This document shows positions 1 to 64,000 of a stretch of DNA of 64,000 nt, in pieces. Origin of the DNA: Streptomyces sp. ICBB 8177. GTDB taxonomy: Bacteria > Actinomycetota > Actinomycetes > Streptomycetales > Streptomycetaceae. Made by a program: the position numbers and the translations under genes. The number at the start of each line of letters is the position of its first letter. Position 1 is the first letter of the stretch. The notes below the pieces were generated by a model. That model searched no databases. It was given only the letters and a program-made list of their open reading frames with translations, and had not been told where the DNA came from. The stretch lies in contig NZ_NSKH01000018.1 in the NCBI RefSeq assembly GCF_003144095.1, positions 2,385,541-2,449,540 of the forward strand, given 5' to 3'.

Positions 1-400
1 CCGTGCAGGCCTGGTGGAGCAGCGCCGCGCCGGGCGTGCCGCCGGGGAGGATGAAGCTGCGCAGCTTCCCCAGCGGCTCCAGGAAGCGGTCGCAGTCCGC
101 CTCCAGCTTGTCGACGTAGGCCTGCTCGACCCGCAGCGGCGGGTACTTCGGGTCCTCGACCACCGGCGTCGCCAGGTCCGCGCCCACGTCGAACAGGTCG
201 TTCTGCACGCGGGTCAGCACCGCCGCGACCTCCTCCGGCAGGCCCCCCAGCGCCAGCGCCACCCCGATCGCCGCGTTGGCCTCGTTCACGTCGGCGTAGG
301 CGCCGATGCGCGGATCGGTCTTGCGGGCCCGGCTCATGTCGCCCAGGGCGGTCGTGCCGTCGTCTCCGGTGCGGGTGTAGATGCGCGTCAGATTGACCAT
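1..400 (-). CDS. ATP:cob(I)alamin adenosyltransferase, PduO type (3' end cut by window edge)
   Basis: This enzyme would transfer the 5'-deoxyadenosyl group of ATP to cob(I)alamin and make coenzyme B12, the cofactor of acyl-CoA mutases such as IcmA encoded at 27-29 kb. About 133 residues are visible from an ATG at 400. The N-terminal TRTGDDGTTALGDMSR stretch is the ATP-binding signature of the PduO family, and the helical part with YADVNEANAAIG and VQNDLFDVGADLATP follows. The family is normally about 190 residues, so roughly 55 C-terminal residues lie outside the window. A TAGAGT hexamer ends 7 nt before the ATG and no ribosome site is visible, which suggests a leaderless mRNA. It is divergent from the dehydrogenase gene at 548. 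Confidence 0.9.
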   Translation of the reverse strand, partial: MVNLTRIYTRTGDDGTTALGDMSRARKTDPRIGAYADVNEANAAIGVALALGGLPEEVAAVLTRVQNDLFDVGADLATPVVEDPKYPPLRVEQAYVDKLEADCDRFLEPLGKLRSFILPGGTPGAALLHQACT

Positions 401-407
401 GCGCCAG

Positions 408-413
408 ACTCTA
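408..413 (-). promoter_or_regulatory. -10 hexamer TAGAGT of adenosyltransferase gene, leaderless layout
   Basis: TAGAGT on the minus strand is followed by 7 nt and then the ATG at 400. This places a transcription start at or next to the A of the start codon. No -35 element is obvious. Confidence 0.5.
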
Positions 414-497
414 GGTCAGGCCGTCGCACCGGGTGCGCGGGGCGCGTGCGGCGAAGAACACACCGTGACGCGGGCCTCTTCCTGCTGCGCCGGGGCG

Positions 498-515
498 TGA
501 ACGAGCGTTAAGGTC
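498..515 (+). promoter_or_regulatory. Operator-like motif shared with thiolase promoter
   Basis: TGAACGAGCGTTAAGGTC is seen here. It matches 15 of 18 positions of the minus-strand sequence at 19392-19375 (TTAACGAGGGTTAAGGCC) before the thiolase gene. The core is an inverted repeat (TNAAC-N4-GTTAA). It lies about 32 nt before the GTG at 548. The binding protein is unknown; a TetR-type regulator would fit the geometry. Confidence 0.55.
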
Positions 516-547
516 CGGCCAACAACGTCGACAGTGGGGTGTGTCTC

Positions 548-1396
548 GTGGCGAAGAAGCTGGCCGTCATCGGAGCCGGCCTGATGGGCTCCGGCATTGC
601 TCAGGTCTCCGCGCAGGCGGGTTACGACGTGATCCTGCGCGATGTCACCGACGAGGCGCTGGCTCGCGGCAAGGGCGGCATCGCCGCGTCCTACGAGAAG
701 TTCGTCGCCAAGGGGAAGCTCACCGCCGAGCAGGCCGAGGCCGCCCTCGGCCGGATCACCACCACGACCGACCTGGACGCCGTCGCCGACGCCGACATCG
801 TCGTCGAGGCGGTCTTCGAGAAGATCGAGGTCAAGCAGGAGATCTTCCGCGCCCTCGACAAGCTGGTCCGCGACGACGCGGTACTCGCCTCCAACACCTC
901 CGCGATCCCGATCACCAAGATCGCCGCGGTCACCGAGCGCCCGGAGCGGGTCGTCGGCACCCACTTCTTCTCACCCGTCCCGCTGATGCAGCTGTGCGAG
1001 CTGGTGCGCGGCTACAAGACCAGCGACGAGACGCTGGCCACCGCGCGGGCGTTCGCCGAGGAGATCGGCAAGACCTGCGTCGTCGTCAACCGCGACGTGG
1101 CGGGCTTCGTCACCACCCGCCTGATCTCCGCCCTGGTCGTCGAGGCGGTCAAGCTCTACGAGTCCGGGGTGGCCTCCGCCGAGGACATCGACGTCGCCTG
1201 CAAGCTGGGCTTCGGCCACGCCATGGGCCCGCTGGCCACCACCGACCTGACCGGCGTGGACATCCTGCTGCACGCCACCGGCAACATCTACACCGAGTCG
1301 CAGGACGAGAAGTTCGCCCCGCCGGAGCTGATGCGGCGCATGGTCGACGCGGGCGACATCGGCCGCAAGAGCGGTCAGGGCTTCTACCGCTACTGA
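548..1396 (+). CDS. 3-hydroxybutyryl-CoA dehydrogenase
   Basis: The 282-residue protein should interconvert acetoacetyl-CoA and 3-hydroxybutyryl-CoA with NAD(P)H in the cytosol. It would act next to the thiolase at 19418 and feed crotonyl- and butyryl-CoA. The N-terminal Rossmann motif GAGLMG is at residues 9-14. The SNTSAIPIT block near residue 115, the HFFSPVPLM block (His about 139) and NRDVAGFVTTRL near residue 181 are the usual active-site segments. The C terminus DIGRKSGQGFYRY closes the short monofunctional form. GTG 548 has a GGGG run about 9 nt upstream; GTG 539 in frame would add three residues. The TGA stop lies inside a 21-bp tandem repeat. Confidence 0.93.
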   Translation: MAKKLAVIGAGLMGSGIAQVSAQAGYDVILRDVTDEALARGKGGIAASYEKFVAKGKLTAEQAEAALGRITTTTDLDAVADADIVVEAVFEKIEVKQEIFRALDKLVRDDAVLASNTSAIPITKIAAVTERPERVVGTHFFSPVPLMQLCELVRGYKTSDETLATARAFAEEIGKTCVVVNRDVAGFVTTRLISALVVEAVKLYESGVASAEDIDVACKLGFGHAMGPLATTDLTGVDILLHATGNIYTESQDEKFAPPELMRRMVDAGDIGRKSGQGFYRY

Positions 1397-1454
1397 GTCG
1401 CGGGCCCAGGCCACTGAGTCGCGGGCCCGGGCCACTGAGTCGCGGGCCCGCCGT
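1392..1454 (+). repeat. Three 21-bp tandem repeats over the dehydrogenase stop codon
   Basis: The unit ACTGAGTCGCGGGCC plus a 6-nt variable end starts at 1392, 1413 and 1434. The period is a multiple of three, so each copy repeats an in-frame TGA: the true stop and two more behind it. Copies 1 and 2 differ at one base, and the third diverges at its end. Confidence 0.9.
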
Positions 1455-1661
1455 CGCCACGCCGTGGGCCGAGTGGACGCCGACAGGCGACGCCCACCGC
1501 CCACGGCAGCGGCGAAGCGCCGAGGCCACCGCACGCCATCACCCCATGGAGTGAATTCGGTATCGGTTCGCTCACGGACGGCAACCCCGGGGTGCGACGG
1601 ATCGTCAGTTGCGTTGAGACTGAGGGGGTCACCGAACCCCGGAGCACCAATGGGAGCGCGC

Positions 1662-2012
1662 ATGCACATCAAGGGCGACCACGCCCGGCTCGTTGTCGGG
1701 GGACGCCTCGACGTACGCAGCGCGGCGGACGCCCGGGCGGTGCTGCACACCGCGCTCGACGCCGGCCACGGTGACCTGGTGCTCGACCTGACCGACCTCG
1801 ACTCCTGGGACGCCACCGGCCTGGGCGTCATCATGGGGGCCCACCGCCGCGCGGGCCGCGCCAACCGGCGGCTGGTGCTGCGTGGGGTGCCGCCGCAGAT
1901 GCAGCGGCTGCTCATCGCCACCCGGCTGCACCGCATCCTCACCATCGACGGCGGCCCCCTGGACGCCGCGCCCGCCGACGAGCTCCCGGCGGACCCCCTC
2001 CCGCACGCCTGA
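1662..2012 (+). CDS. STAS-domain protein (anti-sigma factor antagonist-like)
   Basis: This is a single STAS domain of 116 residues, the fold of SpoIIAA and BldG, which free sigma factors by binding anti-sigma kinases when unphosphorylated. The order VVGGRLDVRSAADA, LVLDLTDLDSWDATGLGVIMGAHRRAG, then a C-terminal RLHRILTIDGG is typical. The phospho-acceptor loop usually reads D-S-[ST]-G-L-G. Here it reads D50-A51-T52-G53-L54-G55, so the canonical Ser is Ala and only Thr52 could accept a phosphate. ATG 1662 has GGGAG 5 nt before it; ATG 1650 in frame with GGAG would add four residues. A short GGGGT/ACCCC inverted repeat (1625-1640) abuts the ribosome site. No anti-sigma kinase gene is adjacent. 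Confidence 0.85.
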   Translation: MHIKGDHARLVVGGRLDVRSAADARAVLHTALDAGHGDLVLDLTDLDSWDATGLGVIMGAHRRAGRANRRLVLRGVPPQMQRLLIATRLHRILTIDGGPLDAAPADELPADPLPHA

Positions 2013-2257
2013 GGCGCGCCCCGGCGCCCCGCGATCCGTCTCGTGCTCCGACTCCGCGCCCCCGCGCTCCCGAAAGCCGCATCCCGGGCGGCGCTTCGGC
2101 CCTGGTTTCCTTAGGTAGTCTGCGAAGGTTTAGGGTTCGGTTTCCGGCGTGTCGACTCCGGCGCGCCGTGGAGGGGAGCCGGACCGGTCCTGAAGGCGGA
2201 CGTACGGACTTCCGTTACGACGACAGCCCGTACGCGACGCATATGGGGGCGGAGACG

Positions 2258-4837
2258 ATGGACCCACACAACCACGGACCCCGGCAGCACCAGGCGCCCG
2301 GCCCGGCGGCCTCCGGCGGCGCGCCCGACGCGAGCGACCTGACAGCGGTGTTCGACAGCGGGGTCACGGCGGGCGGCGGTGCGGCCGGCACCCCCCGCGC
2401 CGCCGCCTCCGACGCGGCGGCCCTGGACGACGAGGCGGGCGGGCGCTCCGCGTACCGCGATCCGCTGATATCCGCCGCGGGCGGCACCGGCGCGACCACC
2501 CGCGTCGCCCAGGTCGTCGCGGGCGACCTGCTGCTCACCGTCAACCCGGTCGACGGCAGCGAGGTCGTCGGCTGCCCGCCCGCCAGGACCCCGGCCGTCG
2601 CCCGCCGCGACGCCGAGGACCGGGCCGCACGTGACCGCGCCGCCCGGCCCGCCCCGGTCACCGGCCACCCGTTCTCCGAACCGGCCCTGCTGGAGCGCGC
2701 CGAGGAGACCGACCGGCTGGTCAAGCTGGTCTCCCGGGGCCGCTCGGTCCGCGTCACCGGCCCCGCGGGCTGCGGGCGCACCGCGCTGCTCGACGCCGTC
2801 GCCGACTGCTGCGCGGGCCTCGCCCCGGACGGCGTGATCCGCCTCGCCGGCCATCGCCGCACCGTCGCCGACCTGCTGCACGACCTGTACGCCACCGTCC
2901 ATACCGCCGACGCCTACCGCCCAGGGGCCGACCGGCTGCGGGACCTGGTGCGCGAGATCGGCGCCGTCGTCGTGCTGGACGACGTGGAGTTCGGCGGCGC
3001 GTCCCTGGAGTCGCTGCTGGCCGCCGCGCCGGAGTGCGCCTTCGTCATCGCCGCCACCCCCGACGTCGCCGCGCCGCTGCCCGACTCCCACCTCGAAGAG
3101 GTCTTCCTGCCCGGCCTGTCCCAGGAGGCCTGCCTCGCCCTGCTGGCCCGGGTGGCCGGCCGCGAGCTGTCCGAGGAGGAGAGCGCCTGGGCCGCCGACC
3201 TGTGGTTCGCCTCCGAGGGCCTGCCGCTGCGCTTCGTCCAGGCCGGTGCGCTGCTGCGGCAGGCCGAAGAGGCCCTCGTCCGGCCCGGCGGCACGGACCT
3301 GCCCGCCGACGGGGCGCGGGGCGAGGTACCCCCGCCGCCCGAGGGCGCGGGGCGGCTGCCGTCGCTCGCCGAGGCCGCCGCCCCCGCCGACCTGCTCGCC
3401 TCCCGGCTCGGGCCCGACGCGCAGGAGGCGCTGCGGTTCGCCGTGGCGCTCGGCGGCGAGTGCCCGCACCCCTCCCACCTGCCCGCGCTGGTCGGCGCCG
3501 AGCACGCGGACGCCGCGCTCGCCGAACTGCTCGCGGCCGGCCTGGTCACGTCCTGCGGCGCCCACTACCGGCTGGCGGCCGGCGTGCTGGGCCAGCTGAC
3601 CGAGGGCGGCGTGGAGACCGGCGGCTACGCGCGAACCGCCGCCACGCACTACGCCTGGTGGACCGGCCACCCCTCGGTCCCGGCGGAACGGATCGCCGCC
3701 GAGGCGGACGCCGTGCTCGCCGCGATGGCCGCCGCCCGCGCCGCCGGTCACCACGAGTCCGCGGTAGCGCTCGCCCGCGCCGCCGCACCGCAGTTCGCGG
3801 CCGGGCTCGACTGGGGCGCGTGGGAGCGGGCGCTGCGCGCCGGCCAGGAGGCCGCCCGGCTGGCCGGGGACGTCGCGCAGGAGGCCTACTTCCACCACGA
3901 GTTGGGCGTCCTCGCGCTGTGCACCGGCAACCTGGACCGGGCCCGCACGGAGCTGGAGGCGTCGATCGGGATGCGCGGGGTGCTGGCCGACCGCCAGGGC
4001 ACCATCGTGGGCCGCCGCACCCTCGCCCTGGTCACCGACCGCGCGGGCCGCCCCGCGGTGCCCGCCCCGGTACGGGCCGAGCCCCCGGCGGCCGCGCCCC
4101 CGGACCGACTCGCGAAGACCGAACGCCCCCCGCTGGTCCCGCCGACCGTGCCCATCGTGTCCGCGGCCGCCGCGACACCGCCGCACGTCGAGGACGCGGC
4201 GGTCACCGTCCTGACCCCCCGGGTCGGCGCGGGCGGACCGGCCCACAAGCGGCGCCTCCCCTACCTCGCCACCCGCCGCAACCTCGTCGCGGCGGGCGCC
4301 GGCGCGGTCCTGGTGGCCGTCCTCGGCACGGTCGTGACCCTCGGCGCGACCTCCCAGCGTGACCCCTCGACCCCGATGACCGTCAAGCCCGGCGGAGGGT
4401 CGGCGGCCCAGAACGACGACAACACGGGCCTGCCCGCCGACCCGTCCACCCCGACCACCGGCACCTCGACGACTCCGTCGACGACGGCGTCCGGCGGTCC
4501 GGCGCCGTCGCCCTCGGCCTCCGGTGGCTCCGCGAGCGGCTCGGCCACCACGAGCCCGGCCCCGGGAACGACGGGGACGAGCAGCGCGCCGTCCGGCGGC
4601 GGAAGGCCGTCGCCGTCGCACTCGCACCCGGCGCCGCCCCCGCCGACGCAGTCGTCGCCGCCCGCATCTCCCTCCCCGAGCGGAAGCCCGACGCCCACGC
4701 CGTCCCCCACGACGACCACGACGCCCACCGGAACGGACTCGGCTGGCGGCCCCGCCCCGACGACCACGGGGACCGACTCCGGCGCCCCCAGCGCGTCGGA
4801 CACCGGGAGCCCGGCGGCCTCCGACAGCCCCTCGTAA
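2258..4837 (+). CDS. Large predicted NTPase with one membrane span and Ser/Thr/Pro-rich C-terminal tail
   Basis: The 859-residue protein has no clear named function. After a disordered Ala/Gly-rich N terminus it has an AAA/STAND-like module. The P-loop GPAGCGRT is at about residues 168-175, with Arg where Lys is expected. A Walker-B-like VVVLDDVEF follows near residue 235, then helical TPR-like sequence to about residue 610. A hydrophobic span (NLVAAGAGAVLVAVLGTVV) lies at about 675-697. Behind it come some 160 residues of Ser, Thr, Pro and Gly, as in cell-wall-spanning stalks. The topology would be an NTPase inside and a stalk outside. ATG 2258 follows GGGGGCGGAG. In-frame ATG 2243 and GTG 2168 are possible, but that stretch has poor third-position GC. 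Confidence 0.7.
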   Translation: MDPHNHGPRQHQAPGPAASGGAPDASDLTAVFDSGVTAGGGAAGTPRAAASDAAALDDEAGGRSAYRDPLISAAGGTGATTRVAQVVAGDLLLTVNPVDGSEVVGCPPARTPAVARRDAEDRAARDRAARPAPVTGHPFSEPALLERAEETDRLVKLVSRGRSVRVTGPAGCGRTALLDAVADCCAGLAPDGVIRLAGHRRTVADLLHDLYATVHTADAYRPGADRLRDLVREIGAVVVLDDVEFGGASLESLLAAAPECAFVIAATPDVAAPLPDSHLEEVFLPGLSQEACLALLARVAGRELSEEESAWAADLWFASEGLPLRFVQAGALLRQAEEALVRPGGTDLPADGARGEVPPPPEGAGRLPSLAEAAAPADLLASRLGPDAQEALRFAVALGGECPHPSHLPALVGAEHADAALAELLAAGLVTSCGAHYRLAAGVLGQLTEGGVETGGYARTAATHYAWWTGHPSVPAERIAAEADAVLAAMAAARAAGHHESAVALARAAAPQFAAGLDWGAWERALRAGQEAARLAGDVAQEAYFHHELGVLALCTGNLDRARTELEASIGMRGVLADRQGTIVGRRTLALVTDRAGRPAVPAPVRAEPPAAAPPDRLAKTERPPLVPPTVPIVSAAAATPPHVEDAAVTVLTPRVGAGGPAHKRRLPYLATRRNLVAAGAGAVLVAVLGTVVTLGATSQRDPSTPMTVKPGGGSAAQNDDNTGLPADPSTPTTGTSTTPSTTASGGPAPSPSASGGSASGSATTSPAPGTTGTSSAPSGGGRPSPSHSHPAPPPPTQSSPPASPSPSGSPTPTPSPTTTTTPTGTDSAGGPAPTTTGTDSGAPSASDTGSPAASDSPS

Positions 4838-4854
4838 CCCCCTCACCAAACGAC

Positions 4855-4888
4855 CGAGCCCCGACGCCATCAGCGGCGTCGGGGCTCG
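4855..4888. terminator. Bidirectional terminator hairpin
   Basis: Perfect 14-bp inverted repeat CGAGCCCCGACGCC / GGCGTCGGGGCTCG with a 6-nt loop, between the convergent NTPase and nucS genes. Confidence 0.8.
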
Positions 4889-4917
4889 TCCGTCGCGGCG
4901 CGATTGCCGCCGGTCAG

Positions 4918-5577
4918 TCAGAACAGGCGCAGCTTGTCGTCCTCGATGCCGCGCAGCGCGTCGTAGTCGAGGACCGCGCAGGAGATGCCGCGGTCGGTGG
5001 CGAGCACCCGCGCCTGCGGCTTGATCTCCTGGGCCGCGAAGACGCCCTTGACCGGGGCGAGACGAGGATCGCGGTTGAGCAACTCCAGGTACCGGGTGAG
5101 CTGTTCGACGCCGTCGATCTCACCGCGCCGCTTGATCTCGACCGCGACCGTGCCGCCGTCCCCGTCACGGCACAGGATGTCCACAGGGCCGATGGCGGTG
5201 GGGTATTCGCGCCGAATCAGCGTCCACCCCTCGCCCAGGGTCTCGATGCGGTCGGCCAGGAGTTCCTGGAGGTGTGCCTCCACCCCGTCCTTGATCAGAC
5301 CGGGGTCCACGCCCAGCTCGTGGGAGGAGTCGTGCAGGACCTCCTCGATGGTGATGATGAGCTGTTCGCCGGCCTTGTTGATCACCGTCCAGACCCCGTC
5401 GCCCTCCTTGAGGGTGCACGGCGGGGACATCCAGTTGAGGGGTTTGTAGGCGCGGTCGTCCGCATGGATCGACACACTGCCGTCGGCCTTGATGAGGAGG
5501 AGTCGCGGGGCCGAGGGCAGATGGGCGGTGAGCCGGCCTGCGTAGTCCACGGAGCAGCGAGCAATGACGAGACGCAC
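4918..5577 (-). CDS. nucS: Endonuclease NucS (non-canonical mismatch repair)
   Basis: NucS/EndoMS cuts both strands at mismatches and stands in for MutSL in most actinobacteria. The 219-residue protein starts [21 protein letters not shown], as its actinobacterial relatives do. The N-terminal DNA-binding and dimer domain (to about residue 110) is followed by the RecB-like nuclease core. The core shows [24 protein letters not shown] with the catalytic Asp and the E-x-K pair, then [12 protein letters not shown]. The C-terminal DDKLRLF resembles a beta-clamp-binding tail. GTG 5577 is supported by a TAGCGT hexamer ending 8 nt upstream, as in leaderless transcripts. An upstream in-frame ATG at 5718 would add 47 residues without coding bias. 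Confidence 0.93.
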
Positions 5578-5585
5578 GGTCGCCC

Positions 5586-5591
5586 ACGCTA
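5586..5591 (-). promoter_or_regulatory. -10 hexamer TAGCGT of nucS, leaderless layout
   Basis: TAGCGT lies 8 nt before GTG 5577 and no Shine-Dalgarno sequence intervenes. The rest of the 5592-5853 gap shows no gene. Confidence 0.45.
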
Positions 5592-5853
5592 CTTCAACCC
5601 GAAGCCCCGGCGCGATCCGGCCTGATGGGACGGGGGTGGACTCCTGTGACAGGCCACGCATTCGAACACAAAGCCGGGCACTTGATATGGCCTGGAGAGT
5701 GGCCGGTTGTACGCGCAAGCGCCTGGTGTGGCCGCAGCCATACGCCTACGGTGGGTAGCGGGAGTCCGTCATACGGTTGTCGCGTCTGCGGATTTCCTCC
5801 GACATCCGTCAGGCCTCGCGGGGGTGTCCCGTGGGGTCGCGAGAGGAGTACCC

Positions 5854-6246
5854 ATGTCGCTCGACGTCTCACCGGCCCTCCTGGAACAGGCCGAGCGAGG
5901 CGAGGTCGACGAAGCCGAATTCGTCGACTGCGTCCGGACCTCCCTGCCGTACGCGTGGGAGATGATCAGTTCTCTGGTGGCACAACTCAAGGTCGACGGG
6001 GGAGAGTTCGCCGACAACCAGGTTCCGCCGCCGGACGAGCAGGCGCGTGGCCAACTGCTGAGGGCCCTGGCGAGCGACGCGATACGCGGCGCGCTGCAAC
6101 GGCATTTCGGCGTCCGGCTCGCATTCCAGAACTGCCACCGGGTCGCGGTCTTCCCCCTGGACCCCGCGGTCGACCAGAGGTACGCGAAGTTCACCTCGGT
6201 GCGAGCCCAACTGCTCAACCAGTCACCGCAGTTGCGCGACTGCTGA
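5854..6246 (+). CDS. Conserved streptomycete protein of unknown function (SCO5389-like)
   Basis: This 130-residue soluble, acidic protein has no motif I recognise. Its sequence, with the block DCVRTSLPYAWEMISSLVAQL, matches from memory a family kept almost unchanged across Streptomyces beside nucS. It is mostly helical, with no signal peptide or membrane span. The C-terminal half has HFGVRLAFQNCHRVAVFPLD. ATG 5854 has an excellent GAGAGGAG ribosome site 5 nt upstream. Strong conservation with no known role makes it a candidate for a lineage-specific regulatory or developmental partner; this is inference. Confidence 0.85.
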   Translation: MSLDVSPALLEQAERGEVDEAEFVDCVRTSLPYAWEMISSLVAQLKVDGGEFADNQVPPPDEQARGQLLRALASDAIRGALQRHFGVRLAFQNCHRVAVFPLDPAVDQRYAKFTSVRAQLLNQSPQLRDC

Positions 6247-6252
6247 GCGATC

Positions 6253-6284
6253 CGGACGGGTCCGGCCACTCCGGACCCGGTCCG
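6253..6284. terminator. Probable terminator hairpin
   Basis: GGGTCCGG (6258-6265) and CCGGACCC (6271-6278) pair around a 5-nt loop and can be extended outward. It lies between the convergent gene ending at 6246 and the luciferase-like gene. Confidence 0.5.
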
Positions 6285-6436
6285 CACACGATTCCCCCAC
6301 CCCGCCCTTCCCACGACCCGACGCCCCTTCTTCACGCTCCCGCTGCGCGACCCGCGGCCGCAGGCGCACGACGACCCGGACGCGACCGGATCGAGTCGAT
6401 CACGCCCGGCCGGTCCGTTCGCGCCGGACGGGCCGA

Positions 6437-7489
6437 TCAGGCCAGCAGCGGGAGCACCTCACCGCCGAGCCGCGCCACGCAGGCCTCCGTCTCCGCCAGG
6501 TCTCCACTGCCCTCGGCGAGCAGGGCGAAACGGCTGATCCCGGTCCGCTCGACGGTCGCCGCGATCCGGTCCGCGCACAGCCGGGGCGAGCCCACCGGGT
6601 GCAGCGAGCACAGCAGATCGGTGTAGGCGTGCGCGTCCCGCTTGGCGCGCGGGCGCCCGTCCACCGTCACATGGGCCGCGAGCCCGTGCTGCAACCAGCC
6701 CGGCAGCGCCTTGCGCAGCGTCTCCACCGCGGCCCGCGTGGTGTCGGCGACCTGCGCGACCCCGGCCGAGACGTGCTCCGCCGCGATGGCCGCCACCTCG
6801 TCCGGATCGCGTCCGGCCGCCAGCGCCTCCCGCCGCCACAGCGCCGTCATCGCGGCCTTCTCCTCGTCCCCGCAGTGCATGCCGAGCAGCATCGGCAGCC
6901 CGCGCGCCGCCGCCAGCCGGACCGTCGCCGGTGAGGTGCAGGCGACGACCACCCGCGGCCGGGCGGGCACGCCCACGTCGTCCAGGTCGTCCGGCCGGGG
7001 GACCACCGGCACCTCGCGGAAGCGGTGGCGCGGCCCGTCCGAGCCCACCCGGGGCTCCGAGAGCCAGCGCAGCAGCAGGTCGAGCGACTCGGGGAAGTCC
7101 TCCTGGTAGGCGGCGAGTCCGGTGCCGAAGACCTCCAGGTCCTGCCAGGGGCCGCCGCGCCCGACGCCGAGGACGAACCGGCCGCCCGACGTCAGGTGGA
7201 GCAGCGCCGCCTGCTCGCCCAGCGCCACCGGGTGCGTGGTCGGCAGTACGCTGACCGCCGTGCCCACGGTGATCCGCCGGGTGCGGCCCAGCAGCAGCGC
7301 CGCGAGCGTGACCGCCGAGGGGCACACTCCGTACGGCATGAAGTGGTGCTCGGCCAGCCAGACCGAGTCGAGCCCGGCCCGCTCGGCCGCCTCGGCGGTG
7401 CGCACCGTGCGGTGCAGCGCCTCGGCGTGTCCCTGACCCGGGAACTGCGCCGAGAGCGCGAACGCTCCCACCCGTGGTGTCTCGTGCAT
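6437..7489 (-). CDS. LLM-class flavin-dependent oxidoreductase (luciferase-like)
   Basis: The 350-residue protein belongs to the bacterial luciferase-like monooxygenase family, TIM-barrel enzymes that use reduced FMN or F420. Family blocks in order are AERAGLDSVWLAEHHF near residue 40, TLAALLLGRTRRITVGTAVSVLPTTHPVALGEQAA near 60-95, then GGRFVLGVGRGGPWQDLEVFG, a typical flavin-binding segment. The substrate cannot be read from sequence. ATG 7489 follows GGTGAGGA. It is divergent from the gene at 7756 across a 266-bp gap that holds a perfect 12-bp palindrome, CCCCCATGGGGG (7565-7576). Confidence 0.85.
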   Translation of the reverse strand: MHETPRVGAFALSAQFPGQGHAEALHRTVRTAEAAERAGLDSVWLAEHHFMPYGVCPSAVTLAALLLGRTRRITVGTAVSVLPTTHPVALGEQAALLHLTSGGRFVLGVGRGGPWQDLEVFGTGLAAYQEDFPESLDLLLRWLSEPRVGSDGPRHRFREVPVVPRPDDLDDVGVPARPRVVVACTSPATVRLAAARGLPMLLGMHCGDEEKAAMTALWRREALAAGRDPDEVAAIAAEHVSAGVAQVADTTRAAVETLRKALPGWLQHGLAAHVTVDGRPRAKRDAHAYTDLLCSLHPVGSPRLCADRIAATVERTGISRFALLAEGSGDLAETEACVARLGGEVLPLLA

Positions 7490-7690
7490 GTCGTCCTCAC
7501 CTCTCTTCCCCGCCCGTACGCCCGCGGTGCGGCGGACCGGATGCCGCCTGGCGAACGGGAGGCTCCCCCATGGGGGTTAACGCCTGACACGTGCCAAGGG
7601 CACGGTCGGCGCCGTGATTTCGTGACTGCGTGATTGTCGGACGCGTCACGGCGCGTTGTCCGCCGGTTACCGGAGCCGGTCCGGGCCGCG

Positions 7691-7696
7691 TAGGCT
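7691..7696 (+). promoter_or_regulatory. Possible -10 element TAGGCT before zinc-ribbon gene
   Basis: TAGGCT lies 59 nt before GTG 7756 with a weak TTACCG 18 nt upstream. The sequence is suggestive only. Confidence 0.3.
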
Positions 7697-7755
7697 GGTG
7701 TCCGGGTCTGCCGGAACCCGCCCTGTCGCCGACTCGCCCCCGTACGAGGTGTCCC

Positions 7756-8070
7756 GTGTCCCCCCGCCGAAACCGCCCGCACCGGGCCGTCGCGCCCGAA
7801 CCGGGCCGGGACGGTGAACGCCACGGCCTGGAACGCACCGAGAGCTGGCGCGGCGAGGAGTGGGTGATGCGCCCGGTCTCCGGCAGCGCGGGCAAGACCT
7901 ACCGCTGCCCCGGCTGCGACCAGGAGATCCCGCCGGGAGTCGGCCACGTGGTGGCCTGGCCCGAGCACGCGGGCGTCGACGACCGCCGCCACTGGCACCG
8001 CGCCTGCTGGAACGCCCGGGACCGGCGCGGCGCGAAGGTGCTGCGCTCCCGCAACGCGCCGCGCCACTGA
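7756..8070 (+). CDS. Small zinc-ribbon-like protein of unknown function
   Basis: This 104-residue basic protein has a disordered Arg-rich start (SPRRNRPHRA), then the segment KTYRCPGCDQEIPPGVGHVVAW and HWHRACWN. The C-x2-C and H-x3-C sets would bind one zinc. From memory its relatives in Streptomyces are often labelled ATP/GTP-binding, but no P-loop is seen and I do not follow that label. The ending RSRNAPRH is conserved in relatives I recall. GTG 7756 was chosen because the preceding reading frame lacks coding character; the ribosome site (GAGG, 5 nt away) is adequate. Confidence 0.75.
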   Translation: MSPRRNRPHRAVAPEPGRDGERHGLERTESWRGEEWVMRPVSGSAGKTYRCPGCDQEIPPGVGHVVAWPEHAGVDDRRHWHRACWNARDRRGAKVLRSRNAPRH

Positions 8071-8117
8071 GCGAGTCGGGGCCGTCGCGCGGGCCTCGGG
8101 GCGAGGCCGTCGGGCCG

Positions 8118-8978
8118 TCAGGCCGACAGGCCGTCACCGGGGGGTTCGTCCTGCGGGCGCGGCAGGACCACCCGCAGCGGCTCGCGCGGCGGGCGCGGAC
8201 GCCACTCGCGCGGATAGCCCACCGACACCTCCTCGAACCGCACGCCGTCGTGCCAGGTCACCCGGGGGATGTGCAGGTGCCCGTAGACCACGGCGGCGGC
8301 CCGGAACCTGCGGTGCCAGTCCGCGGTCAGCTCGGTCCCGCACCACTGCGCGAACTGCGGATAGCGCAGGATCTCGGTGGGGTGCCGCAGCAGCGGCCAG
8401 TGCCCGATCAGCACCGTGCGAACGTGCGGGGGCAGTTCGGCGAGCCTGCGCTCGGTGTACGCGACCCGCTCACGGCACCAGTCGTCCAGGCCCTCGTGCG
8501 GATCGGGGTGCAGCAGGTGCTCGTCGGTGCAGACCACGCCCGCGGCGTACGCGGCGCGCAGCGACTCCTCCTTGGTGGCCGTCCCCGGCGCCCGGAAGGT
8601 GTAGTCGTACAGCACGAACAACGGCGCGACCGCCACCGGGCCGTCCGCGTCCGGCCACAGCGGATACGGGTCCTCGGGTGTGACGACGTCCAGCGAGCGG
8701 CACACGTCGACCAGACGCGCGTAACGCGCGGCCCCGCGCAACTGGACGGCGTCGCTCGGGTGCGTCCACAACTCGTGGTTGCCCGGCGCCCACAGCACCT
8801 TCGCGAACCGCCCGGCGAGCGTCCGCAGCGCCCACTCGACGTCCTCGACCCGCTCGGCGACGTCCCCGGCCACGATCAGCCAGTCGCCGTCGTCCGAGGG
8901 CCGCAGCCCGTCGACGATCCTCCGGTTCTCCTCGTAGCCGATGTGCAGATCGCTGACGGCGAGCAGGCGGGCGGTCAT
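8118..8978 (-). CDS. Calcineurin-like metallophosphoesterase
   Basis: All five motifs of the two-metal phosphoesterase fold are present in this 286-residue protein: DLHIG (residues 10-14), GDVAE (about 39), GNHEL (about 66), GHWPL (about 192) and GHLHIP (about 234). The substrate is not evident. The gene starts 7 nt after the stop of the ABC permease gene upstream, so it is probably the last gene of that operon. Confidence 0.88.
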   Translation of the reverse strand: MTARLLAVSDLHIGYEENRRIVDGLRPSDDGDWLIVAGDVAERVEDVEWALRTLAGRFAKVLWAPGNHELWTHPSDAVQLRGAARYARLVDVCRSLDVVTPEDPYPLWPDADGPVAVAPLFVLYDYTFRAPGTATKEESLRAAYAAGVVCTDEHLLHPDPHEGLDDWCRERVAYTERRLAELPPHVRTVLIGHWPLLRHPTEILRYPQFAQWCGTELTADWHRRFRAAAVVYGHLHIPRVTWHDGVRFEEVSVGYPREWRPRPPREPLRVVLPRPQDEPPGDGLSA

Positions 8979-8985
8979 CGCGGGC

Positions 8986-9840
8986 TCACACGTCGCGCTT
9001 GTTGATGACGGTGAACGCGCCCGCCAGCGCGACGACCGTGACCGCGGCCAGGATCCACAACGGGGTCCAGCCGTGCGGCCCGGAGTCCAGCATCGGGATG
9101 CCGTAGACGGCGGCGAGCGCGTTGGGCACCGAGTACTCGATGAGGTCGGTGCGCAGCGTCTGAAGGCTCTCGCCCGCCATGAACAGCGCGAGCAGCAACG
9201 GCAGCAGGACGACGCCCAGCATGGCGGTGATCGCGCCCGCCGAGTGCCGCAGCATCGCGCCGACCGCCAGCGCCAGCAGCCCGAGCAGCGCCACGTACAG
9301 ACCGACGCCGACGGTGGCCCGCGCCCACTGGCTGCCGGACGGCGCGAGGACGCCGTTGCCGGAGATCAGTGAGGAGTCGACGGCCGCGACCAGCAGGCAG
9401 GCGACCGTGGTCAGCACGAAGGCGAGGGAGAAGAAGACCACGGCCTTGGCGGCCAGCACGCGCGAGCGGCTGGGGCAGGCGGTGAGCGTGGTGCGGATCA
9501 TCCCGGTGCTGTACTCCGAGGAGATCACCAGCACGCCCAGCGTGATCACCGACAGGCTGCCGAGCAGCACGCCGAAGAAGCCGGCGGCCAGCGCCGGGAA
9601 GCCGCTCGCCTCGTGACCGCTCATCACGGAGGCGACCAGCAGCCCGATGCCGACGACCACCAGCAGCATCACCCCGAGCGTCCAGATCGTGGAGCGAACG
9701 GTGCGGATCTTGGTCCACTCGGAGCGCAGCGCGTCGCCGAAGGTGGCGTTCCGCACGGGGATCGGCGAGGCGTACGAGGCGGGCGCGCCGCCCTGCCACG
9801 GCTGGGCGCCCTGTGCGGTGGCCTGGTGGGGAGTGGTCAT
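8986..9840 (-). CDS. ABC-2 type transporter permease (exporter 1)
   Basis: The 284-residue membrane protein has about six spans after a soluble N terminus with PIPVRNATFGDALRSEWTKIRTVRST. The same EWTKIR(T/S)VRST block occurs in the second permease at 12020-12790, as does the SSEYSTGMIRTTL motif after span 2, so the two are paralogues. It should form the channel for the ATPase encoded just upstream; only 2 nt separate the ATPase stop from this ATG. The exported substrate is unknown. Confidence 0.88.
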   Translation of the reverse strand: MTTPHQATAQGAQPWQGGAPASYASPIPVRNATFGDALRSEWTKIRTVRSTIWTLGVMLLVVVGIGLLVASVMSGHEASGFPALAAGFFGVLLGSLSVITLGVLVISSEYSTGMIRTTLTACPSRSRVLAAKAVVFFSLAFVLTTVACLLVAAVDSSLISGNGVLAPSGSQWARATVGVGLYVALLGLLALAVGAMLRHSAGAITAMLGVVLLPLLLALFMAGESLQTLRTDLIEYSVPNALAAVYGIPMLDSGPHGWTPLWILAAVTVVALAGAFTVINKRDV

Positions 9841-9842
9841 CG

Positions 9843-11129
9843 TCAGCGGTCCTCGGCGTCGGGCTGGTCGGTGGCGGGAGCGGCGGGGGCCTGCGGGGGC
9901 GCCGCGGGGGCGGCCGGCCGCGCGGGCGCGGGCGGCGCGGCGTGGTGCGGGGCCGGGGGAGCGCCGAAGCCGCCCTGCGGGGGCGGGCCCTGCGGCGCCG
10001 GGCCGGGCGGATACGCCGGAGCCTGCCCGTACGCCGGTGCCTGCGGCGGCAGTCGGCCGCCCTGCGGCGCGTACGGCTGCGGCCCGCCCTGCGGCGCGTA
10101 CGGCTGCGGCCCGCCCTGCGGCGCGTACGGCTGCGGTTGCCCGTAACCCATGGCAGGCGGCGGCAGTTGACCGGGCACGGGCCGGCCCTGCTCCTGCAGA
10201 CCGGCACGCGGGTCGTGCGTCGAGCGGTAGTCGACCGCGCCCTGGGTGAGCCGCATGTACGCCTCCTCCAGCGAGGCGTGGTGCGGCGACAGCTCCCACA
10301 GCCGCACGTCGGCCTGGTGCGCGAGGTCGCTGATGCGCGGCAGCTCCAGGCCGGTGACGCGCAGCGCGCCGTCCTGCTCGGGCTGCACCGCGCCGCCCGC
10401 CTCGTGCAGCGCGGCGGTCAGCTTCTCGCGGGCGCCGGGCTCGTTGGGGGTGCGCACCAGCGCGTAGCCGGTCGAGTTGCGCGCTATGAAGTCCTTGACG
10501 CCCATGTCGGCCAGCAGTTGGCCGCGCCCGATGACGATCAGATGGTCGGCGGTGAGCGCCATCTCGCTCATCAGGTGGCTGGAGACGAAGACCGTGCGGC
10601 CCTCGGAGGCCAGCCGCCGCATCAGGTTGCGCACCCAGTGGATGCCCTCCGGGTCGAGGCCGTTGACCGGCTCGTCGAAGAGCAGCACCTGCGGGTCGCC
10701 GAGCAGCGCGGCGGCGATGCCGAGGCGCTGGCCCATGCCGAGCGAGAAGCCCTTGGAGCGCTTGCCCGCGACGTCCTGGAGGCCCACCACGCCCAGCACC
10801 TCGTCGACCCGGCGGGCCGGGATGCCGGACAACTGGGCGAGGCACAGCAGGTGCTGGCGCGCGCTGCGCCCGCCGTGCACCGCCTTGGCGTCCAGCAGCG
10901 CGCCCACGTGCCGTGGCGCGTTGGGCAGTTGGCGGTAGGGGCGGCCGCTGACGGTGACCTCGCCCGCGGTCGGGGTGTCGAGGCCGAGGATCATCCGCAT
11001 CGTCGTGGACTTGCCCGAGCCGTTCGGCCCGAGGAAGCCGGTCACCAGTCCCGGCCGGACCTGGAACGACAAGTTGTACACGGCGGTCTTGGTGCCGTAC
11101 CGCTTGGTGAGGCCGCGTGCCTCGATCAT
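9843..11129 (-). CDS. ABC transporter ATP-binding protein with repetitive Pro/Gln/Tyr-rich tail (exporter 1)
   Basis: The 428-residue protein has a standard ATPase domain to about residue 220: GPNGSGKST Walker A, FSLGMGQRL signature, VLLFDEPVNGLDPEG Walker B and VSSHLMSEMA H-loop. An accessory domain follows to about residue 310. The last 115 residues are low complexity and include three exact copies of QPYAPQGGP, encoded by a 27-bp tandem repeat. Such a tail is not needed for transport. ATG 11129 follows GAGGGGCGGAG; an in-frame start at 11189 would add 20 residues and overlap the next gene. TAGCCT near 11180 may be its -10 box. Confidence 0.9.
   Translation of the reverse strand: MIEARGLTKRYGTKTAVYNLSFQVRPGLVTGFLGPNGSGKSTTMRMILGLDTPTAGEVTVSGRPYRQLPNAPRHVGALLDAKAVHGGRSARQHLLCLAQLSGIPARRVDEVLGVVGLQDVAGKRSKGFSLGMGQRLGIAAALLGDPQVLLFDEPVNGLDPEGIHWVRNLMRRLASEGRTVFVSSHLMSEMALTADHLIVIGRGQLLADMGVKDFIARNSTGYALVRTPNEPGAREKLTAALHEAGGAVQPEQDGALRVTGLELPRISDLAHQADVRLWELSPHHASLEEAYMRLTQGAVDYRSTHDPRAGLQEQGRPVPGQLPPPAMGYGQPQPYAPQGGPQPYAPQGGPQPYAPQGGRLPPQAPAYGQAPAYPPGPAPQGPPPQGGFGAPPAPHHAAPPAPARPAAPAAPPQAPAAPATDQPDAEDR
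10057..10137 (-). repeat. Three 27-bp tandem repeats inside ABC ATPase tail
   Basis: Copies at 10057-10083, 10084-10110 and 10111-10137 are identical except for the last base. Each encodes the nine residues QPYAPQGGP. Identity at third codon positions points to recent duplication. Confidence 0.95.
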
Positions 11130-11173
11130 GCTCCGCCCCTCGCTGACGACTGGGGCGCGTGCCCCCGTAACGG

Positions 11174-12001
11174 CTAGGAGGCTATCCAAGGTGGTTCGGT
11201 TCCTGCCAACGTCGGCAGGCCGGGTGTCCGCAGCAGCCAGCCCTCGCGCCGGAAGACCTCCGCGCCCGCCGCCCGCGCCGCGGGGTCGCCTGCCACCGTG
11301 GCCACCCAGGCGTCCGGGTCCGGCCCCAGCAGCTGACGCAACGCGGCGGACGCGCCCAGCAGCCGGCGCAGCAGCGCGGGCTGGTCCGGCGCGGTCAGCG
11401 GAGTGCGGCCGTCCAGCGCGAGCACGCCGTGCCGGTGCACGTAGAGCGCCGCCGACGGCAGCCGCGCGCCGCCCGGCAGCGTCATCGGGAAGGCGTCGCC
11501 GTCCACCGGGACCCGGTGGTAGTGCGGTTCGGTGGCGTCTACGGCCGTCAACTGCTCCGCGTCCAGCCAGCCGACGGCCAGTGTGGCGACGCGGTCGCCA
11601 CTGGCGTACGGGGACGCGCTCACGTAGCCCGCGAGGCTGATGTGGGCCGAGACCCCGGCCGCGACGCCGCGCACCCGCAGCGGGCTCATCGGCACCGCCA
11701 CCGGGAGTCCGGCGAGCGTCAGCTTGTGCCGGACCTGCGCCGGGCAGGCGTTGGACCCCACCGCGAGCACCGGCAGCCTCTCGTCCGTACCCGGCAGACC
11801 CGCACCGCGCAGCACGGCGTCCAGCCCCGCGTCACGTCCGCCGACCGCCCAGCTGCCGACCGGCCCGCCGTCCGCCCGCAGCGGCAGCAACTCCTCGCCC
11901 AGCAGCAGCCCCGGCCACGGAACCGGCCGCCCGGGGTAGGCCAGCGGCGACAGCACGGGCACGGCGTCCAGCCCGAGCCCCCGCAACGTGTGATCGGTCA
12001 C
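11174..12001 (-). CDS. Uncharacterised protein, distantly reminiscent of gamma-glutamylcyclotransferases
   Basis: I do not recognise this 275-residue soluble protein with certainty. Two segments recall the gamma-glutamylcyclotransferase fold: LPVLAVGSNACPAQVRHKL near residue 80 (compare the YGSN loop) and WLDAEQLTAVDATEPHYHRVPV near residue 145 (compare the L-x-x-L-D-x-x-E-x-x-Y-x-R segment). The catalytic Glu cannot be assigned safely. GTG 12001 follows a TAGGCT hexamer by 6 nt, a leaderless layout. It sits between two paralogous ABC transporter gene pairs, in the same direction. Confidence 0.6.
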   Translation of the reverse strand: MTDHTLRGLGLDAVPVLSPLAYPGRPVPWPGLLLGEELLPLRADGGPVGSWAVGGRDAGLDAVLRGAGLPGTDERLPVLAVGSNACPAQVRHKLTLAGLPVAVPMSPLRVRGVAAGVSAHISLAGYVSASPYASGDRVATLAVGWLDAEQLTAVDATEPHYHRVPVDGDAFPMTLPGGARLPSAALYVHRHGVLALDGRTPLTAPDQPALLRRLLGASAALRQLLGPDPDAWVATVAGDPAARAAGAEVFRREGWLLRTPGLPTLAGTEPPWIAS

Positions 12002-12007
12002 CCGGCG

Positions 12008-12013
12008 AGCCTA
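12008..12013 (-). promoter_or_regulatory. -10 hexamer TAGGCT, leaderless layout
   Basis: TAGGCT is followed by 6 nt and GTG 12001. The hexamer lies in the short gap behind the permease gene ending at 12020. Confidence 0.45.
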
Positions 12014-12019
12014 GGGGCT

Positions 12020-12790
12020 TCACGCGTCCCGGCGCCGCAGCAGCCAGAAACCGCCGACCAGCGCGGCCACCACCCAGCCGACCATGATCAGCAGCCCGGC
12101 CCACGGCCCGTACGGCCGCGCGTCGCCGAGGGTGACGACCATCATCACCTTGCGGCCCGCCTGGTCCGGCAGGTAGTAGGCGACCTTCTGGGTGGCGTGG
12201 ACGGCGCTGAGGATGTTGGAGACCAGGAAGAAGAACGGCATCAGGATCGACAGCGACAGCAGCGGGCTGCGCAGCATCGCGGCGCACCCCATCGCGAACA
12301 ACGAGATCAGCGTCAGGTACAGCCCGCCGCCGACGACCGCGCGCAGCACCCCGGGGTCGCCGATGTGCACCCGGTGCGAGCCCAGCATCGCCTGGCCCGC
12401 GAAGAAGGTGACGAACGACGTCACCATGCCGACCACGAACACCAGCGCCGTCGCCACCGCGAGCTTGCACCCCAGGAACGTCCACCGCTGCGGCACCGCG
12501 GCCAGCGAGGTGCGGATCATGCCGGTGCTGTACTCCGTGGAGACCACCAGCACGCCGAAGACGATCATCAGCAGCTGACCCAGGCTCATCCCGGCGAAGC
12601 TGGTGTACGTCGGGTCGAAGGTCAGCTGGTCGTGCGGCGACATCTTCGAGAAACCGTTGTCGGCGAGGAACGAGATGAGCACGCCCAGCCCGATGGTGAT
12701 GACGGCCGCCAGCGACAGCGTCCACACCGTGGAACGCACCGACCGGATCTTGGTCCACTCCGACCGCAGCACCGCGGGTGCCGGCACCAT
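12020..12790 (-). CDS. ABC-2 type transporter permease (exporter 2)
   Basis: This 256-residue, six-span permease is paralogous to the one at 8986-9840. It shares LRSEWTKIRSVRSTVWTL at the start, STEYSTGMIRTSL after the second span and the ending WLLRRRDA. It lacks the long N-terminal tail of exporter 1. The ATPase stop is one nucleotide upstream of this ATG (TGAGATG), so the pair is translationally coupled. Confidence 0.88.
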   Translation of the reverse strand: MVPAPAVLRSEWTKIRSVRSTVWTLSLAAVITIGLGVLISFLADNGFSKMSPHDQLTFDPTYTSFAGMSLGQLLMIVFGVLVVSTEYSTGMIRTSLAAVPQRWTFLGCKLAVATALVFVVGMVTSFVTFFAGQAMLGSHRVHIGDPGVLRAVVGGGLYLTLISLFAMGCAAMLRSPLLSLSILMPFFFLVSNILSAVHATQKVAYYLPDQAGRKVMMVVTLGDARPYGPWAGLLIMVGWVVAALVGGFWLLRRRDA

Positions 12791-12791
12791 C

Positions 12792-13814
12792 TCAGACCCC
12801 CTCGCCGTCGCCGCCGGGCCGTCCGCCGCCGTGGTCGCGCCGCCACTGCTCGCCCCACGCGGGCGACCGCCCCGCGGGCGGCCCGGCGGCCGGCGCCGGC
12901 GGCTCGCCCGCCTCCCGCGCGTGGTACTCCACCGCCTGCGCGGTCAGCCCCATGAACGCCTCCTCCAGGGACGCCTGCTGGGGACTCAGCTCGTGCAGCA
13001 CGAGCCGTTCGCGGGCGGCCAGCTCGCCCAGGTCGGCCGCGGTCGACCCGGTGACCTCGAACGAGCCGTCGGCAGCGGCCCGCGCCTCGATCCCGGCCGC
13101 CGCCAGCACGTCGCGCATCCGCTCCGGCTCAGGGGTGCGCACCCGCACGAAGGAACGGGAGTTGCGGGCGATGAAGTCGGCCATCGAGGTGTCCGCGAGC
13201 AGCTTGCCCTGCCCGATCACCACCAGGTGCTCGGCGGTCAGCGCCATCTCGCTCATCAGGTGGCTGGAGACGAACACCGTGCGGCCCTGCGCGGCCAGCG
13301 ACTGCATCAGGTTGCGGATCCAGTGGATGCCCTCGGGGTCGAGGCCGTTGACCGGTTCGTCGAACATCAGGATGCGCGGGTCGCCCAGCAGCGCGGCGGC
13401 GATGCCGAGCCGCTGGCCCATGCCGAGGGAGAAGCTCTTGGGCCGCTTGCGCGCCACAGGCGTCAGGCCGACGGCCTCCAGCACCTCGCCGACCCGGGAG
13501 CGCGGGATGCGGTTCGCCTGCGCCAGGCAGAGCAGATGGTTGTACGCGGTCCGCCCTCCGTGCACCGCCTGCGCGTCCAGCAGCGCGCCGATGTCCTTCA
13601 GCGGCTCCTTCAGCTCCGCGTACCGTTTGCCGTCGATCCGCACGTCGCCGGCGGTGGGGTTGTCCAGACCCAGCATCATCCGCATGGTCGTCGACTTGCC
13701 CGCGCCGTTCGGCCCGAGGAAACCTGTGACGATGCCGGGCCGCACGGTGAACGTCAGATGGTCGACCGCCACCTTCTCCCCGAACCGCTTCGTCAGCCCC
13801 TGGAGCTCGATCAC
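12792..13814 (-). CDS. ABC transporter ATP-binding protein (exporter 2)
   Basis: The 340-residue ATPase has GPNGAGKST, FSLGMGQRL, ILMFDEPVNGLDPEG and VSSHLMSEMA in order. It is closely similar to the ATPase of exporter 1, including the unusual LGMGQ in place of LSGGQ. Its C-terminal tail is shorter, Gly/Pro-rich and not repetitive. The start GTG 13814 gives the usual VIELQGLTKRFG opening. GTG 13823 in frame is also possible, with a TAGTCG sequence 6 nt upstream. Confidence 0.88.
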   Translation of the reverse strand: MIELQGLTKRFGEKVAVDHLTFTVRPGIVTGFLGPNGAGKSTTMRMMLGLDNPTAGDVRIDGKRYAELKEPLKDIGALLDAQAVHGGRTAYNHLLCLAQANRIPRSRVGEVLEAVGLTPVARKRPKSFSLGMGQRLGIAAALLGDPRILMFDEPVNGLDPEGIHWIRNLMQSLAAQGRTVFVSSHLMSEMALTAEHLVVIGQGKLLADTSMADFIARNSRSFVRVRTPEPERMRDVLAAAGIEARAAADGSFEVTGSTAADLGELAARERLVLHELSPQQASLEEAFMGLTAQAVEYHAREAGEPPAPAAGPPAGRSPAWGEQWRRDHGGGRPGGDGEGV

Positions 13815-13845
13815 ACCGTCCACGCTAGGCGACTACCCCGTACCA

Positions 13846-13907
13846 CGCACGGCAAGACCCCCCGCCCGGGAGGCGAGGGGTCCGGCGTCGTACGGGCGTG
13901 CCGTGCG
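13846..13907. terminator. Nested inverted repeats behind filP, probable terminator
   Basis: An 11-bp stem with one mismatch (13856-13866 with 13872-13882, 5-nt loop) is enclosed by a second perfect 9-bp pair, CGCACGGCA (13846-13854) and TGCCGTGCG (13899-13907). It lies between the filP stop and the downstream ABC gene. Confidence 0.7.
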
Positions 13908-13922
13908 CGAGCTGAGCGGGGA

Positions 13923-14858
13923 TCAGCGGCTCTGCTGTGCCGGGACGCCGCGGGAGACGGTCTCGTCCTCCGGGGCGCCGGCCGCGGCCACCGCGGCACC
14001 GGTCAGGGTGGCCAGCATCTCGCGGACGTTGGTCAGCTGGGCGTTGATGCTGTCGCGACGGTTGGTCAGCGCGGCCAGCTCACGCTCGGACTCGCTGCGG
14101 ATGCGGTCGGCCTTGGCGTTGGCGTCGGCCACGATGTCCTCGGCCTGGCGCTGCGCGGTCTCCACCGTCTGGCGGGCCCGGCGCTCGGCGTCGGTGCGCA
14201 GCTTCTCCGCCTCCAGGCGCAGCTGCTCGGCGCGGTGCTCGATCTCCGCGAGCCGCTTCTCCGCCTTGGCCTGACGGGAGGCCAGGTCGCGCTCGGACTG
14301 CTCGCGGCGCTTGGCGAGGTTGGTCTCGAAGTCCGCGGCGGCCTGGGCGGCCTTGGCGCGGGTCTCCTCGAAGAGGGCGTCCGCCTCCTCGCGCTTGGCC
14401 TGGGCGTCCTTGTTGGCCTCGTTGCGCAGCTGGGTCGCCTCGTTCTTCGCCTTGTCGACGATCCGGGCGCCCTCGTCCTCGGCCTTCGCCTTGCGCTCCG
14501 CGGCGAACGACTCCGCGTCCGCGCGCACCTGGTTGGCGGCCCCCTCCGCCAGCTCACGGTGCTGCTCGGCCGCCCTGCGGGCCTCCTCGCGCAGGTCCTT
14601 GGCCTCCTCCTCGGCGAGCCGGAGGATCTTCTCGACGCGCGCGCCGAGCCCCGCGTAGCTGGGCTCGGCGTCGTTGATCTGTGCCTGGGCGTTCTGGGTC
14701 TCGAGGTGCAGCTCCTCGATGCGCTTCTCCAGCGCGGTGATCCTGGACAGAGCGCTGTCGCGGTCGGCGACGAGCTTCGTGATGCGGTCGTCCACCTGGC
14801 CGCGGTCGTAGCCACGCCGCACGAGCTCGAAGCCGAAGGGGGAGGAAGTGTCGCTCAT
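13923..14858 (-). CDS. filP: Coiled-coil filament protein FilP
   Basis: FilP forms a cytoplasmic, intermediate-filament-like network behind the hyphal tip and stiffens the hypha; this is known for S. coelicolor. The 311-residue protein opens with SPFGFELVRRGYDRGQVDDRITKLVADRD, a DivIVA-like start. It then continues as Glu/Ala/Arg/Lys coiled coil from about residue 30 to 280 and ends in a short non-helical tail. Size and position directly downstream of scy match the reference pair. ATG 14858 follows AGGAAC. TAGGAT at 14898-14903 (minus strand) may be a -10 element of its own promoter. Confidence 0.93.
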   Translation of the reverse strand: MSDTSSPFGFELVRRGYDRGQVDDRITKLVADRDSALSRITALEKRIEELHLETQNAQAQINDAEPSYAGLGARVEKILRLAEEEAKDLREEARRAAEQHRELAEGAANQVRADAESFAAERKAKAEDEGARIVDKAKNEATQLRNEANKDAQAKREEADALFEETRAKAAQAAADFETNLAKRREQSERDLASRQAKAEKRLAEIEHRAEQLRLEAEKLRTDAERRARQTVETAQRQAEDIVADANAKADRIRSESERELAALTNRRDSINAQLTNVREMLATLTGAAVAAAGAPEDETVSRGVPAQQSR

Positions 14859-14959
14859 GGGGTTCCTGTCAATCAGGCCGGTGAGGTGATAGAGGGAATC
14901 CTAGGGGTGAGGACGGCGTGTCATCGAGTCAATCCCCGTTACATCTGGAGAATGTGCGC

Positions 14960-17900
14960 TCAATCGAGTGGAGCCGCATCGGAACGCTTGCCACTCGAAC
15001 GCGTGCTTCCGGCGCCCGCCCCCGCCTTCACGCCACCACCGGTCTCCCGGCGCTCTCCTGACTTCTTGCCACCCGCGCCGCCCGGAGCCTCGAACGACTC
15101 CAGCGCCTCCAACACGTCCTGGACCCGGGAGATTTCGGCGTTGATGTCCTCCCGGCGCCGCTTGAGCACGTCGAGTTCGCGGCGGCCCTCGTCGACGATC
15201 CGCTGCGCCTCGGCACGGGCCTCGGCCACCACCCGCTCGGCGGTCCTGGCCGCCTCGGCCTTCTTCTGCTCGGCCTCCTTGATGAGACCCTCGGCCTTCT
15301 TCACCGCCGCGATGCGGACCTTGCTCGCCTCCGACGACGCGGCGGACGCGGTCTCGCGCGCCGCCCGCTCGGCGTCGGCCACCAGCTCGCGGGCCTTGGC
15401 CTCGGCCTCCTCCAACTGCTCGGTGGCGGCGGCGACCAGCTTGTCGCAGCGCTCCCCGGCCGACTTCATCGCCTCGGAGGACTCCTTGCGGGCCCGCTCG
15501 TGCAGTTCCTCGACCTCGCTCTCCACCCGGGTGCGCAGCTCCTCGGCCCGCTCCCTTATCGACGTGGCGTCACCGCGGGCCTCGGCCAGCAGCGTGTCGG
15601 CGTCGGAACGGGACTGCTCCACCAGCGTGTTGGCCCGCGCGGTGGCCTCGGCCACCAGCCGCTCCGCCTCGGCCCGGGCGGCACCGACCATCTCGTCCGC
15701 GCGCTCCTCGGCCGCCGCGGCGGTGCGCAGCGCCTCGTCCCGCGCCTCGGTGGTGAGCCGCTCGGCCTCGGTGGCCGCCTTGCCGATCAGCTCGTCGGCC
15801 TGCTCGGCGGCCTCGGACCGCTTGCGGTTGGCGGTCTCGCGTGCCTCGTCGACGGTGCGCTCGGACTCCGCCTTCGCCGCCGCGAGCAGCCGCTCGGCCT
15901 CCGCCTTCGCGTTCTCCTCCTGCTCCACCGCCGCCGTGCGCGCCCGCTCGGCCTCGATGGTCAGCCGCTCGGCGTCCCGGGCGGCCCTGGCCACCCGTTC
16001 GTCGGCCTCCCGGCCGACCTTCTCCGCCTCGGCGACCGCGCCGGAGATCAGCTCGTCCGCCTGCTGGGCGGCCTCCGCGCGCTTGCGGTTGGCGTCCTCG
16101 CGGGCCTCGTCGCGCAGCCGGTCGGCGTCCGCGATGGCGTCCGCCACGGTCCGCTCGGCCAGCGCCTTCGCCAGCTCCGACTCCTCGTTGGCCTCGCGCC
16201 GGATGCGCACCGCGTCGGCGCCCGCCCGCTCACGCTCGGCGCCCGCGTCGGCGTGCAGCTTGTCGGCCTCCTCGCGGGCCGACGCCAGGACCTGCTGCGC
16301 GGCGTGCTCGGCGGCCGACTTCAGGCCGGCGATCTCCTCCTCGGCCTGCTCGTGCAACCCCGCCACCGCGTCGCGCACCTGCTGGGCGGTCTGCTCGGCG
16401 GCGGACACCAGCTCGGCGGCGCGCTGCTCGGCCTCGGCGACCAGCCGCTCCGCCTCGGCGCCCGCGTCCTCGACCCGCTTGCGCGCGGAGGCGAGCAACT
16501 CCTCGCTCTCCTCGCGGGCCTGACCGCGTTCCTGCTCGGCCGCGCGGCGGGCGTCGGCGAGCAGTTCCTCGGCCTCCCGGCGGCGCCTGGCGGCCTCCTC
16601 ACCGGCCGCCGACAGCGCCTCCGCGGCCTCGGCGGCGGTCCGCTCGGCGGCGGCCTGCGCCTCGGTGCGCAGCCGGTCGGCGGTCTCCCGGGCCTCGGTG
16701 CGCAGCCGTTCGGCCTCGGTGGCCGCCTCGGTGCGCAGCCGCACCGCGACCGCCTCGCCCTCGGCGCGGGACGCCGACGCGTCGGACGCGGCCTCGGACC
16801 GCAGCCGGTCCGCCTCCTCCTCCGCCTCAGCGCGCAGGGTGCGGGCCCGCTCGGCGGCCTCGGTGCGCAGCCGCTCGGCCTCCTGGGCGGCCTCCTTGCG
16901 CAGCCGGTCCGCCTCCGCGGTGCCGGCGCGCAGTGTCTCGTCGGCGTCGGTCAGCCGCCGGGCCACCTCGGCGCGCTGCCGCTCCAGCTCCTCGGCGGCC
17001 TCCTCAGCCAGTCGCGCCGCCGCCTCCTCGGCGTCGGCGCGCACCTGCCGGGCGGCGTCCTGGGCGGTGTCCTTGAGCCGGCCGGCGGCCTGTTCGGCCT
17101 CGGTGCGCAGCTGCTCGGCCTCGGCCCTGGCCCGCTCCAGCGCCTCCTCGGCCTGCTTGCGCAGGGCGGCGGCCCGCTCGGAGGCCTCGCCCCGCACCCG
17201 CTCGGACTCCGCGGCGGCGCCCTGCCGCACCTCCTCGGCGTCGGAACGCGCCTTGGTCAGCAGCTCCTCCGCGGTGCTGGCCGCCTCCTCGATCTGCTGG
17301 AGCGCCTCGCGCCGGGCCTCGCCGCGGATCCGCTCACCCTCGGCGACGGCCTCGGCCCGCAGCTGCTCGGCCTCGCCGCGCAGCCTGCGCGCCTCCTCCT
17401 GCAGCTCGACGGTCCTGGCCCGGTACTCCTTGGTGTCGTCCTTCGCCGCGCCCTTGAGCTGCTCGGCGGCCTCCTCGGCCTGGGCGCTCAGCCGGTCCGC
17501 CTCGGCCTGCGCCTCGCTGCGGATGCGCTCGGCCTCCTCGGCCGCCGCCTTCCTGGTGGCCTCGGCGTCCTGCGACGCCTTGGCGAGCACCTCCTCCGCG
17601 CTGCGCGCCGCCTTCGCCAGCTGCGCCGCCGCGTCCTCGGCGGCCTGGCTGCGGGCCGACTCCTGGGCCTCGGCGATCAGCCGCTCGGCCTCGGCCCGCG
17701 CGTCGTCCCGCTGCTGCTCGGCCTCGGCCCTGATCGCCTCGGCCTCCTTGGTGGCCTCGCCGACCAGCCGGGCGATCTCGGCCCGCGCGGTGCTGGTGCG
17801 CTGCTCGACGGAGGTCTCCGCCTCCGTCAGCCGGGTCGCCGCGGTCTCCTCCGCCTCGGCGCGCAGCCGCTCGGCCTCGGCGCGGGCCTCGCGCAGCGCG

Positions 17901-18730
17901 CTCTCCGCCTCGGCCATGGCCCGCTCGGCGGCCCGGGTCAGCTCGGCGGCCTCCCGGCGCGCCTCCTGCGACTCGGTGCGCGCGCCGGTGCGCAGCGACT
18001 CGGCGTGGTCGGTGGCCTCCTGGGCCTGGGTGGAGGCGGCGGTCAGCAGCCGCTCGGCGTCGGCGCGGGCGCGGCGCAGGATCGCCTCGGCCTCGGCGCG
18101 GGCCTCGGTGGCGGCCGACTCCAGCCGCTCGCGGGCCTGTTCGGCGACCCGGGCGGCCTCGGCGCGGGCGCTGCTCAGCGCGCTCTCCGCCTCGGCGCGC
18201 GACTCCTCCATCAGGCGGCGGGCCTGCGCCTCGGTGCGGGACCTCAACTGCTCGGCCCACGCGACGTTCTCGTTGACGTGGTTCTCGACGGTGGCGCGGC
18301 GCTCGGCCAGCTCCTCGTCCAGCCTGCGGCGGCGGGCGACCGCCTCGGCGTGCCACTCGGACTCCAGCTGCGACTGGCGCTCGGCCTGCTCCTGGAGCAT
18401 GCGCTGGGTGTTGGCCCGGGCCTCGCGCAGCTCGCGCTCGGCGTCGGCGCGCAGCTGGTCGGCCTGGATCTGCGCGTTGCGCAGGAGCTGCTCGGCCTGG
18501 TGGCTGATGTTGTCGTAGGCCCGCGGCTGGGCGAGCTGGCGGCGCGCCTCGTGCAGCTTGGCGCGCAGCACCTCGACCTGGTAGCCGAGATCGTCTGCGT
18601 GGTCGACGGCCTTGTCCCGCTCGGTCCGCAGCCGCTCCATCTCGGCCTCGAAACGAGAGAGCTGGTCGTCAGCCTCGTAGCGGTCGTAGCCCCGCACTCC
18701 GCGGTCCCATCCGTCTCCTGGACTGCTCAC
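14960..18730 (-). CDS. scy: Polarised growth scaffold protein Scy
   Basis: Scy assembles at hyphal tips with DivIVA and FilP and sets tip number and polarity. This copy has 1256 residues. The N-terminal RGYDRYEADDQLSRFEAEMERLRTERD segment resembles the DivIVA head. Nearly the whole rest is uninterrupted coiled coil rich in AEAERLRAEAE-type units with the drifting 11-residue phase described for Scy. The last 50 residues (Gly/Lys/Ser-rich) are disordered. I place the start at GTG 18730. GTG 18697 (VRGYDRYE) is an in-frame alternative that removes 11 residues. A good promoter is at 18758-18786. Confidence 0.94.
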   Translation of the reverse strand: MSSPGDGWDRGVRGYDRYEADDQLSRFEAEMERLRTERDKAVDHADDLGYQVEVLRAKLHEARRQLAQPRAYDNISHQAEQLLRNAQIQADQLRADAERELREARANTQRMLQEQAERQSQLESEWHAEAVARRRRLDEELAERRATVENHVNENVAWAEQLRSRTEAQARRLMEESRAEAESALSSARAEAARVAEQARERLESAATEARAEAEAILRRARADAERLLTAASTQAQEATDHAESLRTGARTESQEARREAAELTRAAERAMAEAESALREARAEAERLRAEAEETAATRLTEAETSVEQRTSTARAEIARLVGEATKEAEAIRAEAEQQRDDARAEAERLIAEAQESARSQAAEDAAAQLAKAARSAEEVLAKASQDAEATRKAAAEEAERIRSEAQAEADRLSAQAEEAAEQLKGAAKDDTKEYRARTVELQEEARRLRGEAEQLRAEAVAEGERIRGEARREALQQIEEAASTAEELLTKARSDAEEVRQGAAAESERVRGEASERAAALRKQAEEALERARAEAEQLRTEAEQAAGRLKDTAQDAARQVRADAEEAAARLAEEAAEELERQRAEVARRLTDADETLRAGTAEADRLRKEAAQEAERLRTEAAERARTLRAEAEEEADRLRSEAASDASASRAEGEAVAVRLRTEAATEAERLRTEARETADRLRTEAQAAAERTAAEAAEALSAAGEEAARRRREAEELLADARRAAEQERGQAREESEELLASARKRVEDAGAEAERLVAEAEQRAAELVSAAEQTAQQVRDAVAGLHEQAEEEIAGLKSAAEHAAQQVLASAREEADKLHADAGAERERAGADAVRIRREANEESELAKALAERTVADAIADADRLRDEAREDANRKRAEAAQQADELISGAVAEAEKVGREADERVARAARDAERLTIEAERARTAAVEQEENAKAEAERLLAAAKAESERTVDEARETANRKRSEAAEQADELIGKAATEAERLTTEARDEALRTAAAAEERADEMVGAARAEAERLVAEATARANTLVEQSRSDADTLLAEARGDATSIRERAEELRTRVESEVEELHERARKESSEAMKSAGERCDKLVAAATEQLEEAEAKARELVADAERAARETASAASSEASKVRIAAVKKAEGLIKEAEQKKAEAARTAERVVAEARAEAQRIVDEGRRELDVLKRRREDINAEISRVQDVLEALESFEAPGGAGGKKSGERRETGGGVKAGAGAGSTRSSGKRSDAAPLD

Positions 18731-18757
18731 CCGCCAACCGGGTGAGTCTCTCCGGTG

Positions 18758-18786
18758 AACATAGCCATTCAGGAGAATGGTGTCAG
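18758..18786 (-). promoter_or_regulatory. scy promoter with inverted repeat filling the spacer
   Basis: On the minus strand, -35 CTGACA (18786-18781) and -10 TATGTT (18763-18758) are 17 nt apart. The spacer contains the perfect inverted repeat CCATTC-TCCT-GAATGG (18780-18765), placed where a repressor or an activator of the MerR type could act. Confidence 0.6.
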
Positions 18787-18852
18787 ATTCTCACCGCGTC
18801 CGGGCCGTCCCCCAGCCCCGAGGGACACAGTACCGGGGCCGGGGCCCGCGGG

Positions 18853-19281
18853 TCAGTGCTCTTGGGCGGCGGTCACCAGCTCGGTGAGGACTCCGTGGCA
18901 GTCCTTGGGGTGCAGGAAGGTGATGCGCGACCCCATCGAGCCGGTGCGCGGCTGCTCGTAGAGCACCCGTACGCCCTTGTCGCGGATGGCGGCGGAGTCG
19001 GCGTCGACGTCGGCGGTGCCGAAGGCGATGTGGTGCACGCCCTCGCCGTTCTTGGCCAGCCACTTGCCGACCGCGGAGTCCTCGCGGGTCGGCTCCAGCA
19101 GCTGGAGGTAGGAGGCGCCGCCGTCGGAGGTCTCGTTGATCTTGAGCATGGCCTCCCGCACGCCCTGCTCCTCGTTGACCTCGGTGTGGAACACCTCGAA
19201 GCCGTAGGTGGCACGGTAGAACTCGACAGTGGAGTCCAGGTCGAAACAGGCGATCCCGATGTGGTCGATGCGCGTCAGCAT
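18853..19281 (-). CDS. mce: Methylmalonyl-CoA epimerase
   Basis: The epimerase interconverts the 2R and 2S forms of methylmalonyl-CoA, and in relatives also ethylmalonyl-CoA. It links propionyl-CoA carboxylase to the B12 mutase. The 142-residue protein is two tandem VOC modules. The metal ligands expected by alignment with the Propionibacterium enzyme are His7, Gln60, His84 and Glu134; all are present with matching spacing. ATG 19281 gives the usual MLTRIDHIGIA start, although no strong ribosome site is visible. It is divergent from the thiolase gene. Confidence 0.92.
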   Translation of the reverse strand: MLTRIDHIGIACFDLDSTVEFYRATYGFEVFHTEVNEEQGVREAMLKINETSDGGASYLQLLEPTREDSAVGKWLAKNGEGVHHIAFGTADVDADSAAIRDKGVRVLYEQPRTGSMGSRITFLHPKDCHGVLTELVTAAQEH

Positions 19282-19344
19282 GGAACCAGTGCACCGCCGA
19301 CACGCGTGGTCACGCAACGTGCGCGCCGTCACACCCTCGGGCCG

Positions 19345-19374
19345 GTGACCGGCGGCGGTACCCGTCAGTACATT
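19345..19374 (+). promoter_or_regulatory. Candidate thiolase promoter
   Basis: -35 GTGACC (19345-19350) and -10 TACATT (19369-19374) are 18 nt apart. The predicted start at about 19381 falls inside the operator-like repeat at 19375-19392. Confidence 0.5.
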
Positions 19375-19392
19375 GGCCTTAACCCTCGTTAA
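19375..19392 (-). promoter_or_regulatory. Operator-like motif shared with dehydrogenase promoter
   Basis: The minus strand reads TTAACGAGGGTTAAGGCC with the perfect inverted repeat TTAAC-N4-GTTAA (19379-19392). It matches 15 of 18 positions of 498-515. Placement over the presumed transcription start suggests repression. Confidence 0.6.
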
Positions 19393-19417
19393 CTCCCTTA
19401 CGCAAAGGGGCCGCGCC

Positions 19418-20617
19418 ATGACCAGCCAGGCACGCACGTCCGTGATCGTCGCAGGTGCCCGTACGCCGATGGGCCGCCTGCTCGGCAGTCTGCGCACCTT
19501 CTCCGGCGCCGACCTCGGCGGGATCGCCATCAAGGCCGCTCTGGACCGGGCCGGAATCGGCGGCGACCAGGTGCAGTACGTGATCATGGGCCAGGTCCTC
19601 CAGGCCGGCGCGGGCCAGATCCCGGCCCGCCAGGCGGCCGTCAAGGCGGGCATCCCGATGTCGGTGCCGGCCCTGACCGTCAACAAGGTCTGCCTGTCCG
19701 GCCTCGACGCCATCGCGTTGGCCGACCAGCTCATCCGGGCCGGAGAGTTCGACGTCGTCGTCGCGGGCGGCCAGGAGTCGATGACCAACGCGCCGCACCT
19801 GCTGCCGAAGTCCCGCGAGGGCCACAAGTACGGCGCCATCGAGATGCTCGACGCGATGGCGCACGACGGCCTCACCGACGCGTTCGAGAACATCGCGATG
19901 GGCGAGTCCACCGAGAAGCACAACACCCGCCTGGGCATCCAGCGTGCCGACCAGGACGAGATCGCCGCGCTGTCCCACCAGCGGGCCGCCGCCGCGCAGA
20001 AGAACGGCCTGTTCGAGGCGGAGATCACGCCGGTGGAGATCCCGCAGCGCAAGGGCGAGCCGGTGGTCTTCAGCAAGGACGAGGGCATCCGCCCGGAGAC
20101 CACCGCCGAGTCGCTCGGCAAGCTGCGCCCGGCGTTCGCCAAGGACGGCACGATCACCGCCGGCACCTCCTCGCAGATCTCCGACGGCGCCGCCGCCGTG
20201 GTCGTGATGAGCAGGGCGAAGGCGGAGGAGCTCGGCCTGGAGTGGATCGCGGAGATCGGCGCGCACGGCAACGTGGCGGGCCCCGACAACTCCCTCCAGT
20301 CCCAGCCGTCCAACGCCATCCGGCACGCCCTGCGCAAGGAGGGCCTGGCCGTCGGCGACCTCGACCTGATCGAGATCAACGAGGCGTTCGCCGCGGTCGC
20401 CGTCCAGTCGATGAAGGACCTCGGCGTGACACCCGAAAAGGTGAACGTCAACGGCGGCGCGATCGCCCTGGGCCACCCCATCGGCATGTCGGGCGCCCGT
20501 ATCGTCCTGCACCTGGCGCTGGAACTGCGGCGCCGGGGCGGCGGCGTGGGCGCGGCGGCGCTGTGCGGCGGTGGGGGCCAGGGCGACGCGCTGATCGTCC
20601 GGGTACCGCGCGCCTGA
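19418..20617 (+). CDS. Acetyl-CoA C-acetyltransferase (thiolase)
   Basis: This 399-residue enzyme condenses or cleaves acetoacetyl-CoA and supplies the substrate of the dehydrogenase at 548. The nucleophile Cys92 is in NKVCLSGLD. The remaining active-site blocks are [25 protein letters not shown] with the general-base His, and the second Cys in [13 protein letters not shown] 19418 follows an AAAGGGG ribosome site. It is divergent from mce and followed by a strong hairpin, so it is probably monocistronic. Confidence 0.94.
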
Positions 20618-20625
20618 TCACGGAC

Positions 20626-20667
20626 CCGGCGCGGCCGGACGGCCATCGAGCCGTCCGGCCGCGCCGG
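20626..20667. terminator. Terminator hairpin behind thiolase gene
   Basis: A perfect 18-bp stem (20626-20643 with 20650-20667) with a 6-nt loop lies 8 nt behind the thiolase stop. It separates that gene from meaB. Confidence 0.8.
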
Positions 20668-20709
20668 TACCGGCGGGCCCGGGCAGGAAGACCTTAGGTG
20701 AGGAGCACA

Positions 20710-21672
20710 GTGGACGTATCGACCCTCGTCGCGCAGGCAAGGGAGGGCAGGCCGCGTGCCGTGGCCCGGCTCATCAGCCTCGTCGAAGGCGCCTCCCCGC
20801 AGCTGCGCGAGGTCATGTCCACCCTCGCCCCGCTCACCGGCAACGCCTACGTGGTCGGCCTGACCGGCTCGCCGGGCGTCGGCAAGTCCACCACGACCTC
20901 CGCCCTGGTCACCGCTTACCGCAAGCGCGGCAAGCGGGTCGGCGTGCTGGCGGTGGACCCCTCCTCGCCGTTCTCCGGCGGCGCGCTGCTGGGCGACCGG
21001 GTGCGGATGAGCGAGCACGCCTCCGACCCCGGCGTCTACATCCGCTCCATGGCGACCCGCGGTCACCTCGGCGGGCTGGCGTGGGCGGCGCCGCAGGCGA
21101 TCCGGGTGCTGGACGCGGCCGGGTGCGAGGTGATCCTCGTCGAGACGGTCGGCGTCGGGCAGTCCGAGGTGGAGATCGCGGCGCAGGCCGACACCAGCGT
21201 GGTGCTGCTCGCCCCGGGCATGGGCGACGGCATCCAGGCCGCCAAGGCGGGCATCCTGGAGATCGGCGATGTCTACGTGGTCAACAAGGCCGACCGGGAC
21301 GGCGCCGACGCCACCGCCCGCGAGCTCAACCACATGCTGGGCCTGGGCGAGGCGCGCGGCCCGGGCGACTGGCGGCCGCCGATCGTCAAGACGGTCGCCG
21401 CCCGCGCGGAGGGCGTCGACGAGGTGGTCGAGGCGCTGGAGAAGCACCGCGCCTGGATGGAGGAGCACGGCGTGCTCACCGCCCGCAGGCGGCGCCGCGC
21501 GGCCCAGGAGGTCGAGAACATCGCGCTGACCGCCCTGCGCGCCCGCATCGGGGACCTGCACGGCGACCGCCGGCTCGACGCCCTGGCCGACGGCGTGCTC
21601 GCGGGCGCCCTGGACCCGTACACGGCCGCCGACGAACTCGTCGCGGGCCTGACGGCCCAGGACGAGGACTGA
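20710..21672 (+). CDS. meaB: Methylmalonyl-CoA mutase-associated GTPase MeaB
   Basis: MeaB is a G3E GTPase that gates loading of adenosylcobalamin onto acyl-CoA mutases and protects them from inactivation; IcmA at 27193 is its likely client here. The 320-residue protein has the P-loop GSPGVGKST at residues 53-61, VDPSSPFSGGALLGDR (magnesium and switch region), ETVGVGQSE and the guanine motif NKAD. The C-terminal dimerisation arm is present. GTG 20710 has AGGTGAGGAG just upstream, which decides against the in-frame GTG at 20698. Confidence 0.93.
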   Translation: MDVSTLVAQAREGRPRAVARLISLVEGASPQLREVMSTLAPLTGNAYVVGLTGSPGVGKSTTTSALVTAYRKRGKRVGVLAVDPSSPFSGGALLGDRVRMSEHASDPGVYIRSMATRGHLGGLAWAAPQAIRVLDAAGCEVILVETVGVGQSEVEIAAQADTSVVLLAPGMGDGIQAAKAGILEIGDVYVVNKADRDGADATARELNHMLGLGEARGPGDWRPPIVKTVAARAEGVDEVVEALEKHRAWMEEHGVLTARRRRRAAQEVENIALTALRARIGDLHGDRRLDALADGVLAGALDPYTAADELVAGLTAQDED

Positions 21673-21774
21673 GCCGGAAAGCCCGGGAAGCGGCCCGGGC
21701 CGGGTCGCCCAGGCCGCGGCGGCGCGTCAGCCCGTCGGCCGCGCCGCGGGCCGGCCCTTCGGCCGCACCGCGCG

Positions 21775-22251
21775 TCAGACCCTCGGCCGCACCGACCGCA
21801 GGCGCTTGGCGACCGGCGTCAACGCCCTTTGCAGGGACTCCAGTTCGTCCCGGGTGAGCAGGTCGATGAAGTACTCCCGCACCGACGCCACGTGATGCGG
21901 CGCCACCTTCGTCATCGTCTCCCAGCCGTGGTCGGTCAGGACCGCGAACAGGCCGCGCCGGTCGGACTCGCAGTTCTCCCGCCGCACCAGCCCGGCGTTC
22001 TCCATCCGGGTGATCTGATGGGAGAGGCGGCTCTTGGACTGGAGCGTGGACCGCGCCAGGTCGCTCATCCGCATCTGCCGGTCCTCGGCCTCCGAGAGGT
22101 TCACCAGGATCTCGTAGTCGTTGTAGGTCAGGCCGAATGGCTGAAGGTCCCGTTCCAGCTGGTAGGTGAGCAGCCGGGACACTTCCAGATGGGTACGCCA
22201 GGCGCGCTGTTCGTCGTCGTCGAGCCAGCGCGGCGCCTTCTCGGTCTCCAT
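21775..22251 (-). CDS. MarR-family transcriptional regulator
   Basis: The 158-residue winged-helix protein has the family order: dimer helix RAWRTHLEVSRLLTYQLERDL, FGLTYNDYEILVNLSEAEDRQMRMSDLARSTLQSKSRLSHQITRMENAGLVRRENCESDRRG, then a dimer helix. The DR-RG wing tip is intact. The ligand is unknown. It lies 104 bp downstream of the AIM24 operon in the same direction. Upstream of ATG 22251 an imperfect 10+10 inverted repeat (22268-22295) could be its own operator. Extending the frame to 22359 would run through that site, so the ATG is preferred. Confidence 0.88.
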   Translation of the reverse strand: METEKAPRWLDDDEQRAWRTHLEVSRLLTYQLERDLQPFGLTYNDYEILVNLSEAEDRQMRMSDLARSTLQSKSRLSHQITRMENAGLVRRENCESDRRGLFAVLTDHGWETMTKVAPHHVASVREYFIDLLTRDELESLQRALTPVAKRLRSVRPRV

Positions 22252-22265
22252 GACGTCAAGTCTGT

Positions 22266-22295
22266 CCAATTGGTTGAAACTCGGATCAATCGAAT
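22266..22295. promoter_or_regulatory. Candidate MarR operator
   Basis: TTGA-N8-TCAA (22274-22289) sits in a longer imperfect 10-bp arm pair (22268-22295, 7 of 10 matching). It overlaps the perfect palindrome CCAATTGG (22266-22273). It is 15-44 nt before the MarR start codon. Confidence 0.45.
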
Positions 22296-22337
22296 GAGTT
22301 CGACCGCGCGAGACCGGCCGACAATTGTTCGACATTA

Positions 22338-22370
22338 CACTCCGGAGGTCACCCCTCACAATCCGGAGTG
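22338..22370 (-). terminator. Hairpin over the stop of the AIM24 operon
   Basis: CACTCCGGA (22338-22346) and TCCGGAGTG (22362-22370) pair perfectly around 15 nt that contain the stop codon of the last AIM24 gene. Confidence 0.5.
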
Positions 22371-23078
22371 GGGTTGTCCGGCCGGAACTCCGGGCTGCCG
22401 CGGCACCACACCGGTGTCGATGCCGTCCATCAGCCGCTCACTGGACTGGAGCAGTACCTGTCCGGCACCGACGAATTCGAATTGGTGCTCCTCGCCCGAG
22501 ACGCCGCCGAGTCCGGTGAGCATCCGCACGCCGCCCAGGACGCCGCGCAGATAGGCGTGGTCGTAGTGGTGGCAGGGCGAGGGGCAGTCCGCCCAGCCCA
22601 CCAGGGCCTGCGGATCGACCCGGACCGGTGGTTCCACGAAGACCACCGCGCCGTTGGAGGCGGCCACGAACTTTCCCGTTCCGATGAGGGTGAGAAAACC
22701 CGGGATGATGGACTGTTTCAGCGACAGCCCCGGCTGGAAAGCCAGCAGATTGCCGGACCTGATGGTGAGATTGCCGTCCGACAGGTCGTAGGAGTTGATG
22801 TCGAAGGCCCGGTCGGCGAGGAGCATCTTGCCCTGGCCCTGCGCCACCACCCAGTCCGCGGCGTGCAGCGGGGAATGGAAATTGACCGAGATCAGCCGGT
22901 CCAGCGGGCCGTGGCCCAGACCGTGAAAGTCGATCCGGCCGTAGTAGGCGACCATTTTCCCGCGTTGCAGGAACCACTCGCCGTTCAGGTCCACGCTGAA
23001 CGCGTAAGGATTGACGTTGTCGTCGCTCGGCAGCGTGTACGGGTCGAAGACCACCGGCCCGCCCGTGGCAGCGTTCAC
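22356..23078 (-). CDS. AIM24-family protein (third of three)
   Basis: This 240-residue member of the AIM24 family (beta-rich, TRAP-like fold, role unknown in bacteria) is the most divergent of the three. It keeps the family pattern NGEWFLQRGKMVAYYGRIDF, LADRAFDINSYDLSDGNLTIRSGNLLAFQPGL and GEEHQFEFVGAGQVLLQSSE. It carries an insert with CPSPCHHYDHAYLRG, where two Cys and two His could bind a metal. GTG 23078 overlaps the stop of the gene before it by four bases (GTGA), so translation is coupled. No signal peptide or membrane span is visible. Confidence 0.85.
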   Translation of the reverse strand: MNAATGGPVVFDPYTLPSDDNVNPYAFSVDLNGEWFLQRGKMVAYYGRIDFHGLGHGPLDRLISVNFHSPLHAADWVVAQGQGKMLLADRAFDINSYDLSDGNLTIRSGNLLAFQPGLSLKQSIIPGFLTLIGTGKFVAASNGAVVFVEPPVRVDPQALVGWADCPSPCHHYDHAYLRGVLGGVRMLTGLGGVSGEEHQFEFVGAGQVLLQSSERLMDGIDTGVVPRQPGVPAGQPHSGL

Positions 23079-23725
23079 AGTTTCTCCTCCGACGCCTGCA
23101 CGTACACCGCACCCTCACCCGTCAGCTCCAGCTGGAAGGTCTCGCCCGAACCGCGGCCGACCAGCTCACGCCAACCGACCGCGGCGACGAGCCTGTTGCG
23201 CACCTCACCGCGGTGCGCCACGTAGGCCTGCGGATCGACGTGCACCGCGGCGCCCGGACGGATCGGCAGCTCGAACACGCCGCCGTGTGCCAGTACGGCC
23301 ACCGCGCCCGATCCGCTCAACGTGGTGGTGAACAGGCCCTGACCGGTGACCTGGCCGCGGACCACCCCCATCACACCGCCCTGGGAGCCCAGGAACATCG
23401 TGCCCTGCCGCAGCCCGCCCTCGAAGGCCAGCAGCCGGTCGGACTCCACGTGGAGCGTCTCGCCGGTCAGCTCGACCACGTGCGCGTGGTGGCCGCCGTG
23501 CCCGAACATCACGCTGCCCGAGCCCTCCACGGTCATCAGCGGCGTGGCCTCGTTCGCCACCCGGCGGCCGATCATCGAGCCGATGCCGCCCTGGCCGCCG
23601 GTGATGCGCGGGGTGAACGTGACCTGCCCGGTGTACGCGAGCATCGCGCCGCGCTGGCTGAACAGCGGCCGCCCGGGCACCACTTCGGCCCGCACCATCT
23701 TCGACGTCAGCTGGGTGAAGGTCAT
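23075..23725 (-). CDS. AIM24-family protein (second of three)
   Basis: The 216-residue beta-rich protein has the internal pattern PLFSQRGAMLAYTGQVTFTPR, HVVELTGETLHVESDRLLAFEGGLRQGT, GLFTTTLSGSGAVAVLAHG and GETFQLELTGEGAVYVQASE. The last segment recurs in all three family members here. One Gly-rich segment, GGQGGIGSMIGRRV, may form a flexible loop. One base separates it from the preceding gene and it overlaps the next by four. The three proteins may form a hetero-oligomer, as an inference from coupling and equal size. Confidence 0.87.
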   Translation of the reverse strand: MTFTQLTSKMVRAEVVPGRPLFSQRGAMLAYTGQVTFTPRITGGQGGIGSMIGRRVANEATPLMTVEGSGSVMFGHGGHHAHVVELTGETLHVESDRLLAFEGGLRQGTMFLGSQGGVMGVVRGQVTGQGLFTTTLSGSGAVAVLAHGGVFELPIRPGAAVHVDPQAYVAHRGEVRNRLVAAVGWRELVGRGSGETFQLELTGEGAVYVQASEEKL

Positions 23726-23726
23726 C

Positions 23727-24365
23727 TCAGACCTGCCCCGCGATCGTGGTGCGCTCGCTGGGCTGGACGTACACCAGTCCGTCGCCCTCGAAACGGATCT
23801 GGAACGACTCGCCGGACGCCTCGCCCGCGAAGGTGCGCCAGTTGACGCCGGACTGGAAGCGCTGCCGCAGGTTCCCGGTGTGCGCCACGTACGCGCCCGG
23901 GTCGACCTGGAGGGGGAAGTCGGGGCTGACCCGCAGCACGACCGCGGGGCCGTCCGAGACCAGCGCCGCCTGCCCCGTGCCCTCCACGGTCGTGGTGAAC
24001 AGCCCGTGCCCCTCGCTCACCCCGCGCAGCCCGGTGAACGTCGTCCCGGTACGCAACGTGGCCTCCGTGCACAGCAGGTTGCTCGCCTCGACGTACAGCT
24101 TCTCGCCGGACAAACGCACCAGGTTGACCTCGCTCGCCCGGTCCGCGAACCAGCAGGTGCCGTGCCCCCTGACCTCCATCACCGTCATGCTCTCGCCGGT
24201 GATCCGCCGGGTCACGATGCCGCGCAGGCCGTCGCCGCCGCCGGTCAGCCGCTTGAAGGTCATCTTGCCGTCGTACGCGACCATCGCGCCGTTCTTCGCC
24301 TTCACCGCGTCGCCGGCCAGGTCGACGGCGAGCACCCTGCTGCCCTGGAGCCGGAAGAGCGCCAT
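23727..24365 (-). CDS. AIM24-family protein (first of three)
   Basis: The 212-residue protein contains AKNGAMVAYDGKMTFKRLTGGGDGLRGIVTRRITGE, LVRLSGEKLYVEASNLLCTEATLRTGT, GLFTTTVEGTGQAALVSDG and GESFQIRFEGDGLVYVQPSE. It is clearly paralogous to the second protein. The ATG follows the TAG stop of the DUF2127 gene with no gap. The protein appears soluble; a role near the membrane is suggested only by its membrane-protein neighbour. Confidence 0.87.
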   Translation of the reverse strand: MALFRLQGSRVLAVDLAGDAVKAKNGAMVAYDGKMTFKRLTGGGDGLRGIVTRRITGESMTVMEVRGHGTCWFADRASEVNLVRLSGEKLYVEASNLLCTEATLRTGTTFTGLRGVSEGHGLFTTTVEGTGQAALVSDGPAVVLRVSPDFPLQVDPGAYVAHTGNLRQRFQSGVNWRTFAGEASGESFQIRFEGDGLVYVQPSERTTIAGQV

Positions 24366-25148
24366 CTACGCCATGCTCCCGTCCCGCGCCGGCGTGCCCG
24401 CCGCGCGCTCGACCTCCAGCAGTGAGTCGCCGCGCCGCTCCTCCTCGAAGGCCCGCGCGCCGCCGCGCAGCCCGAACAGCCGCTTTGCCAGCAGGATGTA
24501 GACCACGGCGAGCGCGTTGAGCGCCAGCGTGGCGATCTTCAGGCCGCTGACCTTCTCGGTCAGCTCGTATATCTCCAGCGGCAGGAACGCGGCGGTGGCC
24601 ACCACCGTCAGGTACTCCGCCCAGCGCTTGGCGAACCACAGCCCGACGCCCTCGACCAGTTCGATCAGCGCGTACGCCAACAGCGCGGCGGCGACCGCGA
24701 GCAGCGTGGAGCGCTTGTAGGTGAACGTCTTGCGGATGGTGTCGACTATGGGGGAGTGGTTGACGTCGTAGTGGAAGTGCAGGGCGACCGGCCGGAAGAC
24801 CGTCAGGTCCTGCTCGAACAGCCGCTGCACCGCGTTCTGCGAGTTGCTGAACTTCCACACCGCCACCGCGACCAGCACGATGAAGACCCCGCGCACCACC
24901 CGCTCGAACGCCAGCAGCCGCAGGATCAGCAGGTCCCGCAGCGCCCGGCCGCGCGGCACCTCGGGCGCCTGGCCTGCCGGTCCCGCGCCGTGCGGCTCGC
25001 CCAGCACGAAGTCACCGCAGCGCAGGCAGCGCCAGGCGTCACCGAGCGCGGTCGACGCGTGCAGCCGCTCGCGCAGCCCCGCCTCGCTGGGCGCGTACGT
25101 CGTGTGACCGCGCCGGGCGCAGGTGCGGCGGTTCCAGTCGAGCTTCAT
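24366..25148 (-). CDS. DUF2127-type membrane protein with N-terminal zinc-ribbon-like Cys pairs
   Basis: The 260-residue protein heads the AIM24 operon. Residues 1-50 hold C-x3-H (CARRGH) and C-x2-C (CLRCGDF), which could bind zinc. About four membrane spans follow: VVRGVFIVLVAVAVW, the TLLAVAAALLAYALIELVEGVGLW region, YLTVVATAAFLPLEIYEL and IATLALNALAVVYILLA. The sequence pattern matches my recollection of DUF2127, whose function is unknown. Its stop abuts the ATG of the first AIM24 gene. It is divergent from the DUF3817 gene at 25369; the gap holds the palindrome AGTGATCACT (25204-25213). Confidence 0.82.
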   Translation of the reverse strand: MKLDWNRRTCARRGHTTYAPSEAGLRERLHASTALGDAWRCLRCGDFVLGEPHGAGPAGQAPEVPRGRALRDLLILRLLAFERVVRGVFIVLVAVAVWKFSNSQNAVQRLFEQDLTVFRPVALHFHYDVNHSPIVDTIRKTFTYKRSTLLAVAAALLAYALIELVEGVGLWFAKRWAEYLTVVATAAFLPLEIYELTEKVSGLKIATLALNALAVVYILLAKRLFGLRGGARAFEEERRGDSLLEVERAAGTPARDGSMA

Positions 25149-25368
25149 CGGTCCCCCGGTGGGCTGTCGGCCCGCGCCCCGGCCGTCGCCGCGGTCGCGT
25201 GCCAGTGATCACTTACAGCGACGATGCTAATGGTGACCACCGACACCCCTACCCCGTTCCGCAGCCCTGGGACCGGACTGCGACAATGGGGACGCTTGTG
25301 CACCGCTTCACAAAGCCGGGCCCGTGCGGGACCGGACCGTTCGTGATCCATCGGATATGAGGACCCTC

Positions 25369-25716
25369 GTGGACGTGAAGACCGCCGCCGCCCTGCGCCG
25401 CCTGCGCATCATCTCCATCGCCGAGGCCATCTCGTTCCTGGCCCTGCTGATCTTCGGCTCGCTGCTCAGCCGCATCAGCAGCATCAACCTGCTCATGCCG
25501 CTCGGCCTGCTGCACGGCGCGCTGGTCGTCGTCTACTTGGTCTTCCTGGCCGACGTGTGGAACAAGGCCAAGTGGCCGATGAGCCGCGTCTGGCTCTTCC
25601 TGCTCTGGGCGGTGCTGCCGACCGGCGGCTTCTTCGGTGACCGGATGATCCGGCGCGAGGAGTCGGCCGGCGTGATCGCCGCCAGGGCCCGCAAGGAAGG
25701 CGTGGTCAACGCGTGA
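25369..25716 (+). CDS. DUF3817 small membrane protein (copy 1)
   Basis: This 115-residue protein has three predicted spans: the [19 protein letters not shown] region, [24 protein letters not shown] and [17 protein letters not shown]. The HG..VVYLVF..D segment and the final R(M/R)xRRE are shared with the second copy at 26726. GTG 25369 with GAGGA 5 nt upstream gives the usual [13 protein letters not shown] start; ATG 25357 overlaps that ribosome site and is less likely. The function is unknown. Its stop overlaps the next start by four bases. Confidence 0.82.
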
Positions 25717-26006
25717 TCGTCGCCTTCTCCGTCACTCCGCTCGGCGTCGGTGAGGACGTCGGGGAGTACGTGGCCGACGCCGTGCGGGTGGTCCGCGAGT
25801 CCGGCCTGCCGCACCGCACCGACGCGATGTTCACCTCGGTCGAGGGGGAGTGGGACGAGGTGATGGACGTCGTGCGGCGGGCGGTCGCCGCCGTCGAGGC
25901 CCGCGCCCCGCGCGTCTCCCTCGTGCTGAAGGCGGACATCCGCCCGGGCGTCACCGACGGCCTCACCGCCAAGGTGGACACCGTCGAACGCCACCTGGCG
26001 GGCTGA
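25713..26006 (+). CDS. MTH1187/YkoF-type thiamine-binding protein (DUF77)
   Basis: This 97-residue protein has the ferredoxin-like MTH1187 fold pattern: [52 protein letters not shown] and [12 protein letters not shown]. Relatives bind thiamine or hydroxymethylpyrimidine in some organisms; the ligand here is not shown by sequence. GTG 25713 overlaps the stop of the DUF3817 gene (GTGA), so the two are cotranslated. Confidence 0.85.
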
Positions 26007-26108
26007 CCGCCCGCGTCCGCCGCGGCCGTCCCGCTGCCCGCCCGCGTCCGTGCCGCAGACCCGTTGTTCGAAGAGCGAGACGAACCCTCCCGGCATGTGA
26101 CCGCCCGG

Positions 26109-26114
26109 TAGTCT
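26109..26114 (+). promoter_or_regulatory. -10 hexamer TAGTCT of MarR gene, leaderless layout
   Basis: TAGTCT lies 7 nt before GTG 26122 with no Shine-Dalgarno sequence between them. Confidence 0.5.
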
Positions 26115-26121
26115 CGGTGCC

Positions 26122-26631
26122 GTGCCGAAGCCGCTCAGCCTCCCCTTCGACCCGATCGCCCGCGCCGACGAACTGTGGCAGCGCCGCTGGGGCGCGGTGC
26201 CCGCGATGGGCGCCATCACCTCGATCATGCGCGCCCAGCAGATCCTGCTGGGTCGGGTGGACGCCGTGGTCAAGCCGTACGGGCTGACCTTCGCGCGGTA
26301 CGAGGCGCTGGTCCTGCTGACCTTCAGCAAGGCCGGTGAGCTGCCGATGTCCAAGATCGGCGAGCGGCTGATGGTCCACCCGACCTCGGTCACCAACACC
26401 GTCGACCGGCTGGTGCGCTCCGGACTGGTCGACAAGCGGCCCAACCCCAACGACGGCCGCGGCACGCTCGCGTCCATCACCGACAAGGGCCGCGAGGTGG
26501 TCGAGGCGGCCACCAGGGACCTGATGGCGATCGACTTCGGCCTGAGCGCGTACGACGCGGACGAGTGCCAGGAGATCTTCGCGCTGCTGCGCCCGCTGCG
26601 GATAGCCGCCGGCGACTTCACGCAGGAGTGA
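26122..26631 (+). CDS. MarR-family transcriptional regulator (second)
   Basis: The 169-residue protein has the dimer helices ITSIMRAQQILLGRVDAVVKPYGL and the winged helix ARYEALVLLTFSKAGELPMSKIGERLMVHPTSVTNTVDRLVRSGLVDKRPNPNDGRGTLASITDKG. The N-D-GRG wing replaces the more common D-R-R. The position between DUF3817 genes and before icmA makes icmA one possible target, by inference. GTG 26122 is supported by the leaderless-type promoter. No Cys suited to redox sensing is in the helix-turn-helix. Confidence 0.88.
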   Translation: MPKPLSLPFDPIARADELWQRRWGAVPAMGAITSIMRAQQILLGRVDAVVKPYGLTFARYEALVLLTFSKAGELPMSKIGERLMVHPTSVTNTVDRLVRSGLVDKRPNPNDGRGTLASITDKGREVVEAATRDLMAIDFGLSAYDADECQEIFALLRPLRIAAGDFTQE

Positions 26632-26711
26632 CCCCGGCACCCTCCGCGAGGGGTGGTCCGGCCCGTTACCACAAGGGTGGGGGCGGCGCGGAAGGCGCCA
26701 GGAACGCCGCG

Positions 26712-26717
26712 TACGCT
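26712..26717 (+). promoter_or_regulatory. -10 hexamer TACGCT, leaderless layout
   Basis: TACGCT is followed by 8 nt and ATG 26726. No ribosome site is visible. Confidence 0.45.
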
Positions 26718-26725
26718 CGTGCGTC

Positions 26726-27064
26726 ATGAAGTCTTCTGTCCTGACCCGGTACCGCGTGATGGCATATGTCACGGGTGTCCTGTTGATCCTGCTCACGCTC
26801 GCCTGCGTCGCCAAGTACGCGATGGACGTCAACGCCGCGTACGTCTGGGTCGCCATCCTCGGCACCGCCCACGGCTGGCTCTTCGTGATCTACCTGGTCT
26901 TCGCCTTCGACATGGGCAGCAAGGCCAAGATGCCGTTCATCAAGCTCCTGTGGATCCTGCTGGCGGGCACCATCCCCACGGCCGCGTTCTTCGTCGAGCG
27001 CCGGGTCACCCGGGAGCTGGAACCGCTGGTCAGCAAGGCGGCGCCGGAGCCGGTCGGCGTCTGA
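26726..27064 (+). CDS. DUF3817 small membrane protein (copy 2)
   Basis: The 112-residue protein has three predicted spans (VMAYVTGVLLILLTLACVAKYA, VAILGTAHGWLFVIYLVFAFDMG and LLWILLAGTIPTAAFFV) and a cytoplasmic RRVTRELE. It shares HGwlfVIYLVFafDmgsKAKmP with copy 1 ([22 protein letters not shown]), so the two arose by duplication. The function is unknown. Two copies flanking a MarR gene and standing before icmA are a stable arrangement in related genomes, as I recall. Confidence 0.82.
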   Translation: MKSSVLTRYRVMAYVTGVLLILLTLACVAKYAMDVNAAYVWVAILGTAHGWLFVIYLVFAFDMGSKAKMPFIKLLWILLAGTIPTAAFFVERRVTRELEPLVSKAAPEPVGV

Positions 27065-27160
27065 GCCGCCGCCGCGGGCGCCCCGAGCCGGATCCAGCCG
27101 GAACCGAGGCGCCCCGGGTCATCCTCGGTCCGCCGCGCCGCCGTGACCTCTGCCATCGAC

Positions 27161-27184
27161 ATTTACTAGGACGTCCAAGTAAAT
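27161..27184. promoter_or_regulatory. 24-bp near-perfect palindrome before icmA
   Basis: The two halves ATTTACTAGGAC and GTCCAAGTAAAT pair at 11 of 12 positions. The site ends 8 nt before ATG 27193 and would overlap the transcription start region, so an operator for a dimeric regulator is likely. The AT-rich arms contrast with the GC-rich surroundings. Confidence 0.7.
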
Positions 27185-27192
27185 TGGGTGGC

Positions 27193-28893
<1,701 letters not shown>

Positions 28894-28909
28894 CCCCTTC
28901 GAGCACGGG

Positions 28910-28957
28910 GAACGCGGACCCGGCGACCGCCAAGTCGCGACCACCGGGCCCGCGTTC
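28910..28957 (+). terminator. Terminator hairpin behind icmA
   Basis: GAACGCGGACCCGG (28910-28923) pairs with CCGGGCCCGCGTTC (28944-28957) with one mismatch that can form a G-U pair. Confidence 0.7.
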
Positions 28958-29034
28958 GCGCTCCGGGAGGGGGCGAGAGCCGAAACGGCGGCCTACGCGT
29001 GGGTGAGAGAACGGACCTTTACGCAGGTGGGGGA

Positions 29035-29523
29035 ATGGGCTTCGTATTGTTCCGCCCTCCTTTGGGGCCGGAAGTAATCGCGATGGGCAGGCCCCCGTGG
29101 CGGGCGGTGTTCGTCCTTGTTCCGCTGGTGACGCCGGTGGTCCTGGCCTGTGTGCTGGCCTTGTCCGCCTCCGACGCGGAGTTGCGGATCGCCCTTGGCG
29201 TGCTCGTGGCTGTGCCCACGGGGATCTTCCAGCATTACCGCGTCTACCTGGACGAAGACCGGCTTGTCGTCAGACGGATGGTCCTGTGGCATGTGGTTCG
29301 GCTCTCGGAGCTGACTGTGGTGCGAGCACATCCAGGGCCCAGGAGCGGCCCTGTGGTTTGGCTTACCGACCGAGGGAAGAACCGTTGCACGATCGAGTTT
29401 CCACGGATCTCACTGCAACACCGCCGCCAGCTGGCCGCTGTCCTGCGGCAGTGTCTCGCCGAACAGGATGTCCGGTTGGAGGGGCCGGTAAAGAAGGTGC
29501 TCGGGAAGTACCGCTTGCCGTAA
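29035..29523 (+). CDS. Small membrane protein with PH-like cytoplasmic part, atypical codon use
   Basis: I do not recognise a named family. The 162-residue protein has two spans (AVFVLVPLVTPVVLACVLAL and LRIALGVLVAVPTGIF) and then a short beta-rich part, YRVYLDEDRLVVRRMVLWHVVRLSELTVV. That part is like the bacterial PH domains that follow paired spans. Third-position GC is visibly lower than in neighbours, with GTA, TTG, CCT, CTT and TGT codons, as in acquired or lineage-restricted genes. ATG 29035 has AGGTGGGGG next to it; GTG 28999 in frame is possible. It is convergent with the tetR gene 12 bp away. Confidence 0.6.
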   Translation: MGFVLFRPPLGPEVIAMGRPPWRAVFVLVPLVTPVVLACVLALSASDAELRIALGVLVAVPTGIFQHYRVYLDEDRLVVRRMVLWHVVRLSELTVVRAHPGPRSGPVVWLTDRGKNRCTIEFPRISLQHRRQLAAVLRQCLAEQDVRLEGPVKKVLGKYRLP

Positions 29524-29535
29524 CCCCGGATGCCG

Positions 29536-30132
29536 TCAGGCGGTGCCCGCGAGGCCGGTCAGGAGCAGGGCCGCCAGTGACGCGGCCCAGGCGGCGTCCA
29601 CCGGCTCGCCGCTGACCAGGACGCGGTGGACGACCGCGCCCGCGATGACGTCGAAGATCAGGTCGATCTCGGCCGACGGGTCGGCGCCGTCGTCGGGCGG
29701 CAGTTCGCCGCGGTCCTGGGCGTGCCGCCGGCCCGCGATCACCAGGTGCTTCTGGCGGTCCACGATCGCCTCGCGGATACGGCAGCGCAGCGCCTCGTCG
29801 CCGGTCGACTCGGCGACCACGGCCATCAGCGCCGTCTTGGTCTCCGGCCGCTCCAGCAGCCGCCCGAACTGGAGCACCACGCCCTCGATGTCGGCCCGCA
29901 GGCTGCCGCGGTCGGGCAGCCGCAGTTCGTCGAAGAGGGCCGCGACCGCGTCCACCACGAGTTCGTTCTTGTTGGCCCAGCGGCGGTAGAGCGTCGTCTT
30001 GGCGACGCCCGCGCGGGACGCCACGTCGCTCATGGTCAGACCGCCCCACCCCAGGTCGACCAGCGCCTGCCGGGTGGCCTCCAGGATCGCCTCGTCGGCC
30101 TGCTGGCTGCGAGGGCGTCCGGTCCTGGTCAC
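29536..30132 (-). CDS. TetR-family transcriptional regulator
   Basis: The 198-residue protein has the helix-turn-helix block ADEAILEATRQALVDLGWGGLTMSDVASRAGVAKTTLYRRWANKNELVVDAVAALF at its N terminus. A C-terminal ligand domain of the AcrR/TetR_C type follows. GTG 30132 follows a TAGGGT hexamer by 6 nt. The palindrome TACCG-TC-CGGTA (30143-30154) overlaps that hexamer and is a likely self-operator. It is divergent from the thioredoxin gene, which it may also control through the shared 274-bp region. Confidence 0.87.
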   Translation of the reverse strand: MTRTGRPRSQQADEAILEATRQALVDLGWGGLTMSDVASRAGVAKTTLYRRWANKNELVVDAVAALFDELRLPDRGSLRADIEGVVLQFGRLLERPETKTALMAVVAESTGDEALRCRIREAIVDRQKHLVIAGRRHAQDRGELPPDDGADPSAEIDLIFDVIAGAVVHRVLVSGEPVDAAWAASLAALLLTGLAGTA

Positions 30133-30138
30133 CCCAGG

Positions 30139-30154
30139 ACCCTACCGTCCGGTA
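30139..30154 (-). promoter_or_regulatory. tetR -10 hexamer overlapped by candidate self-operator
   Basis: Minus-strand TAGGGT (30144-30139) lies 6 nt before GTG 30132. TACCG-TC-CGGTA (30143-30154) is an inverted repeat typical of TetR-type operators and shares two bases with the hexamer. Confidence 0.5.
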
Positions 30155-30230
30155 ACGCGTGAGACAGATCACGCGGCCGTAACGTCGTCGTAACGGAGTT
30201 CTGTTGCGATGGGAGGGCCCGGACGAGTTA

Positions 30231-30247
30231 CGCTACGACTCGTAGCG
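30231..30247. promoter_or_regulatory. Perfect 17-bp palindrome before thioredoxin gene
   Basis: CGCTACGA-C-TCGTAGCG has 8-bp arms around one base. It is 160 nt before the thioredoxin start and overlaps a possible TACGCT or TACGACT -10 sequence, with TTGCGA at 30204-30209 as a weak -35. Confidence 0.55.
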
Positions 30248-30406
30248 AAAGAGCGATGACCACTGGCGCCGGTGGGGACCGGGGCCTTCGCGACACGTCA
30301 TGCGTCAACACGGCGATCCGAGGACGGTCTGGTGGATATCCCGCGGTCCGGCGGGGTATCGAGGGGCTGTTCACGCTTGTCCCGGTTAGGGGGGAGGATT
30401 GACCTC

Positions 30407-31366
30407 ATGCAGCCACGGAACATGTCCATGAGCGGCGTGGTCGACCTCGCCGCGGTCAAGGCGGCCGGTGAGGCCAGGCAGAAGGCGGAAGCGGCCCGCC
30501 GGGAGAACGCCGCCCGCGGTGACGCGGGAGCCGTCACCGCCGCACAACTGGTGATCGACGTCACCGAGGAGACCTTCGAGCGCGAGGTGCTCCAGCGTTC
30601 GGCCGAAGTGCCGGTCGTCATCGACTTCTGGGCCGAGTGGTGCGAGCCGTGCAAGCAGCTCGGCCCGGTCCTGGAGCGGCTGACCGAGTCCTACGCGGGC
30701 CGCATCCTGCTGGCCCGGATCGACGTCGACGCCAACCAGCTGCTCTTCCAGCAGTTCGGTGTCCAGGGCATCCCCGCGGTCTTCGCGGTCATCGGCGGCC
30801 AGGCCATGCCCCTCTTCCAGGGTGCCGCGCCCGAGGCCCAGGTCCGCGAGGTGTTCGACCAGCTGATCGCGGTCGCCGAGCAGCGCTTCGGCATCACCGG
30901 CCTGGTGGCCGGCGGCGAGGGCGCCGAGCAGGGGGCCGCGCCCGCCGAGCCGATCGACCCCGCGCTGGCGGCCGGTCACGACGCGCTGGACCGGGGCGAC
31001 CTGGCCGGTGCCGTCCAGGCGTACAAGAACGTCCTGTCCGACAACCCCGGCGACACCGAGGCCAAGCTCGCCCTCGCGCAGGCCGAACTGCTCCTGCGGG
31101 TGCGGGACCTGGACGCGCAGGCGGTGCGCAAGGCGGCGGCGGACGACCCGGCGGACACCGACGCGCAGATCTCCGCCGCCGACCTGGACGTGGTCGGCGG
31201 TCACGTGGAGGACGCCTTCGGCCGGCTCGTGGAAACCGTGCGCCGCAGCGCCGGCGACGACCGCGAGAAGGCGCGGCTGCGGCTGCTGGAACTGTTCGAC
31301 GTGGTCGGCGCCGAGGACCCGAGGGTGGTCTCGGCACGCTCCGCACTCGCCCGGGTGCTGTTCTGA
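30407..31366 (+). CDS. Thioredoxin-TPR protein (CnoX/YbbN-like)
   Basis: The 319-residue protein has a charged N-terminal helix (to about residue 45). A thioredoxin domain follows with WAEWCEPCK, Cys79 and Cys82, and the cis-Pro segment GVQGIPAVFAV. Tetratricopeptide repeats fill about residues 185-315. Relatives act as redox-regulated holdases that pass clients to chaperonins. The active site CEPC differs from the CGPC of classical thioredoxins, so a disulfide reductase role is uncertain. ATG 30407 follows a GGGGGGAGG ribosome site. Confidence 0.9.
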   Translation: MQPRNMSMSGVVDLAAVKAAGEARQKAEAARRENAARGDAGAVTAAQLVIDVTEETFEREVLQRSAEVPVVIDFWAEWCEPCKQLGPVLERLTESYAGRILLARIDVDANQLLFQQFGVQGIPAVFAVIGGQAMPLFQGAAPEAQVREVFDQLIAVAEQRFGITGLVAGGEGAEQGAAPAEPIDPALAAGHDALDRGDLAGAVQAYKNVLSDNPGDTEAKLALAQAELLLRVRDLDAQAVRKAAADDPADTDAQISAADLDVVGGHVEDAFGRLVETVRRSAGDDREKARLRLLELFDVVGAEDPRVVSARSALARVLF

Positions 31367-31542
31367 CGGCATCTCAGGACGATTGGCGCCGCGCCGCGCA
31401 CACCGGGTGACGGGGCGCTGACGGTACGGCGGTACGGTTCGCGTGTTTACGGAATCGTGATGAAGACGCCCCGTAGTTACCGGTAGTAAGTCAGGGCAAT
31501 TGTTTCGTCGGACATGACCGCTTATGTCGGTCCGATTCGATC

Positions 31543-31573
31543 GCGGGCCGGGCACGTTGCGTGTCCGGCCCGC
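31543..31573 (+). terminator. Hairpin, possible terminator of thioredoxin gene
   Basis: GCGGGCCGGGCAC (31543-31555) pairs with GTGTCCGGCCCGC (31561-31573) with one G-U pair and a 5-nt loop. Confidence 0.55.
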
Positions 31574-31602
31574 ACCGCGTCGCCATGCCTGGGTTATCCG
31601 AC

Positions 31603-31620
31603 CGTTACTCGCTGGTAACG
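31603..31620. promoter_or_regulatory. Inverted repeat CGTTAC-N6-GTAACG
   Basis: Perfect 6-bp arms around TCGCTG. A related TTAC-N5-GTAA repeat is 127 nt upstream (31476-31488). Both may be sites of one regulator. Confidence 0.4.
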
Positions 31621-31989
31621 ATCCCCCTTGTGCCCTGGCCGGGAATGGACCACGATCGCTGACGCTCGGTCCGTTCAACCCAGCCCGGCAACCGGTCGGC
31701 GCGAAGGCGAAGGGGTCCCCACCGGGCAGGGCCGGCGGCCACCCGCCGCGGCTCTTGGACAGGGGGGTCTCTGCCCACCACGGCAGGGCCTGTCCAGCAG
31801 GTTGCGCGAGAGCGTGGCCAGTGGTTGTCGCTCGGGGGTGATCGCCGATACTTCGGACCAAGCCGTTCGCCAGCCTGCGACGGAAGACCGATGACGGCGC
31901 TCTCCTTCCCGAGGACGTAGCACTTCTCCCATCCCAGCCCGAATCCCTTGGATCCAGGCGGAGATGTACGTCCGAGAAGGAGGAAAGTC

Positions 31990-32616
31990 ATGGAGTCACA
32001 GACGACTCGTGGCGGAACCAGATGGAAGCGGTTCGCCGTCGTCATGGTGCCCAGCGTCGCGGCGACCGCCGCGATCGGTGTGGCACTCGCGCAGGGCGCG
32101 CTGGCCGCGTCGTTCAGCGTTTCCGGCCAGGAGTTCAAGGTCAGTGCGCAGCAACTGAACGGCCAGGGCTTCCTGCAGTACGGGTCGCTCGACGCGGAGC
32201 ACAACGGCACCAAGGTCCCGGTGGCCGTCTCCGCGTTCAAGTCGGCTCAGATCACCAATCTGTGCCAGTCGGTCGTCATCCCCGTCCCGGTCTTCGGCGA
32301 CGTGTCGATGAAGCTGACCGCAGGCGGTAACGGCACCAAGGTCCAGGCCTCGAACCTGTACATCGACCTGGACAACCTGAACGCCGACGCCACGTTCACG
32401 AACATCAACATCGGCGTCGCGGCTGGGGACAGCTCTCAAGGCCCGGGGCTCGCCCCTTCGGACCAGAACCAGTTCACTGAGGGCTCGTTCGCCCAGGACG
32501 CGAAGTCGGCCGTCCTGACGAACGTCAAGCAGACCGCCTGGGCCACCAGCGCGGGCACGTTCAAGCTGAGCGGCCTCGCCATGCACGTCAGCAAGGGCGA
32601 CAACGAGTGCTACTGA
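31990..32616 (+). CDS. DUF6230 exported or membrane-anchored protein
   Basis: The 208-residue protein has a positively charged start and one hydrophobic segment (FAVVMVPSVAATAAIGVALAQGALAAS, residues 14-40). This is a signal peptide or anchor. The outer domain is beta-rich with repeated N/D/T patterns (NLYIDLDNLNADATFTNINIGV) and two Cys (NLCQS and the penultimate residue) that could pair. From memory the family is DUF6230; some entries carry the name cholesterol esterase, but I see no Ser-hydrolase motif and do not use it. ATG 31990 follows GAAGGAGGAAA. It leads a three-gene group. Confidence 0.83.
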   Translation: MESQTTRGGTRWKRFAVVMVPSVAATAAIGVALAQGALAASFSVSGQEFKVSAQQLNGQGFLQYGSLDAEHNGTKVPVAVSAFKSAQITNLCQSVVIPVPVFGDVSMKLTAGGNGTKVQASNLYIDLDNLNADATFTNINIGVAAGDSSQGPGLAPSDQNQFTEGSFAQDAKSAVLTNVKQTAWATSAGTFKLSGLAMHVSKGDNECY

Positions 32617-32630
32617 CGCACTCGCTGTAA

Positions 32631-32676
32631 GGCGGCCGGGGTGGGGGACGCACATCCCGTTCCTCACCCGGCCGCC
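32631..32676 (+). terminator. Hairpin between DUF6230 and DUF6114 genes
   Basis: GGCGGCCGGGGTG (32631-32643) pairs with CACCCGGCCGCC (32665-32676) with one bulged G. It may attenuate transcription within the operon. Confidence 0.45.
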
Positions 32677-32717
32677 CCACCGAACCACCGATCGCCGGTC
32701 GCAGGGAGCTGTTTTCA

Positions 32718-33242
32718 ATGAGCGCCGAGTCCCAAGGGCTGCGTGACCGATTCGGCAGTGGACGCCGGTCCTTCCGTACCTGGCGTGGCGAGCGCCCGTT
32801 CTGGGCGGGTCTGCTGACGCTGCTGGGCGGACTGCCGATCATGTACTTCCCCTATGCCAACCTCACCGTCGGACAGCTGACCGTACGGATGGCCACCACC
32901 GCGGGCTCCGGCTCGCTGATCATCGGCGTGCTCCTCGTCGTGCTCGGGCTCACCCTGTGGTTCCAGAAGTCGTCGCGGGTCTTCGCCGGTGTCGCCGCCA
33001 TCCTGCTCGCGCTGGTGTCGCTGGTCGTCTCCAACTTCGGCGGCTTCCTGCTGGGCTTCATCCTGGCGCTCATCGGCGGCGGCCTGGCCGTCTCCTGGGC
33101 GCCCGGCACCCCGGTCACCGGAGTGCCCGCCGCCGAGGGGCCCGCAGCGCCGGGCGACGGCGGCCAGACCGCCCCCGAGCCCGCGATCGCGGGAGCCGGC
33201 GCGGACGACGAGTCGACCAACGGGAGGAACCGTGCCGGGTGA
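32718..33242 (+). CDS. DUF6114 integral membrane protein
   Basis: The 174-residue protein has a basic N terminus and about four spans (FWAGLLTLLGGLPIMYF, SLIIGVLLVVLGLTLWF, VFAGVAAILLALVSLVV and FLLGFILALIGGGLAVSW). An acidic, Pro/Ala-rich cytoplasmic tail follows. The function is unknown. The next gene starts inside its last codons with an 11-bp overlap, so their products are made together and may form one envelope complex. Confidence 0.83.
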   Translation: MSAESQGLRDRFGSGRRSFRTWRGERPFWAGLLTLLGGLPIMYFPYANLTVGQLTVRMATTAGSGSLIIGVLLVVLGLTLWFQKSSRVFAGVAAILLALVSLVVSNFGGFLLGFILALIGGGLAVSWAPGTPVTGVPAAEGPAAPGDGGQTAPEPAIAGAGADDESTNGRNRAG

Positions 33243-34554
33243 CGACGTCAACCCCGAGAACCACGCCGGGGGCGGCACCCCCCGCGCGAGATCCGGGCCG
33301 CGGCACGCCGCGCCCCGGCGGTCGGTGCTGCGCCGGGTCCAGCTTCCGGCGGGCAAGGCGATAGCCCTGGCCGCGATGCCCACGGCGGTGCTGATGGGCA
33401 TGGGCCTGACCCCGCGACTCGCGCAGGCGGACGAACTGCCGAAGAACCCGTTCTCCGGCGACCACTGCGTCAGCCAGTCCGACTCCCCGTCGCCGGACGC
33501 CTCGTCGTCCGCGTCGCCGTCGGACTCGCCGTCCGCCAAGCCCTCTCCCACGCCCTCGGCCTCCAAGGCGCCGGACGCGGGCAAGAGCGGCTCCGGTGAC
33601 CAGGCGAAGCCGCAGCCGACCGCCTCGGCAACCCCGAGCGCCACCAAATCCGGCACGGCCAAGGCGGACACGGTCAAGGCCGACGCCGCCCAGACGGCGC
33701 CCTCGCCGAGCGCGAGCACGTCGTCCAAGTCGTCGGCGTCGTCGGAGAACCCGCTGGGCCTCGGGAGCATCCTCGGCGGCCTGCTGGGCGGGCTGACCGG
33801 GAGCCACGGCTCCGGTTCCGGCTCGACGCCCACCCCGACCGCCTCGCCCACCCCGAGCGCCACCACCCCCAGCACGTCCCCGTCCACGAAGGCGGGTTCG
33901 GGGAGCGGTAGCGGCGGCAGCGGTGTGGCCGGCACGGTGGGCAAGACCGCCCAGGGCGCGGCGAAGACCGTGACCGACGCGGCCAAGGGCGCCACGCAGG
34001 ACGTCAAGAAGACCGCCGACGCCGCCACCTCGCCCAAGCCGGACGCCTCCGGCTCGGTCACCCCGGGCATGGCCTACCCCTGTCCGACCTACGACGCGAA
34101 GGCGCTCGCCGACGCGAAGCCGGCGGACACCGGGGAGTTGCTGGCCGACCAGCCCTGGACGCTCAAGACCGACATGCTCACACTGACCGGCCTGGCGTAC
34201 GACGGCATCGTCACGGTGCGCACCGAGAGCGGTGCCACCAAGGACGTGCTGAAGTTCACCGCGACCGGCGTGGACATCAAGAACCTGCACCAGCTCCAGG
34301 TCGGCCCGGACGGCACCACGATCAACGTGGGCTCCGCGCCGGGCAGCACGTCGACCATCAAGAACGGCACGGTCACGATGTACACCCAGGAGCTCAAGGG
34401 CAACCTGCTGGGCCTGATCCCGGTCGACTTCACGCCCAAGAGCCCGCCGCCGCTGACCATCCCGGTCATCTTCTTCACCGACGTCACGGTGGTCCAGGCC
34501 GGCCAGTTCGGCGGCGACCTGACGGTGCCGGGCATGCACGTCTACAAGTCCTGA
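33232..34554 (+). CDS. Exported Ser/Thr/Ala-rich protein with C-terminal beta domain
   Basis: The 440-residue protein has a signal or anchor segment (AIALAAMPTAVLMGMGLTPRLAQADE, residues 41-66). Some 220 residues of Ser, Pro, Thr, Ala and Gly follow as a wall-spanning linker. The folded C-terminal domain (about residue 285 on) starts at YPCPTYDAKALADAK and ends FFTDVTVVQAGQFGGDLTVPGMHVYKS. That end resembles the end of the DUF6230 protein (LTNVKQTAWATSAGTFKLSGLAMHVSKG), so the two outer domains may be homologous. GTG 33232 with GGGAGG 4 nt upstream is clear. Codon use is typical. Confidence 0.78.
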   Translation: MPGDDVNPENHAGGGTPRARSGPRHAAPRRSVLRRVQLPAGKAIALAAMPTAVLMGMGLTPRLAQADELPKNPFSGDHCVSQSDSPSPDASSSASPSDSPSAKPSPTPSASKAPDAGKSGSGDQAKPQPTASATPSATKSGTAKADTVKADAAQTAPSPSASTSSKSSASSENPLGLGSILGGLLGGLTGSHGSGSGSTPTPTASPTPSATTPSTSPSTKAGSGSGSGGSGVAGTVGKTAQGAAKTVTDAAKGATQDVKKTADAATSPKPDASGSVTPGMAYPCPTYDAKALADAKPADTGELLADQPWTLKTDMLTLTGLAYDGIVTVRTESGATKDVLKFTATGVDIKNLHQLQVGPDGTTINVGSAPGSTSTIKNGTVTMYTQELKGNLLGLIPVDFTPKSPPPLTIPVIFFTDVTVVQAGQFGGDLTVPGMHVYKS

Positions 34555-34626
34555 CCCCGTACCACCGCCGAGCCGCACAGCGGCGGGCGCCACGACCCGA
34601 GGAGCGGGCCGGACGCCCGCCGCTGT

Positions 34627-34632
34627 TAGCTT
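34627..34632 (+). promoter_or_regulatory. -10 hexamer TAGCTT of GT2 gene, leaderless layout
   Basis: TAGCTT is followed by 7 nt and ATG 34640. There is no ribosome site between them. Confidence 0.5.
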
Positions 34633-34639
34633 GTACGCG

Positions 34640-36223
34640 ATGAACGCAACCCACCCCGCCGCGCCGGCCGTGACGGTCGTCGTGATCGCCTACGACGACG
34701 CCGCGCTCGTCGCCGACGCCATCCGCTCCGCGCTCGGCCAGGGCCCCGCGGTGGCCGAGGTCATCGCGGTCGACGACCACTCCTCGGACGGTACCGCGGA
34801 GGTCATGGACCGCGTCGCGGCCGGCGACCCCCGGGTGCGGGTGCTGCGCCGGGAGACCAACAGCGGGGGCTGCGGCACCCCGCGCAACGACGGGATCGCG
34901 GCGGCCACCTCCCCGTACGTGATGTTCCTGGACAGCGACGACGTGCTGCCGCCCGGCGCGGTGGACGCGCTGCTGACCGCCGCCCGCGCCAACGACGCCG
35001 ACGTCACCGCCGGCTCGTGCGTGCGCCGTGAGCTGCCCGAGGGCCGCGAGACGCCATGGCGGCCCGAACTGCACACCGAGGCACGGGTGATCGACCGCCC
35101 CGCCGACGACCCCCGGCTCGCCGACGACACCCTGTGCGTCAACAAGCTCTACCGCACGGACTTCCTCCGGGAGCGCGAACTGCGGTTCCCCGACGGCAGG
35201 TTCACCTACGAGGACTTCGTCTTCACCGCCCGCGTGCTGGCCGCGGGACCCCGGGTCGCGCTCATCCCCGCGACCGTCTACGTCTGGCACGTGCGCCGCG
35301 GAGCCGAGCGGCTGTCGATCTCGCTGGACCGGGCAGGCGTCGACAACTGGCGCGCGCGTGTCGAGGCGCACCGCCAGGTCGTCGCCGTCCACAGCGAGGC
35401 GGGCGAGGACGCACTCGTCCGTGCGGCCCGCGCGAGCTTCCTGGACCGCTCGGTGCGCATGTACGTGCGCGAACTCGGCGGACGCGGCGAGGAGTACCGC
35501 CGCGAGTGGTGGCGGCTGGCCCGCGCTTACGTCGGCGGCTTCGATCCCGCCGACGTCGCGGCGGCGCCGCTGCCCGCCCGCCTGATCGCGGGCGTCCTGC
35601 TCGCCTCCGAGCAGCCGCGCGACCTGGCGAGGCTCGCCGCGCTCGCCGCCCGCCCGCCGCGCCTGCTGCCGCCGTACGCGGCCAAGGGCTGGAGCGCCGA
35701 CCTGCCGCAGGTCGGCCTGGACGAACTGGCGGACTGCCCGCTGGACGAACTGCCGTTCACCGTCGAGGCGTTGCTGGAGCCCGGCGCGCTGCGCACCCGG
35801 CTGCGCCTGCGCGTCCACGACCTGTACGGGCGGCTCGCCGCGGCCCGCCCGCTCGCCGTCGAGGTCCGCGTCCACGACCGGATCACCGGCGAGGTGCTCC
35901 AGACCCGCACGGCCGACCTGGCCGGGTACCCGGCGGGGGAGGGCTGGACCGCCGAGGCGCCGCTCGACCTGGCCGCGCTCGCCACCGGCGAACTGGCCGT
36001 GCGCGACCTGAGGTTGACCCTGCGCTGCGCGGGCGGCGAGCGCCTGGAGGCCACCCCGCAGGCCGTGCGCCGGGGCCTGCGCCGCACCGTCGTGCCCAGC
36101 GTGCGCGGCGGGGCGCTGCTGGCGCAGCCGTACGCGACCGTGGACGGCGCGCTGGCGCTCCGGCTCGCCCCCGGGGTACGCGGAGCCCTGGACGTCGTGC
36201 GGCGCCGTCTGAAGCGCCGCTAG
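34640..36223 (+). CDS. Family 2 glycosyltransferase with C-terminal beta-rich domain
   Basis: The 527-residue protein has a GT-A fold. Nucleotide-binding VVIAYDDAALVADAIRSAL and VDDHSSDGT precede the acceptor-loop SGGCGTPRNDG and the metal-binding MFLDSDD. A long helical part and a beta-rich C-terminal domain (about residues 365-500) follow, as in transferases that decorate wall polymers. It is paralogous to the gene at 41752 (shared SGGC..PRN and MFLDSDD). The sugar is not deducible. It opens the glycan island and is convergent with galE. Confidence 0.85.
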   Translation: MNATHPAAPAVTVVVIAYDDAALVADAIRSALGQGPAVAEVIAVDDHSSDGTAEVMDRVAAGDPRVRVLRRETNSGGCGTPRNDGIAAATSPYVMFLDSDDVLPPGAVDALLTAARANDADVTAGSCVRRELPEGRETPWRPELHTEARVIDRPADDPRLADDTLCVNKLYRTDFLRERELRFPDGRFTYEDFVFTARVLAAGPRVALIPATVYVWHVRRGAERLSISLDRAGVDNWRARVEAHRQVVAVHSEAGEDALVRAARASFLDRSVRMYVRELGGRGEEYRREWWRLARAYVGGFDPADVAAAPLPARLIAGVLLASEQPRDLARLAALAARPPRLLPPYAAKGWSADLPQVGLDELADCPLDELPFTVEALLEPGALRTRLRLRVHDLYGRLAAARPLAVEVRVHDRITGEVLQTRTADLAGYPAGEGWTAEAPLDLAALATGELAVRDLRLTLRCAGGERLEATPQAVRRGLRRTVVPSVRGGALLAQPYATVDGALALRLAPGVRGALDVVRRRLKRR

Positions 36224-36245
36224 CGGCCTTCCCGCCGGGCACGCG

Positions 36246-36279
36246 GAAGGGCGGCGCACCCGTGGGTGCGCCGCCCTTC
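36246..36279. terminator. Bidirectional terminator hairpin
   Basis: A perfect 16-bp stem (36246-36261 with 36264-36279) lies between the convergent glycosyltransferase and galE genes. Confidence 0.8.
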
Positions 36280-36300
36280 GCCGTACCGGGGGGCGGGAGT

Positions 36301-37275
36301 TCAGCCGCGGTCGTGCCGCAGGCGCCAGCCCGCCCACGCCGAGGCGATCATCTCGTCCACGTCGTACCGGGCCGACCAGCCCAGCTGCTTCGCGATCCGC
36401 TCCGCGGAGGCCACCACTCGGGCCGGGTCGCCCGCGCGGCGCGGCTCGACCACCGGCGCGGCGTCGGTGCGGCCGGTGTGCCGCCGGATGCGCTCGACCA
36501 TCTCGGCGACCGAGACCCCTTCGCCGCGGCCGATGTTGACGGTCAGGTCGCCGGTCGCGCCGTCCGCCAGCCGCCGCGCGGCAGCCAGGTGGGCGGAGGC
36601 GATGTCCTGGACGTGGATGAAGTCGCGCACGCAGGTGCCGTCCGGCGTCGGGTAGTCGTCGCCGAAGATCCGGGGCGCCTTCCCCTCGTCCAGCTTCTCG
36701 AACACCATCGGCACCAGGTTGAACACCCCGACGTCGGCCAGCTCGGGAGCCGCCGCGCCCGCCACGTTGAAGTACCGCAGGCAGACCGTGCCGATGCCGT
36801 GCGCCCTGCCCGCCGCGCGCACCAGCCACTCACCGGCGAGCTTGGTCTCGCCGTACGGGTTGATCGGCAGGCAGGGGGTGTCCTCGGTGACCAGGTCCAC
36901 GTCCGGCATGCCGTAGACGGCCGCGGAGGAGGAGAAGACGAAGCGCTTCACCCCGGCGTCGGCGCACGCGCCCAGCAGCGTCTCCAGGCCCTGCACGTTA
37001 TCCCGGTAGTACTTCAGCGGGTCGGCGACCGACTCGGGGACCTGCTTCTTGGCCGCCAGGTGCACCACGCCGGTCACACCGTGCTCGGCGATCACCTTGT
37101 CCAGCGCCGCACGGTCCAGCGTGGAGCCCTCGACCAGCGGGATGTCCCGGGGCAGCCGCTCCGGCAGGCCCGTCGACAGATCGTCGAGGACGACGACCCG
37201 CTCCCCGGCACCCGCCATGGTGAGGGCGACGTGCGCCCCGATGTACCCCGCACCGCCAGTGATCAACCACGTCAT
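36301..37275 (-). CDS. galE: UDP-glucose 4-epimerase
   Basis: The enzyme makes UDP-galactose from UDP-glucose for glycan assembly. The 324-residue SDR protein has the NAD motif GGAGYIG (residues 7-13), VVHLAAKKQVPESVADPLKYY and the active site SSSAAVYG with Tyr141 and Lys145 (NPYGETK). DGTCVRDFIHVQDIASAHL follows, all as in GalE. ATG 37275 gives MTWLITGGAGYIG; GTG 37284 in frame is less likely. It is the last gene of a permease-ATPase-galE operon, 22 nt after the ATPase stop. Confidence 0.92.
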   Translation of the reverse strand: MTWLITGGAGYIGAHVALTMAGAGERVVVLDDLSTGLPERLPRDIPLVEGSTLDRAALDKVIAEHGVTGVVHLAAKKQVPESVADPLKYYRDNVQGLETLLGACADAGVKRFVFSSSAAVYGMPDVDLVTEDTPCLPINPYGETKLAGEWLVRAAGRAHGIGTVCLRYFNVAGAAAPELADVGVFNLVPMVFEKLDEGKAPRIFGDDYPTPDGTCVRDFIHVQDIASAHLAAARRLADGATGDLTVNIGRGEGVSVAEMVERIRRHTGRTDAAPVVEPRRAGDPARVVASAERIAKQLGWSARYDVDEMIASAWAGWRLRHDRG

Positions 37276-37297
37276 GCCGGCCACCCTATCGAGCGCG

Positions 37298-38143
37298 TCA
37301 CTTCTTCTTGCCCATGTACTCCTCGTAGGCGTCCACGACCTCCTCGGTCGGGCCGTCCATGCGCATCACGCCGCCCTCCAGCCAGATCGTCCGGTCGCAG
37401 GTCTCCCTGATCGCGGCGTTGTTGTGGCTGACAAGGAAGACCGTACCGGCCTCCTCGCGCAGTTCGCGGATGCGGTCCTCGCTGCGGCGCTGGAAGCGCG
37501 AGTCACCGGTGGCCAGCGCCTCGTCGATCAGGAGCACCTCGTGGCTCTTGGCCGCGGCGATGGAGAACCGCAGGCGGGCGGCCATACCGGAGGAGTACGT
37601 GCGCATCGGCAGCGAGATGAAGTCACCACGCTCGTTGATGCCCGAGAAGTCCACGATGTCCTGGTACCGCTCGCGCACCTCGGCGTAGGGCATGCCCATC
37701 GCCAGGCAACCGAGGACGACGTTCTTCTCGCCCGTCAGGTCGTTCATCATGGCCGCGTTGACGCCCAGCAGCGAGGGCTGGCCGTTGGTGTAGACCCTGC
37801 CGCGCTCCGGCGGCAGCAGGCCCGCTATGGCGCGCAGGATGGTCGACTTGCCCGAGCCGTTGGACCCGATGAGGCCGACCGCCTCACCCTTGTACGCGGT
37901 GAACGTCACGCCCTTGACGGCGTGCACCTCGCGGATGGTGGGCGAGGTCTTGCGGCTCACCAGGCGGCTGAGCGCACCGGTGGCGCTGCCCTTGCCGGTG
38001 CCCACGCCGTGCACCTTGTAGACGATGTGCACGTCGTCCACCACCACGGTCGGCACGTGCGACGGCGGGGTGTAGATCTGCGGGCCCGGGGCTTCCTCGG
38101 TGGTCACCTCGGTCGCCGTACCCGTCACGGGGGCGTCAGCCAC
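37298..38143 (-). CDS. Polysaccharide or teichoic acid ABC exporter ATPase (TagH/Wzt-like)
   Basis: This 281-residue ATPase has GLIGSNGSGKST (Walker A about residues 94-101), LPMRTYSSGMAARLRFSIA signature, LLIDEALATGD Walker B and VSHN. The VHIVYKVHG opening and the RETCDRTIWLEGGVMRMDGPTEEVVDAYEEYM end are typical of the TagH/Wzt class that exports undecaprenyl-linked glycans. It lacks the C-terminal sugar-binding domain of long Wzt proteins. GTG 38143 overlaps the permease stop by 8 bases. Confidence 0.9.
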   Translation of the reverse strand: MADAPVTGTATEVTTEEAPGPQIYTPPSHVPTVVVDDVHIVYKVHGVGTGKGSATGALSRLVSRKTSPTIREVHAVKGVTFTAYKGEAVGLIGSNGSGKSTILRAIAGLLPPERGRVYTNGQPSLLGVNAAMMNDLTGEKNVVLGCLAMGMPYAEVRERYQDIVDFSGINERGDFISLPMRTYSSGMAARLRFSIAAAKSHEVLLIDEALATGDSRFQRRSEDRIRELREEAGTVFLVSHNNAAIRETCDRTIWLEGGVMRMDGPTEEVVDAYEEYMGKKK

Positions 38144-39047
38144 GGCCGTACTCCTCTTCAGCCTTCCAGAAGAACACGTACCCGGCGAAGCCGACGAGCA
38201 CGGCCCAGCCCAGCGCCATCGCCCACACGTGGGGCGGCAGGCTCGCCGGGGTGACGGTGTCGATCAGTGCGTGACGCATGAGGGAGATGTAGACCAGCGC
38301 CGGATTCGCGTTCAGCAGGTGCATCACGAAGTGGGGGAACCTGGAGCTGTAGTTGCTCAGGTTGTAGAAGACGCCGGACAGGTACATCCAGGTGCGCAGG
38401 ATGAACGGCATCAGCTGCGCGGTGTCGGTGGTCTTCGCGCCGATGCGGGCCATGACCATCGCCAGGCCCGCGTTGAAGACCGACTGGAGGATCAGCGCCG
38501 GGATCACCAGCAGCCAGTTCAGCGTGAACGGCACGCCGGTGACCAGCACGATGGTGCCCAGCACACCCATCGAGAAGATCAGCTGCTGCAACTGGATCAC
38601 GGTGAAGGCGATCGGCAGGCAGGCGCGCGGGAAGTGCAGCGCCCGGATCAGGCCGAGGTTGTCGGAGACCGAACGGGTCCCGGAGAGCACGGCGGTCTGC
38701 GTGAAGTTGAACACGAAGATGCCGGTGCACAGGTAGGGGATGAAGTTCGGGGTGCCGCGGTTGGTGCCGAGCAGCACGCCGAAGATCAGGTAGTACACGG
38801 CCGCGTTGAGCAGCGGTGTCATCACCTGCCACGCCTGGCCCAGCCGGGCCGTGGTGTACATCGCGGTCAGCCGCGCGGTGGCGAACGAGGTGATGAAGTG
38901 CCGCCGCTGCCACAGCTGCCGCGTGTAGACGGGCAGCGGGGGCCGCGCGTTGCTGACCGAGAGGCCGTACTTCTCGGCGACTTCCTTGGGACTCAGTCCC
39001 GCGTCCGGACTGACCGGCGCTGCCGGGGACTCCACTAGTCGGTTCAC
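38136..39047 (-). CDS. Polysaccharide or teichoic acid ABC exporter permease (TagG/Wzm-like)
   Basis: The 303-residue ABC-2 permease has about six spans after a cytoplasmic segment PDAGLSPKEVAEKYGLSVSNARPPLPVYTRQLWQRRHFI. The family blocks AMYTTARLGQAWQVMTPLLNAAVYYLIFGVLL and FIPYLCTGIFVFNF are present. I start it at GTG 39047 because the in-frame extension to 39140 has low third-position GC; no strong ribosome site marks either. It pairs with the ATPase at 37298. The substrate may be the polymer made by the divergent glycerophosphotransferase gene. Confidence 0.87.
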   Translation of the reverse strand: MNRLVESPAAPVSPDAGLSPKEVAEKYGLSVSNARPPLPVYTRQLWQRRHFITSFATARLTAMYTTARLGQAWQVMTPLLNAAVYYLIFGVLLGTNRGTPNFIPYLCTGIFVFNFTQTAVLSGTRSVSDNLGLIRALHFPRACLPIAFTVIQLQQLIFSMGVLGTIVLVTGVPFTLNWLLVIPALILQSVFNAGLAMVMARIGAKTTDTAQLMPFILRTWMYLSGVFYNLSNYSSRFPHFVMHLLNANPALVYISLMRHALIDTVTPASLPPHVWAMALGWAVLVGFAGYVFFWKAEEEYGRG

Positions 39048-39445
39048 GCTGGGGGCTTTCGGTTCGAGGACGTGTCCGGTTGGGCGCACAATGCCCGAAG
39101 GCGTACGGCCGTGAACGGGCTGCGGATACAGCGATGCCACGGAAGACGATACCGTGTGTCAGCGCACGCATCAGCGAGGGCAGAGGCACAGGGTAATGCT
39201 GCTCCATAGGTGCTCCGCCCCCGGGGCGGCAAGCGCTCTCCCGGCCGGCCGACTCCGCACGTCGCAGCGGGTTTCGTCACTCCGTGCGACCGGTCCGTCA
39301 CACCCGTCCCGCGGTGCCGCCGGGGTGCTGACGTAAGATCTGGCCCGGAAGTTAAAAGTTGCATATGGAATATGGAATGGAGTGGCAGGGAACCACCGTT
39401 CCGAGCCTCTTCCACCGTCCGCGGCCTACCGGGAACTGCCCATCC
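39048..39445. other. Divergent intergenic region with candidate promoter
   Basis: This 398-bp AT-richer gap has no supported gene. Toward the glycerophosphotransferase gene I see -35 TGACGT (39329-39334) and -10 TAAAAG (39353-39358), 18 nt apart. The direct repeat ATATGGAATATGGAATGG follows, leaving a leader of about 80 nt. Confidence 0.45.
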
Positions 39446-41692
39446 ATGATCACGTTCAGTGTCATCGTCACCGCCCGCAACGCCCAGGGCTACCTACGGG
39501 GCTGTCTTGAGAGCGTGCTCAGCCAGTCGGGCGGTGATGCGGCGCCCGGGCTCGAGGTCATCGGTGTCGATCACGGTTCCACCGACGCGACCCGGGGCAT
39601 CCTCGACGACTGCGCGGAACGCGATCAGCGGGTACGGGTGGTCGCCGCCCCCGACCCCGACGGCACCAGCGGGGCCGCCCGCGCCGCCGGTGCCGCACTG
39701 TCAACCGGCGACTACGTGCTGTACCTGGGGGCCCACGACCGCCTCGCTCCCGGCGCCCTGGAGAAGCTCGCCCGGCGCATCGAGGGGATCGCCGCGGCCG
39801 ACCGGCCGGACGTCCTCCTCTTCGACCACCAGCGGGTCAACTGGATGCAGCAGGCCACCGGCAGCGGTGACGGCGCCCTGTTCGTCCTCCCGGGCCGCGA
39901 GGTCTTCTCGGCGCGCACCCAGCCCGAGATCCTGCACGTCACCCCGACGCTCGCCAACCGCGTTCTGCGGGCGGACTTCCAGGACGGGCACCAGGACCTG
40001 TTCGGCATGGACGAGTACGCCGAGGTGCTGCCCGCCATCGGCGGCCTCGCGTGCGCCGAGCGCGTCGCGATCATCGACGAGGTGCTGGTGCGCCGCGTCG
40101 AGCCGGAGAACCCGCCCGCGCCCACCGGCCAGTTCAACCTGTTCCGCCAGTACGAGCGGCTGTGGGAGGTGGTCGACGCCCGCCACCTGCCGGCCGAGCA
40201 CCGCGCGATCATCTTCAGCGGCATGATCCGCCGCTACCTCAAGGTGCTCGCCCAGTCGGAGCTGACCGAGGGTGAGCAGACGGAGTTCTTCCACCTGGCC
40301 TCCGAGCACTTCCACCGCTTCAAGCCCGCCGGCTACCAGCGCCCCGCCAACCTCAACGGCGTGCGGCACGCCATGCTGGAGCGCGACTCCTACTCCGGCT
40401 ACCGCGCCCTGCAGTCCGCCAACCGCAAGCGCCGCAACGTGCGCACCCTGGCGGTCAGGACGAAGAAGGCGCTCGCCGAGAAGGTCAAGGCCGGCGAGTA
40501 CCACGAGCAGCTGCGCCACCCGATCGAGGAGGACCTCGCGGTCTTCTCCGCCTACTGGGACCGCGGCGTGGCGTGCAGCCCCGGCGCCATCTCCGCCAAG
40601 CTCGCCGAACTCGCCCCGCACATCCGCCAGGTGTGGGTGACCCGCCGGGCCAACGTGCCGCTGCTGCCGCCGGGCACCGACTACGTGGAACCGGGCTCGC
40701 GCCGCTACTGGAGCGTGATGGCCCGCGCCAAGTACTTCGTCAACAACGTCAACTTCGCCGACGGCCTGGTCAAGCGCCCGGGCCAGATCCACGTCCAGAC
40801 CCACCACGGCACCCCGCTCAAGTGCATGGGCGTCGACCAGATCCCGTACCCCGCGACCTCGCGCGGTGTGGACTACGAGGCGCTGCTCGAGCGGTGCCAG
40901 CGCTGGGACTTCAGCGTCTCGTCCAACAGCCACTCGACCGAGACCTGGGAGCGCGCCTACCCGGTGCCGTTCACCTCGCTCGACTACGGCTACCCGCGCA
41001 ACGACGTCTTCTACACCGCGACCGCCGCGGACGTCGCCCGCATCCGCGAGCGCGTCGGCATCGCGCCGGGCCGCAAGGCGCTGCTGTACGCGCCGACCCA
41101 CCGGGACTACGAGGCCGCCTGGGAGCCGCGGCTCGACCTGGAGCGGATGGCCCGCAACCTCGGCGAGGAGTTCGTGCTGCTGGTGCGCGGCCACTACTTC
41201 TACGACCGGGGCCTGTCGCCGCTGGAGCGGCTGCACCGGATGGGGCTGATCATAGACGTGTCCAACTACGACTCGGTCGAGGAACTCTGCCTCGCCTCCG
41301 ACGCGTTGATCACCGACTACTCCTCCGTGATGTTCGACTACGCCAATCTCGACCGGCCGATGGTGGTCTTCGCCGACGACTGGGAGACCTACTCGGTCAC
41401 CCGGGGCGTCTACTTCGACCTCACCACGGAGGGCCCTGGCGTCACCGCGAGGAGCCAGGACGAAGTGGAGCGGGTGTTCCGCAGCGGTGCCTGGCAGGGC
41501 GAGGAGGCGGCCGTCAGGCGGGCCGCGTTCCGGCGCAGGTTCTGCCAGTTCGACGACGGCCACGCGGCCGAGCGCGTCGTGCGCCACGTCTTCCTCGGCG
41601 AACCGAACGTGCCGCCCGTGCTCCCGCTGGAGCGCCGGACGCCGGCGCCCGCGCCGGGAGCCGTCCAGGCCGAGCCGGCCCCGTCCGTGTGA
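39446..41692 (+). CDS. Two-domain enzyme: GT2 glycosyltransferase fused to CDP-glycerol glycerophosphotransferase
   Basis: The 748-residue protein joins an N-terminal GT-A domain (ITFSVIVTARNAQGYLRGCLESVL, VDHGSTDATRG, residues 1-230) to a C-terminal TagF/TarF-type GT-B domain. The latter has HVQTHHGTPLKCMG, LLYAPTHRDYE, VLLVRGHY and SDALITDYSSVMFDYANLDRPMV from about residue 450. Such enzymes polymerise glycerol phosphate from CDP-glycerol on lipid carriers. In the GT-A part the usual D-x-D reads LYLGAHDRL, so its own activity is doubtful. ATG 39446 is 10 nt behind GGGAA; upstream in-frame ATGs lack coding bias. Confidence 0.87.
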   Translation: MITFSVIVTARNAQGYLRGCLESVLSQSGGDAAPGLEVIGVDHGSTDATRGILDDCAERDQRVRVVAAPDPDGTSGAARAAGAALSTGDYVLYLGAHDRLAPGALEKLARRIEGIAAADRPDVLLFDHQRVNWMQQATGSGDGALFVLPGREVFSARTQPEILHVTPTLANRVLRADFQDGHQDLFGMDEYAEVLPAIGGLACAERVAIIDEVLVRRVEPENPPAPTGQFNLFRQYERLWEVVDARHLPAEHRAIIFSGMIRRYLKVLAQSELTEGEQTEFFHLASEHFHRFKPAGYQRPANLNGVRHAMLERDSYSGYRALQSANRKRRNVRTLAVRTKKALAEKVKAGEYHEQLRHPIEEDLAVFSAYWDRGVACSPGAISAKLAELAPHIRQVWVTRRANVPLLPPGTDYVEPGSRRYWSVMARAKYFVNNVNFADGLVKRPGQIHVQTHHGTPLKCMGVDQIPYPATSRGVDYEALLERCQRWDFSVSSNSHSTETWERAYPVPFTSLDYGYPRNDVFYTATAADVARIRERVGIAPGRKALLYAPTHRDYEAAWEPRLDLERMARNLGEEFVLLVRGHYFYDRGLSPLERLHRMGLIIDVSNYDSVEELCLASDALITDYSSVMFDYANLDRPMVVFADDWETYSVTRGVYFDLTTEGPGVTARSQDEVERVFRSGAWQGEEAAVRRAAFRRRFCQFDDGHAAERVVRHVFLGEPNVPPVLPLERRTPAPAPGAVQAEPAPSV

Positions 41693-41751
41693 AGGGGGTG
41701 ACCGTGACCGACCACCCCGCCCACCCGCAAGATGCGTCGACCGGAGGATCC

Positions 41752-43434
41752 ATGGCCACCGCGGCCCGCCCTGACGTCACCGTGACCGTCATCGTCTACA
41801 ACGACGCCGAGCGGCTGCCCCGCGCGGTTGCGTCGCTGCGCAACCAGACGCTGCGCAACATCGAGATCATCATCAGCGACGACCACTCGACGGACAACAC
41901 CCCGCAGGTGGCCCGCGAACTCGCCGCGCAGGACGACCGGATCGTCTACCACCGGCTCGCCGAGAACAGCGGCGGGTGCAGCGCGCCGCGCAACGAGGCG
42001 ATGGAGATCGCCCGCGCGCCGTACCTGATGTTCCTCGACAGCGACGACGAACTGCCGGCCGACGCGGTGGAGTCGCTGTTCAAGGAGCTGCGCGACGACG
42101 ACACCCTGGACTTCGCCATGGGCGGCGTGGAGCGGGTGCGCACCGACACCGGCGAGGTCTCGTACTGGCACCCGCACCTGTTCGGCCGCCGCCGGATCGT
42201 GCGCGGCATCGCCCAGGAGCCGGGGCTGCTCTTCGAGCACCTGTCGACCAACAAGCTCTACCGCCGCGCGTTCATCGACCGGCACACGCTGCGCTTCCCG
42301 CTCGGCATCCACTACGAGGACCAGCTGTGGTCAGCCCAGGCCTACATGCTGGCCCGGGCCTTCGCCGTGCTGCCGCAGCCGGTCTACCGCTGGTACATCT
42401 CGCCCTACGAGGCCGTGGGCGCGCTGTCCATCTCCAACCAGCGCCACCGCATCGAGAACGTGCGCGACCGGGTCAACGTCGCCAAGCTGATCGACGCGTT
42501 CATGGTGGAGTCCGGGCACGCGGACCTGAAGACCGACAAGGACTTCAAGTTCCTCAAGCACGACCTGCGGATGTACACCGGCGACCTGCCCTACCGCGAC
42601 CCGGAGTGGATCAAGCAGTTCCGCGACGAGGTCGACCCGTACCTCGACACCCTCGCCCCCGAGGCGTTCCAGCGGCTGCCGCGCGACCAGCGCGTCGTCA
42701 TCCAGCTGGTGCGCGACGGCCGTTACGAGGAGGCGCAGCTGGCCTCGCGCGGCATGGGCCGGGGCGTCGCACCGCGTGAGGTCGTCACCGACGGCACCGG
42801 GCGGACCTTCTGGGGCTCGGAGATCCCCGCCGATCCCGACTCCGCCAGCGAACTGGAGATCACCGACCTCGACCTGCGCGGCCGGCCGTTCCGCACCGCG
42901 ATGCTGCGGCACGAGATCACCCGGGTCACCCCCGCCTCCGGCTCCCGGCTGGAGCTGGCGGTGCGCACCTACGACCCGGGCAACCAGCTGCCGATGGGCC
43001 CGGCCGTCGCCACCGTCCACGTGGCGGGCGGCTCCAGCCGGCTCAGCACCTCCTTCCGGCTCGACCCGGTGCGCCCCGGGCTGTTCGAGGGCACCGTCGT
43101 CATCGACCTGGCCGCGGTGCCGCTGCCCAAGCACGGCTTCGCCGGGGTGCGCCACCCGGTGCTGGCGCTGACCCAGCACAAGCAGCACAACACCAGCCTC
43201 TTGCTGGCCCCGCTGGACCTGCCGCGGGTGCGCAAGAAGATCGGCTACCACGGCGGGGTGGCCGAGCACCTGGTCACCGTGGAGCCGGAGGGCCACGGCG
43301 CGGGCCGGCTCCAGATCGTCTGGGAGCGCACCGGGCTGTTCGCCCGCGTCGAGCCGTACCTGCCGGCGCTGCGCCGGGTCGCGGGACCCGGACTGCGTAC
43401 GGTGCGCGGACTGGCGAAGGGCCTGCTCAAGTAG
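41752..43434 (+). CDS. Family 2 glycosyltransferase with C-terminal beta-rich domain (paralogue)
   Basis: The 560-residue GT-A protein has VTVTVIVYNDAERLPRAVASLRNQTL, SDDHSTDNTPQ, SGGCSAPRNEA and MFLDSDDEL, matching the enzyme at 34640 block for block. The C-terminal 200 residues are beta-rich. ATG 41752 has an ideal GGAGG upstream; GTG 41704 with AAGGGGG is a real alternative adding 16 residues. It follows the glycerophosphotransferase gene by 59 bp in the same direction. It may add sugar to the glycerol-phosphate polymer, by analogy with wall teichoic acid clusters. Confidence 0.86.
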   Translation: MATAARPDVTVTVIVYNDAERLPRAVASLRNQTLRNIEIIISDDHSTDNTPQVARELAAQDDRIVYHRLAENSGGCSAPRNEAMEIARAPYLMFLDSDDELPADAVESLFKELRDDDTLDFAMGGVERVRTDTGEVSYWHPHLFGRRRIVRGIAQEPGLLFEHLSTNKLYRRAFIDRHTLRFPLGIHYEDQLWSAQAYMLARAFAVLPQPVYRWYISPYEAVGALSISNQRHRIENVRDRVNVAKLIDAFMVESGHADLKTDKDFKFLKHDLRMYTGDLPYRDPEWIKQFRDEVDPYLDTLAPEAFQRLPRDQRVVIQLVRDGRYEEAQLASRGMGRGVAPREVVTDGTGRTFWGSEIPADPDSASELEITDLDLRGRPFRTAMLRHEITRVTPASGSRLELAVRTYDPGNQLPMGPAVATVHVAGGSSRLSTSFRLDPVRPGLFEGTVVIDLAAVPLPKHGFAGVRHPVLALTQHKQHNTSLLLAPLDLPRVRKKIGYHGGVAEHLVTVEPEGHGAGRLQIVWERTGLFARVEPYLPALRRVAGPGLRTVRGLAKGLLK

Positions 43435-43457
43435 GACCGGCGCGGTACCCCACACGC

Positions 43458-43503
43458 AACGGGCGGGCCGGTCACGTGAACTCACGTGACCGGCCCGCCC
43501 GTT
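43458..43503. terminator. Very strong bidirectional hairpin
   Basis: A perfect 22-bp stem (43458-43479 with 43482-43503) lies between convergent genes. The tip contains TCACGTGA on both arms. Confidence 0.85.
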
Positions 43504-43522
43504 CGTCGGCGCGGCGGTGGAA

Positions 43523-45082
43523 TCAGGTCGAGCGGACCTTGTAGAGCACCTCGCCGTGCGGCCCCCGGGCGACTCGTTCGAGCGCCGGGTCGTGCGGCGA
43601 CAGACCGCCGTCCGAGGGGAAGGCGATCACCCACTTGACGTGGAACTCGCGCAGGATGGACAACTTCCGCGCGCGGGAGGTGGTCTTCTTGAAGAACAGC
43701 TTGGTGTCCTTCGTCCGCTTGGTCTGGTCCGGCAGGAAGAAGTCCGGGTAACCCGACTCCACGGTGTACGCCCCGTACGCCGGGGCCTGCCGCAGGGCGA
43801 AGTAGTCCTTTGTCATGATGGTGTCGCCCCAGGCCACGTCCTTGCGGATCCAGCCGTACCCGGCCCACAGCTTCTGCGACGGCACGTGCCGCATCGCCGA
43901 CGGCATCGCCGAGCGCCCTGCCACGTAGTTGAGCGTGCCGGCCTGCGCCCAGCAGCCGACCAGCAGCGCCGCCGCGGTGACCGGTACCAGCCAGCGGCGC
44001 ACCGCGGGCCCGCTCTCGCCCGCCACCTCGATGCCCAGCGCCAGCTGCGCGGAGATGAACACCGCGGGCAGGACGCGTCCGTAGGCGTACTGGCCGGTGA
44101 CGTCGCCCGCGAAGTAGACGAACGCGCCCATCGCGAAGAACAGCACCAGCGGGTCGCGCTGATCGCGCCGGAAGCGCAGCCCCAGCGCGACGACACCCAG
44201 CGCCAGCAGGCCGTAGTGCGACACCAGGTGCTCGTACAGCGGCTTGTGGACGGAGTTGAGCCCGCCCACGCCCAGCAGCCCGAAGAACGAGTAGTACGGC
44301 CACACCGCGAGGATCGCGACGGCGAGCGCCACGCCCGCGCCGAGCTTGTACCAGACCGCGCGCGCCGGCAGCGGTGTGCGGCCCAGCGCGATCGCCAGCA
44401 GCCCCAGCGAGGTCACCACACCGGTGAACTGGTGACTGAGCAGCACCACCGCGAGCACCACGCCGAGCGCCAGGTAGCGCACCCAGCCCCAGTCGGCCGC
44501 CAGCGCCCTGCGCAGCAGCGCCCACAGGTGGAACGCCACACCGAGCGCGAAGCTGCTGGGGTAGGCCAGGCACAGGGCCAGCGAGGTCAGGCCGGTGAAG
44601 CCGCTCCAGGTGAACAGCCCCCAGCCGCACAGCAGCGCCAGGCAAAGGATCGACATGGCCACGGCGCCCTTGCGCGCGGTGAGCGTGCGCACGAACTGCC
44701 GTACACCGGTGACCAGCAGGACCAGGTTGATCGCGGCGGCGACGTGCAGCACCTGGAAGGTGGTCAGCCCGGTCACCTTGCCGAGCACCGCGAGGAACAG
44801 CATCCAGGGCGAGTAGTACGGGCTGGTCACGTCGGCGTTGACCAGCGGGTCGCCCGGATCCGACATGTCGTGCCGCAGACGCTCCAGGGTGGCCGCGTGG
44901 ATGCCCAGGTCGCCCGCCCACGGCAGGCGCACCGCCATCACGGCGAGCAGCACGACGACCAGCAGCGAGGCGGCCCCCGCGGCCTTGCGCAGGACGTCCG
45001 GCCGGACGCCGCCGGTCCCGCGCGGCGCGCGGGAGGGGTCGTCCGGCCGCACCTCGGCCCGGTCGTCAGCGGCGGCGCGCAC
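43523..45082 (-). CDS. Polytopic membrane protein, GT-C type glycosyltransferase candidate
   Basis: The 519-residue protein has roughly ten or more spans and a periplasmic C-terminal part from about residue 390 (AGYGWIRKDVAWGDTIMTKDYFA). The first outside loop, LPWAGDLGIHAATLERLRHDMSDPGDPLVNADVTSPYYSPWMLFLAVLGKVTG, has acidic residues in the place used by lipid-phosphate-sugar-dependent GT-C enzymes. Mannose from polyprenyl phosphate is a plausible donor because the synthase gene directly precedes it and overlaps it by 17 bp. I do not recognise a closer family. Confidence 0.72.
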   Translation of the reverse strand: MRAAADDRAEVRPDDPSRAPRGTGGVRPDVLRKAAGAASLLVVVLLAVMAVRLPWAGDLGIHAATLERLRHDMSDPGDPLVNADVTSPYYSPWMLFLAVLGKVTGLTTFQVLHVAAAINLVLLVTGVRQFVRTLTARKGAVAMSILCLALLCGWGLFTWSGFTGLTSLALCLAYPSSFALGVAFHLWALLRRALAADWGWVRYLALGVVLAVVLLSHQFTGVVTSLGLLAIALGRTPLPARAVWYKLGAGVALAVAILAVWPYYSFFGLLGVGGLNSVHKPLYEHLVSHYGLLALGVVALGLRFRRDQRDPLVLFFAMGAFVYFAGDVTGQYAYGRVLPAVFISAQLALGIEVAGESGPAVRRWLVPVTAAALLVGCWAQAGTLNYVAGRSAMPSAMRHVPSQKLWAGYGWIRKDVAWGDTIMTKDYFALRQAPAYGAYTVESGYPDFFLPDQTKRTKDTKLFFKKTTSRARKLSILREFHVKWVIAFPSDGGLSPHDPALERVARGPHGEVLYKVRST

Positions 45083-45893
45083 GGGAGTCCATCCGCAGCC
45101 GCCAGGGCAGGATCGCCGACTCCAGCTGGACGGCGAGCGTCATCTTCGAGGCGCCGATCTGCCGCTCCTCGAAGTGGATCGGGATCTCCACCCCGGTGCA
45201 ACCGGAGCGCACCGCCTGGTACTTCAGCTCCACCTGGAAGCTGTAGCCGTTGCTGCGCACCTGCGACAGCCGCATCGCGGTGACGGTGTCCGCGCGCCAC
45301 ATGCAAAAGCCCGCGGTGACGTCCCGCAGCCCGGTGCGCAGCACGGCGCTGACGTAGGCGTTGGCCCAGCGCGACAGCAGCCTGCGGTGCCAGCCCCACT
45401 CCTCGGCCAGCCGGCCGCCGCTGACGTAGCGGCTGCCGATCACGAACCCGGCGCCGGTGGACAGCGCGGCGCCCAGCATCTGCGGCACGTACTCCACCGG
45501 GTGGCTGCCGTCGGCGTCCATCTGGAGCACGTACGCGGCGCCGTCGGCCACCGCCTGGTCCATGCCCGCCGCGTAGGCGCGGCCCAGACCGTCCTTGGCG
45601 GTGCGGTGCAGCACGCTGACCCGCACCCGGCCGCCGGTGTTGTACCGCTCGGCCAGCCGCTCGGCGACCTCGCCGGTGCCGTCGGGACTGTTGTCGTCCA
45701 CCACGAGCAGCCGCAGGCCCGGCATGTCCAGGGCCATCAGCGCCTCGGCCATCCGCGGCAGGTTCTCCGCCTCGTTGTACGTGGGCATCACCACGGTGAG
45801 CGGGGTGCGGCCCCACTCGGCCGGGAGCGCCACCGGGCGGCGCAGGACGGCGGTGGGTGACTGCGCCGTCGCGGGGGTCGTTGTCGTAGTCAT
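45066..45893 (-). CDS. Polyprenyl-phosphate mannose synthase (DPM1-like GT2)
   Basis: The 275-residue protein should transfer mannose from GDP-mannose to polyprenyl phosphate at the inner membrane face. Family blocks are VVMPTYNEAENLPRMAEAL, VVDDNSPDGTGEVAERLA, KDGLGRAYAAGM, the metal site QMDADGSHP, VIGSRYVSGG and a C-terminal IPIHFEERQIGASKM. It has no membrane domain of its own, as in many actinobacterial Ppm1 catalytic domains. The adjacent nucleotidyltransferase could supply GDP-mannose. Confidence 0.9.
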   Translation of the reverse strand: MTTTTTPATAQSPTAVLRRPVALPAEWGRTPLTVVMPTYNEAENLPRMAEALMALDMPGLRLLVVDDNSPDGTGEVAERLAERYNTGGRVRVSVLHRTAKDGLGRAYAAGMDQAVADGAAYVLQMDADGSHPVEYVPQMLGAALSTGAGFVIGSRYVSGGRLAEEWGWHRRLLSRWANAYVSAVLRTGLRDVTAGFCMWRADTVTAMRLSQVRSNGYSFQVELKYQAVRSGCTGVEIPIHFEERQIGASKMTLAVQLESAILPWRLRMDSRARRR

Positions 45894-45947
45894 CAGCTCC
45901 GGGATTTTCTTCAGCGGGGTGCGGCCTTCGCGGCCGGGCGACAGGAC

Positions 45948-47027
45948 TCAGCAGTTGGGGGAGAAACGGATCGCCGCGTCGGGCAGCGTGGTGTTGCACC
46001 ACACCCGCGCACCGGCGAGCAGTTCGTTGTCGGAGCCCACCTCGGCGCCGTCGCCGACGACGGCGCCGTCCAGTACGGTACGCGCTCCGACCCGGGCGCC
46101 GGCACCCACCAGGCTGGCCCGCAGCTGGGCACCCGCCTCGATCCGGGCGCCGTCCAGCACCACGCAGCCGTCCACCACCGCGTCGGCGGCGACGTCGGCG
46201 CCCGCGCCGACGACCGTGCCGCCGGACAGCTTCGCGCCCTCGTCGACCCGGGCGCCGTCCAGCACCAGGTACTCACCGGTGCGGCCGGGCAGCGCGGGGG
46301 AGGGGACGAGGCCGCGCACCAGGTCGGCGGAGGCCTGGATGAGCGCGGCCGGACGGCCCAGGTCCATCCAGTAGGTGCGGTCGACCACGCCGTGCAGGTG
46401 GGCGCCGGAGGCCAGCAGGCCGGGGAAGGTCTCGCGCTCGACGGAGACCGGGCGGCCGGCCGGGATGGTGTCGATGACCGAGCGGCGGAAGACGTAGCAG
46501 CCCGCGTTGACCTGGTCGGTGACGATCTCCTCGGGGCGCTCCGGCTTCTCGGTGAAGGCCAGCACCCGGCCGCTTCCGTCGGTGGGGACCAGGCCGAAGG
46601 CGCTGGGGTCCTCGACCCGGGTCAGGTGGAGCGAGACGTCGGCGCCGGCCGCGCGGTGGCTGTCGACCAGGCCGGCGATGTCCAGACCGGTCAGGATGTC
46701 GCCGTTGAAGACCAGGACCGGCGCGTCGGGCGGGCAGGTCAGCGCCTCGGCGGCGTTGCGGATCGCGCCTGCGGTGCCCAGCGGCTCGGTCTCGTGGACG
46801 TAGGTGATCCGCAGGCCCAGCCGGGCGCCGTCGCCGAAGTAGGGCTCGAAGACCTCGGCGAGGTAGGACGTGGCGAGCACCACGTGGTCGACACCCGCGG
46901 CCCGCGCCCTGGCGAGCTGGTGCGCGAGGAAGGGCACTCCGGCGGTCGGAACCATCGGCTTCGGCGTGAATTCCGTAACCGGGCGCAGTCGGGAACCCTT
47001 CCCGCCGACCAGGAGGATCGCTTCCAC
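45948..47027 (-). CDS. Sugar-1-phosphate nucleotidyltransferase, probably mannose-1-phosphate guanylyltransferase
   Basis: The 359-residue protein starts with the pyrophosphorylase signature LLVGGKGSRLRPVTEFTPKPMVPTAG and has VFNGDILTG and YWMDLGRPAALIQA. A left-handed beta-helix of hexapeptide repeats follows (about residues 240-345: ARVDEGAKLSGGTVVGAGADVAADAVVDGCVVLDGARIEAGAQL). The nucleotide and sugar cannot be proved by sight. GDP-mannose is inferred from the mannose synthase gene 54 bp downstream. GTG 47027 follows GAGGTAA. Confidence 0.88.
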   Translation of the reverse strand: MEAILLVGGKGSRLRPVTEFTPKPMVPTAGVPFLAHQLARARAAGVDHVVLATSYLAEVFEPYFGDGARLGLRITYVHETEPLGTAGAIRNAAEALTCPPDAPVLVFNGDILTGLDIAGLVDSHRAAGADVSLHLTRVEDPSAFGLVPTDGSGRVLAFTEKPERPEEIVTDQVNAGCYVFRRSVIDTIPAGRPVSVERETFPGLLASGAHLHGVVDRTYWMDLGRPAALIQASADLVRGLVPSPALPGRTGEYLVLDGARVDEGAKLSGGTVVGAGADVAADAVVDGCVVLDGARIEAGAQLRASLVGAGARVGARTVLDGAVVGDGAEVGSDNELLAGARVWCNTTLPDAAIRFSPNC

Positions 47028-47152
47028 TGACTTACCTCATTCGTTGACTGACGTTGTGCGTCGTTGGAACGTCGATGTTTCGTTGTTACGTGCGTCGTTG
47101 TGCGTCACAGCATCCCGCACCGCGCGGGGTGCCCGCCCCCGGGGGCCGCCGG
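47028..47152 (-). other. AT-richer leader with iterated AACGA motifs
   Basis: Upstream of GTG 47027 the minus strand carries AACGA-type units several times. They include the direct repeat CGTTGTGCGTC on the plus strand at 47052-47062 and 47096-47106. It probably holds the promoter of the nucleotidyltransferase gene. Confidence 0.4.
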
Positions 47153-48463
47153 TCACGGTGAGTAGCGGAACCTCAGCAGGAGTCCGACCGCGTACATCCC
47201 GGCGAACAGCGCCCCCGAGCCGTACAGCGCGCCGCGCACCAACCGTGGCAGACCGCCCACCGCGACCGCCATGGGAAGCAGCGCGATCGGCAGGAACGGC
47301 AGCAGGAACCGCGGCTTGGACAGCGGCGAGCCCGGGGTGCCCACCGCCAGCACCCACACCCCGGCGAGCGCCAGGATCAGCACCCACGGCACCGTGCGGT
47401 CCAGCACCAGCGCCAGTACCGCGACGGCGGTCAGCAGCAGCAGCGCCAGCACGGCGATGCTGCGCACGTCCACCTCGCGGTAGGTCGCCACCCGCTTGAG
47501 GAAGTGCGCGGTGCCCCGGCCGAAGTCGAAGGACTGCCCCCAGGCCTTCTCCGCCTGGAACCAGCCGTCCAGCCGTCCGACCTGGGCCCCCAGGTAGAGC
47601 CAGCTGAAGACCAGCCCCAGCGGGGCCACCAGCGCGCAGACCACCGGCTTGCCCTGCCACCGCCACCGCCTCTCGCGCACCAGCTGCCGCAGCGCGGTCA
47701 CCACCACCACGCCGACCAGCACCGAGGCGGTCGGACGCAACGTGCCTGCCAGCGCCGTCAGCACTCCGGCGGCGAGCCACCTGCGGGCCAGCAGCGCCAC
47801 CAGTGCCCAGATGAGCACGGCGCTGAAGCACGCTTCGGAGTACGGCACCCACAGCGCGAAGGCGTACGGGTAGCAGGCCCACAGCGCCACGCACGCGTAT
47901 CCGGCGCGCCGGCCGCTCACCGAGGAGGCCAGGGTGTGGACGCCGGCCGCGGCGACCGCCGCCGCCGCCCAGGAGACCGCGACCGCCGCCCAGGTGAACG
48001 GCAGCCCGGTCAGATGGACCAGCCAGATCAGTCCCGGGTAGAGCGGGAAGAACGCGAGCGTGGACCAGGCCGGGCGGCCGTTCGGCCGGTAGCTCAGGTG
48101 GTGCGGGTAGCCGTGCTCGGCGACGCTCAGGTAGTTGGCGCTGTCCCAGCGGTGCAGTACGTGTTCCACCGAGTAGTGCAGGTGGTGGGAGAGCAGTAGC
48201 AGGACCGCGAAGCCCAGCGCGGCGATCGCCAGGTACAGACCGACCGCCCGGACGGCCTCGCGGCGGTCGAAGCGGACGGTCACCGGCTCCCGCCGGACCG
48301 CCGGCAGACGCAGCCGGGTCCGGACTCTCGCCAGGGCCCGGCCCAGTGGGCTGGTGGCGGCCTGTTCAGGGGGCGGCGGCGCAAGGTCGACCATGGATGG
48401 GCTTTCGTGCGTGGGCATACTCGGGGCGCTATCCAAGAGTGCTGCGGGAGCGGTTTGGTTCAT
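47153..48463 (-). CDS. PIG-V-like polytopic mannosyltransferase candidate
   Basis: The 436-residue protein has a cytoplasmic N terminus of about 75 residues and then eight to ten spans. After the first span it has HRWDSANYLSVAEHGY, which matches the W-D-x-x-x-Y-x-x-I-A-x-x-G-Y motif of PIG-V/GT76-type enzymes that use lipid-linked mannose outside the membrane. A later outside block, ALWACYPYAFALWVPYSEACF, is also typical. I start it at ATG 48463; ATG 48418 is an alternative. It is upstream of, and codirectional with, the nucleotidyltransferase gene. Confidence 0.8.
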   Translation of the reverse strand: MNQTAPAALLDSAPSMPTHESPSMVDLAPPPPEQAATSPLGRALARVRTRLRLPAVRREPVTVRFDRREAVRAVGLYLAIAALGFAVLLLLSHHLHYSVEHVLHRWDSANYLSVAEHGYPHHLSYRPNGRPAWSTLAFFPLYPGLIWLVHLTGLPFTWAAVAVSWAAAAVAAAGVHTLASSVSGRRAGYACVALWACYPYAFALWVPYSEACFSAVLIWALVALLARRWLAAGVLTALAGTLRPTASVLVGVVVVTALRQLVRERRWRWQGKPVVCALVAPLGLVFSWLYLGAQVGRLDGWFQAEKAWGQSFDFGRGTAHFLKRVATYREVDVRSIAVLALLLLTAVAVLALVLDRTVPWVLILALAGVWVLAVGTPGSPLSKPRFLLPFLPIALLPMAVAVGGLPRLVRGALYGSGALFAGMYAVGLLLRFRYSP

Positions 48464-48515
48464 CGACGTGACCACTCTCACCGTATTCACAGACGCGCGG
48501 CTCGTCCGGCACGAC

Positions 48516-48554
48516 GACGCGGACCCCGGGCCGAGTGGGCCCGGGGTCCGCGTC
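48516..48554 (-). terminator. Terminator of pyk
   Basis: A perfect 17-bp stem (48516-48532 with 48538-48554) with a 5-nt loop lies 14 nt behind the pyk stop. Confidence 0.85.
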
Positions 48555-48567
48555 ATGGGGCGTGCCG

Positions 48568-49998
48568 TCAGTCCGAGGTGCCGCCGCCCAGGTGGTGGAC
48601 GCGCACCAGGTTGGTGGTGCCGGGGACGCCGGGCGGGGAGCCCGCGGTGATGATCACCGTGTCGCCCTTGCCGTACGCGCTGAGCTTGAGCATCTCCTGG
48701 TCGACGAGGTCGACCATGGCGTCGGTGTGGTCGACGTGCTCGACCAGGTGGGTCTGCACGCCCCAGGTCAGGGCCAGCTGGTTGCGGGTCGCGGCGTCGG
48801 TGGTGAAGGCCAGCACCGGGACCGGGACGCGGTAGCGGGCCAGCCGCCGCGCGGTGTCACCTGATTTGGTGAACGCCACCAGCGTCTTGGCGTCCAGGAA
48901 GTCGGCCAGCTCGGCCGCCGCGCGGGCGACCGCGCCGCCCTGGGTACGCGGCTTCTTGCCCGGCGCAAGCGGCTCCAGGCCGCGCTTGAGCAGCTCGCCC
49001 TCGGCCGCCTCGACGATCCGGGCCATGGTCTTGACGGTCTCGATCGGATACTTGCCGACCGAGGACTCGGCCGACAGCATCACCGCGTCGGCGCCGTCCA
49101 GGATGGCGTTGGCCACGTCGGACGCCTCGGCGCGGGTGGGCCGGGAGGCGTGGATCATCGACTCCATCATCTGGGTCGCCACGATCACCGGCTTGGCGTT
49201 GCGGCGGCACAGCTCGACCAGCCGCTTCTGCACCACCGGGACCTTCTCCAGCGGGTACTCCACCGCGAGGTCGCCGCGGGCCACCATCACCGCGTCGAAC
49301 GCGGCGACGACGTCCTCCATGTTGTCCACCGCCTGCGGCTTCTCCACCTTGGCGATGACCGGGACCCGGCGGCCCTCCTCGTCCATGACGCGGTGCACGT
49401 CGCGCACGTCCTTGGCGTCCCGCACGAAGGACAGCGCGACCATGTCCGCGCCCATGCGCAGGGCGAACCGCAGGTCCTCGACGTCCTTCTCGGACAGGGC
49501 GGGGACGTTGACCGCGGCGCCGGGCAGGTTGATGCCCTTGTGGTCGGAGATGATGCCGCCCTCGACGACCAGGCAGCGCACCTGCGAGCCGTGCACCTCG
49601 ACCACGCGCAGCGCCACGTTGCCGTCGTTGATCAGCACCGGGTCGCCGGCGCTCACGTCGCCGGGCAGGCCCTTGTAGGTGGTGCCGCAGATGTGCTTGT
49701 CGCCCGCGACGTCGTCGGTGGTGATGGTGAACTCGTCGCCCGCCACCAGTTCCACGGGCCCGTCGGCGAAGGTCTCCAGGCGGATCTTGGGGCCCTGGAG
49801 GTCGGCCAGCACGCCGATGGCGCGGCCGGTCTCCTCGGCGACCTTGCGCACCCGGTGGTAGCGCTCCTCGTGCTCGGCGTGGGTGCCGTGGCTGAAGTTG
49901 AACCTGGCCACGTTCATCCCTGCCTCGGCCAGCGCCTTCAGCTGGTCGTAGGAGTCGACGGCGGGACCCAGGGTGCAGACGATTTTCGCTCGGCGCAT
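48568..49998 (-). CDS. pyk: Pyruvate kinase
   Basis: The 476-residue enzyme converts phosphoenolpyruvate and ADP to pyruvate and ATP. The start MRRAKIVCTLGPAVDSYDQL, NFSHGTHAEH, LADLQGPKIR, the inserted B domain, SEKDVEDLRFALRMGADMVALSFVR, VIAKVEKPQAV, MVARGDLAVE and ATQMMESMIHASRPTRAEASDVANAILDGADAVMLSAES are all present. The C-terminal domain keeps FTKSGDTARRLARYR, the region where allosteric ligands bind in relatives. ATG 49998 follows a TAGGAT hexamer by 7 nt. A 13-bp palindrome is just upstream. Confidence 0.96.
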   Translation of the reverse strand: MRRAKIVCTLGPAVDSYDQLKALAEAGMNVARFNFSHGTHAEHEERYHRVRKVAEETGRAIGVLADLQGPKIRLETFADGPVELVAGDEFTITTDDVAGDKHICGTTYKGLPGDVSAGDPVLINDGNVALRVVEVHGSQVRCLVVEGGIISDHKGINLPGAAVNVPALSEKDVEDLRFALRMGADMVALSFVRDAKDVRDVHRVMDEEGRRVPVIAKVEKPQAVDNMEDVVAAFDAVMVARGDLAVEYPLEKVPVVQKRLVELCRRNAKPVIVATQMMESMIHASRPTRAEASDVANAILDGADAVMLSAESSVGKYPIETVKTMARIVEAAEGELLKRGLEPLAPGKKPRTQGGAVARAAAELADFLDAKTLVAFTKSGDTARRLARYRVPVPVLAFTTDAATRNQLALTWGVQTHLVEHVDHTDAMVDLVDQEMLKLSAYGKGDTVIITAGSPPGVPGTTNLVRVHHLGGGTSD

Positions 49999-50005
49999 GT
50001 GGACG

Positions 50006-50035
50006 ATCCTATCGATATTTTGTTCCGGTCCGGAA
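50006..50035 (-). promoter_or_regulatory. pyk promoter region with 13-bp palindrome
   Basis: -10 TAGGAT (50011-50006) lies 7 nt before ATG 49998. The perfect palindrome TTCCGG-T-CCGGAA (50023-50035) covers the -35 area, so it is a candidate operator. Confidence 0.5.
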
Positions 50036-50081
50036 TATTCGGGGGAAACGGCTCCGGGCCGGCCGCTGTCTGTGCGGATGT

Positions 50082-51233
50082 CTAAGGGCGGACCAGCGAG
50101 TACGCCTGCTGGGCGATCTCCCGTTCCTCGTCGGTGGGGACGACGGCCACCGCGACCCGGCTGGTGTCGGTGGACACCAGCCGCTCCGCGCTGCCGCGCA
50201 CAGCATTGCGCACCGCGTCGATCTCGATGCCGAGGGGTTCGAGGCCGTCCAGGGCGGCCTCGCGCACCGCGGCCGAATTCTCGCCCACTCCGGCCGTGAA
50301 CGCGACCGCGTCCACCCGGCCGAGCACCGCGCAGTACGCGCCGACGTACTTGCGCAGCCGGTGCACGTAGACCTCGAACGCCAGCCGCGCGGCCTCGTCG
50401 CCCTCGGCCATCCGGCGGCCGATCTCGCGCATGTCGTTGTCCCCGCACAGCCCGAGCAGGCCGCTGCGCTTGTTCAGCAAGGTGTCGACCTGGTCCGGGG
50501 ACAGCCCCGCGACCCGGGTGAGGTGGAAGATCACCGCCGGGTCGAGGTCGCCGGAGCGGGTGCCCATCACCAGGCCCTCCAGCGGGGTCAGGCCCATCGA
50601 GGTGTCCACGCACACCCCGCCGCGCACCGCCGAGGCGGAGGCGCCGTTGCCCAGGTGCAGCACGATCACGTTGACCTCGGAGGGGTCCTTGCCCAGCAGC
50701 CGCGCGGTGCGGCGCGAGACGTAGGCGTGCGAGGTGCCGTGGAAGCCGTAGCGGCGGATGCCGTACTCGTCGGCGACCGTGCGGTCGATGGCGTAACGGG
50801 CGGCGGCCTGCGGCATCGTCGAGTGGAACGCGGTGTCGAAGACGGCGACCTGCGGCAGGTCGGGGCGCAGGCGCCGGGCGACTTCGATGCCGGTGAGGTT
50901 GGCGGGGTTGTGCAGCGGGGCGAGCGGGATCAGGTGCTCGATCTCGGCGACCACCTCGTCGGTGATCAGGGTGGGGTCGGTGAAGCGGGTGCCGCCGTGG
51001 ACCACGCGGTGGGCGATGGCGGCCAGGTCCGGGGAGTCGAGGCCCGCGCCGTGGGCGGCGAGTTCGTCCGCGACCCTCCTGAGGGCCTCGGTGTGGTCGG
51101 CGGGGCCCGCGGGCTCTCCGATGCGCTCGACGATGCCGGTGGCTTTGCGGGCCGCGTCCGCGGACATGTCGAGGAGTTGGTATTTCAGGCTGCTGCTGCC
51201 TGAGTTGAGGACGAGGACGTGGGTTGCGGTCAC
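50082..51233 (-). CDS. ackA: Acetate kinase
   Basis: The 383-residue ASKHA-fold enzyme makes ATP and acetate from acetyl phosphate. It begins VTATHVLVLNSGSSSLKYQ and carries HRVVHGG, FDTAFHSTMP, RYGFHGTSHAYVS, LHLGNGASASAV, SGDLDPAV and FTAGVGENSA, with the known catalytic and phosphate-binding residues in place. GTG 51233 was preferred over longer forms, which read into a repeat-like GC stretch. It lies 121 bp behind pta in the same direction, the usual acetate pathway pair. Confidence 0.95.
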   Translation of the reverse strand: MTATHVLVLNSGSSSLKYQLLDMSADAARKATGIVERIGEPAGPADHTEALRRVADELAAHGAGLDSPDLAAIAHRVVHGGTRFTDPTLITDEVVAEIEHLIPLAPLHNPANLTGIEVARRLRPDLPQVAVFDTAFHSTMPQAAARYAIDRTVADEYGIRRYGFHGTSHAYVSRRTARLLGKDPSEVNVIVLHLGNGASASAVRGGVCVDTSMGLTPLEGLVMGTRSGDLDPAVIFHLTRVAGLSPDQVDTLLNKRSGLLGLCGDNDMREIGRRMAEGDEAARLAFEVYVHRLRKYVGAYCAVLGRVDAVAFTAGVGENSAAVREAALDGLEPLGIEIDAVRNAVRGSAERLVSTDTSRVAVAVVPTDEEREIAQQAYSLVRP

Positions 51234-51354
51234 GTGTGTTGTTCCGGGGGTCTCGGGGGCGGGTGCGGGCCGGTGGTCGGTTGTGCCCACCCGTCCCGCC
51301 GGGGGGCACCCCCAGCGGTGGCCGGGGGAGGGACGACTGCCCACAACCCTGGTG

Positions 51355-53457
51355 TTACTGGTCCTGGGCCTGGATCGCTGTGATGGCCACCGTGTTCACG
51401 ATGTCCTGGACCAGGGCTCCTCTCGACAGGTCGTTGACGGGCTTGCGCAGGCCCTGGAGGACCGGGCCGACCGCGATCGCGCCGGCCGAGCGCTGGACCG
51501 CCTTGTAGGTGTTGTTACCGGTGTTGAGGTCGGGGAAGATCAGCACCGTGGCCTGTCCCGCCACCGCGGAGCCCGGCAGCTTCGTGGCCGCGACCTGCGC
51601 GTCCACCGCCGCGTCGTACTGGATCGGGCCCTCCACCAGCAGGTCGGGGCGGCGCTCGCGGACGATCTCGGTGGCCCTGCGGACCTTGTCGACGTCGGCG
51701 CCGGAGCCCGAGGTGCCGGTGGAGTACGACAGCATCGCCACCCGCGGCCGCACGCCGAACCGCTCGGCGGTGACCGCGGACCTGCACGCGATGTCGGCCA
51801 GCTGGCGGTCGTCGGGGTCGGGGTTGACCGCGCAGTCGCCGTAGACCAGCACCCGGTCGGCCAGGCACATGAAGAAGACGGAGGAGACGATCGAGGCGTC
51901 CGGCGCGGTCTTGATGATCTCGAACGCGGGACGGATCGTGGCCGCCGTGGAGTGCACGGCGCCGGAGACCATGCCGTCGGCCAGGCCCTCCTGGACCATC
52001 AGCGTGCCGAAGTAGGAGACGTCGGCGACCACGTCGTGCGCCATCTCCACCGTCATGCCCTTGTGGGCGCGCAGCTTGGCGTACAGCTCGGCGAAGTTCT
52101 CCCGCAGCGGCGAGGTGACCGGGTCCACGACCCGGGCGATCGCGCCGCCGTTGTGCCCGGTGGCGTCCAGACCGAGGTTGACGCCGAGTTCCCCCGCCCG
52201 CCTGCGGATCACCTGCTCGTCGCCGAGCAGCGTCAGGTCGCACACGTTGCGGCGCAGCAGCACTTCGGCGGCGCGCAGGATGCGCTCCTCGGTGCCCTCG
52301 GGCAGCACCACGTGGCGGCGGTCGGAGCGGGCGCGTTCGATCAGCTCGTGCTCGAACATCATCGGGGTGACCCGGCCGCTGCGGGCCACCGACAGCCGGT
52401 CGGTCAGCTCGGCGGTGTCCACGTGCAGTTCGAACAGGCCGAGCGCGGTCTCCGCCTTGCGCGGGGTGGCCGCCGTCAGCTTGCCCTCCAGGCCGAACAG
52501 CTCGGCGGCGGTGGGGAACGACCCACCGGGCACCGCGATCAGCGGCGTGCCCGGGGCGAGCCGGGTGGCCAGCGCCATGATGTCGGGGCCGGGGCGCTCG
52601 TCGAGGGTGAGCAGGACCCCGGCGATCTGCGGCGAGCCCGCGGAGTGCGCGGCGAGCGATCCGACGATCAGGTCGGCGCGGTCCCCGGGCGTGATCACCA
52701 GGCACCCCGCCGTCAGCGCGGGCAGGAAAGCGGGCAGCATCGCGCCGCCGAAGACGAAGCCCAGCACGTTGCGGGCGAGTCCGGCGTCGTCGCCCAGCAG
52801 GACGTCGGCGCCGAGGGCCTGCACGATCTGCGCCACCGTGGGCGCCGACAGCGACGGCTCCTCGGGCAGCACGTAGACCGGCACCGGCAGGCGTCCGGCG
52901 AGCCGCTGGGCCGCGTCCTTCGCGGCCTGCGGCGGCACCCGGTTGGCGATCATGGCCAGTACGTCGCAGCCGGAGGAGGTGAAGGCGCGGTGGGCGTTGC
53001 GGACCTCGGCGGCGATCGAGTCCGCGTCCTGCCCGGCGCCGCCGACCACCGGCAGCAGCGAGGCACCGAACTCGTTGGCCAGCCGGGAGTTGAGCGCCAG
53101 CTCGGCGGGCAGCTGGGTGTCGTGGTAGTCCGAGCCCAGCACGAGCACCGCCTCGTACCGCGAGGACACCGCGTGGAAGCGGTCGACCAGCAGGGAGACC
53201 AGCTCGTCGGTGCCCCGCTCGGCCTGGAGCACGGCCGCCTGCGCGTAGCCGATGCCGTAGACCGTGGAGGGGTCCTGGGAGAGCCGGTAGCGGGCGCGCA
53301 GCAGCTCGAAGAGGCGGTCCGGGCCGTCACCGTGCATCAGGGGGCGGAACACTCCCACCCGGTCCACCTGCCGGGTCAGCAGTTCCATGACCCCCAGCTC
53401 GACGACCTGGCGGCCGTCGCCTCTGCCGATGCCCGTGATGTACACGCTGCGCGTCAC
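51355..53457 (-). CDS. pta: Phosphate acetyltransferase, long form
   Basis: The 700-residue enzyme interconverts acetyl-CoA and acetyl phosphate. It has an N-terminal BioD-like domain, a central DRTGG domain (about residues 220-335) and the C-terminal catalytic domain (RHVVLPEGTEERILRAAEVLLRR to the end). The P-loop position in the first domain reads ITGIGRGDGRQVVELG and lacks GK[ST], so that domain should not bind ATP in the usual way; I recall the same in other streptomycetes. GTG 53457 follows GGAGGAG. It is divergent from pfkA. Confidence 0.95.
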   Translation of the reverse strand: MTRSVYITGIGRGDGRQVVELGVMELLTRQVDRVGVFRPLMHGDGPDRLFELLRARYRLSQDPSTVYGIGYAQAAVLQAERGTDELVSLLVDRFHAVSSRYEAVLVLGSDYHDTQLPAELALNSRLANEFGASLLPVVGGAGQDADSIAAEVRNAHRAFTSSGCDVLAMIANRVPPQAAKDAAQRLAGRLPVPVYVLPEEPSLSAPTVAQIVQALGADVLLGDDAGLARNVLGFVFGGAMLPAFLPALTAGCLVITPGDRADLIVGSLAAHSAGSPQIAGVLLTLDERPGPDIMALATRLAPGTPLIAVPGGSFPTAAELFGLEGKLTAATPRKAETALGLFELHVDTAELTDRLSVARSGRVTPMMFEHELIERARSDRRHVVLPEGTEERILRAAEVLLRRNVCDLTLLGDEQVIRRRAGELGVNLGLDATGHNGGAIARVVDPVTSPLRENFAELYAKLRAHKGMTVEMAHDVVADVSYFGTLMVQEGLADGMVSGAVHSTAATIRPAFEIIKTAPDASIVSSVFFMCLADRVLVYGDCAVNPDPDDRQLADIACRSAVTAERFGVRPRVAMLSYSTGTSGSGADVDKVRRATEIVRERRPDLLVEGPIQYDAAVDAQVAATKLPGSAVAGQATVLIFPDLNTGNNTYKAVQRSAGAIAVGPVLQGLRKPVNDLSRGALVQDIVNTVAITAIQAQDQ

Positions 53458-53582
53458 GCGCGTTCTCCTCCTCGCCGCTCGACGCCGGCCTGGCGTCCGG
53501 TCCCTTATCGACGCTAACGCGCGCGATCGGGCCCCGCGCGCCGGGTCGCGGGTGCGTCGCGCACGTCACCACCCCAAACTTC

Positions 53583-53595
53583 TCATAAGGTATGA
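53583..53595. promoter_or_regulatory. Palindrome TCATA-AGG-TATGA before pfkA
   Basis: A perfect 5+3+5 inverted repeat overlaps a likely -10 (TAAGGT) of pfkA, 57 nt before ATG 53652, in the 194-bp pta-pfkA divergent region. Confidence 0.4.
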
Positions 53596-53651
53596 ACGGT
53601 CAGGGGCAGCGGGATCGGCAGGGAGCACAGACGCCGCGGGAGGCGACCGGG

Positions 53652-54677
53652 ATGCGCATCGGAGTCCTCACCGCGGGCGGCGACTGCCCCGGGCTGAACG
53701 CCGTCATCCGCTCGGTGGTGCACCGCGGGGTGGCCGCGCACGGCGACGAGGTCATCGGCTTCGAGGACGGCTTCCGGGGACTGCTCGAAGGCCACGTGCG
53801 GCCGCTCGACCTGGACGACGTTGGCGGCGTCCTTGCGCTCGGCGGCACCATCCTCGGCTCCTCTCGGCTGGAGCGCGCACGGCTGGCCGAGGCCGTCGAG
53901 GGCGCCCGGCAGCTCACCGCCGAGTACCGGCTGGACGCGCTGATCCCGATCGGCGGCGAGGGCACGCTGACCGCCGCCAAGATGCTGTCGGACGCGGGCA
54001 TGCCGGTGGTCGGGGTGCCCAAGACCATCGACAACGACATCCGCGGCACCGACCGCACCTTCGGCTTCGACACCGCCGTCACGGTGGCCACCGAGGCGAT
54101 CGACCGGCTGAAGACCACCGCCGAGTCCCACCGGCGGGTGATGGTGGTCGAGGTGATGGGACGGCACGCGGGGTGGATCGCGCTGGAGTCCGGTATGGCG
54201 GGTGGCGCGCACGGCATCTGCGTCCCGGAGCGCCCCTTCGACCCGGCCGACCTGGTCGCGATGGTCGCCGAGCGCTTCTCGCGCCGCAAGAAGTTCGCCG
54301 TGGTGTGCGTGGCCGAGGGCGCGCACCCGGCCGAGGGCACGATGGCCTACGGGCGCGGCGCGGTCGACCAGTTCGGCCACGAGCGGTTCTTCGGCATCGG
54401 CAACCGGCTCGCCGCCGAACTGGAGAGCAGGCTCGGCACCGAGGCCCGGCCGGTCATCCTCGGCCACGTCCAGCGCGGCGGCGTGCCGACGCCGTACGAC
54501 AGGGTGCTGGCCACCCGGTTCGGCTGGCACGCGGTGGAGGCCGCGCACGCGGGCGCGTTCGGGATGATGACCGCGCTGCGCGGCACCGGTATCGAGATGG
54601 TGCCGCTGGCGGAGGCGGTCGCGGAGCTCAAGCGGGTGCCGCCGGAGCGGATGCGGGAGGCGGAGTCGGTCTTCTGA
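53652..54677 (+). CDS. pfkA: 6-phosphofructokinase
   Basis: The 341-residue enzyme phosphorylates fructose 6-phosphate at the control point of glycolysis. Blocks are TAGGDCPGLNAVIR, the phosphodonor segment IPIGGEGTL, PKTIDNDIRGTDRTFGFDTA, VEVMGRHAGWIAL and LGHVQRGG. Gly in GGEG favours ATP over pyrophosphate. Lys in PKTIDND (Gly in classical bacterial ATP enzymes) marks the group III actinobacterial type. ATG 53652 has GGAGGCG about 7 nt upstream. An in-frame ATG at 53592 overlaps the promoter palindrome and is unlikely. Confidence 0.95.
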   Translation: MRIGVLTAGGDCPGLNAVIRSVVHRGVAAHGDEVIGFEDGFRGLLEGHVRPLDLDDVGGVLALGGTILGSSRLERARLAEAVEGARQLTAEYRLDALIPIGGEGTLTAAKMLSDAGMPVVGVPKTIDNDIRGTDRTFGFDTAVTVATEAIDRLKTTAESHRRVMVVEVMGRHAGWIALESGMAGGAHGICVPERPFDPADLVAMVAERFSRRKKFAVVCVAEGAHPAEGTMAYGRGAVDQFGHERFFGIGNRLAAELESRLGTEARPVILGHVQRGGVPTPYDRVLATRFGWHAVEAAHAGAFGMMTALRGTGIEMVPLAEAVAELKRVPPERMREAESVF

Positions 54678-54680
54678 CCG

Positions 54681-54708
54681 CGCCCGCGTTCACCACAGGG
54701 CGCGGGCG
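54681..54708. terminator. Probable terminator between pfkA and XRE gene
   Basis: CGCCCGCG (54681-54688) pairs with CGCGGGCG (54701-54708) around a 12-nt loop. Confidence 0.45.
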
Positions 54709-54715
54709 GCGGGCG

Positions 54716-55381
54716 TCACTTCATGCCGAGCAGCGTCCAGAAGCGGTCGAGGACGCCGTCCAGGTACGGGCCGCCCTTGTCCTCGGCCGAGGCCGACGCG
54801 CTCCAGCTGAGGGTGGACGCCATCAGCGCGTGGTACTCCTCGTTGATCCGGCGCAGCGCCTCCTCCACGCGTTCGCGTGGCAGCGGCACCATCGCGCAGA
54901 CCGGGCCCGCGTAGGCCTGCCAGCGCACCTTCGCGGTCGAGCGCAGGTGGTCGGCGAGCTTCTCCGCGCGGCCGGTGACCGCCAGCAGGTCGGGCAGCGG
55001 GATGTCGAGCAACTGGCCCAGCAGGGCGCTCTGCCGGGCGTTGCCGCTCCAGCGTCCGCGCTCCTCCATGCGCTCGTAGTCCCCGCGCCGCATGCCGAGT
55101 TGGTGGGCGAGGTCGGGGGAGGTGATCCCGCGCGCCCAGCGCCACTCGCGCAACGTGGTGGGACGGCCCAGCAGGTCCGCCGGTGCGCACCACAACGCAC
55201 CGGCCAGCGCGGTCAGTTCACGTTCGTCGGGTACGGCCTCGCCGCGCTCCCAGGCGAACACGGTGGCGGGGTGAACGCGCAGCCCGTAAGAGGCCCACAT
55301 TCCATGGGAGATGTTGGCGTGTGACATTCCAAGTTGCTCGCGCAGGCGTCTCGCGGCCACAGGATCGAAGGGGGGTGGCAT
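54716..55381 (-). CDS. XRE-family helix-turn-helix regulator
   Basis: The 221-residue protein has an N-terminal DNA-binding domain (FDPVAARRLREQLGMSHANISHGMWASYGLRVHPATVFAWERGEAVP). A second HTH-like stretch near residue 80 (TLREWRWARGITSPDLAHQLGMRRGDYERMEERG) follows, then an Ala/Arg-rich helical part. The target is unknown; its position between pfkA and glgB suggests a link to carbon storage, by inference only. ATG 55381 follows a TACTCT hexamer by 6 nt; the in-frame extension to 55414 runs through that promoter. Confidence 0.83.
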   Translation of the reverse strand: MPPPFDPVAARRLREQLGMSHANISHGMWASYGLRVHPATVFAWERGEAVPDERELTALAGALWCAPADLLGRPTTLREWRWARGITSPDLAHQLGMRRGDYERMEERGRWSGNARQSALLGQLLDIPLPDLLAVTGRAEKLADHLRSTAKVRWQAYAGPVCAMVPLPRERVEEALRRINEEYHALMASTLSWSASASAEDKGGPYLDGVLDRFWTLLGMK

Positions 55382-55387
55382 TCGGAC

Positions 55388-55393
55388 AGAGTA
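55388..55393 (-). promoter_or_regulatory. -10 hexamer TACTCT of XRE gene, leaderless layout
   Basis: TACTCT is followed by 6 nt and ATG 55381. Confidence 0.5.
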
Positions 55394-55423
55394 GGGGCGA
55401 CCACGGCGCGTCACGTACGGTGT

Positions 55424-55481
55424 GAACCTCCGAACCGGCGGCCGGTCAACGGCGCCCGGTTCGGAGGTTCCTACCGGAACC
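55424..55481 (-). terminator. Compound hairpin behind glgB
   Basis: GAACCTCCGAACCGG (55424-55438) pairs with CCGGTTCGGAGGTTC (55456-55470), a perfect 15-bp stem. A second inverted repeat, GGTTCC-TACC-GGAACC (55466-55481), overlaps its foot, so two alternative folds exist. Confidence 0.75.
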
Positions 55482-55487
55482 TACCGT

Positions 55488-57965
55488 TCACCCGGGGCGC
55501 AGCCACAGGGTGGCCAGCGGTGGCAGGGTCAGCTCGACGCTGTTCGCGCGGCCGTTCCACGCCACCGGCTCGGTCTTGACCGGCTCCGGGTTGCCGACCC
55601 CACCGCCGCCGTAGCGGGCGTCGTCGGTGTTGAGGACCTCGGTCCACACCCCTCCCGGCTCCGGCACGCCGACCCGGTAGCCGCGCCGCACGACGGGCGA
55701 GAAGTTGGTGACGTTCAGCAGCGTGCCGCCCGCGGTGTCGTGGCGGACGAAGGAGAAGACGTTGTCCTCGGCCGCGCCCGCGTCGATCCAGGAGAAGCCG
55801 TCCGGGTCGGTGTCGCACTGCCACAGCGCCGGGGTGGCGGCGTACTCGCGGTTCAGGTCGCGTACCAGGTCGCGCACGCCGCGGTGGTCGCCGGCCGCCG
55901 AGTACGTCTCGTCCAGCAGCCACCAGTCCGGCCCGTGGTCGTGGGACCACTCCGCTCCCTGCGCGAACTCCTGGCCCATGAACAGCAGTTGCTTGCCCGG
56001 GTGGGCCCACATGTAGGCCAGGTACGCGCGGTGGTTCGCGCGCCGCTGCCACCAGTCGCCGGGCATCTTGTCGACCAGCGCCCGCTTGCCGTGCACCACC
56101 TCGTCGTGCGAGATCGGCAGCACGTAGTTCTCCGAGTAGGCGTAGATCATGGAGAACGTCATCTCGCCGTGGTGGTACTTGCGGTGCACCGGCTCGTGCG
56201 CGACGTACTCCAGCGAGTCGTGCATCCAGCCCATGTTCCACTTCAGCCCGAAGCCCAGGCCGCCGTGGGCGGTGTCGCGGGTGACGCCGTCCCACGCGGT
56301 CGACTCCTCGGCGACGGTGACCACGCCCGGGTTGCGGCGGTAGACGGTCGCGTTCATCTCCTTCAGGAACGCCACCGCGTCCAGGTTCTCCCGGCCGCCG
56401 TAGACGTTCGGCGACCACTGGCCGTCCTCGCGGGAGTAGTCGAGGTAGAGCATCGAGGCGACCGCGTCCACCCGCAGGCCGTCGATGTGGAACTCCTCGC
56501 ACCAGTAGACCGCGTTGGCCACCAGGAAGTTGCGCACCTCGGTGCGGCCGACGTCGAAGGTGAGCGTGCCCCAGTCGGGGTGCTCGGCGCGGCGCGGGTC
56601 GCCCGGCTCGTACAGCGTGGTGCCGTCGAAGCGGGCCAGCGCCCAGTCGTCCTTGGGGAAGTGCGCCGGGACCCAGTCCATCAGCACGCCGATCCCGGCC
56701 TGGTGCAGCGCGTCCACCAGGTGACGGAAGTCGTCCGGGGTGCCCAGCCGCGCGGTCGGGGCGTAGTAGGAGGTGACCTGGTAGCCCCACGAGCCGCCGA
56801 AGGGGTGCTCGGCGACCGGCATCAGCTCCACGTGCGTGAAGCCCAGGTCCTTGACGTAGGCGGGCAGTTGCTCGGCCAGCTCGCGGTAGGTCAGCCCCGG
56901 CCGCCAGGACGGCAGGTGGACCTCGTAGACGGAGAACGGCGCGCGGTGCACGGGGGTGTCGGCGCGGTGCGCCATCCACTCCTCGTCCCGCCAGGTGTGG
57001 TGCGCGGCGGTGACGACCGACGCGGTCGCGGGCGGCACCTCGGTGCGCCGGGCCATCGGGTCGGCCTTCATCCGCCGCTCGCCGTCCGGGCCGGTGATCT
57101 CGAACTTGTACAGCGTGCCCTCGCCGACACCCGGCAGGAACAGCTCCCACACGCCGGTGGAGCCCAGCGACCGCATCGGGTTGCCGGTGCCGTCCCAGAA
57201 GCAGAAGTCGCCGGTGACCCGCACCCCCCGGGCGTTGGGCGCCCAGACGGTGAACCGGGTTCCGGTGACGCCCTGGTGGGTCATCACCCGGGCCCCGAGC
57301 GCCGTCCACAGCTCCTCGTGCCGGCCCTCGCCGATCAGGTGCAGGTCCAGTTCGCCCAGCGCGGGCAGGAAACGATAGGGGTCCTCGGTCTCGTGCTGTG
57401 CCTCGTCGTACGTCACGAGCAGCCGGTACGCGGGGATACCGCCCGGCGGCAGGACACCGGCGAACAGTCCGCCGCCCTCGTCCCGCAGCGCGTACCGCGA
57501 GCCGTCCTCGACCACCACGACGACGGCGCGCGCGTTCGGCTTCAGCGTGCGCACCACGATCCCGTCCGGGACCGGGTGGGCGCCCAGCAGCGCGTGCGGG
57601 TCGTGGTGCTCGCCGTTCAGCAGGCGGTCCCGGTCGCCCTGGTCGAGCGGCGGCGCGGGCGGGGCGGGCAGCGGCGGCGCGGCGGCGCCGGAGGCCGGGC
57701 TGCCGGAGCCCGCGCCGAAGCCGGCCGTGCGGGTGGTGGGCGCCACCGGCGCGGTGCCGGAGGCGGGCCTGCGGCGGCCGGTGCCGGGAGCGCGCGCGGC
57801 GGCTTCCGGCTGCGTGCCGGGCACCGGCGCGGCGCCGGTCTGCGTCCTGGTCACGGGCGGGTGTTCGCGCGGTGTCACGGTCGGGCCCTCCTCATCGGTC
57901 GCGGGGGTGGTGGTCTGCTCGGTGGGAACGGGGGGCCGGCGCGCGGACCGGCGGCGGGCGCTCAC
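55488..57965 (-). CDS. glgB: 1,4-alpha-glucan branching enzyme with long disordered N terminus
   Basis: The 825-residue enzyme forms alpha-1,6 branches in glycogen-like glucan made by GlgE. The first 105 residues are Pro/Ala/Thr-rich and look disordered. Then come the N1 and CBM48 modules ([31 protein letters not shown]) and the GH13 barrel. Catalytic residues are Asp in [15 protein letters not shown] (about 500), Glu in VAEESTAW (about 552) and Asp in [10 protein letters not shown] (about 620). GTG 57965 overlaps the mak stop by four bases (GTGA). Confidence 0.95.
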
Positions 57966-59476
57966 GGCGCCGGGGCGGTGGCCAGCCGCTCGACGGCGGC
58001 CATCGGGATGGGGAGCCAGTCGGGCCGGTGCCGGGCCTCGTACAGCACCTCGTACACCGCCTTGTCGGTCTCGTACGCGCGCAGCAGCACCGGCGACTCG
58101 CGCGGGTCGCGGCCCGCGCGCCGGGCGTAACCGGCGCAGAACGCGGCGCGGTTGGCCTCCGCCCAGGCCGCCGCGTCCGGGTCGGCCGGATCGCGGTGCC
58201 GGGCCGCGTAGTCGAAGGAGCGCAGCATGCCCGCGATGTCCTGCACCGCGGGGCGCGGGGTGCGCCGCTCGGCCAGCGGACGGGCCGGCTCGCCCTCGAA
58301 GTCGATCAGCACCCAGCCGTCGCCCGCCGTGCGCAGCGCCTGGCCCAGGTGCAGGTCGCCGTGGATGCGCTGGGCGGCCAGCGTCAGGCCGCGCTCACCC
58401 AGCCGCGCCAGGTCCTCGAAGGCGCCGCGCAGGCCCCGCGCGTACGGCGCGAGCCGCGGCACCGCGCGGGTGGCCGCGTCCAGGCGGTCGGCCATCGCGG
58501 AGGCCAGCAGGCTGATGCGCGCGCCGGTGAGCACGGTGGTCGGCAGCGCGTCGGCCAGCGCGGTGTGCACCTCGGCGGTGGCCTGCCCGAGGGCGTGCGC
58601 GTGCGGCGTGAAGTCGTCGCCCACGCCCGCGGGCCGGCCGTCCTGCGCCGCGGTGCGGCCCGCGTCCAGCGCCCGCAGCGCGAGCGTCCAGCCGTCGACC
58701 GACCCGGGCAGGAAGCGCTGGAGCAGCCCGAGGGTCGCCGGTTCGTCGTACAGGCCCACCGCCTCGAACCAGGCGACCGGCTCGGCCACCCGCCGCGACC
58801 CGGACCGCGCCAGGGCCAGCGACAGCTCCAGGTCCGGATTGGCACCGGGGGAGACCCGCCGGAAGAGCTTCAGGATGAACGTGTCGCCGTACACCACCGA
58901 GGAGTTGGACTGCTCGGCGGTCGACAGCCTCGGCGTCAGCCCGGCCGGCAGCGCGGTGCCCGGCTCCGCGCTGAAGCGCAGCGGCCCGGTGCGGCCCGGG
59001 GCGCGCAGCCGCTCCAGCAGCAGCCCGGTCAGCCGCTGGTCGTGCAGCGCCTCGTAGACCGTCAGCCCGGCCAGCGGACCGTCCTGCGCCCGGCCCAGCA
59101 GCGCGGGCCCCAGCGACGGCGGCAGCACCTCGCGGGTGCCCAGCAGCAGTTGGTAGCAGTCGGGGGTGCCGCCCGGCTGCTGGACCTCCAGCAGCAGATG
59201 GAGCAGCCCCGGGGTGCCCAGGCGGCCGTCGCAGGGCAGCACCTCGACCGCGCTGCGCAGGGCCAGGCCGTCGATCGGGCGCCCCTTGCCGGCGAACCAC
59301 CGCTGCCCGGGCAGCCATTCACGCAGCATCGGCGTGAGCGCGCCGAGCAGCGCCGTGCCCGCGCCGATGTCCCCGGCGGCGCGGGCCGCGGGGGGCGTGT
59401 GCTGGACGCGGCCCGGGGCGGTCATGGGGCCGGGGTCCGTACCTGTGCTGGGGCGAAGCCGCGAGGTGTCCGACAT
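57962..59476 (-). CDS. mak: Maltokinase (Pep2)
   Basis: The 504-residue kinase makes maltose 1-phosphate, the substrate of GlgE, from maltose and ATP. It has the aminoglycoside-phosphotransferase-like fold. The cap [15 protein letters not shown] is near residue 55. [23 protein letters not shown] carries the nucleotide loop and Lys203. HGDLHLGQ (372-379) holds the catalytic Asp and DFEGEP (392-397) binds metal. ATG 59476 follows AGGAAAGGA; the upstream in-frame extension (to 59587) lacks a ribosome site. It is coupled to glgB and separate from the treS operon. Confidence 0.94.
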
Positions 59477-59791
59477 GACGTCCTTTCCTCGGGATACGCG
59501 CACCCGTCCGATGCGGTGGGGGACCTCAGTGAAAGGGCGCGCGGTGGCAGCTGTCCGGCGGTGCAACCGGGCGGGTCGAGGAACCATCCGTGCAGGTGGC
59601 GCAATTGGCGTACGAGGCGGCCCGGTGCGTCGCGTACGGCGCCGGGACCGGCACGGTGGAGCCTGCCCGCGCCCCGGCGGGTGAAACCGGACTCGTGTCC
59701 GAGGCGTACCTCCTGACTGGGCGTCGAACGGTCGTGGCTGGTCCCGCGGTCCGCCCGGACGCTCCGGGCGGACCGCGCGGGCCCGCTCTCC
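59477..59791. other. Intergenic region between treS and mak
   Basis: These 315 bp hold the treS terminator (59745-59777) and presumably the mak promoter, which I cannot place. A plus-strand frame at 59590-59817 runs into treS and the hairpin and is not credible. Confidence 0.5.
59745..59777 (-). terminator. Terminator of glgE-treS operon
   Basis: CGCGGTCCGCCCGGA (59745-59759) pairs perfectly with TCCGGGCGGACCGCG (59763-59777), with a 3-nt loop, 15 nt behind the treS stop. Confidence 0.8.
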
Positions 59792-61488
<1,697 letters not shown>

Positions 61489-61492
<4 letters not shown>

Positions 61493-63489
61493 TTGGGTGA
61501 CCCTCCGATCGGTGAGGACGGTCGCAGCGAGAACACGTGCGCGGGCACCGTGGCCGGGTCCAGCCGCACGTAGTTGTCCCTGCCCCAGTGGTAGGTCTCG
61601 CCGGTGAGCGCGTCGCGCACCGGGGTGAACTCGTGCCAGTCCAGGCCGAGTTCCGGCATGTCCAACGACACGGTCGCCTCACGGGTGTGGTGCGGGTCGA
61701 GGTTGACGACCACCAGTACGGTGTCGTGACCGCCGTCGGCCGTCCGCGCCCGTTTCGAGTAGGCGATGACGGCCTCGTTGTCGGTGCGGTGGAACCGCAG
61801 GTTGCGCAGCCGCTGGAGCGCCGGGTGACGGCGGCGCAGCCGGTTGAGGGTGGTCAGCAGCGGGGCGAGGGAGCGGCCCTGGGCCTCGGCGCCCGCCCAG
61901 TCGCGCGGCCGCAGCTCGTACTTCTCCGAGTTGAGGTACTCCTCGCTGCCCTCCCGGTACGGGGTGCGCTCGCACAGCTCGAAGCCGGAGTAGACGCCCC
62001 AGGTCGGCGACAGCGTCGCCGCCAGCACCGCCCGGGCCTCGAACGCGGGCCGCCCGCCGTGCTGGAGGTAGGCGTGCAGGATGTCCGGGGTGTTGACGAA
62101 CAGGTTGGGCCGCAGAACGTGCGCCGTCTCCTGGCTCAACTCCGTCAGGTAGTCGGTCAGTTCGTCCTTGGAGTTGCGCCAGGTGAAGTAGGTGTACGAC
62201 TGCTGGAAACCGACTTCGGCCAGCGTGCGCATCATCGCCGGGCGGGTGAACGCCTCGGCCAGGAAGATCACGTCGGGGTCGGTGCGGTTGATCTCGCCGA
62301 TCACCTTCTCCCAGAACACCACCGGCTTGGTGTGCGGGTTGTCGACGCGGAAGATCCGCACCCCGTGATCCATCCAGTGCCGCAGCACCCGCAGCGTCTC
62401 CTTCGTCAGACCGCGGAAGTCGGCGTCGAAGGCGAGCGGGTAGATGTCCTGGTACTTCTTGGGCGGGTTCTCCGCGTACGCGATCGAGCCGTCCGCGCGG
62501 TGGTGGAACCACTGCGGGTGCTTGGCCACCCACGGGTGGTCCGGTGAGCACTGGAGCGCGAAGTCCAGCGCCACCTCCATCCGCAGCTCCCGCGCCCGCT
62601 CCACGAAGGCGTCGAAGTCGGCGAGCGTGCCCAGGTCCGGGTGGACCGCGTCGTGCCCGCCGTCCGGCGAGCCGATCGCCCACGGCGAGCCGACGTCGTA
62701 CGGGCCTGCCGTCAGCGCGTTGTTGGGCCCCTTGCGGTACGCGCGGCCGATCGGGTGAATCGGCGGCAGGTAGACCACGTCGAAGCCCATCGCGGCGATC
62801 GCCGGGAGCCGTTCCGCCGCGGTCCGCAGCGTCCCCGACACCGGCGGCTCGCCGGGCTTGAGGACGGCGCCCTCGGAGCGCGGGAAGAACTCGTACCAGG
62901 AGCCGAACAGTGCCCTGCGGCGCTCCACCTGGAGCGGCAGCGGCCGGGTGGCGCTGACCAGTTCGCGCAGGGGATGGCGGCCCAGCACCGCCAGGACCTC
63001 GGGCTCCAGGGCCGCCGCCAGCCGGTCGGCGGCGCTCCTGGCCGGGTCGCGCAGCGCGTCCACCACGTCCAGGACGACCGCCCGGCCGTCCTTCTTCGGC
63101 ACGCCCGCCGCCGCCCTCTCGTGCAGCGCGGCGCCCTCGGTCAGCACCAGGTCGGTGTCGATGCCGGCCGGGATCTTAACGCTCGCGGCGTGCCGCCACG
63201 TGCTGAGCGGGTCCGACCAGGCCTCGACGGTAAAGGTCCAGCGCCCTTCGGCCGTCGGGGTGACCTCGGCCCCCCACCGGTCGGTGCCGGGGGCCAGTTC
63301 GCGCATCGGCGTCCAGGGGCCGCAGCGGCCCGCCGGATCGCGCAGCACGACGTTGGCGGCGACGGCGTCATGGCCCTCGCGGAAGACGGTGGCGGACACC
63401 TCGAACACCTCGCCCACCACGGCTTTCGCCGGGCGGCGCCCGCAGTCCACGAGCGGGCTCGGATCGAGTACCGGGATACGACCGATCAT
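61489..63489 (-). CDS. glgE: Maltosyltransferase GlgE
   Basis: The 666-residue GH13 enzyme extends alpha-1,4-glucan by transferring maltosyl units from maltose 1-phosphate. It has the N-terminal beta domains (to about residue 200), the barrel with [24 protein letters not shown] and the triad Asp383 ([10 protein letters not shown]), Glu412 (FLAEAFTRP) and Asp469 (VNTPDIL). All three are offset by 11 from Asp394, Glu423 and Asp480 of S. coelicolor GlgE1. ATG 63489 follows AGGTGAG. It heads the glgE-treS operon. Confidence 0.96.
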
Positions 63490-64000
63490 TGGCTCACCTG
63501 GGCTTACGTCGTTACGTGGTCTCGGTGCCCCCGAAGCCCTTTCTATCCGCTCGCCCGACTTCGCACTCGGCTGCATGGCCGCTCCCCACCGCGTTCACTC
63601 GGTTGGATTTGGATGGCTTCGACGGGAGACCGCGCACCGGTTCCTCCCCCGCGTGCGCGGGCCGAGGGCCGGGACCGCTCACCCCGCCTGGGGCCCGCTC
63701 GGCGAGCCCGCCGTGGTGCCGTGCGCGGGCCGCGCCACGGGTCCCCCGCACCGGCTCGCGGCCACGGCGGACCGGCCCGCGTCATGACCCGTGCCCGGGT
63801 CACCACGACCGGCCGCACACCGCGGGACCGCACCCGGCGCCCGCCCCGGGAAGCCTTCCCCACCGCGTTGCGGGAACACCCCTCAGACCGGCCCGTCCAC
63901 CGGCTTCCCCCGCGGGTCGTCCCGGCTCGCCGGGGCAACGGGGGCGCGTTCGGCCGGATCGCGTGCCAAAGGTGCGCTGGTAGTGCGCCCGTGGAGACTC
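63490..64000. other. Right-end non-coding stretch
   Basis: No reading frame in these 511 bp has recognisable protein character or streptomycete codon bias. The left part should contain the glgE promoter. A divergent gene may begin beyond the window; none is visible here. Confidence 0.5.

What the first reader, a model, noticed from the sequence alone, without database searches (positions are those of the whole stretch)
22356..25148. Coupled operon of a DUF2127 membrane protein and three AIM24 paralogues
Gaps are 0, 1 and minus 4 bases, which implies fixed stoichiometry. Three similar beta-rich proteins with a polytopic partner bearing Cys pairs look like one complex of unknown function. The third copy carries a CPSPCHHYDH insert that could bind metal. 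This is the strongest candidate here for an undescribed envelope system.
Basis: partly seen in the sequence, partly recalled or inferred. Interest (0 to 1): 0.68.

Follow-up and report, generated by a model that had tools for sequence, protein, structure and literature searches.

The report
Three-part stress complex beside redox switch
Three of the four genes are one ancient, always-together set of related proteins that in some bacteria belongs to the tellurite-type (Ter) stress system; in this family of soil bacteria the set lies beside a predicted redox-controlled DNA switch, and the fourth (membrane-protein) gene is mostly a neighbour by history.

Summary
The four ORFs and junctions (0, +1, -4) are real.

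The AIM24 genes B, C, D are a unit: in order in 79 of 80 named loci from four phyla (the 80th, a fifth phylum, is cut at a contig end). Each position is its own clade, save one long-branched paralogue among B. In Rubrobacteraceae, Nocardia, Mycolicibacterium and Tsukamurella the triad sits in ter clusters, yet Ter genes are near it in only 2 of the 80. In 296 phylum genomes, 13 of 13 with D have TerD, 1 of 283 others.

In Streptomycetaceae the triad lies between an AbsC orthologue and a divergent promoter region with a Rex-type operator (25296-25313, one mismatch), present in 26 of 28 named loci.

Best reading: a co-translated three-subunit AIM24 complex tied to the Ter system, predicted to be NADH/NAD+-controlled. 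Complex, Rex binding and function are untested.

The parts
24366..25148 (-). DUF2127 membrane protein (gene A), N-terminal Cys/His cluster; not a conserved partner of the triad
   Evidence: distribution
23727..24365 (-). AIM24 subunit B
   Evidence: one branch 95/95 apart from a long-branch paralogue inside it; model matches 1yox Z 20.5
23075..23725 (-). AIM24 subunit C
   Evidence: own clade 97/96
22356..23078 (-). AIM24 subunit D (GTG start overlapping the stop of C by 4 bases)
   Evidence: own clade 100/100
22557..22589 (-). insert DCPSPCHHYDH of D; loop conserved, Cys/His lineage-limited
25296..25313 (.). Rex-operator-like inverted repeat TTGTGCACCGCTTCACAA (one mismatch to TTGTGAANNNNTTCACAA) between the AIM24 operon and the divergent DUF3817 gene
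   Evidence: consensus from PMC5355995, passages
21775..22251 (-). MarR-family gene directly downstream of D; orthologue of AbsC (PDB 3zmd, E 1.4e-74)
   Evidence: AbsC = SCO5405 from PMC3737563 passages
25357..25716 (+). divergent DUF3817 membrane protein sharing the operator region (start as called by my script)
25713..26006 (+). thiamine-binding protein (TIGR00106) downstream of the divergent DUF3817

Best explanation
B, C and D are three anciently diverged, co-translated subunits of one AIM24 (TRAP-like beta-fold) hetero-oligomer that is tied to the TerD/TerC/StiP (Ter) stress response. In Streptomycetaceae the set stands at a housekeeping locus (methylmalonyl-CoA epimerase, thiolase, MeaB, methylmalonyl-CoA mutase), beside the AbsC-type MarR gene and, in part of the family, a DUF2127 gene, while TerD genes lie elsewhere in the genome. 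There it is read from a divergent promoter region that carries a Rex operator, so it is predicted to be repressed at low NADH/NAD+ and released when respiration is limited. The soluble beta-rich complex would then work at the inner face of the membrane as a scaffold or stabiliser under redox or membrane stress, together with TerD proteins. Shown here: co-inheritance, order and junctions of the three genes; Ter linkage in several lineages; genome co-occurrence with TerD in the samples; conservation of the operator. Inferred: physical complex, Rex binding, which of the two divergent operons the operator serves, and the membrane role.
For: Unity: B, C, D in order in 79 of 80 named loci (in L082 the B match is in two pieces, L057 is cut by the contig end) with tight junctions, taking the nearest possible start codon (B/C within -11..+30 bases in 78 of 83 loci, C/D within -4..+16 in 78 of 84). 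D is one clade 100/100, C 97/96, and the 26 B rows share a branch 95/95 with one long-branch paralogue. Ter linkage: TerD, StiP and PRTase_2, with C-C lyase or with HAD and TerC, beside the triad in L036-L039; TerD beside L057; 3 of 3 plasmid records with a D match at E 1e-20 or better. Co-occurrence: 13 of 13 D-bearing phylum genomes have TerD against 1 of 283 others; in the order 44 of 44 against 1 of 16. A TerD-AIM24 fusion protein exists in Streptomyces-like genomes. Fold: B model against 1yox Z 20.5 over 177 residues, 1pg6 Z 19.9. Operator: the only site with at most 2 mismatches in 64 kb, none in 100 shuffles; at most 2 mismatches in 26 of 28 named Streptomycetaceae loci and in 11 of 11 unnamed ones.
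Against: No Ter gene lies in the window. With the session's own models, Ter genes were found in the same stretch as the triad in only 2 of the 80 named loci (L055, L057); none in Actinomadura, Rhodococcus or Streptomyces loci, and several loci are only 5-8 kb long. The D/TerD table rests on few independent lineages: the 13 phylum genomes are one family (9), one genus of a second family (2) and one genus of another class (2). G035 and G330 have TerD without D. The operator is absent from triad loci outside Streptomycetaceae (best 4 or more mismatches) and from 2 of 28 inside (L102, L130); by the called starts it lies nearer to the DUF3817 gene (43 bases) than to gene A (147 bases). No structure of a complex was predicted. 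The model of D is poor beyond residue 143.
Confidence: 0.55

Rival explanations
1. One reading: DUF2127 and the three AIM24 proteins form one envelope complex of fixed stoichiometry.
For: Junctions 0, +1, -4. DUF2127 directly upstream of B also in the second genome of the genus and in 5 of 80 named loci, from Actinacidiphila (3), Streptacidiphilus (1) and S. acidipaludis (1), with 1-36 bases to the nearest possible start of B.
Against: 35 of 44 D-bearing order genomes lack DUF2127 and 13 of 22 DUF2127 genomes lack D. Of the other eight genomes with both, six have them 24-32 kb apart and two on different contigs (positions; the match in G054 holds a stop codon). No DUF2127 in the stretches L036-L039.
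Confidence: 0.1
2. A zinc locus: DUF2127 (Cys/His N-terminus), the AbsC-type regulator and the Cys/His insert of D together handle zinc, and the AIM24 proteins are the effector.
For: The downstream MarR protein is the AbsC orthologue; AbsC is described as a zinc-homeostasis regulator (PMC9739823, passages). DUF2127 keeps C41 and C44 in 7 of 7 aligned sequences. D has DCPSPCHHYDH in 11 of 11 Streptomycetaceae compared.
Against: The exact insert is in 17 of 39 D sequences and the second Cys is replaced in many. The MarR gene stands beside DUF2127 in another family of the order without the triad (L020, L046, L047). The SCO3205-type motif TTnAAnnnTCAA was found in 0 of 29 D-absC intergenic stretches and 0 of 29 regions upstream of the operon.
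Confidence: 0.15
3. The operator belongs to the divergent DUF3817/thiamine-binding operon only, and the triad is not under Rex control and works purely as a Ter component.
For: By the called starts 43 bases separate the operator from the DUF3817 gene and 147 from gene A.
Against: The operator is found with the triad and is absent from 4 of 4 DUF2127 loci examined in another family of the order, two of which (L046, L047) have a DUF3817 gene next to DUF2127. Counted from the operator's first base, the B match begins 77-82 bases away in 18 of the 22 Streptomyces loci that have the operator.
Confidence: 0.2

Closest known systems
AIM24 / DUF124 family (PF01987; solved members 1yox PA3696 and 1pg6 SpyM3_0169)
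   Same: All three proteins pass the Pfam cut-off; the B model has the same fold, Z 20.5 and 19.9.
   Different: Three distinct subunit types found together, D being a far diverged type with its own loop; the TIGR00266 cut-off is not reached by any.
Ter (tellurite-resistance-type) stress-response systems, TerD/TerC/StiP/PRTase
   Same: The same triad is inside such clusters in Rubrobacteraceae, Nocardia farcinica, Mycolicibacterium alvei and Tsukamurella. PMC5822837 (passages) cites Anantharaman, Iyer and Aravind 2012 for AIM24 genes next to TerD.
   Different: In the window the triad stands alone, with no ter gene nearby; TerD genes lie elsewhere in the genome.
Yeast mitochondrial Aim24
   Same: Same name-giving domain family; described as a TRAP-like protein firmly bound to the inner membrane and tied to respiratory function (PMC3975624, passages and title).
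   Different: MICOS partners in yeast; here three co-encoded AIM24 proteins and no MICOS known.
Rex regulon of Streptomyces
   Same: Operator matches the published consensus at 13 of 14 defined positions (PMC5355995, passages).
   Different: No AIM24 target is named in that paper (term search in its main text: 0); binding here is untested.

Membership tests
AIM24 / DUF124 (PF01987) | whole-protein score above the curated cut-off | tested here: met
   B 128.8, C 118.6, D 41.3 bits against 25.7
AIM24 / DUF124 (PF01987) | fold of the solved members | tested here: met
   B: 1yox Z 20.5, 1pg6 Z 19.9. D: 1pg6 first, E 6.5e-06, on a weak model. C not modelled
TIGR00266 | score above the NCBIfam cut-off 96.6 | tested here: not met
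   B 55.9, C 27.7, D no match
Ter system | TerD, TerC or StiP genes in the same cluster | tested here: not met
Ter system | orthologous genes are part of ter clusters elsewhere | tested here: met
   L036-L039, L055, L135-L137; but only 2 of 80 named loci show Ter genes in the stretch held
Ter system | role in tellurite or membrane stress | not testable with these tools
   needs mutants
Rex regulon | operator close to TTGTGAANNNNTTCACAA upstream of the gene | tested here: met
   one mismatch at 25296-25313
Rex regulon | binding by Rex and NADH-dependent release | not testable with these tools
   needs EMSA or ChIP; presence of a rex gene in this genome was not searched
Four-gene DUF2127-AIM24 complex (reader) | joint presence and adjacency of all four genes | tested here: not met
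   9 of 44 D-bearing order genomes have DUF2127, 1 adjacent; 5 of 80 named loci

The most novel reading that the evidence does not exclude
The AIM24 triad is a Rex-controlled, three-subunit bacterial counterpart of mitochondrial Aim24: a membrane-associated beta-fold scaffold, recruited from the Ter stress system, that adjusts the respiratory membrane of Streptomycetaceae when NADH rises.
Probability: 0.25. Interest if true: 0.72.

Novelty: new variant of a known kind. Interest (0 to 1): 0.52.

Why it matters
AIM24 proteins occur from bacteria to mitochondria; PMC5822837 (2018, passages) says that no role had been ascribed to the domain in prokaryotes. A strictly conserved three-gene set, its place in some Ter clusters, and a conserved Rex-type operator in laboratory-tractable actinomycetes give a concrete, testable setting: make the three proteins together, and measure the triad in rex mutants and under oxygen limitation. 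It also warns that tight gene spacing in one genome (DUF2127-B, 0 bases) need not mean a conserved complex.

Tried and rejected
DUF2127 as a fixed partner: rejected by distribution. Metal site as the general function of D: weakened, exact string in 17 of 39. AbsC-type operator (TTnAAnnnTCAA, taken from the SCO3205 paper): 0 of 29 intergenic and 0 of 29 upstream regions. Sigma-70-type promoters: none found; one terminator-like site, chance level. Rfam families: none reach the gathering score in 18000-30000. Sequence search of the PDB with B alone gave only designed trefoils, taken as chance; the profile of B found 1yox and 1pg6. DUF2127: no PDB match at E 1. VIA-align listed only 1yox and 1pg6 for B, a second look at Foldseek's own matches. 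The phage collection gave one weak match to D (2e-6), not followed. Literature: searches on DUF2127, on AIM24 with Streptomyces, on AIM24 or DUF124 with TerD, StiP or tellurite resistance, and on the phrase 'AIM24 family protein' listed no paper on an AIM24 triad, judging by titles and abstract beginnings; the 2012 Ter paper is not held, so I cannot say that the triad is unreported there. My first guess of S. coelicolor locus tags for the triad (recalled) was not borne out; the search led instead to SCO5405 = AbsC.

Counting cautions. Gene calls come from my own codon-usage caller, which missed genes (D in L007 and L014, recovered by tblastn) and failed on low-GC loci; one search repeats the count on six-frame ORFs. 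I fetched 4 of the 19 DUF2127 places listed for family f3, and triad regions from 10 of the 44 D-bearing order genomes. The 39 rows of the insert count were chosen by me from 84 loci plus the window. Fisher values computed are not quoted because the genomes are not independent.
Full report
1. The observation. The four minus-strand ORFs and their spacing are as described: DUF2127 (A) 24366-25148, AIM24 B 23727-24365, C 23075-23725, D 22356-23078, junctions 0, +1 and -4. Pfam assigns DUF2127 and three AIM24 proteins above the curated cut-offs. The window lies in a 6.3 Mb genome (G000) with four AIM24 genes in all and one DUF2127.

2. DUF2127 is not a fixed partner. The genus has two genomes in the collection and both have A-B-C-D. 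In a sample of 60 genomes of the order (the window's own included), D (profile A1, E at most 1e-40) is in 44, DUF2127 in 22, both in 9, D alone in 35, DUF2127 alone in 13, neither in 3. Only in G000 are they adjacent; of the other eight, six have them 24-32 kb apart and two on different contigs (positions; the DUF2127 match of G054 holds a stop codon). In another family of the order (f3), D is in 0 of 14 genomes and DUF2127 in 13 of 14. Of the 19 DUF2127 places listed for f3 I fetched four; in three (L020, L046, L047) DUF2127 stands beside a homologue (51-53% identity) of the same MarR gene, in two of them (L046, L047) next to the epimerase-thiolase-MeaB genes, with no AIM24 gene; the fourth (L045) stands elsewhere. 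Of 296 genomes of the phylum, 16 have DUF2127 above the cut-off and 13 have D (E below 1e-80), and two have both. The plainest history is a DUF2127-MarR pair that has the triad between its members in Streptomycetaceae, with DUF2127 later moved or lost in the larger genus; a loss of the triad in f3 would fit as well. DUF2127 is beside B in 5 of 80 named loci: three Actinacidiphila, one Streptacidiphilus and S. acidipaludis, so the A-B adjacency is wider than the window's genus but confined, in these samples, to part of the family.

3. B-C-D is a unit. A scan of species genomes with a D alignment gave 80 named loci, the best 80 of 538 confirmed. 79 have B, C and D in that order (in L082 B is in two pieces). 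The 80th, a Chloroflexaceae MAG contig (L057), starts inside C. The 79 come from Streptomyces, Actinacidiphila, Streptacidiphilus, Actinomadura and relatives, Rhodococcus, Frankiaceae, Rubrobacteraceae, Solirubrobacteraceae and others in Actinomycetota, and from single Deinococcales, Blastocatellia and Spirulina records (four phyla). Taking the nearest possible start codon, the B/C junction is within -11..+30 bases in 78 of 83 loci and C/D within -4..+16 in 78 of 84 (the 84 are the 80 plus L036-L039). In a tree of 94 AIM24 proteins D is one clade (27 rows, 100/100), C is one clade (26 rows, 97/96) and the 26 B rows share one branch (95/95) with a single very long-branched paralogue. Largely the same taxonomic groups recur inside each clade. 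So the three types are old and have been inherited together. Streptomyces-like genomes have a second set of three AIM24 genes whose first member is fused to a TerD domain; it falls outside the B, C and D clades.

4. Ter linkage. In four loci outside the order (L036-L039) the triad shares the stretch with TerD proteins, StiP and PRTase_2, together with a C-C lyase (L036, L037) or a HAD protein and TerC (L038, L039). All three plasmid records that match D at E 1e-20 or better (Nocardia farcinica, a 2.66 Mb record; Mycolicibacterium alvei; Tsukamurella tyrosinosolvens) have B-C-D with TerD, StiP, PRTase and C-C lyase; the latter two are annotated as AIM24, TerD, StiP and phosphoribosyltransferase. 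In the phylum sample, 13 of 13 D-bearing genomes have TerD and 1 of the 283 others does (G330); in the order sample 44 of 44 and 1 of 16 (G035). These are few independent lineages, so the counts should not be read as p-values. Against the reading: no Ter gene is in the window, and among the 80 named loci only L055 (the same contig as L038) and L057 show one in the stretch held; Actinomadura, Rhodococcus and Streptomyces loci show none. PMC5822837 (passages) reports, citing Anantharaman, Iyer and Aravind 2012, that AIM24 genes are often next to TerD; the AIM24-Ter link itself is therefore known.

5. The insert of D. DCPSPCHHYDH is in all 11 Streptomycetaceae first compared. Over 39 chosen D sequences the exact string is in 17; the frame GW-x-D-x-P-x-P-x4-D is in all 39. 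A metal site is possible where all Cys/His are present but cannot be the common function.

6. Fold. The B model (pLDDT 79.5) matches 1yox (Z 20.5, 177 residues, rmsd 2.4) and 1pg6 (Z 19.9); no other chain of the 991 aligned reached Z 2. The D model is good only to about residue 143; it also ranks 1pg6 and 1yox first. No hydrophobic stretch was found in B, C or D, three in DUF2127. Yeast Aim24 is described as TRAP-like, firmly bound to the inner membrane and in a complex of about 400 kDa (PMC3975624, passages).

7. Control region. Between gene A and the divergent DUF3817 gene lies TTGTGCACCGCTTCACAA (25296-25313). It is the only match with at most two mismatches to the Rex consensus TTGTGAANNNNTTCACAA in the window, with none in 100 shuffles; the consensus and a closely similar footprinted site at rex itself are in PMC5355995 (passages). 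At most two mismatches are found upstream of A or B in 26 of 28 named Streptomycetaceae loci and in 11 of 11 unnamed ones, where it is the only match with at most three mismatches in the stretch (some overlap with the named set). Outside the family the best is four or more mismatches. It is absent, at up to three mismatches, from the four f3 DUF2127 loci and from the five stretches of the larger genus around the moved DUF2127. So it goes with the triad, though it may serve the DUF3817 side, the triad, or both. That this genome has a rex gene was not searched.

8. The MarR gene after D is the AbsC orthologue (3zmd, E 1.4e-74; AbsC = SCO5405, PDB 3ZMD, PMC3737563 passages), described as a zinc-homeostasis and antibiotic regulator (PMC9739823 passages; PMC3737563). 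It follows D in 28 of 28 named Streptomycetaceae loci, in L132 at about 1.6 kb.

9. Verdict. What is supported is a three-gene AIM24 set with a Ter connection, placed in this family between AbsC and a Rex-type operator. Function remains inferred. It is a new variant of a known kind: AIM24 and its Ter link are known, while the orthologous triad, its separate placement and the operator were found here; I could not check whether the 2012 paper already describes the triad.

Noticed in passing
window 21775-22251: AbsC orthologue directly downstream of D; it follows the triad in 28 of 28 named Streptomycetaceae loci.
   Followed up: partly
window 25296-25313: Rex-operator-like site shared by two divergent operons, conserved through the family.
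   Followed up: yes
window 25357-27064: Two DUF3817 paralogues separated by a thiamine-binding protein and a second MarR gene, beside a methylmalonyl-CoA mutase-like gene (name of the last recalled from its sequence neighbourhood).
   Followed up: no
L025 5900-8951 and L021 8183-11248: A second AIM24 set of three in Streptomyces-like genomes whose first gene (tested in L025) fuses TerD, a proline-rich linker and AIM24; the two genomes of the window's genus have no such extra AIM24 genes.
   Followed up: partly
L039 9676-11036: In one genome (G187) D is duplicated in tandem: B-C-D-D.
   Followed up: no
window 13923-18697: A 311-aa DivIVA-like and a 1245-aa coiled-coil-like gene, by position and size like FilP and Scy of Streptomyces (names and likeness recalled, not tested).
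   Followed up: no
window 24366-25148: DUF2127 of this group carries an N-terminal C-x4-H ... CxxC cluster; C41 and C44 in 7 of 7 aligned.
   Followed up: no
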